Shown here in pieces: positions 1 through 64,000 of a stretch of 64,000 bases of DNA. Both the position numbers and the translations under genes were made by a program. Below the pieces are notes generated by a model that saw nothing but the letters and a program-made list of their open reading frames with translations, did not search any database and was not told the DNA's origin. Source of the DNA: Archivesica marissinica. Taxonomy: Eukaryota > Mollusca > Bivalvia > Venerida > Vesicomyidae. Location of the stretch: the NCBI GenBank assembly GCA_014843695.1, contig CM026401.1:24136597-24200596 (forward strand), read 5' to 3'. The number at the start of each line of letters is the position of its first letter. Position 1 is the first letter of the stretch.

Positions 1-2086
1 TCTAGTGTAAGGTTGCAACATCTAGTGTAAGGTTACAACATCTAGTGTAAGGTTACAACATCTAGTGTAAGGTTACAACATCTAGTGTAATGTTACAACA
101 TCTAGTGTAAGATTACAACATGTAGTGTAAGGTTACAACATCTAGTGTAAGGTTGCAACATCTAGTGTAAGGTTACAACATGTAGTGTAAGGTTACAACA
201 TCTAGTGTAAGATTACAACATCTAGTGTAAGGTTGCAACATCTAGTGTAAGGTTACAACATCTAGTGTAAGGTTACAACATCTAGTGTAAGGTTACAACA
301 TCTAGTGTAAGGTTACAACATGTAGTGTAAGGTTACAACATCTAGTGTAAGATTACAACATGTAGTGTAAGGTTACAACATCTAGTGTAAGATTACAACA
401 TGTAGTGTAAGGTTACAACATCTAGTGTAAGGTTGCAACATCTAGTGTAAGGTTACAACATGTAGTGTAAGGTTGCAACATCTAGTGTAAGGTTACAACA
501 TGTAGTGTAAGGTTACAACATCTAGTGTAAGGTTACAACATCTAGTGTAAGATTACAACATGTAGTGTAAGGTTACAACATCTAGTGTAAGGTTGCAACA
601 TCTAGTGTAAGGTTGCAATCTCACAACCTACAACATCTAGTGTAAGGTTGCAACATCTAGTGTAAGGTTGCAACATCTAGTGTAAGGTTGCAACATCTAG
701 TGTAAGGTTGCAACATCTAGTGTAAGGTTACAACATCTAGTGTAAGGTTACAACATCTAGTGTAAGGTTACAACATCTAGTGTAAGATTACAACATGTAG
801 TGTAAGGTTACAACATCTAGTGTAAGGTTGCAACATCTAGTGTAAGGTTACAACATCTAGTGTAAGGTTACAACATCTAGTGTAAGGTTACAACATCTAG
901 TGTAAGGTTACAATATCTAGTGTAAGGTTACAACATCTAGTGTAAGGTTACAACATCTAGTGTAAGATTGCAACATCTAGTGTAAGGTTGCAACATCTAG
1001 TGTAAGGTTACAACATCTAGTGTAAGGTTGCAACATCTAGTGTAAGGTTACAACATCTAGTGTAAGGTTACAACATCTAGTGTAAGGTTGCAACATCTAG
1101 TGTAAGGTTACAACATCTAGTGTAAGGTTGCAACATCTAGTGTAAGGTTGCAACATCTAGTGTAAGGTTACAACATCTAGTGTAAGGTTGCAACATCTAG
1201 TGTAAGGTTACAACATCTAGTGTAAGGTTACAATCTAGTGTAAGGTTACAACATCTAGTGTAAGGTTACAACATGTAGTGTAAGGTTACAACAACTAGTG
1301 TAAGGTTGCAACATCTAGTGTAAGGTTACAACATGTAGTGTAAGGTTACAACATCTAGTGTAAGATTACAAAATCTAGTGTAAGGTTGCAACATCTAGTG
1401 TAAGGTTACAACATCTAGTGTAAGGTTACAACATATAGTGTAAGGTTACAACATCTAGTGTAAGGTTGCAACATCTAGTGTAAGGTTGCAACATCTAGTG
1501 TAAGGTTACAACATCTAGTGTAAGGTTGCAATCTCACAACCTACAACAACTAGTGTAAGGTTGCAATCTTACAACCTACAATATCTAGTGTAAGGTTGCA
1601 ACATCTAGTGTAAGGTTGCAACATCTAGTGTAAGGTTGCAATCTTACAACCTACAACATCTAGTGTAAGGTTGCAACATCTAGTGTAAGGTTGCAATCTT
1701 ACAACCTACAACATCTAGTGTAAGGTTGCAACATCTAGTGTAAGGTTGCAATCTTACAACCTACAACATCTAGTGTAAGGTTGCAACATCTAGTGTAAGG
1801 TTGCAACATCTAGTGTAAGGTTGCAATCTTACAACCTACAACATCTAGTGTAAGGTTGCAACATCTAGTGTAAGGTTGCAATCTTACAACCTACAACATC
1901 TAGTGTAAGGTTGCAACATCTAGTGTAAGGTTGCAATCTTACAACCTACAACATCTAGTGTAAGGTTGCAATCTTACAACCTACAACATCTAGTGTAAGG
2001 TTGCAATCTTACAACCTACAACATCTAGTGTAAGGTTGCAATCTTACAACCTACAACATCTAGTGTAAGGTTAAAACATCTAGTGC
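1..2086. repeat. 20-bp satellite array (about 100 copies)
   Basis: Near-perfect 20-bp units built on TCTAGTGTAAGGTTACAACA, with frequent single-base variants (GGTTG for GGTTA, TGTAG for TCTAG, GATT for GGTT). From about 1520 to 2050 the units alternate with a longer hybrid form containing CAATCTTACAACCTAC, which is partly complementary to the preceding GTAAGGTTG and could fold as a short hairpin. One such hybrid also occurs near 620. It lies in the XRN1 intron after exon H and begins before the window. Confidence 0.97.
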
Positions 2087-2151
2087 TCACAAGGTGCTCA
2101 TTGACAGCCAGAAGAGTAAATAGCTTCTAACAAGCTTCCTGTATAACTCAC

Positions 2152-2241
2152 CAGCTCCAGGAGGACACGCCTTCATAGTAGTAGAGTAGAATCCACTGTA
2201 TACCTCTCACATAGCACACTGCTTGATCCTCTAATACTTCC
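2152..2241 (-). CDS. XRN1: XRN1 exon H, source of the 49/61-bp satellite
   Basis: A 90-nt exon with acceptor AATGTTACAG and donor GGAGCTG|GTGAGT. Joined to exon G it completes Pro and reads EVLEDQAVCYVRGIQWILL then YYYEGVSSWS plus TG of Trp. This matches the conserved XRN1 block with ADQAACYV, AIQWIL-YYY-GV-SWSW. Its first 44 nt (2198-2241) and the upstream acceptor are nearly identical to the repeat unit that fills the preceding 21.5 kb. Because DQA-CYV is conserved in XRN1 generally, the exon must be the source and the satellite the copy. The donor is followed within about 65 bp by the 20-bp array. Confidence 0.95.
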
Positions 2242-5200
2242 CTGTAACATTACAGTATAATACAATACAGTATACCCTCACACAGCACACTGCCTGATCC
2301 CTGTAACATTACAATACAGTATACCATCACATAGCACACTGCCTGATCCCTGTAACATTACAGTATAATACAATACAGTATACCCTCACACAGCACACTG
2401 CCTGATCCTCTAATACTTCCCTGTAACATTACAGTATAATACAATACAGTATACCCTCACACAGCACACTGCCTGATCCCTGTAACATTACAATACAGTA
2501 TACCCCCACACAGCACACTGCCTGATCCTCTAATGCTTCCTTGTAACATTGCAATACAGTATACGCTCACACAGCACACTGCCTGATCCCTGTAACATTA
2601 CAATACAGTATACCCCTCACACAGCACACTGCCTGATCCCTGTAACGTTACAGTACAGTATACCCTCACATAGCACTGCCTGATCCCTGTAACATTACAA
2701 TACAGTATACCCTCACACAGCACACTGCCTGATCCCTGTAACATTACAATACAGTATACCCTCACACAGCACACTGCCTGATCCCTGTAACATTACAATA
2801 CAGTATACCCTCACACAGCACACTGCCTGATCCCTGTAACATTACAATACAGTATACCCTCACACAGCACACTGCCTGATCCCTGTAACATTACAATACA
2901 GTATACCCTCACATAGCACACTGTCTGATCCCTGTAACATTACAATACAGTATACTCTCACACAGCACACTGCCTGATCCCTGTAACATTACAATACAGT
3001 ATACCCTCACATAGCACACTGCCTGATCCCTGTAACATTACAATACAGTATACCCTCACATAGCACACTGCCTGATCCTCTAATGCTTCCCTGTAACATT
3101 ACAATACAGTATACCCTCACACAGCACACTGCCTGATCCCTGTAACATTACAATACAATATACCCCTACACAGCACACTGCCTGATCCCTGTAACATTAC
3201 AATACAGTATACCCTCACACAGCACACTGCCTGATCCCTGTAACATTACAATACAGTATACCCTCACACAGCACACTGCCTGATCCTCTAATGCTTCCCT
3301 GTAACATTACAATACAGTATACCCTCACACAGCACACTGCCTGATCCCTGTAACATTACAATACAGTATACCCTCACACAGCACACTGCCTGATCCCTGT
3401 AACATTACAATACAGTATACCCTCACACAGCACACTGCCTGATCCCTGTAACATTACAATACAGTATACCCTCACACAGCACACTGCCTGATCCCTGTAA
3501 CATTACAGTACAGTATACCCTCACACAGTACACTGCCTGATCCCTGTAACATTACAGTACAGTATACCCTCCATTAGCACACTGCCTGATCCTCTAATGC
3601 TTCCCAGTAACATTACAATACAGTATACCCTCACACAGCACACTGCCTGATCCCTGTAACATTACAATACAGTATACCCTCACACTGCACACTGCCTGAT
3701 CCTCTAATGCTTCCCTGTAACATTACAACACAGTATACCCTCACACAGCACACTGCCTGATCCCTGTAACATTACAGTACAGTATACCCTCACACAGTAC
3801 ACTGTCTGATCCCTGTAACATTACAATACAGTATACCCTCACACAGCACACTGCCTGATCCTTGTAACATTACACTACAGTATACCCTCACATAGCACAC
3901 TGTCTGATCCCTGTATCATTACAATACAGTATACTCTCACACAGCACACTGTCTGATCCCTGTAACATTACAATACAGTATACCCTCACATAGCACACTG
4001 CCTGATCCTCTAATGCTTCCCTGTAACATTACAATACAGTATACCCTCACACAGCACACTGCCTGATCCCTGTAACATTACAGTACAGTTTACCCTCACA
4101 CAGTACACTGTCTGATCCCTGTAACATTACAATACAGTATACCCTCACACAGCACACTGCCTGATCCTTGTAACATTACAATACAGTATACCCTCACATA
4201 GCACACTGTCTGATCCCTGTATCATTACAATACAGTATACTCTCACACAGCACACTGTCTGATCCCTGTAACATTACAATACAGTATACCCTCACATAGC
4301 ACACTGCCTGATCCTCTAATGCTTCCCTGTAACATTACAATACAGTATACCCTCACACAGCACACTGCCTGATCCCTGTAACATTACAATACAGTATACC
4401 CTCACACAGTACACTGCCTGATCCTTGTAACATTACAATACAGTATACCCTCACACTGCACACTGCCTGATCCTCTAATGCTTCCCTGTAACATTACAAT
4501 ACAGTATACCCTCACACAGTACACTGCCTGCTCCTTGTAACATTACAATACAGTATACCCTCACACTGCACACTGCCTGATCCTCTAATGCTTCCCTGTA
4601 ACATTACAATACAGTATACCCTAACACAGCACACTGCCTGATCTCTGTAACATTACAATACAGTATACCCTCACACAGTACACTGCCTGATCCCTGTAAC
4701 ATTACAGTACAGTATACCCTCACATAGCACACTGCCTGATCCCTGTAACATTACAGTACAGTATACCCTCACATAGCACACTGCCTGATCCCTGTAACAT
4801 TACAATACAGTTATACCCTCACATAGCACACTGCCTGATCCCTGTAACATTACAATACAGTATACCCTCACATAGCACACTGCCTGATCCCTGTAACATT
4901 ACAATACAGTATACCCTCACATAGCACACTGTCTGATCCCTGTAACATTACAATACAGTATACCCTCACGCAGTACACTGCCTGATCCCTGTAACAGTAC
5001 AGTATACCCTCACACAGCACACTGCCTGATCCCTGTAACATTACAGTACAGTATACCCTCACACAGTACACTAGTATAATCCCTGTAACATTACAATACA
5101 GTATACTATCACACAGCCTGATCCCTGTAACATTATAGTACAGTATACCCTCACACAGCACACTGCTTGATTCCTGTAACATTACAATACAGTATACCTT

Positions 5201-8200
5201 CACACAGCACACTGCCTGATCCCTGTAACATTACAGTACAGTATACCCCTCAAACAGTACACTACTTGATCCCTGTAACATTACAATACAGTATACCCTC
5301 ACACAGCACACTGCCTGATCCCTGTAACATTACAATACAGTATACCCTCACATAGCACACTGTCTGATCCCTGTAACATTACAATACAGTATATCCTCAC
5401 ACAGCACACTGCCTGATCCCTGTAACATTACAGTACAGTATACCCTCACACAGTACACTGCCTGACCCTCTAATGCTTCCCTGTAACATTACAATACAGT
5501 ATACCCTCAAACAGCACACTGCCTGATCCCTGTAACATTACAATACAGTATACCCTCACACAGCACACTGTCTGATCCCTGTAACATTACAATACAGTTT
5601 ACCCTCACATAGCACACTGCCTGATCCCTGTAACATTACAGTACAGTATACCCTCACACAGTACACTGCCTGATCCTCTAATGCTTCCCTGTAACATTAC
5701 AATACAGTATACCCTCAAACAGCACACTGCCTGATCCCTGTAACATTACAATACAGTATACCCTCACACAGCACACTGCCTGATCCCTGTAACATTACAA
5801 TACAGTATACCCTCACACAGCACACTGCCTGATCCCTGTAACATTACAATACAGTATACCCCTCACATAGCACACTGCCTGATCCTCTAATGTTTCCTTG
5901 TAACATTACAATACAGTATACCCTCACACAGCACACTGCCTGATCCCTGTAACATTACAATACAGTATACCCTCACACAGCACACTGCCTGATCCCTGTA
6001 ACATTACAATACAGTATACCCTCACACAGCACACTGCCTGATCCCTGTAACATTACAATACAGTAAACCCTCACACAGCACACTGCCTGATCCCTGTAAC
6101 ATTACAATACAGTATACCCTCGCACAGCACACTGCCTGATCCCTGTAACATTACAATACAGTATACCCTCACACAGCACACTGCCTGATCCTCTAATGCT
6201 TCCCTGTAACATTACAATACAGTATACCCTCACACAGCACACTGCCTGATCCCTGTAACATTACAATACAATATACCCGTACACAGCACACTGCCTGATC
6301 CCTGTAACATTACAATACAGTATACCCTCACACAGCACACTACCTGATCCCTGTAACATTACAATACAGTATACCCTCACACAGCACACTGCCTGATCCT
6401 CTAATGCTTCCCTGTAACATTACAATACAGTATACCCTCACACAGCACACTGCCTGATCCCTGTAACATTACAATACAGAATACCCTCACACTGCACACT
6501 GCCTGATCCTCTAATGCTTCCCTGTAACATTACAACACAGTATACCCTCACACAGCACACTGCCTGATCCCTGTAACATTACAGTACAGTATACCCTCAC
6601 ACAGTACACTGTCTGATCCCTGTAACATTACAATACAGTATACCCTCACACAGCACACTGCCTGATCCCTGTAACATTACAATACAGTATACCCTCACAT
6701 AGCACACTGTCTGATCCCTGTATCATTACAATACAGTATACTCTCACACAGCACAGTCTGATCCCTGTAACATTACAATACAGTATACCCTCACATAGCA
6801 CACTGCCTGATCCTCTAATGCTTCCCTGTAACATTACAATACAGTATACCCTCACACAGCACACTGCCTGATCCCTGTAACATTACAATACAGTATACCC
6901 TCACACAGTACACTGCCTGATCCTTGTAACATTACAATACAGTATACCCTCACACTGCACACTGCCTGATCCTCTAATGGTTCCCTGTAACATTACAATA
7001 CAGTATACCCTCACACAGCACACTGCCTGATCCTTGTAACATTACAATACAGTATACCCTCACACAGTACACTGCCTGCTCCTTGTAACATTACAATACA
7101 GTATACCCTCACACTGCACACTGCCTGATCCTCTAATGCTTCCCTGTAACATTACAATACAGTATACCCTCACACTGCACACTGCCTGATCCTCTAATGC
7201 TTCCCTGTAACATTACAATACAGTATACCCCTCACATAGCACACTGCCTGATCCCTGTAACATTACAATACAGTACACCCTCACACAGCACACTGCCTGA
7301 TCCCTGTAACATTACAATACAGTACACCCTCACACAGCACACCGCCTGATCCCTGTAACATTACAATACAGTATACTATCACACAGCCTGATCCCTGTAA
7401 CATTATAGTACAGTATACCCTCACACAGCACACTGCTTGATTCCTGTAACATTACAATACAGTATACCTTCACACAGCACACTGCCTGATCCCTGTAACA
7501 TTACAGTACAGTATACCCCTCACACAGCACACTACTTGATCCCTGTAACATTACAATACAGTATACCCTCATACAGCACACTGCCTGATCCCTGTAACAT
7601 TACAATACAGTAAACCCTCACACAGCACACTGCCTGATCCCTGTAACATTACAATACAGTAAACCCTCACACAGCACACTGCCTGATCCCTGTAACATTA
7701 CAATACAGTATACCCTCACACAGCACACTGCCTGATCCCTGTAACATTACAATACAGTATACCCTCACACTGCACACTGCCTGATCCTCTAATGCTTCCC
7801 TGTAACATTACAATACAGTATACCCTCACACAGCACACTGCCTGATCCCTGTAACATTACAATACAGTATACCCTCACACTGCACACTGTCTGATCCTCT
7901 AATGCTTCCCTGTAACATTACAATACAGTATACCCTCACACAGCACACTGCCTGATCCCTGTAACATTACAATACAGTATACCCTCACACAGCACACTGC
8001 CTGATCCCTGTAACATTACAATACAGTATACCCTCACACAGCACACTGCCTGATCCCTGTAACATTACAATACAGTATACCCTCACACAGCACACTGCCT
8101 GATCCTCTAATGCTTCCCTGTAACATTACAATACAGTATACCCTCACACAGCACACTGCCTGATCCCTGTAACATTACAATACAGTATACCCTCACACAG

Positions 8201-11200
8201 CACACTGCCTGATCCCTGTAACATTACAATACAGTATACCCTTACACAGCACACTGCCTGATCCCTGTAACATTACAATACAGTATACCCCTCATATAGC
8301 ACACTGCCTGATCCTCTAATGTTTCCTTGTAACATTACAATACAGTATACCCTCACACAGCACACTGCCTGATCCCTGTAACATTACAATACAGTATACC
8401 CTCACACAGCACACTGCCTGATCCTCTAATGCTTCCCTGTAACATTACAATACAGTACACCCTCACACAGCACACTGCCTGATCCCTGTAACATTACAAT
8501 ACAGTATACCTCACACAGCACACTGCCTGATCCTCTAATGCTTCCCTGTAACATTACAATACAGTATACCCTCACACAGCACACTGCCTGATCCCTGTAA
8601 CATTACAATACAGTACACCCTCACACAGCACACTGCCTGATCCCTGTAACATTACAATACAGTATACCCTCACACAGCACACTGCCTGATCCCTGTAACA
8701 TTACAATACAGTATACCCTCACACAGCACACTGCCTGATCCCTGTAACATTACAATACAGTATACCCTCACATAGCACACTGCCTGATCCCTGTAACATT
8801 ACAATACAGTATACCCTCACACAGCACACTGTCTGATCCCTGTAACATTACAATACAGTATACCCTCACACAGCACACTGCCTGATCCCTGTAACATTAC
8901 AATACAGTATACCCTCACATAGCACACTGCCTGATCCCTGTAACATTACAATACAGTATACCCTCACATAGCACACTGCCTGATCCCTGTAACATTACAA
9001 TACAGTATACCCTCACATAGCACACTGCCTGATCCCTGTAACATTACAATACAGTACACCCTCACACTGCACACTGCCTGATCCTCTAATGCTTCCCTGC
9101 AACATTACAATACAATATACCTTCACACAGCACACTGCCTGATCCCTGTAACATTACAATACAGTATACCCTCACACTGCACACTGCCTGATCCCTGTAA
9201 CATTACAATACAGTATACCCTCACACAGCACACTGCCTGATCCCTGTAACATTACAATACAGTATACCCTCACACTGCACACTGCCTGATCCCTGTAACA
9301 TTACAATACAGTATACCCTCACACAGCACACTGCCTGATCCCTGTAACATTACAATACAGTATACCCTCACACTGCACACTGCCTGATCCTCTAATGCTT
9401 CCCTGTAACATTACAATACAGTATACCCCTCACATAGCACACTGCCTGATCCCTGTAACAGTACAATACAGTACACCCTCACACAGCACACCGCCTGATC
9501 CCTGTAACATTACAATACAGTATACCCTCACACAGCACACTGCTTGATCCCTGTAACATTACAATACAGTATACTATCACACAGCCTGATCCCTGTAACA
9601 TTATAGTACAGTATACCCTCACACAGCACACTGCTTGATTCCTGTAAAATTACAATACAGTATACCTTCACACAGCACACTGCCTGATCCCTGTAACATT
9701 ACAGTACAGTATACCCCTCACACAGCACACTACTTGATCCCTGTAACATTACAATACAGTATACCCTCACACAGCACACTGCCTGATCCCTGTAACATTA
9801 CAATACAGTATACCCTCACATAGCACACTGCCTGATCCCTGTAACATTACAATACAGTATACCCTCACACAGCACACTGCCTGATCCCTGTAACATTACA
9901 ATACAGTATACCCTCACACAGCACACTGCCTGATCCCTGTAACATTACAATACAGTATACCCTCACACAGCACACTGCCTGATCCCTGTAACATTACAGT
10001 ACAGTATACCCTCACACAGTACACTGTCTGATCCCTGTAACATTACAATACAGTATACCCTCACACAGCACACTGCCTGATCCCTGTAACATTACAATAC
10101 AGTACACCCCCACACAGCACACTGCCTGATCCCTGTAACATTACAATACAGTATACCCTCACACAGCACACTGCCTGATCCCTGTAACATTACAATATAG
10201 TATACCCTCACATAGCACACTGCCTGATCCCTGTAACATTACAATACAGTATACCCTCACATAGCACACTGCCTGATCCCTGTAACATTACAATACAGTA
10301 TACCCTCACATAGCACACTGCCTGATCCTCTAATGCTTCCCTGTACCATTACAATACAGTATACCCTCAGACAGCACACTGCCTGATCCCTGTAACATTA
10401 CAATACAATATACCACTACACAGCACACTGCCTGATCCCTGTAACATTACAATACAGTATACCCTCACACAGCACACTGCCTGATCCCTGTAACATTACA
10501 ATACAGTATACCCTCACACAGCACACTGCCTGATCCTCTAATGCTTCCCTGTAACATTACAATACAGTATACCCTCACACAGCACACTGCCTGATCCCTG
10601 TAACATTACAATACAGTATACCCTCACACAGCACACTGCCTGATCCCTGTAACATTACAATACAGTATACCCTCACACAGCACACTGCCTGATCCCTGTA
10701 ACATTACAGTACAGTATACGCTCACAAAGTACACTGCCTGATCCCTGTAACATTACAGTACAGTATACCCTCACAAAGTACACTGCCTGATCCCTGTAAC
10801 ATTACAGTACAGTATACCCTCACATTAGCACACTGCCTGATCCTCTAATGCTTCCCAGTAACATTACAATACAGTATACCCTCACACAGCACACTGCCTG
10901 ATCCCTGTAACATTACAATACAGTATACCCTCACACTGCACACTGCCTGATCCTCTAATGCTTCCCTGTAACATTACAACACAGTATACCCTCACACAGC
11001 ACACTGCCTGATCCCTGTAACATTACAGTACAGTATACCCTCACACAGTACACTGTCTGATCCCTGTAACATTACAATACAGTATACCCTCACACAGCAC
11101 ACTGCCTGATCCCTGTAACATTACAATACAGTATACCTTCACATAGCACACTGTCTGATCCCTGTATCATTACAATACAGTATACCCTCACATAGCACAC

Positions 11201-13654
11201 TGCCTGATCCTCTAATGCTTCCCTGTAACATTACAATACAGTATACCCTCACACAGCACACTGCCTGATCCTCTAATGCCTCCTTGTAACATTACAATAC
11301 AGTATACCCTCACACTGCACACTGCCTGATCCTTGTAACATTACAATACAGTATACCTTTACACAGCACACTGCCTGATCCCTGTAACATTACAATACAG
11401 TATACCCTCACACAGCACACTGCCTGATCCTCTAATGCTTCCTTGTAACATTACAATACAGTAGACCCTCACACAGCACACTGCCTGATCCCTGTAACAT
11501 TACAATACAGTATACCCTCACACAGCACACTGCCTGATCCTCTAATGCTTCCTTGTAACATTACAATACAGTATACCCTCACACAGCACACTGCCTGATC
11601 CCTGTAACATTACAATACAGTATACCCTCACACAGCACACTGCCTGATCCCTGTAACATTACAATACAGTATACCCTCACACAGCACACTGCCTGATCCT
11701 CTAATGCTTCCCTGTAACATTACAATACAGTATACCCTCACACAGCACACGGCCCGATCCCTGTAACATTACAATACAGTATACCCTCACACAGCACACT
11801 GCCTGATCCCTGTAACATTACAATACAGTATACACTCACACAGCACACTGCCTGATCCTCTAATGCTTCCCTGTAACATTACAATACAGTATACCCTCAC
11901 ACAGCACACTGCCTGATCCTTGTAACATTACAATACAGTATACCCTCACACAGCACACTGCCTGATCCCTGTAACATTACAATACAGTATACCTTCACAT
12001 AGCACACTGTCTGATCCCTGTATCATTACAATACAGTATACCCTCACATAGCACACTGCCTGATCCTTGTAATTTGTTTGTGCTGTCCCTGTAACATTAC
12101 AATACAGTATACCCTCACACAGCACACTGCCTGATCCTCTAATGCCTCCTTGTAACATTACAATACAGTATACCCTCACACTGCACACTGCCTGATCCTT
12201 GTAACATTACAATACAGTATACCTTTACACAGCACACTGCCTGATCCCTGTAACATTACAATACAGTATACCCTCACACAGCACACTGCCTGATCCTCTA
12301 ATGCTTCCTTGTAACATTACAATACAGTATACCCTCACACAGCACACTGCCTGATCCCTGTAACATTACAATACAGTATACCCTCACACAGCACACTGCC
12401 TGATCCCTGTAACATTACAATACAGTATACCCTCACACAGCACACTGCCTGATCCCTGTAACATTACAATACAGTATACCCTCACACAGCACACTGCCTG
12501 ATCCACTGTAACATTACAATACAGTATACCCTCACACAGCACACTGCCTGATCCTCTAATGCTTCCCTGTAACATTACAATACAGTATACCCTCACACAG
12601 CACACTGCCTGATCCCTGTAACATTACAATACAGTATACCCTCACACAGCACACTGCCTGATCCCTGTAACATTACAATACAGTATACCCTCACACAGCA
12701 CACTGCCTGATCCCTGTAACATTACAATACAGTATACCCTCACACAGCACACTGCCTGATCCTTGTAACATTACAATACAGTATACCCTCACACAGCACA
12801 CTGCCTGATCCTCTAATGCTTCCCTGTAACATTACAATACAGTACACCCTCACACAGCACACTGCCTGATCCCTGTAACATTATAATACAGTATACCCTC
12901 ACACAGCACACTGCCTGATCCTCTAATGCTTCCCTGTAACATTACAATACAGTATACCCTCACACAGCACACTGCCTGATCCCTGTAACATTACAATACA
13001 GTATACCCTCACACAGCACACTGCCTGATCCCTGTAACATTACAATACAGTATACCCTCACATAGCACACTGCCTGATCCCTGTAACATTACAATACAGT
13101 ATACCCTCACACTGCACACTGCCTGATCCTCTAATGCTTCCCTGTAACATTACAATACAGTATACCCTCACACAGCACACTGCCTGATCCCTGTAACATT
13201 ACAATACAGTATACCCTCACACTGCACACTGCCTGATCCTCTAATGCTTCCCTGTAACATTACAATACAGTATACCCTCACACAGCACACTGCCTGATCC
13301 CTGTAACATTACAATACAGTATACCCTCACACAGCACACTGCCTGATCCCTGTAACATTACAATACAGTATACCCTCACACAGCACACTGCCTGATCCCT
13401 GTAACATTACAATACAGTATACCCTCACACTGCACACTGCCTGATCCTCTAATGCTTCCCTGTAACATTACAATACAGTATACCCTCACACTGCACACTG
13501 CCTGATCCCTGTAACATTACAATACAGTATACCCTCACACTGCACACTGCCTGATCCCTGTAACATTACAATACAGTATACCCTCACACAGCACACTGCC
13601 TGATCCCTGTAACGTTACAGTACAGTATACCCTCACATTGCACTGCCTGATCCT

Positions 13655-13704
13655 GTTTTGTTTGTGTGTTGTTTGTTTGTGTGTTTGTTTTGTTTGTGTG
13701 TTGT
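13655..13704. repeat. GT/T-rich insert inside a satellite unit
   Basis: About 50 bp of TTTGTTTGTGTGTTG-type sequence interrupts a 49-bp unit just after CTGATCC, replacing the normal CTGTAACATT junction. Similar inserts lie near 12066, 14078-14134, 14203-14219, 15793-15834, 16294-16309 and 16797-16895. They do not appear in the adjoining introns. Confidence 0.85.
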
Positions 13705-16700
13705 ACATTACAATACAGTATACCCTCACACAGCACACTGCCTGATCCCTGTAACATTATAATACAGTATACCCTCACACAGCACACTGCCTGATCCTTT
13801 GTTCTGTAACATTACAATACAGTATACCCTCACACAGCACACTGCCTGATCCTTGTAACATTACAGTAGTATACCCTCACACAGCACACTGCCTGATCCC
13901 TGTAACATTACAATACAGTATACCCTCACATAGCACACTGCCTGATCCCTGTAACATTATAATACAGTATACCCTCACACTGCACACTGCCTGATCCTCT
14001 AATGCTTCCCTGTAACATTACAATACAGTATACCCTCACACAGCACACTGCCTGATCCCTGTAACATTACAATACAGTTTTGTGTGTTTTGTTTGTTTTG
14101 TTTGTGTGTTGTTTTTTTGTGTGTTGTTTTGTATACCCTCACACTGCACACTGCCTGATCCCTGTAACATTACAATACAGTATACCCTCACATAGCACAC
14201 TGCTGTTGTTTTGTTTTGTCTGATCCCTGTAACATTACAATACAGTATACCCTCACACTGCACACTGCCTGATCCTCTAATGCTTCCCTGTAACATTACA
14301 ATACAGTATACCCTCACACAGCACACTGCCTGATCCCTGTAACATTACAATACAGTATACCCTCACACTGCACACTGCCTGATCCTCTAATGCTTCCCTG
14401 TAACATTACAATACAGTATACCCTCACACAGCACACTGCCTGATCCCTGTAACATTACAATACAGTATACCCTCACACTGCACACTGCCTGATCCTCTAA
14501 TGCTTCCCTGTAACATTACAATACAGTATACCCTCACACTGCACACTGCCTGATCCCTGTAACATTACAATACAGTATACCCTCACACTGCACACTGCCT
14601 GATCCCTGTAACATTACAATACAGTATACCCTCACACAGCACACTGCCTGATCCCTGTAACATTACAATACAGTATACCCTCACACTGCACACTGCCTGA
14701 TCCCTGTAACATTACAATACAGTATACCCTCACACAGCACACTGCCTGATCCCTGTAACATTACAATACAGTATACCTCACACAGCACACTGCATGATCC
14801 CTGTAACATTATAGTACAGTATACCCTCACATAGCACACTGCCTGATCCCTGTAACATTATAATACAGTATACCCTCACACTGCACACTGCCTGATCCTC
14901 TAATGCTTCCTTGTAACATTACAATACAGTATTCCCTCACACAGCACACTGCCTGATCCCTGTAACATTACAGTACAGTATACCCTCACACAGCACACTG
15001 CCTGATCCCTGTAACATTACAATACAGTATACCCTCACACAGCACACTGCCTGATCCCTGTAACATTACAGTACAGTATACCCTCACACAGCACACTGCC
15101 TGATCCCTGTAACATTACAATACAGTATACCCTCACACAGCACACTGCCTGATCCTCTAATGCTTCCCTGTAACATTACAATACAGTATACCCTCACACA
15201 GCACACTGCCTGATCCCTGTAACATTACAATACAGTATACCCTCACACAGCACACTGCCTGATCCTCTAATGCTTCCTTGTAACATTACAATACAGTATA
15301 CTCTCACACAGCACACTGCCTGATCGCTGTAACATTACAATACAGTATACCCCTCACACAGCACACTGCCTGATCCATGTAACATTACAATACAGTATAC
15401 CCTCACACAGCACACTGCCTGATCCCTGTAACATTACAATACAGTATACCCTCACACTGCACACTGCCTGATCCTCTAATGCTTCCCTGTAACATTACAA
15501 TACAGTATACCCTCACACAGCACACTGCCTGATCCCTGTAACATTACAATACAGTATACCCTCACACAGCACACTGCATGATCCCTGTAACATTATAGTA
15601 CAGTATACCCTCACATAGCACACTGCCTGATCCCTGTAACATTATAATACAGTATACCCTCACACTGCACACTGCCTGATCCTCTAATGCTTCCTTGTAA
15701 CATTACAATACAGTATTCCCTCACACAGCACACTGCCTGATCCCTGTAACATTACAGTACAGTATACCCTCACACAGCACACTGCCTGATCCGTTTGTGT
15801 GTTGTTTTGTTTGTGTGTTGTTTTGTTTGTGTGTCTGTAACATTACAGTACAGTATACGCTCACAAAGTACACTGCCTGATCCCTGTAACATTACAGTAC
15901 AGTATACCCTCACAAAGTACACTGCCTGATCCCTGTAACATTACAGTACAGTATACCCTCACATAGCACACTGCCTGATCCTCTAATGCTTCCCTGTAAC
16001 ATTACAATACAGTATACCCTCACACAGCACACTGCCTGATCCCTGTAACATTACAATACAGTATACCCTCACACTGCACACTGCCTGATCCTCTAATGCT
16101 TCCTTGTAACATTACAATACAGTATACTCTCACACAGCACACTGCCTGATCGCTGTAACATTACAGTACAGTATACCCTCACACAGTACACTGTCTGATC
16201 CATGTAACATTACAATACAGTATACCCTCACACAGCACACTGCCTGATCCTTGTAACATTACAATACAGTATACCCTCACATAGCACACTGTCTGTTGTT
16301 TTTGTTTTGGTCTGATCCATGTAACATTACAATACAGTATACCCTCACATTGCACACTGCCTGATCCTTTGTTTGTAACATTACAATACAGTATACCTTC
16401 ACACAGCACACTGCCTGATCACTGTAACATTACAATACAGTATACCCTCACACAGCACACTGCCTGATCCCTGTAACATTACAATACAGTATACCCTCAC
16501 ACTGCACACTGCCTGATCCTCTAATGTTTCCCTGTAACATTACAATACAGTATACCCTCACACAGCACACTGCCTGATCCTTGTAACATTACAATATAGT
16601 ATACCCTCACACAGTACACTGCCTGATCCTTGTAACATTACAATACAGTATACCCTCACATTGCACACTGCCTGATCCTTTGTTCTGTAACATTACAATA

Positions 16701-16796
16701 CAGTATACCCTCACACTGCACACTGCCTGATCCTCTAATGCTTTCCTGTAACATTACAATACAGTATACCCTCACATAGCACACTGCCTGATCCTG

Positions 16797-16895
16797 TAAT
16801 TTGTTGTGTGTTGTTTTGTTGGTGTTGTTTTGTTTTGTGTTGTTTTGTGTTTGTGTTGTTTGTTTTGTTTTGTGTGTTGTTTGTGTTTGTGCTTG
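16797..16895. repeat. Longest GT/T-rich insert in the 49/61-bp array
   Basis: About 100 bp of irregular TTGTTTTGT and GTGTTGT motifs sits between CTGATCCTGTAA and CCCTGTAACATT. It is the largest of the GT-rich inserts, again at the point that corresponds to the exon start in the minus-strand unit. Confidence 0.85.
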
Positions 16896-19800
16896 TCCCT
16901 GTAACATTACAATACAGTATACCCTCATACAGCACACTGCCTGATCCCTGTAACATTACAATACAGTATACCCTCACATAGCACTGCCTGATCCCTGTAA
17001 CATTACAATACAGTATACCCTCACACAGCACACTGCCTGATCCCTGTAACATTACAATACAGTATACCATCACATAGCACACTGCCTGATCCCTGTAACA
17101 TTACAATACAGTATACCCTCACACTGCACACTGCCTGATCCTCTAATGCTTCCCTGTAACATTACAATACAGTATACCCTCACACAGCACACTGCCTGAT
17201 CCCTGTAACATTACAATACAGTATACCCTCACACTGCACACTGTCTGATCCTCTAATGCTTCCTTGTAACATTGCAATACAGTATACGCTCACACAGCAC
17301 ACTGCCTGATCCCTGTAACATTACAATACAGTATACCCTCACACAGCACACTGCCTGATCCCTGTAACGTTACAGTACAGTATACCCTCACATAGCACTG
17401 CCTGATCCTCCCTGTAACATTACAATACAGTACACCCTCACACAGCACACTGCCTGATCCCTGTAACATTACAATACAGTACACCCTCACACAGTACACT
17501 GTCTGATCCCTGTAACATTACAATACAGTATACCTCACACAGCACACTGCCTGATCCCTGTAACATTACAATACAGTATACCTTCACATAGCACACTGTC
17601 TGATCCCTGTAACATTACAATACAGTATACCCTCACACAGCACACTGTCTGATCCCTGTAACATTACAATACAGTATACCCTCACACAGCACACTGCCTG
17701 ATCCCTGTAACATTACAATACAGTATACCCTCACATAGCACACTGCCTGATCCCTGTAACATTACAATACAGTATACCCTCACATAGCACACTGCCTGAT
17801 CCCTGTAACATTACAATACAGTATACCCTCACATAGCACACTGCCTGATCCCTGTAACATTACAATACAGTACACCCTCACACTGCACACTGCCTGATCC
17901 TCTAATGCTTCCCTGCAACATTACAATACAGTATACCTTCACACAGCACACTGCCTGATCCCTGTAACATTACAATACAGTATACCCTCACACTGCACAC
18001 TGCCTGATCCTTTGTTCCCTGTAACATTACAATACAGTATACCCTCACACTGCACACTGCCTGATCCCTGTAACATTACAATACAGTATACCCTCACACT
18101 GCACACTGCCTGATCCCTGTAACATTACAATACAGTATACCCTCACACAGCACACTGCCTGATCCCTGTAACATTACAATACAGTATACCCTCACACTGC
18201 ACACTGCCTGATCCTCTAATGCTTCCCTGTAACATTACAATACAGTATACCCCTCACATAGCACACTGCCTGATCCCTGTAACAGTACAATACAGTACAC
18301 CCTCACACAGCACACCGCCTGATCCCTGTAACATTACAATACAGTATACCCTCACACAGCACACTGCTTGATCCCTGTAACATTACAATACAGTATACTA
18401 TCACACAGCCTGATCCCTGTAACATTATAGTACAGTATACCCTCACACAGCACACTGCTTGATTCCTGTAAAATTACAATACAGTATACCTTCACACAGC
18501 ACACTGCCTGATCCCTGTAACATTACAGTACAGTATACCCCTCACACAGCACACTACTTGATCCCTGTAACATTACAATACAGTATACCCTCACACAGCA
18601 CACTGCCTGATCCCTGTAACATTACAATACAGTATACCCTCACATAGCACACTGCCTGATCCCTGTAACATTACAATACAGTATACCCTCACACAGCACA
18701 CTGCCTGATCCCTGTAACATTACAATACAGTATACCCTCACACAGCACACTGCCTGATCCCTGTAACATTACAATACAGTATACCCTCACACAGCACACT
18801 GCCTGATCCCTGTAACATTACAGTACAGTATACCCTCACACAGTACACTGTCTGATCCCTGTAACATTACAATACAGTATACCCTCACACAGCACACTGC
18901 CTGATCCCTGTAACATTACAATACAGTACACCCCCACACAGCACACTGCCTGATCCCTGTAACATTACAATACAGTATACCCTCACACAGCACACTGCCT
19001 GATCCCTGTAACATTACAATATAGTATACCCTCACATAGCACACTGCCTGATCCCTGTAACATTACAATACAGTATACCCTCACATAGCACACTGCCTGA
19101 TCCCTGTAACATTACAATACAGTATACCCTCACATAGCACACTGCCTGATCCTCTAATGCTTCCCTGTACCATTACAATACAGTATACCCTCAGACAGCA
19201 CACTGCCTGATCCCTGTAACATTACAATACAATATACCACTACACAGCACACTGCCTGATCCCTGTAACATTACAATACAGTATACCCTCACACAGCACA
19301 CTGCCTGATCCCTGTAACATTACAATACAGTATACCCTCACACAGCACACTGCCTGATCCTCTAATGCTTCCCTGTAACATTACAATACAGTATACCCTC
19401 ACACAGCACACTGCCTGATCCCTGTAACATTACAATACAGTATACCCTCACACAGCACACTGCCTGATCCCTGTAACATTACAATACAGTATACCCTCAC
19501 ACAGCACACTGCCTGATCCCTGTAACATTACAGTACAGTATACGCTCACAAAGTACACTGCCTGATCCCTGTAACATTACAGTACAGTATACCCTCACAA
19601 AGTACACTGCCTGATCCCTGTAACATTACAGTACAGTATACCCTCACATTAGCACACTGCCTGATCCTCTAATGCTTCCCAGTAACATTACAATACAGTA
19701 TACCCTCACACAGCACACTGCCTGATCCCTGTAACATTACAATACAGTATACCCTCACACTGCACACTGCCTGATCCTCTAATGCTTCCCTGTAACATTA

Positions 19801-22800
19801 CAACACAGTATACCCTCACACAGCACACTGCCTGATCCCTGTAACATTACAGTACAGTATACCCTCACACAGTACACTGTCTGATCCCTGTAACATTACA
19901 ATACAGTATACCCTCACACAGCACACTGCCTGATCCCTGTAACATTACAATACAGTATACCTTCACATAGCACACTGTCTGATCCCTGTATCATTACAAT
20001 ACAGTATACCCTCACATAGCACACTGCCTGATCCTCTAATGCTTCCCTGTAACATTACAATACAGTATACCCTCACACAGCACACTGCCTGATCCTCTAA
20101 TGCCTCCTTGTAACATTACAATACAGTATACCCTCACACTGCACACTGCCTGATCCTTGTAACATTACAATACAGTATACCTTTACACAGCACACTGCCT
20201 GATCCCTGTAACATTACAATACAGTATACCCTCACACAGCACACTGCCTGATCCTCTAATGCTTCCTTGTAACATTACAATACAGTAGACCCTCACACAG
20301 CACACTGCCTGATCCCTGTAACATTACAATACAGTATACCCTCACACAGCACACTGCCTGATCCTCTAATGCTTCCTTGTAACATTACAATACAGTATAC
20401 CCTCACACAGCACACTGCCTGATCCCTGTAACATTACAATACAGTATACCCTCACACAGCACACTGCCTGATCCCTGTAACATTACAATACAGTATACCC
20501 TCACACAGCACACTGCCTGATCCTCTAATGCTTCCCTGTAACATTACAATACAGTATACCCTCACACAGCACACGGCCCGATCCCTGTAACATTACAATA
20601 CAGTATACCCTCACACAGCACACTGCCTGATCCCTGTAACATTACAATACAGTATACACTCACACAGCACACTGCCTGATCCTCTAATGCTTCCCTGTAA
20701 CATTACAATACAGTATACCCTCACACAGCACACTGCCTGATCCTTGTAACATTACAATACAGTATACCCTCACACAGCACACTGCCTGATCCCTGTAACA
20801 TTACAATACAGTATACCTTCACATAGCACACTGTCTGATCCCTGTATCATTACAATACAGTATACCCTCACATAGCACACTGCCTGATCCTCTAATGCTT
20901 CCCTGTAACATTACAATACAGTATACCCTCACACAGCACACTGCCTGATCCTCTAATGCCTCCTTGTAACATTACAATACAGTATACCCTCACACTGCAC
21001 ACTGCCTGATCCTTGTAACATTACAATACAGTATACCCTCACACAGCACACTGCCTGATCCCTGTAACATTACAATACAGTATACCCTCACACAGCACAC
21101 TGCCTGATCCTCTAATGTTCCTGTAACATTACAATACAGTATACCCTCACACAGCACACTGCCTGATCCCTGTAACATTACAATACAGTATACCCTCACA
21201 CAGCACACTGCCTGATCCTCTAATGCTTCCTTGTAACATTACAATACAGTATACCCTCACACAGCACACTGCCTGATCCCTGTAACATTACAATACAGTA
21301 TACCCTCACACAGCACACTGCCTGATCCCTGTAACATTACAATACAGTATACCCTCACACAGCACACTGCCTGATCCTCTAATGCTTCCTGTAACATTAC
21401 AATACAGTATACCCTCACACAGCACACTGCCTGATCCCTGTAACATTACAATACAGTATACCCTCACACAGCACACTGCCTGATCCCTGTAACATTACAA
21501 TACAGTATACCCTCACACAGCACACTGCCTGATCCTCTAATGCTTCCCTGTAACATTACAATACAGTATACCCTCACACAGCACACTGCCTGATCCCTGT
21601 AACATTACAATACAGTATACCCTCACACAGCACACTGCCTGATCCTCTAATGCTTCCTTGTAACATTACAATACAGTATACTCTCACACAGCACACTGCC
21701 TGATCGCTGTAACATTACAATACAGTATACCCCTCACACAGCACACTGCCTGATCCATGTAACATTACAATACAGTATACCCTCACACAGCACACTGCCT
21801 GATCCCTGTAACATTACAATACAGTATACCCTCACACTGCACACTGCCTGATCCTCTAATGCTTCCCTGTAACATTACAATACAGTATACCCTCACACAG
21901 CACACTGCCTGATCCCTGTAACATTACAATACAGTATACCCTCACACAGCACACTGCATGATCCCTGTAACATTATAGTACAGTATACCCTCACATAGCA
22001 CACTGCCTGATCCCTGTAACATTATAATACAGTATACCCTCACACTGCACACTGCCTGATCCTCTAATGCTTCCTTGTAACATTACAATACAGTATTCCC
22101 TCACACAGCACACTGCCTGATCCCTGTAACATTACAGTACAGTATACCCTCACACAGCACACTGCCTGATCCCTGTAACATTACAATACAGTATACCCTC
22201 ACACAGCACACTGCCTGATCCCTGTAACATTACAGTACAGTATACCCTCACACAGCACACTGCCTGATCCCTGTAACATTACAATACAGTATACCCTCAC
22301 ACAGCACACTGCCTGATCCTCTAATGCTTCCCTGTAACATTACAATACAGTATACCCTCACACAGCACACTGCCTGATCCCTGTAACATTACAATACAGT
22401 ATACCCTCACACAGCACACTGCCTGATCCTCTAATGCTTCCTTGTAACATTACAATACAGTATACTCTCACACAGCACACTGCCTGATCGCTGTAACATT
22501 ACAATACAGTATACCCCTCACACAGCACACTGCCTGATCCATGTAACATTACAATACAGTATACCCTCACACAGCACACTGCCTGATCCCTGTAACATTA
22601 CAATACAGTATACCCTCACACAGCACACTGCCTGATCCATGTAACATTACAATACAGTATACCCTCACACTGCACACTGCCTGATCCTTGTAACATTACA
22701 ATACAGTATACCTTCACACAGCCCACTGCCTGATCACTGTAACATTACAATACAGTATACCCTCACACAGCACACTGCCTGATCCCTGTAACATTACAAT

Positions 22801-23799
22801 ACAGTATACCCTCACACTGCACACTGCCTGATCCTCTAATGTTTCCTTGTAACATTACAATACAGTATACCCTCACACAGCACACTACCTGATCCCTGTA
22901 ACATTACAATATAGTATACCCTCACACAGCACACTGCCTGATCCCTGTAACATTACAATACAGTATACCCTCACATAGCACACTGCCTGATCCCTGTAAC
23001 ATTACAATACAGTATACCCTCACACAGCACACTGCCTGATCCTCTAATGCTTTCCTGTAACATTACAATACAGTATACCCTCACACAGCACACTGCCTGA
23101 TCCTCTAATGCTTCCCTGTAACATTACAATACAGTATACCCTCACACAGCACACTGCCTGATCCCTGTAACATTACAATACAGTATACCCTCACATAGCA
23201 CTGCCTGATCCCTGTAACATTACAATACAGTATACCCTCACACAGCACACTGCCTGATCCCTGTAACATTACAATACAGTATACCCTCACATAGCACACT
23301 GCCTGATCCCTGTAACATTACAATATAATACAATACAGTATACCCTCACACAGCACACTGCCTGATCCTCTAATGCTTCCTTGTAACATTACAATACAGT
23401 ATACCCTCACACAGCACACTGCCTGATCCCTGTAACATTACAATACAGTATACCCTCACACAGCACACTGCCTGATCCTCTAATGCTTCCTTGTAACATT
23501 ACAATACAGTATACCCTCACACAGCACACTGCCTGATCCCTGTAACATTACAATACAGTATACCCTCACACAGCACACTGCCTGATCCCTGTAACATTAC
23601 AATACAGTATACCCCTCACACAGCACACTGCCTGATCCATGTAACATTACAATACAGTATACCCTCACACTGCACACTGCCTGATCCTCTAATGCTTCCC
23701 TGTAACATTACAATACAGTATACCCCTCACATATTACCCTGTCTTACCAGCATCCTACAATACCCTCCCCACTAATGTTAACAAGATGAGCCAACTTAC

Positions 23800-23905
23800 G
23801 GAGTGACTTTCTCATATTGCAGTTTGGTCATGTAGTAGTTACGTTTATGATGTCTAAATTCATCACTCAATGTATCATCATCGGAGAAATCATCAGATAA
23901 ACCTT
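23800..23905 (-). CDS. XRN1: XRN1 exon G
   Basis: A 106-nt exon with acceptor TAATTTCAG and donor ACTCC|GTAAGT. Two bases complete Glu, then GLSDDFSDDDTLSDEF and RHHKRNYYMTKLQYEKVT, ending with CC of a Pro codon. The D-rich run followed by EFR-HKR-YYMTK is a recognised XRN1 signature. The donor GTAAGT is close to consensus. The 49/61-bp satellite begins only about 65 bp into the next intron and fills it completely. Confidence 0.94.
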
Positions 23906-24668
23906 CTGAAATTACAAGAAGGCTCTATAGGTGGTTTATACGTAAATAAGCGGAGGTGCATCAGAGGTCCACTCCACTGTAGTCTTAATAACTAATATAG
24001 TTCATTTTTCTATATATAGTTATTGTGTGACTTGAGAAATTCTGTGACTTGAGAATACTTATAGGTTCATGTGTACAAAAAATGTGATAAAAGAAGTCAG
24101 GCAATGCAAACTCAAGATTGGGGATAGTTGCGGAGGAATACAGTGTGTAAACAGGTGACTGCTGCCAATGCTCATCATTACATTTGTGATATGTTTGCTG
24201 TTTTTCAGCTTGAATATTTTGAAAGTTTCCAATAAAAGCTTTTTAAAGCAAATTTAACATAAAAAAGCAATGTGTGAAACTGTAAACAGACATGGGGTCA
24301 AATGCAAAAGACATTTTCTGAAATATTTGCATTTGAAGTTTTCAAATGTATTTGCATTAGATGACAATTTCAAATACTGTCAAATATTATATGATCTCAT
24401 GTGAATGATAATGTATGTATATATATATATATATATATAATTATGAAACTTTGAAATAAATAAGTACTATCTGAAAGTATTTTGGAGCGGGGGGGGGGTA
24501 AGATGATCATTAAGCATACCATTCATCAAAGTGCAATGCTCTAAACGTACATGATCAAGTTCATGACGAAGCCTGGAGTAGATACCAACAGTAGTTTTCA
24601 CACATACAAAAAGTTTAGCATCATGCTTGACATCCGTAACATTAAATAAAACTGTCTGATGTTCATAC
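23906..24668 (-). other. XRN1 intron between exons F and G, unique sequence
   Basis: AT-rich intron with no satellite. It includes a (TA)n run near 24416-24438 and a run of ten G at about 24489-24498. I see no further exon, RNA gene or transposon in it. Confidence 0.8.
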
Positions 24669-24825
24669 CTTCCTGAAATATAGAGTCAATGACTTCAGTT
24701 CCCAGTTCCTCCATCGGAGAGTCTAGCACATCGGAATCGACCATACCACCACCCAATACATCAAACCGGTTTCTTCCCTCACTCTTGTTCTTTATCATGC
24801 TATTTACTTTATTATACGTCTGTTT
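24669..24825 (-). CDS. XRN1: XRN1 exon F, variable acidic linker
   Basis: A 157-nt exon with acceptor TTGTTTTCAG and donor CAGGAAG|GTATGA. It has 52 codons plus one base, beginning KQTYNKVNSMIKNKSEGRNR, continuing with a Gly triplet and an acidic stretch (VDSDVLDSPMEELGTEVID), and ending IFQE. Sequence conservation with vertebrate XRN1 is weak here, as expected for the low-complexity loop between the conserved nuclease blocks. The call rests on clean splice sites, matching phases on both sides (0 in, 1 out) and the position between two clear XRN1 exons. Confidence 0.85.
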
Positions 24826-24941
24826 CTGAAAACAATTCAGTTTTTACTAGTCATTATCACTAGTACAGGATGCTACTTCCTTGCTGTCAAATCAAGGTGC
24901 ATAAACTATGGATAGCACAACACATTCCAGCTTATATCTAC

Positions 24942-25064
24942 CTGGTTTTTGCCGATTTTCCTGGCTGCTGACAGAAGTTCTGCTTTCCCTACACTAGCCT
25001 CAGACTTCTTCGATTCTAACCATTTCAGGTCCCCAACTTGATCAGAAAATGTGTCAAAATCAAA
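24942..25064 (-). CDS. XRN1: XRN1 exon E
   Basis: A 123-nt exon of 41 whole codons, with acceptor AATTTCAG and donor AACCAG|GTAGAT. It reads FDFDTFSDQVGDLKWLESKK, then a lysine-rich stretch ending in ARKIGKNQ. The FD---F-----DLKW-ESK pattern matches XRN1 directly after the exon D helix. The rest is charged and likely part of the variable linker inside the nuclease region. A short 116-bp intron separates it from exon F. Upstream is a 12.8-kb intron filled with three satellites and transposon remnants. Confidence 0.92.
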
Positions 25065-25193
25065 CTGAAATTAATAATTATTAATACACATTATTTAACT
25101 GATTCAATAAAGTAGCCCATATAGTCTGCATATAGTTAATCTTTAAAGACATATTCATGTTCATGACTGTATGAGAGTGTCCTGCTTTAAATC

Positions 25194-26220
25194 AGCAGAT
25201 TGCTACAGAGAAATGCAGATCGACAGAGAAACGCAGATCGACAGAGAAACGCAGATTGCTACAGAGAAATGCAGATTGACAGAGAAACGCAGATTGCTAC
25301 AGAGAAATGCAGATTGACATAGAAATGCAAATTGACATAGAAATGCAGATTGACAGAGAAACGCAGATTGACAGAGAAATGCAGATTGACAGAGAAACGC
25401 AGATTGACAGAGAAATGCAGATTGACAGAGAAACGCAGATTGACAGAAACGCAGATCGACAGAGAAACGCAGATTGCTACAGAGAAATGCAGATCGACAG
25501 AGAAACGCAGATTGCTACAGAGAAATGCAAATTGACATAGAAATGCAGATTGACAGAGAAACGCAGATTGACAGAGAAATGCAGATTGACAGAGAAACGC
25601 AGATTGACAGAGAAATGCAGATTGACAGAGAAACGCAGATTGACAGAGAAACGCAGATTGACAGAGAAACGCAGATTGCTACAGAGAAATGCAGATTGAC
25701 AGAGAAACGCAGATTGACAGAGAAACGCAGATTGCTACAGAGAAATGCAGATTGACAGAGAAACACAGATTGACAGAGAAATGCAGATTGCTACAGAGAA
25801 ATGCAGATTGACAGAGAAATGCAGATTGCTACATAGAAATGCAGATTGACATAGAAATGCAGATTGACAGAGAAATGCAGATTGACAGAGAAATGCAGAT
25901 TGACAGAGAAATGCAGATTGCTACAGAGAAATGCAGATTGCTACATAGAAATGCAGATTGACAGAGAAATGCAGATTGCTACATAGAAACGCAGATTGAC
26001 AGAGAAACGCAGATTGCTACAGAGAAATGCAGATTGACAGAGAAACGCAGATTGACAGAGAAAATGCAGATTGACAGAGAAACGCAGATTGCTACAGAGA
26101 AACGCAGATTGACAGAGAAATGCAGATTGACAGAGAAACGCAGATTGCTACATAGAAACGCAGATTGACAGAGAAACAGATTGCTATTGAGAAACACAGA
26201 TTGCCACAGAGAAACGCAGA
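25194..26220. repeat. 18/20-bp satellite array
   Basis: Alternating units GCAGATTGACAGAGAAAT (18 bp) and GCAGATTGCTACAGAGAAAT (20 bp), with ATG/ACG variation. There are roughly 55 copies. It begins about 130 bp before the acceptor of XRN1 exon E. The open frames on both strands follow from the 18-bp period and are not genes. Confidence 0.96.
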
Positions 26221-26379
26221 AAGAAGAAAAGACATATCGTAGTCAGAATAAGACAAATTTAGATTCTATATTGTTCACGTAAGTTAGCTTTCAAATACTG
26301 GTAATACTGTTTTTGTGATGAAGAGTAGTTATGAATAGCAAACGATTTGAACATCTAAACAGATTTATTCCTTATTGTA

Positions 26380-29300
26380 TATTTAGACTGGAACCATATA
26401 TGTACAGTACCTTAGACATATCTGTAAGGTAGCTTGCATATTTACACTGGAACCATATATGTACATTACCGTAGACATATCTGTAAGGTAGCTTGCATAT
26501 TTAGACTGGAACCATATATGTACAGTACCTTAGACATATCTGTAAGGTAGCTTGCATATTTACACTGGAACCATATATGTACATTACCGTAGACATATCT
26601 GTAAGGTAGCTTGCATATTTACACTGGAACCATATATGTACAGTACTGTAGACATATCTGTAAGGTAGCTTGCATATTTACACTGGAACCATATATGTAC
26701 AGTACCTTAGACATATCTGTAAGGTAGCTTGCATATTTACACTGGAACCATATATGTACAGTACCTTAGACATATCTGTAAGGTAGCTTGCATATTTACA
26801 CTGGAACCATATATGTACAGTACCTTAGACATATCTGTAAGGTAGCTTGCATATTTAGACTGGAACCATATATGTACATTACCTTAGACATATCTGTAAG
26901 GTAGCTTGCATATTTAGACTGGAACCATATATGTACAGTACTGTAGACATATCTGTAAGGTAGCTTGCATATTTACACTGGAACCATATATGTACAGTAC
27001 CTTAGACATATCTGTAAGGTAGCTAGCATATTTAGACTGGAACCATATATGTACAGTACCTTAGACATATCTGTAAGGTAGCTTGCATATTTAGACTGGA
27101 ACCATATATGTACAGTACCTTAGACATATCTGTAAGGTAGCTTGCATATTTAGACTGGAACCATATATGTACATTACCTTAGACATATCTGTAAGGTAGC
27201 TTGCATATTTAGACTGGAACCATATATGTACATTACCTTAGACATATCTGTAAGGTAGCTTGCATATTTAGACTGGAACCATATATGTACAGTACCTTAG
27301 ACATATCTGTAAGGTAGCTTGTATATTTAGACTGGAACCATATATGTACAGTACCTTAGACATATCTGTAAGGTAGCTTGCATATTTAGACTGGAACCAT
27401 ATATGTACAGTACCTTAGACATATATGTAAGGTAGCTTGCATATTTACACTGGAACCATATATGTACAGTACTGTAGACATATATGTAAGGTAGCTTGCA
27501 TATTTACACTGGAACCATATATGTACAGTACCTTAGACATATCTGTAAGGTAGCTAGCATATTTAGACTGGAACCATATATGTACAGTACCTTAGACATA
27601 TCTGTAAGGTAGCTTGCATATTTAGACTGGAACCATATATGTACAGTACCTTAGACATATCTGTAAGGTAGCTTGCATATTTAGACTGGAACCATATATG
27701 TACATTACCTTAGACATATCTGTAAGGTAGCTTGCATATTTAGACTGGAACCATACATGTACAGTACCTTAGACATATCTGTAAGGTAGCTTGTATATTT
27801 AGACTGGAACCATATATGTACAGTACCTTAGACATATTTGTAAGGTAGCTTGCATATTTAGACTGGAACCATATATGTACAGTACCTTAGACATATCTGT
27901 AAGGTAGCTAGCATATTTAGACTGGAACCATATATGTACAGTACCTTAGACATATCTGTAAGGTAGCTTGCATATTTAGACTGGAACCATATATGTACAG
28001 TACCTTAGACATATCTGTAAGGTAGCTTGCATATTTAGACTGGAACCATATATGTACAGTACCTTAGACATATCTGTAAGGTAGCTTGCATATTTAGACT
28101 GGAACCATATATGTACAGTACCTTAGACATATCTGTAAGGTAGCTTGCATATTTAGACTGGAACCATATATGTACAGTACCTTAGACATATCTGTAAGGT
28201 AGCTTGCATATTTAGACTGGAACCATATATGTACAGTACCTTAGACATATCTGTAAGGTAGCTTGCATATTTAGACTGGAACCATATATGTACATTACCG
28301 TAGACATATCTGTAAGGTAGCTTGCATATTTAGACTGGAACCATATATGTACAGTACCTTAGACATATCTGTAAGGTAGCTTGCATATTTAGACTGGAAC
28401 CATATATGTACATTACCTTAGACATATCTGTAAGGTAGCTTGTATATTTATACTGGAACCATATATGTACAGTACCTTAGACATATCTGTAAGGTAGCTT
28501 GCATATTTACACTGGAACCATATATGTACATTACTGTAGACATATCTGTATGGTAGCTTGCATATTTAGACTGGAACCATATATGTACATTACCATAGAC
28601 ATATAAGTAAGGTAGCTTGCATATTTAGACTGGAACCATATATGTACAGTACCGTAGACATATCTGTAAGGTAGCTTGCATATTTAGACTGGAACCATAT
28701 ATGTACATTACTGTAGACATATCTGTATGGTAGCTTGCATATTTAGACTGGAACCATATATGTACATTACCATAGACATATAAGTAAGGTAGCTTGCATA
28801 TTTAGACTGGAACCATATATGTACAGTACCGTAGACATATCTGTAAGGTAGCTTGCATATTTAGACTGGAACCATATATGTACATTACTGTAGACATATC
28901 TGTATGGTAGCTTGCATATTTAGACTGGAACCATATATGTACATTACCATAGACATATAAGTAAGGTAGCTTGCATATTTAGACTGGAACCATATATGTA
29001 CAGTACCGTAGACATATCTGTAAGGTAGCTTGCATATTTACACTGGAACCATATATGTACAGTACCGTAGACATATCTGTAAGGTAGCTTGCATATTTAC
29101 ACTGGAACCATATATGTACAGTACCTTAGACATATCTGTAAGGTAGCTTGCATATTTAGACTGGAACCATATATGTACAGTACCGTAGACATATCTGTAA
29201 GGTAGCTTGCATATTTACACTGGAACCATATATGTACAGTACCGTAGACATATCTGTAAGGTAGCTTGCATATTTACACTGGAACCATATATGTACAGTA

Positions 29301-31118
29301 CCTTAGACATATCTGTAAGGTAGCTTGCATATTTACACTGGAACCATATATGTACAGTACCTTAGACATATCTGTAAGGTAGCTTGCATATTTAGACTGG
29401 AACCATATATGTACAGTACCGTAGACATATCTGTAAGGTAGCTTGCATATTTAGACTGGAACCATATATGTACAGTACCGTAGACATATCTGTAAGGTAG
29501 CTTGCATATTTACACTGGAACCATATATGTACAGTACCTTAGACATATCTGTAAGGTAGCTTGCATATTTACACTGGAACCATATATGTACAGTGCCTTA
29601 GACATATCTGTAAGGTAGCTTGCATATTTACACTGGAACCATATATGTACAGTACCTTAGACATATATGTAAGGTAGCTTGCATATTTAGACTGGAACCA
29701 TATATGTACAGTACCGTAGACATATCTGTAAGGTAGCTTGCATATTTACACTGGAACCATATATGTAGAGTACCTTAGACATATCTGTAAGGTAGCTTGC
29801 ATATTTAGACTGGAACCATATATGTACAGTACCTTAGACATATCTGTAAGGTAGCTTGCATATTTACACTGGAACCATATATGTACAGTACCTTAGACAT
29901 ATATGTAAGGTAGCTTGCATATTTAGACTGGAACCATATATGTACAGTACCGTAGACATATCTGTAAGGTAGCTTGCATATTTACACTGGAACCATATAT
30001 GTAGAGTACCTTAGACATATCTGTAAGGTAGCTTGCATATTTAGACTGGAACCATATATGTACAGTACCTTAGACATATCTGTAAGGTAGCTTGCATATT
30101 TACACTGGAACCATATATGTACAGTACCTTAGACATATCTGTAAGGTAGCTTGCATATTTATATTGGAACCATATATGTACAGTACCATAGACATATCTG
30201 TAAGGTAGCTTGCATATTTAGACTGGAACCATATATGTACAGTACCTTAGACATATCTGTAAGGTAGCTTGCATATTTAGACTGGAACCATATATGTACA
30301 GTACCTTAGACATATAAGTACGGTAGCTTGCATATTTACACTGGAACCATATATGTACAGTACCTTAGACATATAAGTAAGGTAGCTTGCATATTTAGAC
30401 TGGAACCATATATGTACATTACCGTAGACATATCTGTAAGGTAGCTTGCATATTTAGACTGGAACCATATATGTACAGTACCTTTGACATATCTGTAAGG
30501 TAGCTTGCATATTTAGACTGGAACCATATATGTACATTACTGTAGACATATCTGTAAGGTAGCTTGCATATTTAGACTGGAACCATATATGTACAGAACC
30601 GGAGACATACCTGTAAGGTAGCTTGCATATTTAGACTGGAACCATATATGTACACTACCGTAGACATATCTGTAAGGTAGCTTGCATATTTACACTGGAA
30701 CCATATATGTACAGTACCTTAGACATATCTGTAAGGTAGCTTGCATATTTACACTGGAACCATATATGTACAGTACCTTAGACATATTTGTAAGGTAGCT
30801 TGCATATTTACACTGGAACCATATATGTAAGGTAGCTTGCATATTTACACTGGAACCATATATGTACAGTACCTTAGACATATCTGTAAGGTAGCTTGCA
30901 TATTTACACTGGAACCATATATGTACAGTACCTTAGACATATCTGTAAGGTAGCTTGCATATTTACACTGGAACCATATATGTACAGTACCTTAGACATA
31001 TCTGTAAGGTAGCTTGCATATTTACACTGGAACCATATATGTACAGTACCTTAGACATATCTGTAAGGTAGCTTGCATATTTACACTGGAATCATTTATG
31101 AACATTATTTACCATAGA
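26380..31118. repeat. 59-bp satellite array (about 80 copies)
   Basis: Highly regular 59-bp units containing GCATATTTAGACTGGAACC, ATATATGTACAGTACC and TTAGACATATCTGTAAGG. Substitutions recur at a few positions (TTAGAC/TTACAC, CAGTACC/CATTACC, CCTTAG/CCGTAG). On the minus strand each unit has CCTTACAG followed 11 nt later by AAG|GTACTG or ACG|GTAATG, an acceptor-donor pair. The unit at 31085-31125 is diverged and reads GGTAAATAATGTTCATA on the minus strand, close to the donor of XRN1 exon D. Confidence 0.97.
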
Positions 31119-31125
31119 CCAGGGC

Positions 31126-32795
31126 TTCTAAAATTTTCAAAACCAAATCGGTCCAGACCGAAATTGACAGTCAGGACAAGTGCGAGTCATTCATTAAAAT
31201 TGAAAATTACCGCGTACATTACCTGAGACATACCCAGGGCTACACACATTTGTTTTATGTGAACTGTCAGGACAGTTGACATTTTGAAAGTGACCTTCCT
31301 GACCCAAATCACACCCGTCCCACTTTCAAGCAAGATAAAATTATTCATTCATGGCTTCCGCTAAGTATTGAAACCTCAATGACCCTTTCCCTAATTTTCA
31401 AGGGTCAAAATTAAATTTCAATGGGTCAATATGTTATTTTAAAGAGTCAATCACAAATCGGAATAAAATGCCATGTCATAATTAGCTGTTGTACAGAAAT
31501 ATGAATTACAGAACAGACTATCTGTAGGGATCAATGATATTCACGGTTAGGCTACCCGGTGAAATTTGTGATATCTTAGATTTGTTTTGATCAAGAATAT
31601 GGAGTATTGTACTCGATCTTTGATTCACGAATACTCGAGTACTTGTTACAGCCTCATTAATTCTCGGATTAATTGTTGACTTTTATATAAGAAATTGAAC
31701 ATCAAAAACATCGCCGCTATAGTCAATCACCGACCTGATTGCATTCTTCTGTCGATCAATTGTTCACACATGTGTTGTCCGACATTTACCTATACTATGT
31801 AAACATGCAGACCGCGTATGAATATTTCGCTGCTAGACAACCAGTCAACGTTCATAAACGATGTCGGAATTTTACTGGTCACATTAAAAGTACATATTTT
31901 ATTACTCATGTATGATGATTCTAAGTAGAGTTGTCTCATAACACAAAATATGATCAAGAGAAAGCAAGCTTACCTTTACAGCAAGCGTTTCATAGGAAAT
32001 ATAGCAGTTTATATTTATGCTGGAGTAGCTAGTTTTTGTGGAAGAGTTGTAGTGATATGTTAAGAGAACATTTAACATGTAAAGGAGTGGCAATACACTT
32101 TACCAGTCATTAACAATCGCTTGGCAAACGGTTATTCTAAGCGAAAAGGACAAATGAGAAGTAACTGTATATGAATCTCTTCAAAAGTGATGTGTATGAA
32201 CGAAAAGGTACCATCGATATTATAATATAGAAATGACATTGTAAATGTTCGTCGATAATTTCTAACATGTGTTTAAGAGTAAAAGAAATACTGTGCCGTT
32301 TTAAAAGTAAACATTAATATGTTTTCTAATTCGGGAATGTTGAAAACATTATTTTTGCATGAACTTAATTTTCAGTCATGACGTATAATCGTTATGTCAC
32401 CATAAATTTAAAGTATAATATTTCTAAGATAAGGATAGGAATAAAATAATGCTGTTAACATTGTAAAAAAAAAAGTCTGTTCTATTCAGAAGTGAATGGG
32501 AGTTTTGAGAAATTTAGTTCATATACCGTCAGATGGTACATTTTTGCCCGACGTGTCACAAATGTATAATTATTATAAATTGGTCTGGGTTTTGTTACAA
32601 TATACATACTATGTGTTTTTCCGTTTCAATATATATTTATATATACAGTCATGTAGTCTGATAAAAAAGGGGAGTTGTATATAACATGTATTTTTGTCTT
32701 GTATATAAAATAGATGTCCTGTTTTTTTCCATATGAGGTGTATTTATAATTGCAAGTGTAATGTCGTTGGTTTTTAACTTTTTCCTTACATGTAG
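31126..32795. other. Intronic unique sequence, no gene seen
   Basis: AT-rich intron between exons D and E. Fragments starting CCAGGGCTTCTAAAATTTTC (near 31129) and CCCAGGGCTACACAC (near 31233) look like ends of old mobile elements but I cannot define a complete one. Short open frames here have no recognisable product. Confidence 0.55.
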
Positions 32796-33040
32796 CAGGG
32801 TTCATTCTAGGTCAGAATTTTTGGGAGAAGTAAGAAAGCGCGTGATCGCTTCCTTATATGGTGTTATTTAATATACTTCTGCAAAATAGGGTTAAAATGC
32901 ATAGTACAACCATTAAATACAACATTTGAATAGAAGGAGTGCTTTATAATGGGCCAGTTGTTTTGTTTTGTTTTTTAAGGGAGAAGTCAGGGTCCCTATG
33001 GCGACAATTTCGCCTACATCGCCCTCTAGAATGATCCCTG
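32796..33040. mobile_element. 245-bp hAT-like MITE with target duplication
   Basis: Terminal inverted repeats: left CAGGGTTCATTCTAGG; right end reversed CAGGGATCATTCTAGA. Both ends are flanked by the same 7 bp, CATGTAG (32789-32795 and 33041-33047), a target-site duplication. It has no coding capacity. The CAGGG terminus and 7-8-bp duplication suit the hAT superfamily, but the assignment is an inference. Confidence 0.75.
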
Positions 33041-33047
33041 CATGTAG

Positions 33048-34142
33048 TTTATATTTATGTAAAACGTTCTGGTATAGTGAAAAATAAACTTTGCTATAAT
33101 GCCAATATTATCGTATTATAATACAACATGATAAAAATTGCCTTTTTTTTCTCTCGAAGACCGCCCAGCATATGCTGGTTAATTTGGTTTTTAACAGAAG
33201 ATATGTACTTAGCGGCCATGACTTAATTAAAAGTAGAATACGAAAACATCTTTCCGGCCTTCTGCACACGAAGCTCAACTATCAGTGAAACACAAACAAA
33301 TGCTATTCATTCACTTATGATGATTCCAAATTGTATTAAAAAAACAACAACATGAAGAATTCAAGCAATAGCAGCCTTTGTCAAAACGAAATCAAAAGGT
33401 ATCATCTTTCCCAATTATAATTTGTTTGAACCAGCATTAGACGAATGAACGTGAAATGCAGTTATTCCCACTAATATGCATCATCTGTAAGAATCTAACC
33501 TCATTTAATAAGGTAGTTACGAGCGAAGACGAGTCTATGAGCAAAGAGACATCTAGGGAAAAGCATTTAAAATGGCTGTAGGGATTGCATGGTTAACATA
33601 TTTGTTAGCGTATACCTTTTGTACCAATTCACGGGCTTCGCATCCATACTATGTGACTTGACACATCAATCCGAGACCCACCGCGAAGACGTTGATATAA
33701 CAGAACACGATAAATCGACTGTAAGAAACAGTAACCCACCTTCAGTTATTCCAATCGGTGCACCCGTGTTCAGTCGCACACATATCGCAGCATAGACAAA
33801 GCGCTGTATCAGGTCACATAGGGGGATAATGCAAAATAATATGACCATGTGCAAATGGCAGTGTTAAATAAGGGGAGGTAAATGTTAAACATATCCGTAT
33901 TTAAGGAGATGTTTCAACTCTGTTGATTAAAATTATATGTAGGATAATCTTAGGATTCATTACAGTTAATAGTTAATAAATTGGGGTTCATTATAATTTA
34001 TCTATTGTGTTGGAAGTGTATTATGATTGCAATTTAAGAGTTAATAAATGCACACTTTTTCAATGCAAACATTCGAATATTGTCAATTTCTTATTTTTAC
34101 AGAAAAAAATAAGCAGTATAATAGTATCCCGAATACCAATAA
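33048..34142. other. Intronic sequence, no gene seen
   Basis: AT-rich intron. Open frames of 60-70 codons near 33589-33854 overlap on both strands, show no known motif and lack support as exons. It may include flanks of the LINE copy at 34143-35037. Confidence 0.5.
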
Positions 34143-35037
34143 CTATTTCTTAGAATCTCCATGTGGTGCCTTGAGCCCTATTTCAACAGTTGATGCATAT
34201 GATACACGCACATTACTTTTTTGTTTTTCAGCTTTTTCAGCCATGTTGCAGTCTTTGTATCGGATCTGTTTCACAAAAGAATTTTCAGTTTCTTGGTCTC
34301 CTTCATTAGATCTGGGTGTTTCTCTCTTGCAGCGAGCAAACATTTTGCCATCAAATGACCAACATTTCAGTATGCGGTCTGAAACTATTAGTCGTAGTGA
34401 TGCCAAGACTCTGTTGTTCATAGGAGTTAAATTCTTGTTCATGAATATGCCACATTTGCTCTTGTGGAGTACACTTGTAGTACGCATTGCGTATTTCATA
34501 GTTTCTCTGACCGATTCTATGGGCTATATCTATGTCTTCTGTTGATATCTTATCTTCAGTCTCAGCCTCAGCTTGAACATATCGAGAACATGTTTAGTTG
34601 TTTGTGACGATGTTTCGTTTTCTGAGTCATGTGCAATACCATATATGCATATGTTGTATTTCCTACCATACTGCTATGGGTTATTGATTGATTCCTTCAG
34701 TTTCTCATTTTCAAACTGCAGATTTTTGAAGATTCAATTTGCGCTTTCAAATTTAGGTTTTCTTTTTTTGGTCTACTAGTTCTTGTTTTAGAATTTCTTT
34801 TTCCAAAGCCCTATCGTGATTTTTTGATTCAAGTAAGTCCAATCGTTTCACTACAGAACTCAGATTATTCTTTTTATTTTGCGTTTTTGATTTTGGGGCA
34901 TTTTGTACTGTTTTGCCAGTTTTTTCTGATAAAGGGAGATAATTAAATGTTAACTCTTGGAGACAGAAACAAGCATGGGCCATATAACAAAAATTGTACA
35001 TTTCTCTAAAGTCTAAGCTAGACTTTTTGTTATCCAT
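34143..35037 (-). pseudogene. Degenerate non-LTR retrotransposon ORF1
   Basis: Read on the minus strand from about 35037 down. The first part (34753-35037) ends in a coiled-coil-like segment (VVKRLDLLESKNHDRALEKE). Next comes YGRKYNICIYGIAHDSENET in the typical 'R-nn-i-Gi--- E' pattern of LINE ORF1 proteins. After a frameshift there is DIDIAHRIGQRN (the hRiG motif). After another frameshift there is GIFMNKNLTPMNN followed by ILKCWSFDGKMFARC, the C-terminal pattern shared with FP25-like ORF1 proteins. At least two frameshifts and a stop make it non-functional. The identification is by motif order only; the clade is unresolved. Confidence 0.65.
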
Positions 35038-35491
35038 AAATTATTATTAAGAATCTTGGAAAATTATTACTTTGCATTTATATTATAAGAAATACATACT
35101 TTTAACCATACAATGTATTATGTGGTTTTGATGATTTTTTTAGTACAGAAACTGAATTATTAAAACATTGCAACACTATTTACCTTATTTTGCTATGTAT
35201 ACCACGCACATTTATTACTGACATCGTTGTAGAATTTGTCTAGTAACACGGGTAAAAGACATTTTTTTTCAAGATTTTTGTGGAAATTGGACAGACATTC
35301 GACAAACTACAGACCAATACCGTTTCAACATGTCCGGTAAGCATTATAAGTAACTATATAAACCATCTGCCAATAGTCTGAATATAACTAGATTGAATAA
35401 CACCAATTATGAACATATATTGTGTCATATCTATGCTAAATTTTGTAAACATTTATAAAAATATGTGCCTGCTGCACATCACGTATCGTGA
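35038..35491. other. Intronic sequence, no gene seen
   Basis: AT-rich spacer between the LINE ORF1 remnant and the 77-bp array. Nothing recognisable. Confidence 0.6.
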
Positions 35492-36719
35492 AGAGCTATA
35501 TTCCCTGTCTTGTACCAGTCCATATCATACACAACGCAATGCACAATCAGATAATGAAGATGTGCAGAAGGGCTATAGTCCGTGTCTTGTACCAGTCCAT
35601 ATCATACACAACGCAATGCACAATCAGATAATGAAGATGTGCAGAAGAGCTATAGTCCCTGTCTTGTACCAGTCCATATCATACACAACGCAATGCACAA
35701 TCAGATAATGAAGATGTGCAGAAGGGCTATATTCCCTGTCTTGTACCAGTCCATATCATACACAACGCAATGCACAATCAGATAATGAAGATGTGCAGAA
35801 GGGCTATAGTCCCCATCTTGTACCAGTCCATATCATACACAACGCAATGCACAATCGGATAATGAAGATGTGCAGCAGGGCTATAGTCCGTGTCTTGTAC
35901 CAGTCCATATCATACACAACACAATGCACAATCCGATAATGAAGATGTGCAGAAGGGCTATAGTCCCCATCTTGTACCAGTCCATATCATACACAACGCA
36001 CAATCGGATAATGAAGATGTGCAGAAGGGCTATAGTCCGTGTCTTGTACCAGTCCATATCATACACAACGCAATGCACAATCCGATAATGAAGATGTGCA
36101 GAAGGGCTATAGTCCCCATCTTGTACCAGTCCATATCATACACAACGCAATGCACAATCGGATAATGAAGATGTGCAGAAGGGCTATAGTCCGTGTCTTG
36201 TACCAGTCCAGCACATACACAACGCAACGCACAATCAGATAATGAAGATGTGCAGAAGGGCTATAGTCCCCGTCTTGTACCAGTCCATATCATACACAAC
36301 GCAATGCACAATCAGATAATGAAGATGTGCAGAAGGGCTATAGTCACCGTCTTGTACCAGTCCAGCACATACACAACGCAACGCACAATCGGATAATGAA
36401 GATGTGCAGAAGGGCTATAGTCCCCGTCTTGTACCAGTCCATATCATACACAACGCAATGCACAATCAGATAATGAAGATGTGCAGAAGGGCTATAGTCC
36501 GTGTCTTGTACCAGTCCATATCATACACAACGCCATGCACAATCAGATAATGAAGATGTGCAGAAGGGCTATAGTCCCTGTCTTGTACCAGTCCATATCA
36601 TACACAACGCAATGCACAATCAGATAATGAAGATGTGCAGAAGGGCTATAGTCCCCGTCTTGTACCAGTCCATATCATACACAACGCAACGCACAATCAG
36701 ATAATGAAGATGTGCAGAA
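35492..36719. repeat. 77-bp satellite array (about 16 copies)
   Basis: Units of 77 bp containing CTATAGTCCCTGTCTTGTAC, CAGTCCATATCATACACAAC and AATGAAGATGTGCAGAAGGG. Differences between copies are mostly CpG-type (CCGTG/CCCTG/CCCAT; AACGC/AACAC). One copy near 35996-36002 lacks GCAAT. Overlapping 60-90-aa open frames on both strands are by-products of the repeat. Confidence 0.96.
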
Positions 36720-37555
36720 TAATAACTTATTTCAGTTTTTTGATACTTGAACATCGAGATTAGCAAATTCAATTAATTAATGCAGGACTGTGACTGGCCA
36801 TTGTTAGCAAAATAGATATTGCACATAAGAAAACTAAATTACTGGTATGTTATGAAAAATTGTCCCACAAGGACCCCATGATCGCAAAATAGGTATTAAA
36901 CAAAACTAAACTATGTCATGAATGATAGTCCCATGACGGATACAGTCATATATAAAATGTGTTTAAAATTATGATTATTTCAGGTCATTCAGATGAGACT
37001 TTAAACCGAGGTCTCGTGTCAGTGCTTACACTGTGCACGTAAAAGAACCAGATGATACTCTGGAATGGGTCTCTGTCTGTATCATTGCACTATCCTCCAA
37101 AAATTTAAAATGACTAATCTCTTCAGGAAGCGTCGCTCATATGGGCAACCTTCATGATGAATAGAAATATCTTGTACTGTCAGATATACCCAAACATATG
37201 GCTCCTTCATGATGAATAGAAATATCTTGTACTGTCAGATATACCCAAAACTTGCTGCAACAAAGGTTAACCAGAAAGTGATATCTATTAGTGGTTCGTG
37301 TCGGAAAGTTAGCGACTCTAATCGTAAGTACTAACACGTTGTGTCTTTTATCTTTCTTTATTTACCTAATGTTTACAAGTAACGGACGATCGTAGTACTG
37401 CAAGTGATGTAACGTCACACACACATTGGCGGAATGCCCGTAATACGCGGCAATTCAGGACAGTTCGGACACTTTCCGGATACAACCAAACCATGCTCAT
37501 CAGGTAGCATGTGCCATGCAGTATATACATGTATGCGATGGTGCACAGAAACAAG
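36720..37555. other. Intronic sequence with a 55-bp direct repeat
   Basis: Mostly unique AT-rich sequence. A tandem duplication starts at 37149 and 37204 (period 55 bp) with core CCTTCATGATGAATAGAAAT and TATCTTGTACTGTCAG, an early two-copy stage of repeat growth. Near 36992-37086 the text resembles a non-coding repeat fragment. No gene seen. Confidence 0.6.
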
Positions 37556-37805
37556 TGGACGTGCTCCCATACAGTAAACCCCAATTGCCAAATCTGTTCA
37601 GGATGTAGCTGTGAAAGACCATACATACGCATATGAAACTACTATTCATCTGTACTCCACAACATACCATTTAGCGATATGCTGTCCATCTGCCGATCCA
37701 CAGATAGTCAACATTGTAGCATAATTACTGGGACAAGTCAAATAGACATTGGGACATGTCAATTTTGCCGGGCAAGTCAGTTTGAAAAAATGTGTCCAAC
37801 CCTGC
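37556..37805. repeat. Dispersed repeat, copy 1
   Basis: Shares blocks in the same order with 50926-51245: CATATGAAACTA near its start, CTGTCCATCTGC in the middle, then TAGCATAATTAC, GGGACAA, CAATTTTGCC and AATCAGTTTGAAAAA-type sequence towards its end. The copies are clearly diverged. It lies within 60 bp of the donor of XRN1 exon D. It is probably an old non-autonomous mobile element; the type is unknown. Confidence 0.65.
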
Positions 37806-37864
37806 CTGTGCAAAGCAGCCACTTTCTGTGATTGCTTTGGGTTGACTGTATGTACATTATTTAC

Positions 37865-37932
37865 CTTGGACAGAGCCGTCATGTAGAGTTCAAATCTTTC
37901 AAGGTTGAGGTGACCACCATTGTTGAGATACC
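37865..37932 (-). CDS. XRN1: XRN1 exon D
   Basis: A 68-nt exon with acceptor CTTTGTTCAG and donor GTCCAAG|GTAAAT. Two bases complete a Gly, then 22 codons read YLNNGGHLNLERFE and LYMTALSK. This matches the conserved Y-N--GHLNL-RFE-Y----SK helix that follows LP--GG in XRN1. The exon ends in phase 0. Two neighbouring satellites contain sequences resembling its own splice sites: the first unit of the 52-bp array resembles its acceptor, and the exon-facing end of the 59-bp array resembles its donor. The longer open frame that covers this exon runs into intron and a dispersed repeat and is not coding outside 37865-37932. Confidence 0.94.
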
Positions 37933-37997
37933 CTGAACAAAGAAATACTGAAAGTAACCTTCTAAAGAAATGGAATGAAATATTGCAGCTGTAGCAT

Positions 37998-38428
37998 ATC
38001 CTGAACAAGAAGCTAGCAGTGGGGACAGCATTAAGCCCCTAACGATGACATCTTGAACAAGAAGCTAGCAGTGGGGACAGCAATAAGCCCCTACCGATGA
38101 CATCTTGAACAAGAAGCTAGCAGTGGGGACAGCAATAAGCCCCTACCGATGACATCTTGAACAAGAAGCTAGCAGTGGGGACAGCAATAAGCCCCTACCG
38201 ATGACATCTTGAACAAGAAGCTAGCAGTGGGGACAGCAATAAGCCCCTACCAATGACATTTTGAACAAGCTAGCAGTGGGGACAGCAATAAGCCCCTACC
38301 GATGACATCTTGAACAAGAAGCTAGCAGTGGGGACAGCAATAAGCCCCTACCGATGACATCTTGAACAAGAAGCTAGCAGTGGGGACAGCAATAAGCCCC
38401 TACCGATGACATCTTGAACAAGAAGCTA
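37998..38428. repeat. 52-bp satellite array (about 8 copies)
   Basis: Units of 52 bp with CTTGAACAAGAAGCTAGCAG, TGGGGACAGCAATAAGCCCC and TACCGATGACAT. The first unit (38000-38050) differs and on the minus strand reads TTCTTGTTCAGGATAT, close to the real acceptor of exon D (TTCTTTGTTCAGGGTAT) about 70 bp away. Later units read TTCAAG instead of TTCAG. Confidence 0.95.
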
Positions 38429-39559
38429 ATATGTGCTAACAATGCTAAACAAGTTATGTACCTGTTACTTGTACTTCTGCTGTACACTACTTATGAATAA
38501 ATAAATTCTGCTTAACCAATCAACATCTGACAAAGTTACAGTTTCTTTTTCATCAATTTTTGATGACACAACAACATGATAAACTGAGACCGTGTCTGAG
38601 GCGGGTTCTCCACTTCAGTGCTGGTTCTACCCTGTCATTCTCCTGTAGGTTAAGAACACATCAATATTGAAATCTAGTCATCAGTTATGATATACATGTA
38701 TAGCATCATATTTCTCATGAAACATTCATTTTTCAATTGTTTCTTATTTCTACTTCTACCAGTTACTGGTCAAATTTATTGTTACACCGATGCTATCATC
38801 ATTCGCTAATGAAATTATGTTAGCTTTTATGTAGATATTTATTCTACACAACTTAAAACATCATGTCGGGAAATGGCAAACAAAGTTGAAACACTTTTAA
38901 TTGTGCACACTAACCATGCATTTTCTTGCACACACTACATTCTAAATTAGCGTTTTGATACAGTTGACAGGACTATTAGCCGTATCACTAGGGGAAGGTG
39001 TTTCAGTACTTTCATGGTCGGAAATTGTTTGGGCCAAATCAGATTCTGGGGCTTGAGGCTTAGTGGACTAATTCTGCTTGGAAACGAAAGCTATTTGATG
39101 CGGACATTTCCCGACATATGACCTACCTACTTATATGTATCATCTGAAAGCCTTTCGTTGTATATAATTGTAACAAGTAAGCGTCGGTGACAACGTACAT
39201 TTCATCCACAAAGAAAGGTTCATATAAAGAATCCGCTGTCAAAATAGTGCTGCGTCATAGAAAACGCATTCAATGAAACGCACTCTGAAGATAACACTGC
39301 TCAGGTACAGACATAAATTTAATATATCTGTATCATATATTTGTACCATATTCCAAATATTTCTCTCTCAATATAATATGTTGGTGTAAGAATATTAATA
39401 AGATATAAAACAGAAAAATTAATATGGGAGAATTTGTTCCATTTTATATTGTGCTTTTCAGGTTTGCCATGTATTATTGCGATAGTCTTTTCAATTTCAA
39501 ATCGACCCTGTAGGTATTTGACCATCTACTAACACCAATTGATGAAAGCTAAGCATAGA
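38429..39559. other. Intronic unique sequence, no gene seen
   Basis: AT-rich intron between exons C and D. It contains a short inverted pair, ATGTCGGGAAATG near 38864 and its complement near 39104, about 250 bp apart, which could mark a small foldback element. A minus-strand open frame at 39319-39525 (KYLQGRFEIEKTIA) has no family I recognise. Confidence 0.5.
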
Positions 39560-40298
39560 GTGGATAGGGACATAGCTGGATTGGTTGACCGGTGCAATAT
39601 ATGATACATCCCTAAAGAAAGAGTTAGTTCCTACAGGATGTATGGGTTAATCGGTGTATTATGGTACATCCCTCTAGAAAGAGTTAGTTCCTACAGGATG
39701 TATGGGTTAACCGGTGTATTATGGTACATCCCTCTAGAAAGAGTTAGTTCCTACAGGATGTATGGGTTAATCGGTGTATTATGGTACATCCCTCTAGAAA
39801 GAGTTAGTTCCTACAGGATGTATGGGTTAACCGGTGTATTATGGTACATCCCTCTAGAAAGAGTTAGTTCCTACAGGATGTATGGGTTAACCGGTGTATT
39901 ATGGTACATCCCTCTAGAAAGAGTTAGTTCCTACAGGATGTATGGGTTAACCGGTGTATTATGGTACATCCCTCTAGAAAGAGTTAGTTCCTACAGGATG
40001 TATGGGTTAACCGGTGTATTATGGTACATCCCTCTAGAAAGAGTTAGTTCCTACAGGATGTATGGGTTAACCGGTGTATTATGGTACATCCCTCTAGAAA
40101 GAGTTAGTTCCTACAGGATGTATGGGTTAACCGGTGTATTATGGTACATCCCTCTAGAAAGAGTTAGTTCCTACAGGATGTATGGGTTAACCGGTGTATT
40201 ATGGTACATCCCTCTAGAAAGAGTTAGTTCCTACAGGATGTATGGGTTAATCGGTGTATTATGGTACATCCCTCTAGAAAGAGTTAGTTCCTACAGGA
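39560..40298. repeat. 60-bp satellite array (12 copies)
   Basis: Almost identical 60-bp units with GGATGTATGGGTTAACCGGT, GTATTATGGTACATCCCTCT and AGAAAGAGTTAGTTCCTACA. The main difference is AACCGG/AATCGG. The first unit is diverged (GGTTGACCGGTGCAATATAT). A 225-aa open frame on the plus strand arises because 60 is a multiple of three; it is antisense to XRN1 and has no start context or homology. Confidence 0.97.
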
Positions 40299-41239
40299 CA
40301 GACAGAACATTGTGATCATGAAGTGAGGACGACAGACAGAACATTGTGATCATGAAGTGAGGACGACAGACAGGACATTGTGATCATGAAGTGAGGACGA
40401 CAGACAGACAGATGGATAGAACATTGTGATCATGAAGTGAGGACGACAGACAGAACATTGTGATCATGAAGTGAGGACGACAGACAGGACATTGTGATCA
40501 TGAAGTGAGGACGACAGACAGACAGATGGATAGAACATTGTGATCATGAAGTGAGGACGACAGACAGAACATTGTGATCATGAAGTGAGGACGACAGACA
40601 GGACATTGTGATCATGAAGTGAGGACGACAGACAGATGGATAGAACATTGTGATCATGAAGTGAGGACGACAGACAGAACATTGTGATCATGAAGTGAGG
40701 ACGACAGACAGGACATTGTGATCATGAAGTGAGGACGACAGACAGACAGATGGATAGAACATTGTGATCATGAAGTGAGGACGACAGACAGATGGATAGA
40801 ACATTGTGATCATGAAGTGAGGACGACAGACAGATGGATAGAACATTGTGATCATGAAGTGAGGACGACAGACAGATGGATAGAACATTGTGATCATGAA
40901 GTGAGGACGACAGACAGATGGATAGAACATTGTGATCATGAAGTGAGGACGACAGACAGATGGATAGAACATTGTGATCATGAAGTGAGGACGACAGACA
41001 GATGGATAGAACATTGTGATCATGAAGTGAGGACGACAGACAGATGGATAGAACATTGTGATCATGAAGTGAGGACGACAGACAGATGGATAGAACATTG
41101 TGATCATGAAGTGAGGACGACAGACAGATGGATAGAACATTGTGATCATGAAGTGAGGACGACAGACAGATGGATAGAACATTGTGATCATGAAGTGAGG
41201 ACGACAGACAGATGGCTAGAACATTGTGATCATGAAGTG
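40299..41239. repeat. 33/38/42-bp satellite array
   Basis: Units built on ACATTGTGATCATGAAGTGA and GGACGACAGACAG. They come in a 33-bp form and in 38- to 46-bp forms with GACAGATGGATAGA. The left half mixes forms in a higher-order order; from 40775 on 42-bp units are uniform. It abuts the 60-bp array directly and stops about 30 bp beyond the donor of XRN1 exon C. Open frames on both strands (up to 179 aa) are artefacts of the 42-bp period. Confidence 0.96.
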
Positions 41240-41271
41240 TGCTCATATAGTATGTCATCAACGCTGCTCAC

Positions 41272-41443
41272 CTCCACATGATGGAAGTACTTCAATATAC
41301 GTCCGCCACAGCAGTGGCAGTGCATCATGGTTAATATGCAAATTAGGAAGGTGAGGTATAAAATCATTTCCAACAAGAAATCCCATGAGGACCCAGTCAT
41401 CAATGACATTCTCCAGATTATACTTGAATGTGGTCAGTTTCTC
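41272..41443 (-). CDS. XRN1: XRN1 exon C with GNDF catalytic motif
   Basis: A 172-nt exon with acceptor TTTATTTCAG and donor GTGGAG|GTGAGC. It encodes 57 codons plus one base and contains DDWVLMGFLVGNDFIPHLP and HINHDALPLL. This is the most diagnostic XRN block. The Asp of GNDF is one of the acidic residues that coordinate the active-site metals in XRN 5'-3' exonucleases. It ends in LPSCG with the first base of the next Gly. All key residues are intact. The 33-42-bp array ends about 30 bp beyond its donor, at 41239. Confidence 0.97.
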
Positions 41444-42267
41444 CTGAAATAAACGAAACAATATTGTACACCAGTATTCTGCTATCAACTTCTATCAATT
41501 ACAATGTCTGATGTTCAATAAGATGATGGTACGGTGGTCGCCAGATCGGAGTGTTCCTCCCACACGAATGACAACATATACCCTTTCATCCGCGCCAACG
41601 AGAGTGATTAATATAAGATGTTAAAACTTTCTTCGCAATCGAAATAAAGTTTAAACTTTAATAAGTCAATAATCTACAATCACATCAATATATGGTCCTA
41701 ATTCTTCAAATGGATATGGGTGACTTTTCACGTGGCTATGGGTGACTTCACATGACCACAGGGATTCGGCACGTTTGGTGGTACTAGTATATATATTTAA
41801 GTACAGGGATTCTACTCTGTGGGATGTCAGATTTCGCATCGATCAGTAAAATGGCCCTATTTGAAACAATTTTGTACAAAGCTGTCCAAATATAACGCCT
41901 ATCCCGAGTCTTTATATTGTTCTTCAAATAAAACACAACTTTAAGCTGCATGCATGTATACTTTGCAAACAATTGCCACAGACATTGGCCATAGCAGGTC
42001 ACATTTCCATACTAGGACACGGGTTCTGTAAGCAACAAAAAAAAATCTTTGACGGGAGAGTTTTAACTGTGAATAACATTATCAATAAAATGTGTTTCCA
42101 CTAACGTGTAGGTTTATTCGGCAAAAATGTACGTCAAAAAGAGATTTCGTAGCATTTTCAATTTGTTTTGAAAATTTCTAAAGCGACGCAATTCGCGTTG
42201 AAACTAGCGTTGAAACGAGCGTTCCGATTGGATTATTAGAATGTAACAAGATGTTTTTTTATATATG
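41444..42267. other. XRN1 intron between exons B and C, left part
   Basis: AT-rich intron. At about 41708-41757 there is a single copy of the sequence (GACTTTTCACGTGGCTATGG, GTGACTTCACATGAC) that makes up the 42-bp array 500 bp away. No exon or RNA gene is visible. Confidence 0.65.
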
Positions 42268-42660
42268 AAGAATAATGACTATGAATTACTTTTCACGTGG
42301 CTATGGGTGACTTTACATGACTATGAATTACTTTTCACGTGGCTATGGGTGACTTCACATGACTATGAATTACTTTTCATGTGGCTATGGGTGACTTTAC
42401 ATGACTATGAATTACTTTTCACGTGGCTATGGGTGACTTCACATGACTATGAATTACTTTTCATGTGGCTATGGGTGACTTCACATGACTATGAATTACT
42501 TTTCACGTGGCTATAGGTGACTTCACATGACTATGAATTACTTTTCACGTGGCTATGGGTGACTTCACATGACTATGAATTACTTTTCACGTGGCTATGG
42601 GTGACTTCACATGACTATGAATTACTTTTCACGTGGCTATGGGTGACTTCACATGACTGA
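42268..42660. repeat. 42-bp satellite array (about 9 copies)
   Basis: Units of 42 bp with TGACTATGAATTACTTTTCA, CGTGGCTATGGGTGACTTCA. The only frequent changes are CACGTGG/CATGTGG and TTCAC/TTTAC. Decayed units continue to about 42780 (TGGCTATGAGTGACTTTTC). The 83-aa open frame is a repeat artefact. Confidence 0.95.
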
Positions 42661-43188
42661 GTAACTTTTCATGTGGCTATGAGTGACTTTTCATCCGACT
42701 ATGGGTGACTTTTCAACTGACGAAGGGTGATTTTAGACATGATTATGGGTGCGACTTTGCACCTGGCTATGGGCAACTCTAAATACCTATAAATATGACC
42801 TAAGAACCACTGTTGGCAATATTGGCATGTACGTTTATTGCAAATCACCCTAATTCCCATAAGTTGTCACAAATTAATTTGGCAAATATTAAAACTGATG
42901 GGAACTGGACGTTGAAGAATAATACTTCCAAATGAACTAACCTACCTTTCTATTTGTTAAGCGTAATTGAGCTTTATTCTTTATGAAACAGAATTAGGTG
43001 AATAATACATCACAGCAGGAAGTTAGGAACATTCTGTATGGTCTAGGTCAGGTTCTTGTCATTGTTATTTGTGTTCAGTGTGTTATCGCATCCATCGTCG
43101 CACTCATCAAAGTCATGTACCCTTGTATCAATAAAAGATGAACAGATTATATATCTTGTGTCCGCACACCCAGAACAGTATATATTAC

Positions 43189-43276
43189 CTTTAAAGCGGA
43201 GAACTCAAAGTCGAGGTACTCTCTAAACAATGATAGATGCAGCAGATGGAATGTTGTTTCCTCTGGAGTCTGTGGC
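43189..43276 (-). CDS. XRN1: XRN1 exon B
   Basis: An 88-nt exon with acceptor GATATTTCAG and donor TTTAAAG|GTAATA. One base completes the Arg codon split with exon A, then 29 codons read PQTPEETTFHLLHLSLF and REYLDFEFSALK, ending in phase 0. This corresponds to the conserved PEE-TFHLLHLSL-REY-D-EF stretch of the XRN1 nuclease domain. It is too short to stand out as an open frame and was found by reading the splice sites and the frame carried over from exon A. The flanking introns carry the 25-bp and 39-bp arrays on one side and the 42-bp array on the other. Confidence 0.93.
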
Positions 43277-44187
43277 CTGAAATATCAAATTTATAGTCAG
43301 TAACATTTAATTTATACAACACGAATCTACAAAACACTGCGTAAAACATTTCATTAATGTGACGACAGAGTAGTGATGGGACATCGGTTTCGCCTTATTT
43401 CTGGAGGATATAATTGCTAATTAATGGTAATCCGCTTTGTCATTTGACAGCCTATTAAGCATATTAAGCCAAATCCGGATACTTGCCATAATCCAATTAA
43501 CTTAATACCATTAATATGCATAGCCAATCAGCGACACCGAAGCAAACATATTTACATAATTCCCAGCCTAATTAACATTAATTAACATAAGTAGCCGGAT
43601 GATATTATCCAAATTATCGATGTTGTATGACACAAGATACCAATTTATAACAATCAGTGTTGAAATATAGGTAAGTGCTAAAATTTAGTCAGTCGAAAAT
43701 ATGTGCGAACATTGACTAATAAAAAATCAATTTGCTGGAAATTGGAATGTCCCAAAGCTATTTACGGAAAATTCTCGGGAAAAGACTCGGGTCAAGGTAA
43801 TATTCTGTGGTGGTGACTAAATTTATCAGGCTGACCTACCAATTATTTCAGTGCCTACATGTATATAAAATTGATAGCCATCATGCATTTTGAATATGCC
43901 GATGCAGGGCCACGATCACAAAGTATCTGATGCCAGTGATGGATAAAACTGCCTTGTAACCAAAAAACAATATCATTTAGGAGTTTTTCTGATTTATTTC
44001 AATTGGTAACTTTTTCATATTAATTCTGACTGTTCAAGTCGGTATCTTACATTATGAATGAAATTTTACGGATTCGACATTTAGTTGATTTCACATATAT
44101 CATAAATCAAATATATCTCGGATTTTTTCAAACCATGATTTATAAAACATAGTCATGTTTTCTATTTCAATGAAGGAGTTGTTCCAT
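43277..44187. other. Intronic unique sequence, no gene seen
   Basis: AT-rich part of the intron between exons A and B. It has TTAATTAACAT-type runs near 43430-43600 that may be from an old MITE, but no ends can be defined. Confidence 0.5.
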
Positions 44188-44656
44188 AGTATTTCTGGTG
44201 AGATACTCTCAATGCTAGGATTGTAGTATATTTCTGGTGAGATACTCTCAATGCTAGGATTGTAGTATATTTCTGGTGAGATACTCTCAATGCTAGGATT
44301 GTAGTTTATTTCTGGTGAGATACTCTCAATGCTAGGATTGTAGTTGATTTCTGGTGAGATACTCTCAATGCTAGGATTGTAGTATATTTCTGGTGAGATA
44401 CTCTCAATGCTAGGATTGTAGTTTATTTCTGGTGAGATACTCTCAATGCTAGGATTGTAGTTTATTTCTGGTGAGATCTCTCAATGCTAGGATTGTAGTA
44501 TATTTCTGGTGAGATACTCTCAATGCTAGGATTGTAGTTGATTTCTGGTGAGATACTCTCAATGCTAGGATTGTAGTATATTTCTGGTGAGATACTCTCA
44601 ATGCTAGGATTGTAGTATATTTCTGGTGAGATACTCTCAATGCTAGGATTGTAGTT
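44188..44656. repeat. 39-bp satellite array, first part
   Basis: About 12 units of 39 bp: TTTCTGGTGAGATACTCTCA followed by ATGCTAGGATTGTAGTATA, with TATATT/TTTATT/TTGATT variation at the joint. One unit near 44473 lacks two bases. It is interrupted by a LINE fragment and resumes at 45041. Confidence 0.96.
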
Positions 44657-45040
44657 TAGTTTACTCTGGTCCAAAGATATGGAATTGTCTACCATTTGAA
44701 ATTAAGACGTCCAGATCTTTAAATATATTCAAGACAAAATGTAAAGTATGGATACAACATTTTAATCGGTAGACACTAGACAGTTATATATATATAATGA
44801 TTGTAAATCAATATGCTTATGTCGTTTTGTATTTCTATCAAAGTACCTGATTTATTTAGGCTGTTGTTTAAGTTACATTGTACAACATTATGCATGTATA
44901 TTGTACGGCGTAACTATGTTATAATTATTGTGTATGTACATTTATTCTATAGTGTTAACAAATTGAAGAGGGCCCTAAGGAGGATTAGTTCAAAACTAAT
45001 TAGGTCACCCTCTATAAATAAAGACATCTATCTATCTATC
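44657..45040 (+). mobile_element. 5'-truncated LINE 3' end
   Basis: Plus-strand translation from about 44661 reads VYSGPKIWNCLPFEIKTSRS then LNIFKTKCKVWIQHFNR and a stop. This is the typical C-terminus of non-LTR reverse transcriptases (GPK-WN-LP--I----SL--FK--K). It is followed by about 280 bp of AT-rich 3' UTR with an AATAAAG-like motif and a tail of (ATCT)n near 45025-45041. This is the structure of a 5'-truncated LINE inserted in the 39-bp array. Array sequence resumes directly after the tail but lacks about 12 bp of a unit. Confidence 0.82.
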
Positions 45041-45650
45041 TACTCTCAATGCTAGGATTGTAGTTTATTTCTGGTGAGATACTCTCAATGCTAGGATTGT
45101 AGTATATTTCTGGTGAGATACTCTCAATGCTAGGATTGTAGTTGATTTCTGGTGAGATACTCTCAATGCTAGGATTGTAGTATATTTCTGGTGAGATACT
45201 CTCAATGCTAGGATTGTAGTATATTTCTGGTGAGATACTCTCAATGCTAGGATTGTAGTTGATTTCTGGTGAGATACTCTCAATGCTAGGATTGTAGTTT
45301 ATTTCTGGTGAGATACTCTCAATGCTAGGATTGTAGTTTATTTCTGGTGAGATACTCTCAATGCTAGGATTGTAGTTTATTTCTGGTGAGATCTCTCAAT
45401 GCTAGGATTGTAGTATATTTCTGGTGAGATACTCTCAATGCTAGGATTGTAGTTTATTTCTGGTGAGATACTCTCAATGCTAGGATTGTAGTTTATTTCT
45501 GGTGAGATACTCTCAATGCTAGGATTGTAGTTGATTTCTGGTGAGATACTCTCAATGCTAGGATTGTAGTTTATTTCTGGTGAGATCTCTCAATGCTAGG
45601 ATTGTAGTATATTTCTGGTGAGATACTCTCAATGCTAGGATTGTAGTTTA
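45041..45650. repeat. 39-bp satellite array, second part
   Basis: About 16 further units of the same 39-bp repeat as 44188-44656. Two units lack AC in GATACTCTC (near 45392 and 45585), the same variant seen once in the first part, so the parts were one array or exchanged units. Confidence 0.96.
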
Positions 45651-45655
45651 TTTTT

Positions 45656-46066
45656 GACTAGCTGCAGAGGACTTCATTTAGGAATTTGTTTTTTATTTTC
45701 ATTTTTTATGTCTATTTCTGATATATTAGATTCCAATAATAGTTGTCCACAAAATTTATTTATTTCTGCAAGATACAAATCTTTCCAATTACCCTTATTT
45801 TCCATGTTTAATAACCTTTTTACCACTGAAGTGACGTATGCGTTAATGACCGCTTTCATTATAATCTAGTGTTATCTTGTTTCTTTCAATTTTATCTGGT
45901 TTCCCATCCTACAGAAAAGAAAATAATGTTTTGTTTATTTGATAGCCATGGAGGGTTTTCAAGGATTGTAAGTGAATATATTATTTTTGGGATTGAAAAT
46001 GTTTTAATTACTGTAACTTTTCCAATAAGTGTTAAGTTGTGTTTCTTCCATTTATTTAAACTGGAG
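45656..46066 (-). pseudogene. LINE reverse-transcriptase fragment
   Basis: Minus strand from about 46066 down reads LNKWKKHNLTLIGKVTVIKT then FSIPKIIYSLTILENPP, the conserved segment of LINE reverse transcriptases (W--R-LTL-GK--V-K----PK--Y). After frameshifts come DGKPDKIERNKI and, in a third frame, VINAYVTSVVKRLLNMENKG then NWKDLYLAEINKFCGQLL. Internal frameshifts and stops and the loss of both ends make it a relic. It lies between the 39-bp and 25-bp arrays and has the opposite orientation to the LINE end at 44657-45040. Confidence 0.8.
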
Positions 46067-47796
46067 TCACCTCATGATATAAGCTGAAGAGTCACCTCAT
46101 GATATAAACTGGAGAGTCACCTCATGATATAAGCTGGAGAGTCACCTCATGATATAAGCTGGAGAGTCACCTCATGATATAAGCTGGAGAGTCACCTCAT
46201 GATATAAACTGGAGAGTCACCGTGTGATATAAGCTGGAGAGTCACCTCATGATATAAGCTGGAGAGTCACCTCATGATATAAGCTGGAGAGTCACCTCAT
46301 GATATAAGCTGGAGAGTCACCTCATGATATAAGCTGGAGAGTCACCTCATGATATAAGCTGGAGAGTCACCTCATGATATAAGCTGGAGAGTCACCTCAT
46401 GATATAAGCTGGAGAGTCACCTCATGATATAAGCTGGAGAGTCGCCTTGTGATGTAAACTGGAGAGTCACCTTGTGATGTAAACTGGAGAGTCACCTTGT
46501 GATGTAAACTGGAGAGTCACCTCATGATATCAGCTGGAGAGTCGCCTTGTGATGTAAACTGGAGAGTCACCTTGTGATGTAAACTGGAGAGTCGCCTTGT
46601 GATGTAAACTGGAGAGTCGCCTTGTGATATAAACTGGAGAGTCACCTTGTGATGTAAACTGGAGAGTCGCCTTGTGATATAAACTGGAGAGTCACCTTGT
46701 GATGTAAACTGGAGTCACCTGTGATGTAACTGAGAGTCACCTTGTGATGTAAACTGGAGAGTCGCCTGTGATATAAACTGGAGTCGCTGTGATATAAACT
46801 GGAGAGTCGCCTTGTGATGTAAACTGGAGAGTCACCTCATGATATAAACTGGAGTCACCTCATGATATAAACTGGAGAGTCGCCTTGTGATATAAACTGG
46901 AGTCACCTCATGATATAAACTGGAGAGTCGCCTTATGATATAAACTGGAGAGTCGCCTTGTGATTAAACTGGAGAGTCGCCTTGTGATATAAACTGGGGA
47001 GTCGCCTTGTGATATAAACTGGGAGTCACCTCATGATATAACTGGGTCACCTCATGATATAAGCTGGAGAGTCGCCTTGTGATATAAGCTGGAGAGTCGC
47101 CTTGTGATGTAAACTGGAGAGTCGCCTTGTGATATAAACTGGAGTCACCTCATGATATAAACTGGAGAGTCGCCTTGTGATATAACTGGGAGTCGCCTTG
47201 TGAGTAAACTGGAGAGTCACCTCATGATATAAACTGGAGTCACCTTATGATATAAACTGGAGAGTCGCCTTGTGATATAAACTGGAGAGTCGCCTTGTGA
47301 TGTAAACTGGAGAGTCGCTGGATGTAAACTGGAGTCACCTTGTGATGTAAACTGGAGTCACCTCATGATATAAACTGGAGTCACCTCATGATATAAACTG
47401 GAGAGTCGCCTTGTGATATAAACTGGAGAGTCGCCTTGTGATGTAAACTGGAGTCGCCTTGTGATGTAAACTGGAGAGTCACCTTGTGATATAAACTGGA
47501 GAGTCGCCTTGTGATGTAAACTGGAGTCACCTTGTGATATAAACTGGAGTCGCCTTGTGATGTAAACTGGAGAGTCGCCTCATGATATAAACTGGAGTCA
47601 CCTCATGATATAAACTGGAGAGTCACCTTGTGATATAAACTGGAGAGTCGCCTTGTGATGTAAACTGGAGTCACCTTGTGATATAAACTGGAGTCGCCTT
47701 GTGATGTAAACTGGAGTCGCCTTGTGATGTAAACTGGAGTCGCCTTGTGATGTAAACTGGAGTCGCCTTGTGATGTAAACTGGAGTCACCTTATGG
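46063..47796. repeat. 25-bp satellite array (about 70 copies)
   Basis: Units CTGGAGAGTCACCTCATGATATAAA and the like; the 25-bp unit is best seen as CTGGAGAGTCACC plus TCATGATATAAA. The left third is homogeneous, the right two thirds mix CTCATGATAT, CTTGTGATGT and short forms without GAGA. On the minus strand many units read ACAAG|GTGACT or TGAG|GTGACT, good 5' splice-donor matches; others are mutated to GGCGACT. It ends about 45 bp beyond the donor of XRN1 exon A. Confidence 0.95.
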
Positions 47797-47842
47797 TGTA
47801 AACTTTTGGTGCAACTTGAAACAAAAATACAAATACCCATAC

Positions 47843-47934
47843 CTTTTGTTACGTGAATCTTTCCTGCCTCCAAATCTCACTTCCTCTCTAAGTAGAGAAA
47901 AGTGAGGCTCGTGTGATGCCAAGCCCAACATCAT
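47843..47934 (-). CDS. XRN1: XRN1 exon A (first in window)
   Basis: A 92-nt exon with acceptor TTACAG and donor AAAG|GTATGG. It encodes MMLGLASHEPHFSLLREEV followed by RFGGRKDSRNK and ends two bases into an Arg codon. This matches the conserved XRN segment just after the GLDADL metal-binding motif: IMLGL-SHE-HFSLLREEV-FGG. The preceding GLDADL exon was not found up to 64000, so the upstream intron exceeds 16 kb. The 25-bp satellite ends about 45 bp past its donor. The open frame around it extends into intron and repeat and is not coding there. Confidence 0.93.
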
Positions 47935-48005
47935 CTGTAAACACATCAATAACACCATTAACTCCGCTCTAGTTGTGTATTACAGGACAAACATGTATAA
48001 ATAGA

Positions 48006-48900
48006 AGGGATGGCAGCAAATGTTCGAATATGCAAATGTTAAAATCGTATTCAAATATAAAAACTTGTATTTTTTATATATAAAATTTTAATACAATTCA
48101 GTTAAATCATACAGCTGTTTGATGTTCAATCAAAATAATGGTCCCATGCAGGCCTGGAGGTGCAAACAGTGGTTGCGATTATGGCTCCAATTAACAAAGG
48201 AAGGTGATCACATGTGTTGCTCATAGTTACAGGTGCTACTAATTGGTTTAATTGTAGTCGTGTAATGTGAAATTAATCTTCTTTGTGTATGAAAATCCCG
48301 AGCAAGAACAATAAGACGAAAGGAATTGATACTTGCCGGGAAAACATTTATTTATTTATACATAAACAATAGACCGACACTGGCTTCATTGGTGGTGAAC
48401 ACAAATATGAGCAAGTAGCACGGAACTATATGGACGGTCCGGTTCCGGTTCTATCACAAGCCAAAACAAAGAGTGTGTTGCATAATTAATATTCTTGAAA
48501 TTGTAAATTTGTTTATTTCTTCAAACTTTCCCATACAAATGATACAGAGAAATCTTAGATTCTAGTCAACTTTACAGTTGTAAATGAACAATGAACACAG
48601 GCTGTATTTATTTGTTATAACACGTGCTGCTTGCATCCATAATGGTCGGAAAAACGTGTCCCCCACATGAATGTTCAATGTTTATAAATAATAGGCTAAC
48701 AGACGATCCTGCCTTTTTAAAAGACTCATCACGGCTATATAATTCTACAAAGCCACCGTTTTCAATCGGACACCGGAAAGGGTGCTACGTATCTCGTTTC
48801 AAATAGAAAGTAGAAAAAGTGTACACATAATAATTTCAAAAAATGAGCGAATATTCATTCGAATATTGGAATGCTAAATTTAAAATTTGTTGTCATCCCT
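48006..48900. mobile_element. Probable hAT-like element, about 0.9 kb
   Basis: Left end AGGGATGGCAGCAAATGTTC and right end, reversed, AGGGATGACAACAAATTTTA, are imperfect inverted repeats, with TTCGAATAT motifs just inside both ends. No transposase is recognised; a 60-codon open frame at 48624-48806 has no known motif. A clear target duplication is not visible, perhaps because a satellite starts exactly at the right end. Confidence 0.5.
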
Positions 48901-49619
48901 AATATATATACATAGAGAGATTGAAGGCCGATTGGCTAACATGACAAAATCCACCAATAGTGTATGACAGGACAGACAAGTATATAATATATACATAGAG
49001 AGAGAGATTGAAAGTTGGTTGGCTAACATGACAAAATCCACCAATAGTGTATGACAGGACAGACAAGTATATAATATATATATAGAGAGAGAGATTGAAG
49101 GCCGATTGGCTAACATGACAAAATCCACCAATAGTGTATGACAGGACAGACAAGTATATATAATATAATATATATATAGAGAGAGATTGAAGGCCGATTG
49201 GCTAACATGACAAAATCCACCAATAGTGTATGACAGGACAGACAAGATATAATATATATATATAGAGAGAGAGATTGAAGGCCGATTGGCTAACATGACA
49301 AATCCACCAATAGTGTATGACAGGACAGACAAGTATATAATATATACATAGAGAGAGAGAGAGAGATTGAAGGCCGATTGGCTAACATGACAAAATCCAC
49401 CAATAGTGTATGACAGGACAGACAAGTATATATTAATATATATATAGAGAGAGAGATTGAAGGTCGATTGGCTAACATGACAAAATCCACCAATAGTGTA
49501 TGACAGGACAGACAAGTATATAATATATACATAGAGAGAGAGATTGAAGGTTGGTTGGCTAACATGACAAAATCCACCAATAGTGTATGACAGGACAGAC
49601 AAGTATATAATATATACAT

Positions 49620-49654
<35 letters not shown>

Positions 49655-49886
49655 ATTGAAGGCCGATTGGCTAACATGACAAAATCCACCAATAGTGTAT
49701 GACAGGACAGACAAGTATATAATATATACATAGAGAGAGAGATGAAGGTTGGTTGGCTAACATGACAAAATCCACCAATAGTGTATGACAGGACAGACAA
49801 GTATATAATATATATATAGAGAGAGATTGAAGGCCGATTGGCTAACATGACAAAATCCACCAATAGTGTATGACAGGACAGACAAG

Positions 49887-49918
<32 letters not shown>

Positions 49919-50302
49919 TTGAAGGCCGATTGGCTAACATGACAAAATCCACCAATAGTGTATGACAGGACAGACAAGTATATAATATATATATATAGAG
50001 AGAGAGATTGAAGGCCGATTGGCTAACATGACAAAATCCACCAATAGTGTATGACAGGACAGACAAGTATATAATATATACATAGAGAGAGAGAGAGAGA
50101 GAGATTGAAGGTTGGTTGGCTAACATGACAAAATCCATCAATAGTGTATGACAGGACAGACAAGTATATAAATATACATAGAGAGAGAGAGAGAGATTGA
50201 AGGCCGATTGGCTAACATGACAAAATCCACCAATAGTGTATGACAGGACAGACAAGTATATAATATACATAGAGAGAGAGAGAGATAGAGAGATAGAGAG
50301 AT

Positions 50303-50335
<33 letters not shown>

Positions 50336-50746
50336 TTGAAGGCCGATTGGCTAACATGACAAAATCCACCAATAGTGTATGACAGGACAGACAAGTATAT
50401 AATATATATATAGAGAGAGAGATTGAAGGCCGATTGGCTAACATGACACAATCCACCAATAGTGTATGACAGGACAGACAAGTATATAATATATACATAG
50501 AGAGAGAGATTGAAGGTTGGTTGGCTAACATGACAAAATCCACCAATAGTGTATGACAGGACAGACAAGTATATATAATATAATTATATATATAGAGAGA
50601 GATTGAAGGCCGATTGGCTAACATGACAAAATCCACCATAGTGTATGACAGGACAGACAAGTATATAATATATACATAGAGAGAGAGATTGAAGGTGGTT
50701 GGCTAACATGACAAAATCCACCAATAGTGTATGACAGGACAGACAG

Positions 50747-50795
<49 letters not shown>

Positions 50796-50925
50796 GAGAT
50801 ATTGAAGGCCGATTGGCTAACATGACAAAATCCACCAATAGTGTATGACAGGACAGACAAGTATATAATATATACATAGAGAGAGAGCGATTGAAGGCCG
50901 ATTGGCTAACATGACAAAATCTAGT
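48901..50925. repeat. 85-95-bp satellite with TA and GA microsatellite cores (about 21 copies)
   Basis: Each unit has a constant part (GATTGAAGGCCGATTGGCTA, ACATGACAAAATCCACCAAT, AGTGTATGACAGGACAGACA) and a length-variable part made of (TA)n then (GA)n. Some units carry GGTTGGTTGG in place of GGCCGATTGG. The microsatellite cores vary most near 49620-49655, 50275-50335 and 50740-50790. The array starts at the right end of the hAT-like element. Long minus-strand open frames (up to 365 aa) are artefacts. Confidence 0.95.
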
Positions 50926-51245
50926 GGAATCCTATGTCAGTGCTCCTATACAAGAACCCCCAATTGCTAAAGCTTATCAGACTGTATATGTAGATGCGAA
51001 ATATCATACATAGGCATATGAAACTAGTAGTCAAGGTTACTTACACTAATAGTGACCAAAATAAACAATTAAGTGGTATGCCCATCCTGTCCATCTGCAT
51101 ATCCACATGGCCGGTAAGCACCATTCCATATTTAGCATAATTACAGGGACAAATCAATTGAAATTAGGACAATTCAATTTTGCCAGTGTCACTTATCCCG
51201 GACAAATCAGTTTGAAAAAGAAAATTGTCGAGCCCAACCCAATAT
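50926..51245. repeat. Dispersed repeat, copy 2
   Basis: Diverged relative of 37556-37805 with the same order of blocks (CATATGAAACTAGTAG, CTGTCCATCTGCATATCCAC, TAGCATAATTACAGGGACAA, CAATTTTGCC, AATCAGTTTGAAAAAG). It lies between the 85-95-bp and 36-bp arrays. Confidence 0.65.
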
Positions 51246-51417
51246 CTGTCCAAGCCACATATCTAATGAGACATATATGATCTGTCCCAGCCACATATCT
51301 AATGAGATATATATGATCTGTCCCAGCCACATATCTAATGAGACATATATGATGTTGTAGCCACATATCTAATGAGATATATATGATATGTCCCAGCCAC
51401 ATATCTAATGAGATATA
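51246..51417. repeat. 36-bp satellite array, first part
   Basis: About five units of GATCTGTCCCAGCCACATAT plus CTAATGAGATATATAT. It is cut by the transposon at 51418 and resumes at 52162. Confidence 0.93.
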
Positions 51418-52161
51418 CCGTATTTAGCTATGTATAGTGCGCTACCGTGTATAGTGCGCACCCACGATCTGGCACGAAAATCGGCGGAAAAACTGAGTTC
51501 TGATGTATACTGCGCACGTGAAAAACGCAATTTTCCAAGTCAAAATTTAACATTTCTCAAGAATCGCTAAAAATTGTGCTCCGTGATTTTTACAACTTAT
51601 ATTAATCACTCGAGATATACCTCATCGAGTAACGGTAACGCACTCAGGCACACCTGCTCAAATTTATCGACACGTTCTCAAACATCTCAACACGTTCTCA
51701 AACATGTCAGCAGATGCTCAAACTTCTCAACACGTGAAGCCTACCTTATTAACTTTTTTTTTATGCAATGCATTGTACATTGTACGGCGAAGTACGCGAA
51801 AAGTACGGGAAATATTACATACGATAAAACAATTGCCATTTTTTATGCATTTACTAATTTCAATTAAATTCTTCAAAGTTTGCCAAAATAAACGAAATAT
51901 ATGCTAATTTTGTGGTCTTATTCATTTGATTTATTTATATAGACTATCGGCAACTGGTTTTAATAGCTAGTTTTTAACGATTGTCGAATGTAACAACTTA
52001 TAGAATGACTGTGGGCCGTTCGGGTCGAATTTCAGTTTTTTCACGAAATTTTGGTCCGGAAAAAAAATGTCCTGATGTCTGTACTGGTGTATAATGCGCA
52101 GTAGATAAAATGGATGAGGATTTCAGTAAGAAATGTGCGCACTATACATAGCTAAATACGG
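51418..52161. mobile_element. 744-bp non-autonomous DNA transposon in the 36-bp array
   Basis: Inverted terminal repeats of about 25 bp: CCGTATTTAGCTATGTATAG then TGCGC at the left, the exact complement at the right. Further TATAGTGCGC, TATACTGCGC and TATAATGCGC copies lie just inside both ends. Flanks are compatible with a TA target duplication (GAGATATA before, TATATGATC after), but the target is TA-rich, so this is not certain. Between 51648 and 51735 there are short internal repeats of CACGTTCTCAAACATCTCAA type. No transposase. Confidence 0.8.
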
Positions 52162-53067
52162 TATATGATCTGTCCCAGCCACATAGCCAATGAGATATAT
52201 ATGATCTGTCCCAGCCACATAGCCAATGAGATATATATATGTCCAAGGCACATATCTAATGAGATATATATGATCTGTCCAAGGCACATATCTAATGAGA
52301 TATATATGATCTGTCCCAGCCACATATCTAATGAGATATATATAATCTGTCCCAGCCACATAGCCAATGAGATATATATATGATCTGTCCCAGCCACATA
52401 GCCAATGAGATATATATGATCTGTCCCAGCCACATATCTAATGAGATATATATGATCTGTCCCAGCCACATATCTAATGAGATATATATGATCTGTCCCA
52501 GCCACATAGCCAATGAGATATATATAATCTGTCCAAGGCACATATCTAATGAGATATATATGATCTGTCCCAGCCACATATCTAATGAGATATATATGAT
52601 CTGTCCCAGCCACATAGCCAATGAGATATATATAATCTGTCCAAGGCACATATCTAATGAGATATATATATGTCCAAGGCACATATCTAATGAGATATAT
52701 ATGATCTGTCCAAGGCACATATCTAATGAGATATATATGATCTGTCCCAGCCACATTAGCCAATGAGATATATATAATCTGTCCAAGGCACATATCTAAT
52801 GAGATATATATGATCTGTCCCAGCCACATATCTAATGAGATATATATGATCTGTCCCAGCCACATAGCCAATGAGATATATATAATCTGTCCAAGGCACA
52901 TATCTAATGAGATATATATATGTCCAAGGCACATATCTAATGAGATATATATGATCTGTCCAAGGCACATATCTAATGAGATATATATGATCTGTCCCAG
53001 CCACATAGCCAATGAGATATATATAATCTGTCCAAGGCACATATCTAATGAGATATATATGATCTGC
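52162..53067. repeat. 36-bp satellite array, second part
   Basis: About 25 units of 29-38 bp. CCCAGCC/CCAAGGC and CATATCTAATG/CATAGCCAATG variants combine into a higher-order pattern of about five units. Open frames on both strands (up to 296 aa) are artefacts of the period. Confidence 0.95.
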
Positions 53068-53125
53068 CACGAAGATTACAATACAATAAGTTTCTGCAGA
53101 GCTACAACTTGTTCCCTGTACTAGT

Positions 53126-56100
53126 GATTGTGTGTGATTGTTTTACCTGTGATTGTTTTACATGTGATTGTTTTACGTGTGATTGTGTGTGATTGTTTTA
53201 TGTGTGATTGTGTGTGATTGTTTTATGTGTGATTGTTTTATGTGTGATTGTTTTATGTGTGATTGTTTTATGTGTGATTGTTTTATGTGTGATTGTTTTA
53301 TGTGTGATTGTTTTACATGTGATTGTTTTACATGTGATTGTTTTATGTGTGATTGTTTTATGTGTGATTGTTTTATGTGTGATTGTTTTACATGTGATTG
53401 TTTTACATGTGATTGTTTTATGTGTGATTGTTTTATGTGTGATTGTTTTATGTGTGATTGTTTTATGTGTGATTGTTTTACATGTGATTGTTTTATGTGT
53501 GATTGTTTTATGTGTGATGGTTTTATGTGTGATTGTTTTACATGTGATTGTTTTACATGTGATTGTTTATGTGTGATTGTTTTATGTGTGATTGTTTTAT
53601 GTGTGATTGTTTTATGTGTGATTGTTTTACATGTGATTGTTTTATGTGTGATTGTTTTATGTGTGATTGTTTTACATGCAATTGTTTTATGTGTGATTGT
53701 TTTATGTGTGATTGTTTTACATGTGATTGTTTTACATGCGATTGTTTTACATGCGATTGTTTTACGTGTGATTGTTTTATGTGTGATTGTTTTGCATGCG
53801 ATTGTTTTACATGCGATTGTTTTATGTGTGATTGTTTTACATGCGATTGTTTTACGTGTGATTGTTTTATGTGTGATTGTTTTACGTATGATTGTTTTAT
53901 GTGTGATTGTTTTACGTGTGATTGTTTTATGTGTGATTGTTTTACATGCGATTGTTTTACATGCGATTGTTTTACATGCGATTGTTTTACATGCGATTGT
54001 TTTATGTGTGATTGTTTTACGTGTGATTGTTTTACATGTGATTGTTTTATGTGTGATTGTTTTACATGTGATTGTTTTACATGCGATTGTTTTACATGCG
54101 ATTGTTTTATGTGTGATTGTTTTACGTGTGATTGTTTTATGTGTGATTGTTTTACATGCGATTGTTTTACATGCGATTGTTTTATGTGTGATTGTTGTAC
54201 ATGTGATTGTTTTACATGTGATTGTTCTATGTGTGATTGTTTTACATGCGATTGTTTTACATGCGATTGTTTTACATGCGATTGTTTTACATGCGATTGT
54301 TTTATGTGTGATTGTTTTACATGTGATTGTTTTACATGCGATTGTTTTATGTGTGATTGTTTTACATGCGATTGTTTTACATGCGATTGTTTTATGTGTG
54401 ATTGTTTTACATGCGATTGTTTTACATGTGATTGTTTTGCATGCGATTGTTTTATGTGTGATTGTTTTATGTGTGATTGTTTTATGTGCGATTGTTTTAT
54501 GTGTGATTGTTTTGCATGCGAATGTTTTATGTGTGATTGTTTTATGTTTTATGTGTGATTGTTTTATGTTTTATTTGTGATTGTTTTATGTGTGATTGTT
54601 TTATGTGTGATTGTTTTGCATGCGATTGTTTTATGTGCGATTGTTTTATGTGCGATTGTTTTATGTGTGATTGTTTTACATGCGATTGTTTTATGTGCGA
54701 TTGTTTTACATGCGATTGTTTTACATGTGATTGTTTTATGTGTGATTGTTTTGCATGCGATTGTTTTACGTGCGATTGTTTTACGTGCGATTGTTTTATG
54801 TGTGATTGTTTTACATGTGATTGTTTTACATGCGATTGTTTTACATGCGATTGTTTTACATGCGATTGTTTTATGTGTGATTGTTTTGCATGCGATTGTT
54901 TTATGTGTGATTGTTTTACATGTGATTGTTTTATGTGCGATTGTTTTACGTGTGATTGTTTTACATGCGATTGTTTTATGTGTGATTGTTTTACATGTGA
55001 TTGTTTTACATGCGATTGTTTTATGTGTGATTGTTTTACATGCGATTGTTTTATGTGTGATTGTTTTATGTGTGATTGTTTTACATGTGATTGTTTTATG
55101 TGTGATTGTTTTATGTGTGATTGTTTTACATGCGATTGTTTTACATGTGATTGTTTATGTGTGATTGTTTTATGTGTGATTGTTTTATGTGCGATTGTTT
55201 TATGTGCGATTGTTTTATGTGCGATTGTTTTATGTGCGATTGTTTTATGTGCGATTGTTTTATGTGTGATTGTTTTATGTGTGATTGTTTTATGTGTGAT
55301 TGTTTTACATGCGATTGTTTTACCTGTGATTGTTTTATGTGTGATTGTTTTACATGCGATTGTTTTATGTGCGATTGTTTTACACGTGATTGTTTTACAT
55401 GTGATTGTTTTACGTGCGATTGTTTTATGTGCGATTGTTTTACATGTGATTGTTTTACATGTGATTGTTTTACGTGTGATTGTTTTATGTGTGATTGTTT
55501 TGCATGCGATTGTTTTATGTGTGATTGTTTTACATGCGATTGTTTTACATGTGATTGTTTTATGTGTGATTGTTTTACATGTGATTGTTTTACATGCGAT
55601 TGTTTTATGTGTGATTGTTTTACATGCGATTGTTTTACATGCGATTGTTTTGTGTGCGATTGTTTTACATGTGCTTGTTTTACATGCGATTGTTTTATGT
55701 GTGATTGTTTTACATGTGATTGTTTTACATGCGATTGTTTTATGTGTGATTGTTTTACGTGTGATTGTTTTACATGCGATTGTTTTATGTGTGATTGTTT
55801 TACATGTGATTGTTTTACATGCGATTGTTTTATGTGTGATTGTTTTACATGTGATTGTTTTACATGTGATTGTTTTATGTTTGTTTTAATGCGATTGTTT
55901 TACATGTGATTGTTTTACATGCGATTGTTTTATGTGTGATTGTTTTACATGTGATTGTTTTACATGCGATTGTTTTATGTGTGATTGTTTTACATGCGAT
56001 TGTTTTATGTGTGATTGTTTTACATGCGATTGTTTTATGTGTGATTGTTTTATGTGTGATTGTTTTACATGCGATTGTTTTACATGTGATTGTTTTGTGT

Positions 56101-59100
56101 GATTGTTTTACATGCGATTGTTTTACATGCGATTGTTTTACATGCGATTGTTTTACATGCGATTGTTTTATGTGTGATTGTTTTACATGTGATTGTTTTA
56201 CATGCGATTGTTTTATGTGTGATTGTTTTACATGCGATTGTTTTACATGCGATTGTTTTATGTGTGATTGTTTTACATGCGATTGTTTTACATGTGATTG
56301 TTTTGCATGCGAATGTTTTATGTGTGATTGTTTTATGTTTTATTTGTGATTGTTTTATGTGTGATTGTTTTATGTGTGATTGTTTTGCATGCGATTGTTT
56401 TATGTGCGATTGTTTTATGTGCGATTGTTTTATGTGTGATTGTTTTACATGCGATTGTTTTATGTGCGATTGTTTTACATGTGATTGTTTTACATGTGAT
56501 TGTTTTATGTGTGATTGTTTTGCATGCGATTGTTTTACGTGCGATTGTTTTACGTGCGATTGTTTTATGTGTGATTGTTTTACATGTGATTGTTTTACAT
56601 GCGATTGTTTTACATGCGATTGTTTTACATGCGATTGTTTTATGTGTGATTGTTTTGCATGCGATTGTTTTATGTGTGATTGTTTTACATGTGATTGTTT
56701 TATGTGCGATTGTTTTACGTGTGATTGTTTTACATGCGATTGTTTTATGTGTGATTGTTTTACATGTGATTGTTTTACATGCGATTGTTTTATGTGTGAT
56801 TGTTTTACATGCGATTGTTTTATGTGTGATTGTTTTATGTGTGATTGTTTTACATGTGATTGTTTTATGTGTGATTGTTTTATGTGTGATTGTTTTACAT
56901 GCGATTGTTTTACATGTGATTGTTTTATGTGTGATTGTTTTATGTGTGATTGTTTTATGTGCGATTGTTTTATGTGCGATTGTTTTATGTGCGATTGTTT
57001 TATGTGCGATTGTTTTATGTGCGATTGTTTTATGTGTGATTGTTTTATGTGTGATTGTTTTATGTGTGATTGTTTTACATGCGATTGTTTTACCTGTGAT
57101 TGTTTTATGTGTGATTGTTTTACATGCGATTGTTTTATGTGCGATTGTTTTACACGTGATTGTTTTACATGTGATTGTTTTACGTGCGATTGTTTTATGT
57201 GCGATTGTTTTACTGTGTTGTTTTAATGTGATTGTTTTACTGTGATTGTTTTATGTGTGATTGTTTTACATGCGATTGTTTTATGTGTGATTGTTTTACA
57301 TGCGATTGTTTTACATGCGATTGTTTTATGTGTGATTGTTTTACATGTGATTGTTTTACATGCGATTGTTTTATGTGTGATTGTTTTACATGCGATTGTT
57401 TTACATGCGATTGTTTTATGTGTGATTGTTTTACATGTGATTGTTTTACATGTGATTGTTTTACATGCGATTGTTTTATGTGTGATTGTTTTATGTGTGA
57501 TTGTTTTACATGCGATTGTTTTATGTGTGATTGTTTTACGTGTGATTGTTTTACATGCGATTGTTTTACGTGTGATTGTTTTACATGCGATTGTTTTATG
57601 TGTGATTGTTTTACATGCGATTGTTTTACATGCGATTGTTTTATGTGTGATTGTTTTACATGCGATTGTTTTATGTGTGATTGTTTTACATGCGATTGTT
57701 TTACATGCGATTGTTTTATGTGTGATTGTTTTATGTGTGATTGTTTTACATGTGATTGTTTTACATGCGATTGTTTTATGTGTGATTGTTTTACGTGTGA
57801 TTGTTTTATGTGTGATTGTTTTACATGTGATTGTTTTACATGCGATTGTTTTATGTGTGATTGTTTTACATGTGATTGTTTTACATGCGATTGTTTTACA
57901 TGTGATTGTTTTACATGCGATTGTTTTATGTGTGATTGTTTTACATGTGATTGTTTTACATGCGATTGTTTTATGTGTGATTGTTTTACATGTGATTGTT
58001 TTACATGCGATTGTTTTATGTGTGATTGTTTTACATGCGATTGTTTTATGTGTGATTGTTTTACATGCGATTGTTTTATGTGTGATTGTTTTATGTGTGA
58101 TTGTTTTGCATGTGATTGTTTTACGTGCGATTGTTTTATGTGTGATTGTTTTACGTGTGATTGTTTTATGTGTGATTGTTTTACATGTGATTGTTTTACA
58201 TGCGATTGTTTTATGTGTGATTGTTTTACATGCGATTGTTTTACATGCGATTGTTTTACGTGTGATTGTTTTACATGCGATTGTTTTATGTGTGATTGTT
58301 TTACGTGTGATTGTTTTACATGCGATTGTTTTATGTGTGATTGTTTTACATGTGATTGTTTTACATGTGATTGTTTTATGTGTGATTGTTTTACATGCGA
58401 TTGTTTTACATGCGATTGTTTTATGTGTGATTGTTTTGTGTGATTGTTTTATGTGTGATTGTTTTATGTGTGATTGTTTTACATGCGATTGTTTTATGTG
58501 TGATTGTTTTACATGTGATTGTTTTACATGTGATTGTTTTACATGTGATTGTTTTACATGCGATTGTTTTATGTGTGATTGTTTACATGCGATTGTTTTA
58601 TGTGCGATTGTTTTACGTGTGATTGTTTTACATGCGATTGTTTTATGTGTGATTGTTTTACGTGTGATTGTTTTACATGCGATTGTTTTATGTGTGATTG
58701 TTTTACATGTGATTGTTTTACATGCGATTGTTTTATGTGTGATTGTTTTACATGCGATTGTTTTACATGCGATTGTTTTATGTGTGATTGTTTTACATGT
58801 GATTGTTTTACATGCGATTGTTTTATGTGTGATTGTTTTACATGTGATTGTTTTACATGCGATTGTTTTATGTGTGATTGTTTTACGTGTGATTGTTTTA
58901 CATGTGATTGTTTTATGTGTGATTGTTTTACGTGTGATTGTTTTATGTGTGATTGTTTTACATGTGATTGTTTTACATGTGATTGTTTATGTGTGATTGT
59001 TTTATGTGTGATTGTTTTATGTGTGATTGTTTTATGTGTGATTGTTTTACATGTGATTGTTTTACCTGTGATTGTTTTATGTGTGATTGTTTTACATGTG

Positions 59101-62100
59101 ATTGTTTTACCTGTGATTGTTTTATGTGTGATTGTTTTATGTGTGATTGTTTTACATGTGATTGTTTTACATGTGATTGTTTATGTGTGATTGTTTTATG
59201 TGTGATTGTTTTATGTGTGATTGTTTTACATGTGATTGTTTTACATGCGATTGTTTTACGTGTGATTGTTTTATGTGTGATTGTTTTGCATGCGATTGTT
59301 TTACATGCGATTGTTTTATGTGTGATTGTTTTACATGCGATTGTTTTACGTGTGATTGTTTTATGTGTGATTGTTTTGCATGCGATTGTTTTACATGCGA
59401 TTGTTTTATGTGTGATTGTTTTACATGTGATTGTTTTATGTGCGATTGTTTTATGTGTGATTGTTTTACATGCGATTGTTTTACATGCGATTGTTTTATG
59501 TGTGATTGTTTTACATGTGATTGTTTTATGTGCGATTGTTTTACGTGTGATTGTTTTACATGCGATTGTTTTATGTGTGATTGTTTTACATGTGATTGTT
59601 TTATGTGCGATTGTTTTACATGCGATTGTTTTATGTGTGATTGTTTTATGTGTGATTGTTTTACATGTGATTGTTTTATGTGCGATTGTTTTACGTGCGA
59701 TTGTTTTATGTGTGATTGTTTTACATGTGATTGTTTTACATGTGATTGTTTTATGTGCGATTGTTTTACATGCGATTGTTTTATGTGTGATTGTTTTACA
59801 TGTGATTGTTTTATGTGTGATTGTTTTACATGTGATTGTTTTACATACGATTGTTTTATGTGTGATTGTTTTATGTGTGATTGTTTTACATGCGATTGTT
59901 TTACATGCGATTGTTTTATGTGTGATTGTTTTACATGTGATTGTTTTATGTGCGATTGTTTTACGTGTGATTGTTTTACATGCGATTGTTTTATGTGTGA
60001 TTGTTTTATGTGTGATTGTTTTACATGCGATTGTTTTACATGCGATTGTTTTACATGTGATTGTTTTACATGCGATTGTTTTATGTGTGATTGTTTTACA
60101 TGCGATTGTTTTACATGCGATTGTTTTACATGTGATTGTTTTACATGCGATTGTTTTATGTGTGATTGTTTTACATGCGATTGTTTTATGTGTGATTGTT
60201 TTATGTTTTATGTGTGATTGTTTTATGTGCGATTATTTTATGTGTGACTGTTTTGCATGCGAATGTTTTATGTGCGATTGTTTTATGTTTTATGTGTGAT
60301 TGTTTTATGTGTGATTGTTTTATGTGTGATTGTTTTATGTGTGATTGTTTTGCATGCGATTGTTTTATGTGTGATTGTTTTATGTGTGATTGTTTTATGT
60401 GCGATTGTTTTATGTGTGATTGTTTTATGTGCGATTGTTTTATGTGTGATTGTTTTATGTGTGATTGTTTTACATGCGATTGTTTTATGTGCGATTGTTT
60501 TACATGTGATTGTTTTACATGTGATTGTTTTATGTGTGATTGTTTTACGTGTGATTGTTTTACATGCGATTGTTTTACATGCGATTGTTTTATGTGTGAT
60601 TGTTTTACATGTGATTGTTTTACATGTGATTGTTTTACATGTGATTGTTTTACATGCGATTGTTTTATGTGTGATTGTTTTACATGCGATTGTTTTACAT
60701 ATGATTGTTTTACATGTGATTGTTTTACGTGTGATTGTTTTACATGCGATTGTTTTACATGCGATTGTTTTATGTGTGATTGTTTTACATGCGATTGTTT
60801 TATGTGTGATTGTTTTACATGCGATTGTTTTATGTGTGATTGTTTTACATGCGATTGTTTTATGTGTGATTGTTTTATGTGCGATTGTTTTACATGTGAT
60901 TGTTTTGCATGCGATTGTTTTATGTGTGATTGTTTTATGTTTTATGTGTGATTGTTTTATGTGTGATTGTTTTGCATGCAATTGTTTTATGTGTGATTGT
61001 TTTATGTGTGATTGTTTTACATGCGATTGTTTTACATGTGATTGTTTTATGTGTGATTGTTTTATGTGTGATTGTTTTATGTGCGATTGTTTTATGTGCG
61101 ATTGTTTTATGTGCGATTGTTTTATGTGCGATTGTTTTATGTACGATTGTTTTATGTGTGATTGTTTTATGTGTGATTGTTTTACGTGTGATTGTTTTAT
61201 GTGTGATTGTTTTATGTGTGATTGTTTTACATGCGATTGTTTTATGTGCGATTGTTTTACACGTGATTGTTTTACATGTGATTGTTTTACGTGTGATTGT
61301 TTTATGTGTGATTGTTTTACATGCGATTGTTTTATGTGCGATTGTTTTACACGTGATTGTTTTACATGTGATTGTTTTACGTGTGATTGTTTTATGTGTG
61401 ATTGTTTTGCATGCGATTGTTTTACATGCGATTGTTTTACATGTGATTGTTTTATGTGTGATTGTTTTACATGTGATTGTTTTACCTGTGATTGTTTTAT
61501 GTGTGATTGTTTTGCATGCGATTGTTTTACGTGCGATTGTTTTATGTGCGATTGTTTTACATGTGATTGTTTTACATGCGATTGTTTTACATGCGATTGT
61601 TTTATGTGTGATTGTTTTGCATGCGATTGTTTTATGTGGGATTGTTTTACATGTGATTGTTTTATGTGCGATTGTTTTACGTGTGATTGTTTTACATGCG
61701 ATTGTTTTATGTGTGATTGTTTTACGTGTGATTGTTTTACATGCGATTGTTTTATGTGTGATTGTTTTACATGTGATTGTTTTACATGCGATTGTTTTAT
61801 GTGTGATTGTTTTACATGCGATTGTTTTACATGCGATTGTTTTGTGTGCGATTGTTTTACATGTGATTGTTTTACATGCGATTGTTTTATGTGTGATTGT
61901 TTTACATGTGATTGTTTTACATGCGATTGTTTTATGTGTGATTGTTTTACGTGTGATTGTTTTACATGCGATTGTTTTATGTGTGATTGTTTTACATGTG
62001 ATTGTTTTACATGCGATTGTTTTATGTGTGATTGTTTTACATGCGATTGTTTTATGTGTGATTGTTTTACATGCGATTGTTTTATGTGTGATTGTTTTAC

Positions 62101-64000
62101 GTGTGATTGTTTTACATGTGATTGTTTTACGTGCGATTGTTTTATGTGTGATTGTTTTACGTGCGATTGTTTTATGTGTGATTGTTTTACATGTGATTGT
62201 TTTACATGCGATTGTTTTATGTGTGATTGTTTTACATGCGATTGTTTTACATGCGATTGTTTTACATGTGATTGTTTTACATGCGATTGTTTTATGTGTG
62301 ATTGTTTTACATGTGATTGTTTTACATGCGATTGTTTTATGTGTGATTGTTTTACATGTGATTGTTTTACGTGTGATTGTTTTATGTGTGATTGTTTTAC
62401 ATGCGATTGTTTTACATGCGATTGTTTTATGTGTGATTGTTTTGTGTGATTGTTTTATGTGTGATTGTTTTATGTGTGATTGTTTTACATGCGATTGTTT
62501 TATGTGTGATTGTTTTACATGCGATTGTTTTACATGTGATTGTTTTACATGTGATTGTTTTACATGCGATTGTTTTATGTGTGATTGTTTACATGCGATT
62601 GTTTTATGTGCGATTGTTTTACGTGTGATTGTTTTACATGCGATTGTTTTATGTGTGATTGTTTTACGTGTGATTGTTTTACATGCGATTGTTTTATGTG
62701 TGATTGTTTTACATGTGATTGTTTTACATGCGATTGTTTTATGTGTGATTGTTTTACATGTGATTGTTTTACATGCGATTGTTTTATGTGTGATTGTTTT
62801 ACATGTGATTGTTTTACATGCGATTGTTTTATGTGTGATTGTTTTACATGCGATTGTTTTACATGTGATTGTTTTACATGCGATTGTTTTATGTGTGATT
62901 GTTTTACATGTGATTGTTTTACATGCGATTGTTTTATGTGTGATTGTTTTACATGCGATTGTTTTATGTGTGATTGTTTTACATGCGATTGTTTTATGTG
63001 TGATTGTTTTTCATGCGATTGTTTTACATGCGATTGTTTTACATGTGATTGTTTTACATGTGATTGTTTTATGTGTGATTGTTTTACATGCGATTGTTTT
63101 ACATGCGATTGTTTTATGTGTGATTGTTTTACATGTGATTGTTTTACATGTGATTGTTTTACATGTGATTGTTTTACATGCGATTGTTTTATGTGTGATT
63201 GTTTTATGTGTGATTGTTTTACATGCGATTGTTTTATGTGTGATTGTTTTACGTGTGATTGTTTTACATGCGATTGTTTTACGTGTGATTGTTTTACATG
63301 CGATTGTTTTATGTGTGATTGTTTTACATGCGATTGTTTTACATGCGATTGTTTTATGTGTGATTGTTTTACATGCGATTGTTTTATGTGTGATTGTTTT
63401 ACATGCGATTGTTTTACATGCGATTGTTTTATGTGTGATTGTTTTATGTGTGATTGTTTTATGTGTGATTGTTTTACATGTGATTGTTTTATGTGTGATT
63501 GTTTTATGTGTGATTGTTTTACATGCGATTGTTTTATGTGTGATTGTTTTACATGCGATTGTTTTATGTGTGATTGTTTTACGTGTGATTGTTTTACGTG
63601 TGATTGTTTTACGTGCGATTGTTTTATGTGTGATTGTTTTACATGCGATTGTTTTATGTGTTGATTGTTTTACATGCGATTGTTTTACGTGTGATTGTTT
63701 TACATGCGATTGTTTTATGTGTGATTGTTTTACATGCGATTGTTTTATGTGTGATTGTTTTACATGCGATTGTTTTACATGCGATTGTTTTATGTGTGAT
63801 TGTTTTACATGCGATTGTTTTATGTGTGATTGTTTTACATGCGATTGTTTTATGTGTGATTGTTTTACGTGTGATTGTTTTACGTGTGATTGTTTTACGT
63901 GTGATTGTTTTACGTGCGATTGTTTTATGTGTGATTGTTTTATGTGCGATTGTTTTATGTGTGATTGTTTTATGTGTGATTGTTTTATGTGTGATTGTTT
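53126..64000. repeat. 15-bp satellite array, at least 10.9 kb (about 725 units)
   Basis: Strict 15-bp units TTTTATGTGTGATTG and variants TTTTACATGTGATTG, TTTTACATGCGATTG, TTTTACGTGTGATTG, TTTTATGTGCGATTG, TTTTACGTGCGATTG and TTTTGCATGCGATTG. It continues beyond the window and lies in the XRN1 intron upstream of exon A. Because 15 is a multiple of three and no common variant makes a stop in two plus-strand frames, very long open frames (up to 730 aa, Cys-Asp-Cys-Phe or Val-Ile-Val-Leu repeats) appear; I do not consider them genes. Rare length changes break the frames, for example near 53566, 54547, 55154, 55882, 57215, 58437 and 62443. Confidence 0.97.

What the first reader, a model, noticed from the sequence alone, without database searches (positions are those of the whole stretch)
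2152..23734. A 21.5-kb satellite built from copies of an XRN1 intron/exon junction
Seen: the minus-strand unit (TGTAATGTTACAG, GGAAGCATTAGAGGATC, AGGCAGTGTGCTGTGTGAG, GGTATAC) matches the acceptor and first 44 nt of the exon at 2241-2152 with about 40 of 44 bases identical and one gap. The real exon start is effectively the terminal unit. Known: the encoded DQA-CYV segment is conserved in XRN1, so the exon is the source. Inference: a small tandem duplication across the splice acceptor grew to about 400 copies inside the intron, while splicing still reaches the last copy. I know of no described case of an exon boundary becoming a satellite on this scale.
Basis: partly seen in the sequence, partly recalled or inferred. 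Interest (0 to 1): 0.95.

Follow-up and report, generated by a model that had tools for sequence, protein, structure and literature searches.

The report
Exon-edge satellite in bivalve XRN1 intron
In a bivalve mollusc, a 21.5-kb intron of the RNA-degrading gene XRN1 is filled with about 400 copies of the start of its own next exon, likely grown from one small duplication, so the cell would have to ignore hundreds of false splice sites to make normal mRNA.

Summary
Exon h of an XRN1 gene (window 2241-2152, minus strand) is the terminal unit of an array with 408 further units filling a 21,558-nt intron. A unit pattern counts 278 genome-wide and 278 in the window alone: one locus in 1.54 Gb. The exon is the likely source: its Tyr codon is conserved in human, fly and yeast XRN1, while 243 of 408 units read Cys, no unit keeps the exon's AGAGGTATAC, and the most exon-like unit is an exon neighbour.

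Two things change the reading. The kind is described: amphioxus 'mirages', exon-boundary minisatellites (PMC3087553, passages). And it is not alone here: the next XRN1 exon has a donor-side 27-bp array, and in a survey arrays of three or more copies cross 6 of 54 donors but 0 of 60 acceptors. This acceptor-side array is an extreme case of the rarer polarity.

Of 352 decoy acceptors keeping ACAG, 279 score at least as high as the real one; 0 of 3180 array GTs reach the real donor. Exon definition is the predicted selector; no RNA was available. The host is a bivalve near Mercenaria/Ruditapes/Mactra; species unknown.

The parts
2152..2241 (-). XRN1 exon h (90 nt, ..EVLEDQAVCYVRGIQWILLYYYEGVSSWSW), the terminal copy of the array unit over its first 44 nt
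   Evidence: phmmer to human, fly and yeast XRN1; alignment to units; sequence
2242..2254 (-). Acceptor core TGTAATGTTACAG of exon h, shared with the array units
   Evidence: 3'ss score 9.78
2146..2151 (-). Donor GTGAGT of exon h; no GT in the array scores as high
   Evidence: 8.93; 0 of 3180 array GTs reach it
2242..23734 (-). Array of 408 units, mainly 49 and 61 nt, each with an acceptor-like core and a diverged copy of the exon start
   Evidence: single locus
2255..2492 (-). Exon-proximal units carrying the extra TATTATAC element (units 2492, 2433, 2313); unit 2433 (71 nt, GGAAGTATTAG) is the most exon-like unit
9192..12067 (-). 2,876-bp block repeated at 18016-20891 with 99.97% identity: recent block duplication (or assembly duplication)
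   Evidence: array coordinates plus 2250
18016..20891 (-). Second copy of the 2,876-bp block
23800..23905 (-). XRN1 exon g (ends ..EKVTP, phase fits exon h); intron g-h runs 23799-2242
   Evidence: the intron's own donor TCC|GTAAGT scores only 1.81
24669..24825 (-). XRN1 exon f
   Evidence: sequence, ORF; not matched significantly on its own
24942..25064 (-). XRN1 exon e (FDFDTFSDQVGDLKWLESKKS..)
   Evidence: sequence; weak second domain to human XRN1

Best explanation
The 21.5-kb intron array is a giant exon-boundary minisatellite: a small tandem duplication across the acceptor of XRN1 exon h likely founded it and then grew inside the intron, leaving the real exon as the last copy. Inferred steps: (1) a duplication joined the exon at GGTATAC to the intron upstream of the acceptor, where another TATAC lies, giving a 71-nt founder unit like the one at 2433; (2) a 10-nt and a 12-nt deletion made the 61- and 49-nt units; (3) unequal exchange or block duplication raised the count to 408 and homogenised the interior, less so the exon-side edge; (4) splicing would skip the decoys by exon definition, since only the last copy is followed by a strong donor 90 nt on, so the array was tolerated. 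It is one outcome of a genome very rich in tandem arrays, some of which cross exon edges. Donor-side ones are commoner in my sample, perhaps because the authentic donor is met first; acceptor-side ones put decoys ahead of the real site.
For: Single locus: 278 matches genome-wide and 278 in the window. Conserved DQA..CYV..IQW in human XRN1 and YV in fly and yeast, so the exon state is the conserved one; 243 of 408 units read TGCTGTGTG (Cys), 61 TGCTATGTG (Tyr), none keeps AGAGGTATAC. GGAAGTATTAG only in unit 2433 and the exon, against GGAAGCATTAG in 77 units; TATTATAC only in units 2492, 2433 and 2313. Unit 2433 is nearest the exon, 4 alignment differences against 16 for the next three. Block duplication of 2,876 bp at 99.97%. 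352 of 408 decoys keep ACAG, 279 score at least the true 9.78, decoy median above 74% of 58 natural acceptors; 0 of 3180 array GTs reach the true donor 8.93. Two-copy acceptor duplication L074 and 6-copy kinesin array L087 look like earlier stages.
Against: No RNA, reads, second haplotype or relative was available. No gradient of divergence with distance from the exon (Spearman p 0.40 for 277 short units, 0.21 for 89 long), and distal unit 23322 is as close to the exon as unit 2362. Tree supports are low. The best array GT scores 8.81, 21 reach the natural lower quartile and 372 the natural 5th percentile, so weak pseudo-exons are not excluded. The intron's own upstream donor scores only 1.81 on the same matrix. 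The founder junction is inferred.
Confidence: 0.8

Rival explanations
1. The array is partly an assembly artefact: a shorter boundary repeat was inflated by duplicated or misjoined reads.
For: A 2,876-bp block recurs at 99.97% identity and a gapped 5.6-kb pair at 96.6%; no reads were available.
Against: 126 distinct unit sequences among 408 with irregular short/long order; even without the repeated block thousands of bases remain; other arrays of the same class occur in this genome.
Confidence: 0.08
2. The satellite came first and the exon edge was made from it or overwritten by it (gene conversion from array to exon).
For: Similarity alone does not give direction; array units and exon are 53-54 of 57 alike.
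Against: The exon encodes residues conserved in human, fly and yeast; no copies elsewhere; units lack one base and break the frame.
Confidence: 0.04
3. The array has a splicing or regulatory role, for example recursive or stepwise removal of the intron through unit acceptors, or controlled inclusion that lowers XRN1.
For: 343 of 408 units keep TTACAG and decoy acceptors score well.
Against: The consensus 49-nt unit has no AG|GT ratchet site and only weak donors; unit lengths 49 and 61 break the frame; homogenisation alone can keep the sites, and other positions of the unit are equally conserved.
Confidence: 0.08
4. Exon edges are special hotspots: a transcription- or splicing-linked process seeds arrays at boundaries rather than anywhere.
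For: Arrays start close to donors: 6 inside the exon and 5 within the next 60 nt, of 17 found at 54 donors.
Against: Only the first array on each side is counted and flanks end at about 300-350 nt, which favours short distances; arrays also lie all over introns; acceptors show none crossing.
Confidence: 0.2

Closest known systems
Amphioxus 'mirages': minisatellite-like tandem duplications of exon-intron boundaries (globins BflGb6 and BflGb9, Adh3, PGBD5, TnC)
   Same: Unit spans a splice site and the adjoining exon end; either boundary can be hit; splice signals are copied; cluster edges escape homogenisation (PMC3087553, passages; PMC3902484, passage).
   Different: BflGb6 has 3 or 6 units of 150-160 bp and Adh3 units of 10-72 bp; here 408 further units over 21.5 kb in a bivalve. 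In amphioxus RT-PCR suggests normal splicing; here untested. The Adh3 paper itself was not held.
Intron gain by tandem genomic duplication of exonic AGGT
   Same: A tandem duplication inside a gene copies splice-site sequence (PMC4974935, search listing only; model recalled).
   Different: Here the copies lie inside an existing intron and no new intron is evident.
Large intronic satellites such as those in giant Drosophila Y-linked genes (recalled, no call)
   Same: Long tandem arrays inside introns of genes that must be spliced.
   Different: As I recall, their units do not derive from the host gene's own splice site and exon.
Conventional satellite DNA
   Same: Hundreds of head-to-tail copies, a higher-order period of 159 bp, block duplication.
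   Different: One locus only; unit derived from a coding exon edge. Minisatellite is the better word.

Membership tests
Mirage (amphioxus-type exon-boundary minisatellite) | Tandem repeat whose unit spans an exon-intron boundary | tested here: met
   Acceptor core plus 44 exon nt in the unit
Mirage (amphioxus-type exon-boundary minisatellite) | Copies carry splice signals | tested here: met
   343 of 408 units with TTACAG; 352 with ACAG
Mirage (amphioxus-type exon-boundary minisatellite) | Array edges escape homogenisation | tested here: met
   Exon-side units keep TATTATAC and GGAAGTATTAG; distal edge not analysed
Mirage (amphioxus-type exon-boundary minisatellite) | Regular mRNA splicing despite the copies | not testable with these tools
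   No RNA data; only site scores
Mirage (amphioxus-type exon-boundary minisatellite) | Length variation between haplotypes | not testable with these tools
   One assembly, no reads
Mirage (amphioxus-type exon-boundary minisatellite) | Found in a cephalochordate (where described, not a structural criterion) | tested here: not met
   CCT5 exons closest to bivalves among named hits
Dispersed satellite DNA family | Copies at many loci | tested here: not met
   278 of 278 pattern matches in the window
XRN1 | Exons closer to XRN1 than XRN2 | tested here: met
   Human XRN1 154 bits against 105 for the best XRN2; 237 against 138

The most novel reading that the evidence does not exclude
In this bivalve genome exon edges are routine seeds of satellites: about one donor in nine of those sampled already lies inside one, an independent counterpart of amphioxus mirages. 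Splicing acts as the filter that lets donor-side arrays persist and removes acceptor-side ones unless exon definition protects them; XRN1 intron g-h is the extreme survivor, with some 350 acceptor-like decoys in front of one real exon.
Probability: 0.45. Interest if true: 0.8.

Novelty: new variant of a known kind. Interest (0 to 1): 0.68.

Why it matters
Hundreds of near-equal acceptors in a row, only the last followed by a real donor, form a natural titration of exon definition: which copy is used can be read from RNA. If exon-edge arrays are common in a bivalve as well as in amphioxus, they are a recurrent way to lengthen introns, to create cryptic splice sites and perhaps to seed new introns. 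They would also mislead gene predictors: the 27-bp donor array after exon i stays open in frame and reads as repeated VSQLSKPYQ.

Tried and rejected
A dispersed satellite family: rejected by the pattern counts. A cephalochordate host, suggested by the mirage literature: rejected by the CCT5 search. A mitochondrial-like COX1 copy did not name the taxon: the listed named hits are mostly arthropods near 66% and the closest (94%) is unnamed. A gradient of divergence along the array: not found. Weaker decoy acceptors than the true site: not found. Amphioxus host genomes: (its 20 listed papers hold no 'Asymmetron') and led nowhere; Arctica islandica (PMC11899663, passages) was looked at as a possible host and left open. 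Papers seen as found passages only: PMC3087553, PMC3902484, PMC2206037, PMC10506793, PMC11899663; all others as search listings. The Adh3 mirage paper (PMC117041) is not held and is cited through PMC3087553.

Full report
Observation. On the minus strand the window holds exons of an XRN1-like gene. A 118-aa peptide joined from exons g, h and i matches human XRN1 (9e70_A) at E 1.5e-44 and 154 bits, fly 2y35_A at 1.7e-33 and yeast 6q8y_z at 3.2e-31; the best XRN2 scores 105 bits. A peptide joined from upstream exons agrees (237 bits to human XRN1, 138 to the best XRN2). Exon h is 2241-2152; its upstream intron runs 23799-2242 (21,558 nt) and is almost wholly one array. Segmentation gives 409 unit starts, the last being the exon copy; spacings of 49 nt (277) and 61 nt (81) are commonest. 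By a motif test 90 of the 408 units are of the long type. TRF also sees a 159-bp period, the length of two short units plus one long.

Match to the exon. Unit 2433 matches exon plus acceptor core at 54 of 57 columns. The exon start scores 63 against its upstream flank; the best of 20 shuffles scores 18.

Which came first. A 44-nt short-unit pattern with up to 3 mismatches has 278 matches in the 1.54-Gb genome, all on one strand, and the window alone has 278, so the array is at one place. The exon encodes DQAVCYVRGIQW; human has DQAACYVQAIQW, and fly and yeast keep the Tyr-Val. Of 408 units 243 read TGCTGTGTG (Cys) and 61 TGCTATGTG (Tyr); the exon's AGAGGTATAC is in none of them; in the aligned long units one base of it is missing, which breaks the frame. 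The exon therefore has the conserved state. GGAAGTATTAG occurs only in unit 2433 and the exon, against GGAAGCATTAG in 77 units, and TATTATAC only in units 2492, 2433 and 2313. In a FastTree tree of 132 distinct sequences (exon included) unit 2433 is nearest to the exon, with 4 alignment differences against 16 for the next three, and is the first split when rooted on the exon. Support values are low and the rooting is a choice. Against a smooth gradient: divergence does not correlate with distance from the exon (Spearman p 0.40 for 277 short and 0.21 for 89 long units), and distal unit 23322 is as close to the exon as unit 2362.

Growth. The 408 units are 126 distinct sequences. A 2,876-bp block (window 9192-12067 and 18016-20891) recurs at 99.97% identity, and a gapped 5.6-kb pair is 96.6% identical. 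This fits unequal exchange or block duplication more than single-unit slippage; an assembly duplication is not excluded.

Splice-site logic. A 3'ss weight matrix was built from 58 hand-placed acceptors of CCT and kinesin genes of this genome. Of 408 decoys 352 keep ACAG; 279 score at least as high as the true acceptor (9.78), and the decoy median exceeds 74% of the natural ones. A 5'ss matrix from 54 hand-placed donors gives exon h's donor 8.93. Of 3180 GT sites in the array none reaches it (best 8.81); 21 reach the natural lower quartile and 372 the natural 5th percentile; the consensus short unit's best is 4.89. The exon itself holds an internal GAG|GTATAC at 7.5, and the intron's own upstream donor TCC|GTAAGT scores only 1.81. 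So acceptor strength cannot pick the last copy, while a donor of that strength is found only there. Exon definition is the prediction; no RNA tests it.

The wider setting. In 284 kb around the gene (6 kb of it N) TRF arrays with score 200 or more, 65 after removing overlaps and some of them sharing a unit, sum to 62% of the length. The next exon, i (genome C16:24132135-24132291, outside the window), ends AAACCATATCAG and is followed by 57 copies of a 27-bp unit made of those 12 exon nt plus GTTAGT and 9 more intron nt. Of 55 segmented units 53 are exactly 27 nt, and all 53 keep the GT. Long stretches stay open as repeated VSQLSKPYQ, so a later donor would add 9 residues per copy; this is untested.

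Survey. I took exons from CCT (40 of 57 hits; 17 retrocopy-like, near-duplicate or weaker hits dropped) and kinesins (20 of 125: the first 21 less one duplicate on a small contig), with 300-350 nt on each side. Donors could be placed by hand in 54 of 60. Arrays of at least three copies cross the donor in 6 of 54: L052, L044, L031, L079, L058 and L051, with 59, 38, 35, 18, 4 and 2 exon nt; the last two rest on few bases. Five more start within 60 nt inside the intron. At acceptors 0 of 60 are crossed, although 8 arrays end within 60 nt upstream of the match start. Fisher p is 0.0097 per boundary and 0.018 for edges. An alignment scan without TRF flags 4 donors and 1 acceptor of 60: the acceptor is L074, a two-copy duplication. 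L067 has an imperfect donor-side repeat of 2.0 copies by TRF, not flagged by the scan. In XRN1 the edges of 11 exons, some only roughly placed, were scanned: exon h's acceptor stands out (63 against 18), exon i's donor only slightly (32 against 28), though its 27-bp array is plain by reading. A kinesin exon fetched because one search showed repeated hits, hence outside the survey, has a 113-bp acceptor-side array of 6.0 copies in which three of five decoys read TTACAT. The sample is small and from two gene families, so the donor/acceptor contrast is a lead.

Host. Seven joined CCT5 exons (423 aa) are closest, among named proteins, to Mercenaria mercenaria (87%), Ruditapes philippinarum (87%) and Mactra antiquata (86%), then Dreissena and Mya (81%) (120 of 7998 listed). 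The host is a bivalve; the species was not determined, and no relative's genome could be searched.

What is known. [quoted passage not shown] RT-PCR suggests normal splicing, and cluster edges escape homogenisation (PMC3087553, passages). PGBD5, Adh and TnC are further cases (PMC3902484, passage). The present array meets the structural features; splicing and length variation could not be tested. I found no account in molluscs or at this scale in eight searches of an open-licence library.

Verdict. A real, single-locus, likely exon-seeded array: a giant acceptor-side mirage in a bivalve where donor-side ones are not rare. New in scale, in lineage and perhaps in the donor/acceptor contrast, not in kind.

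Noticed in passing
L005 4013-5552 (genome C16:24130609-24132148), just outside the window: Donor-side 27-bp x 57 array after XRN1 exon i, unit = 12 exon nt plus the donor; stays open in frame as repeated VSQLSKPYQ over long stretches.
   Followed up: yes
L087 (genome C6:90884200-90885300): Kinesin exon with an acceptor-side 113-bp array of 6.0 copies; three of five decoy acceptors read TTACAT.
   Followed up: yes
L031, L044, L052, L079, L058, L051: Donor-side arrays of 26-76 bp units at CCT and kinesin exons.
   Followed up: partly
L074 upstream of the kinesin exon: Two-copy acceptor-side duplication of roughly 155 bp, a possible founder stage.
   Followed up: partly
window 13654-13704, 14077-14132, 15793-15834, 16800-16896: Short GT-rich repeats (TTTGTTTGTGTGTTG-like) inside the XRN1 array.
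   Followed up: no
window 53132-64000 into L006 1-1456: 12.3-kb array of a 15-bp unit (825.9 copies) ending next to an XRN1 exon (TPGEGEHK..).
   Followed up: no
genome C5:100289375 and C5:100289615: Two myosin-head hits to the same model positions (122-152) 240 bp apart: another possible exon-derived repeat.
   Followed up: no
L088 (genome C18:57969400-57970600): Nuclear-assembled COX1-like copy with a frame change and an adjoining N stretch; taxon not named by its hits.
   Followed up: partly
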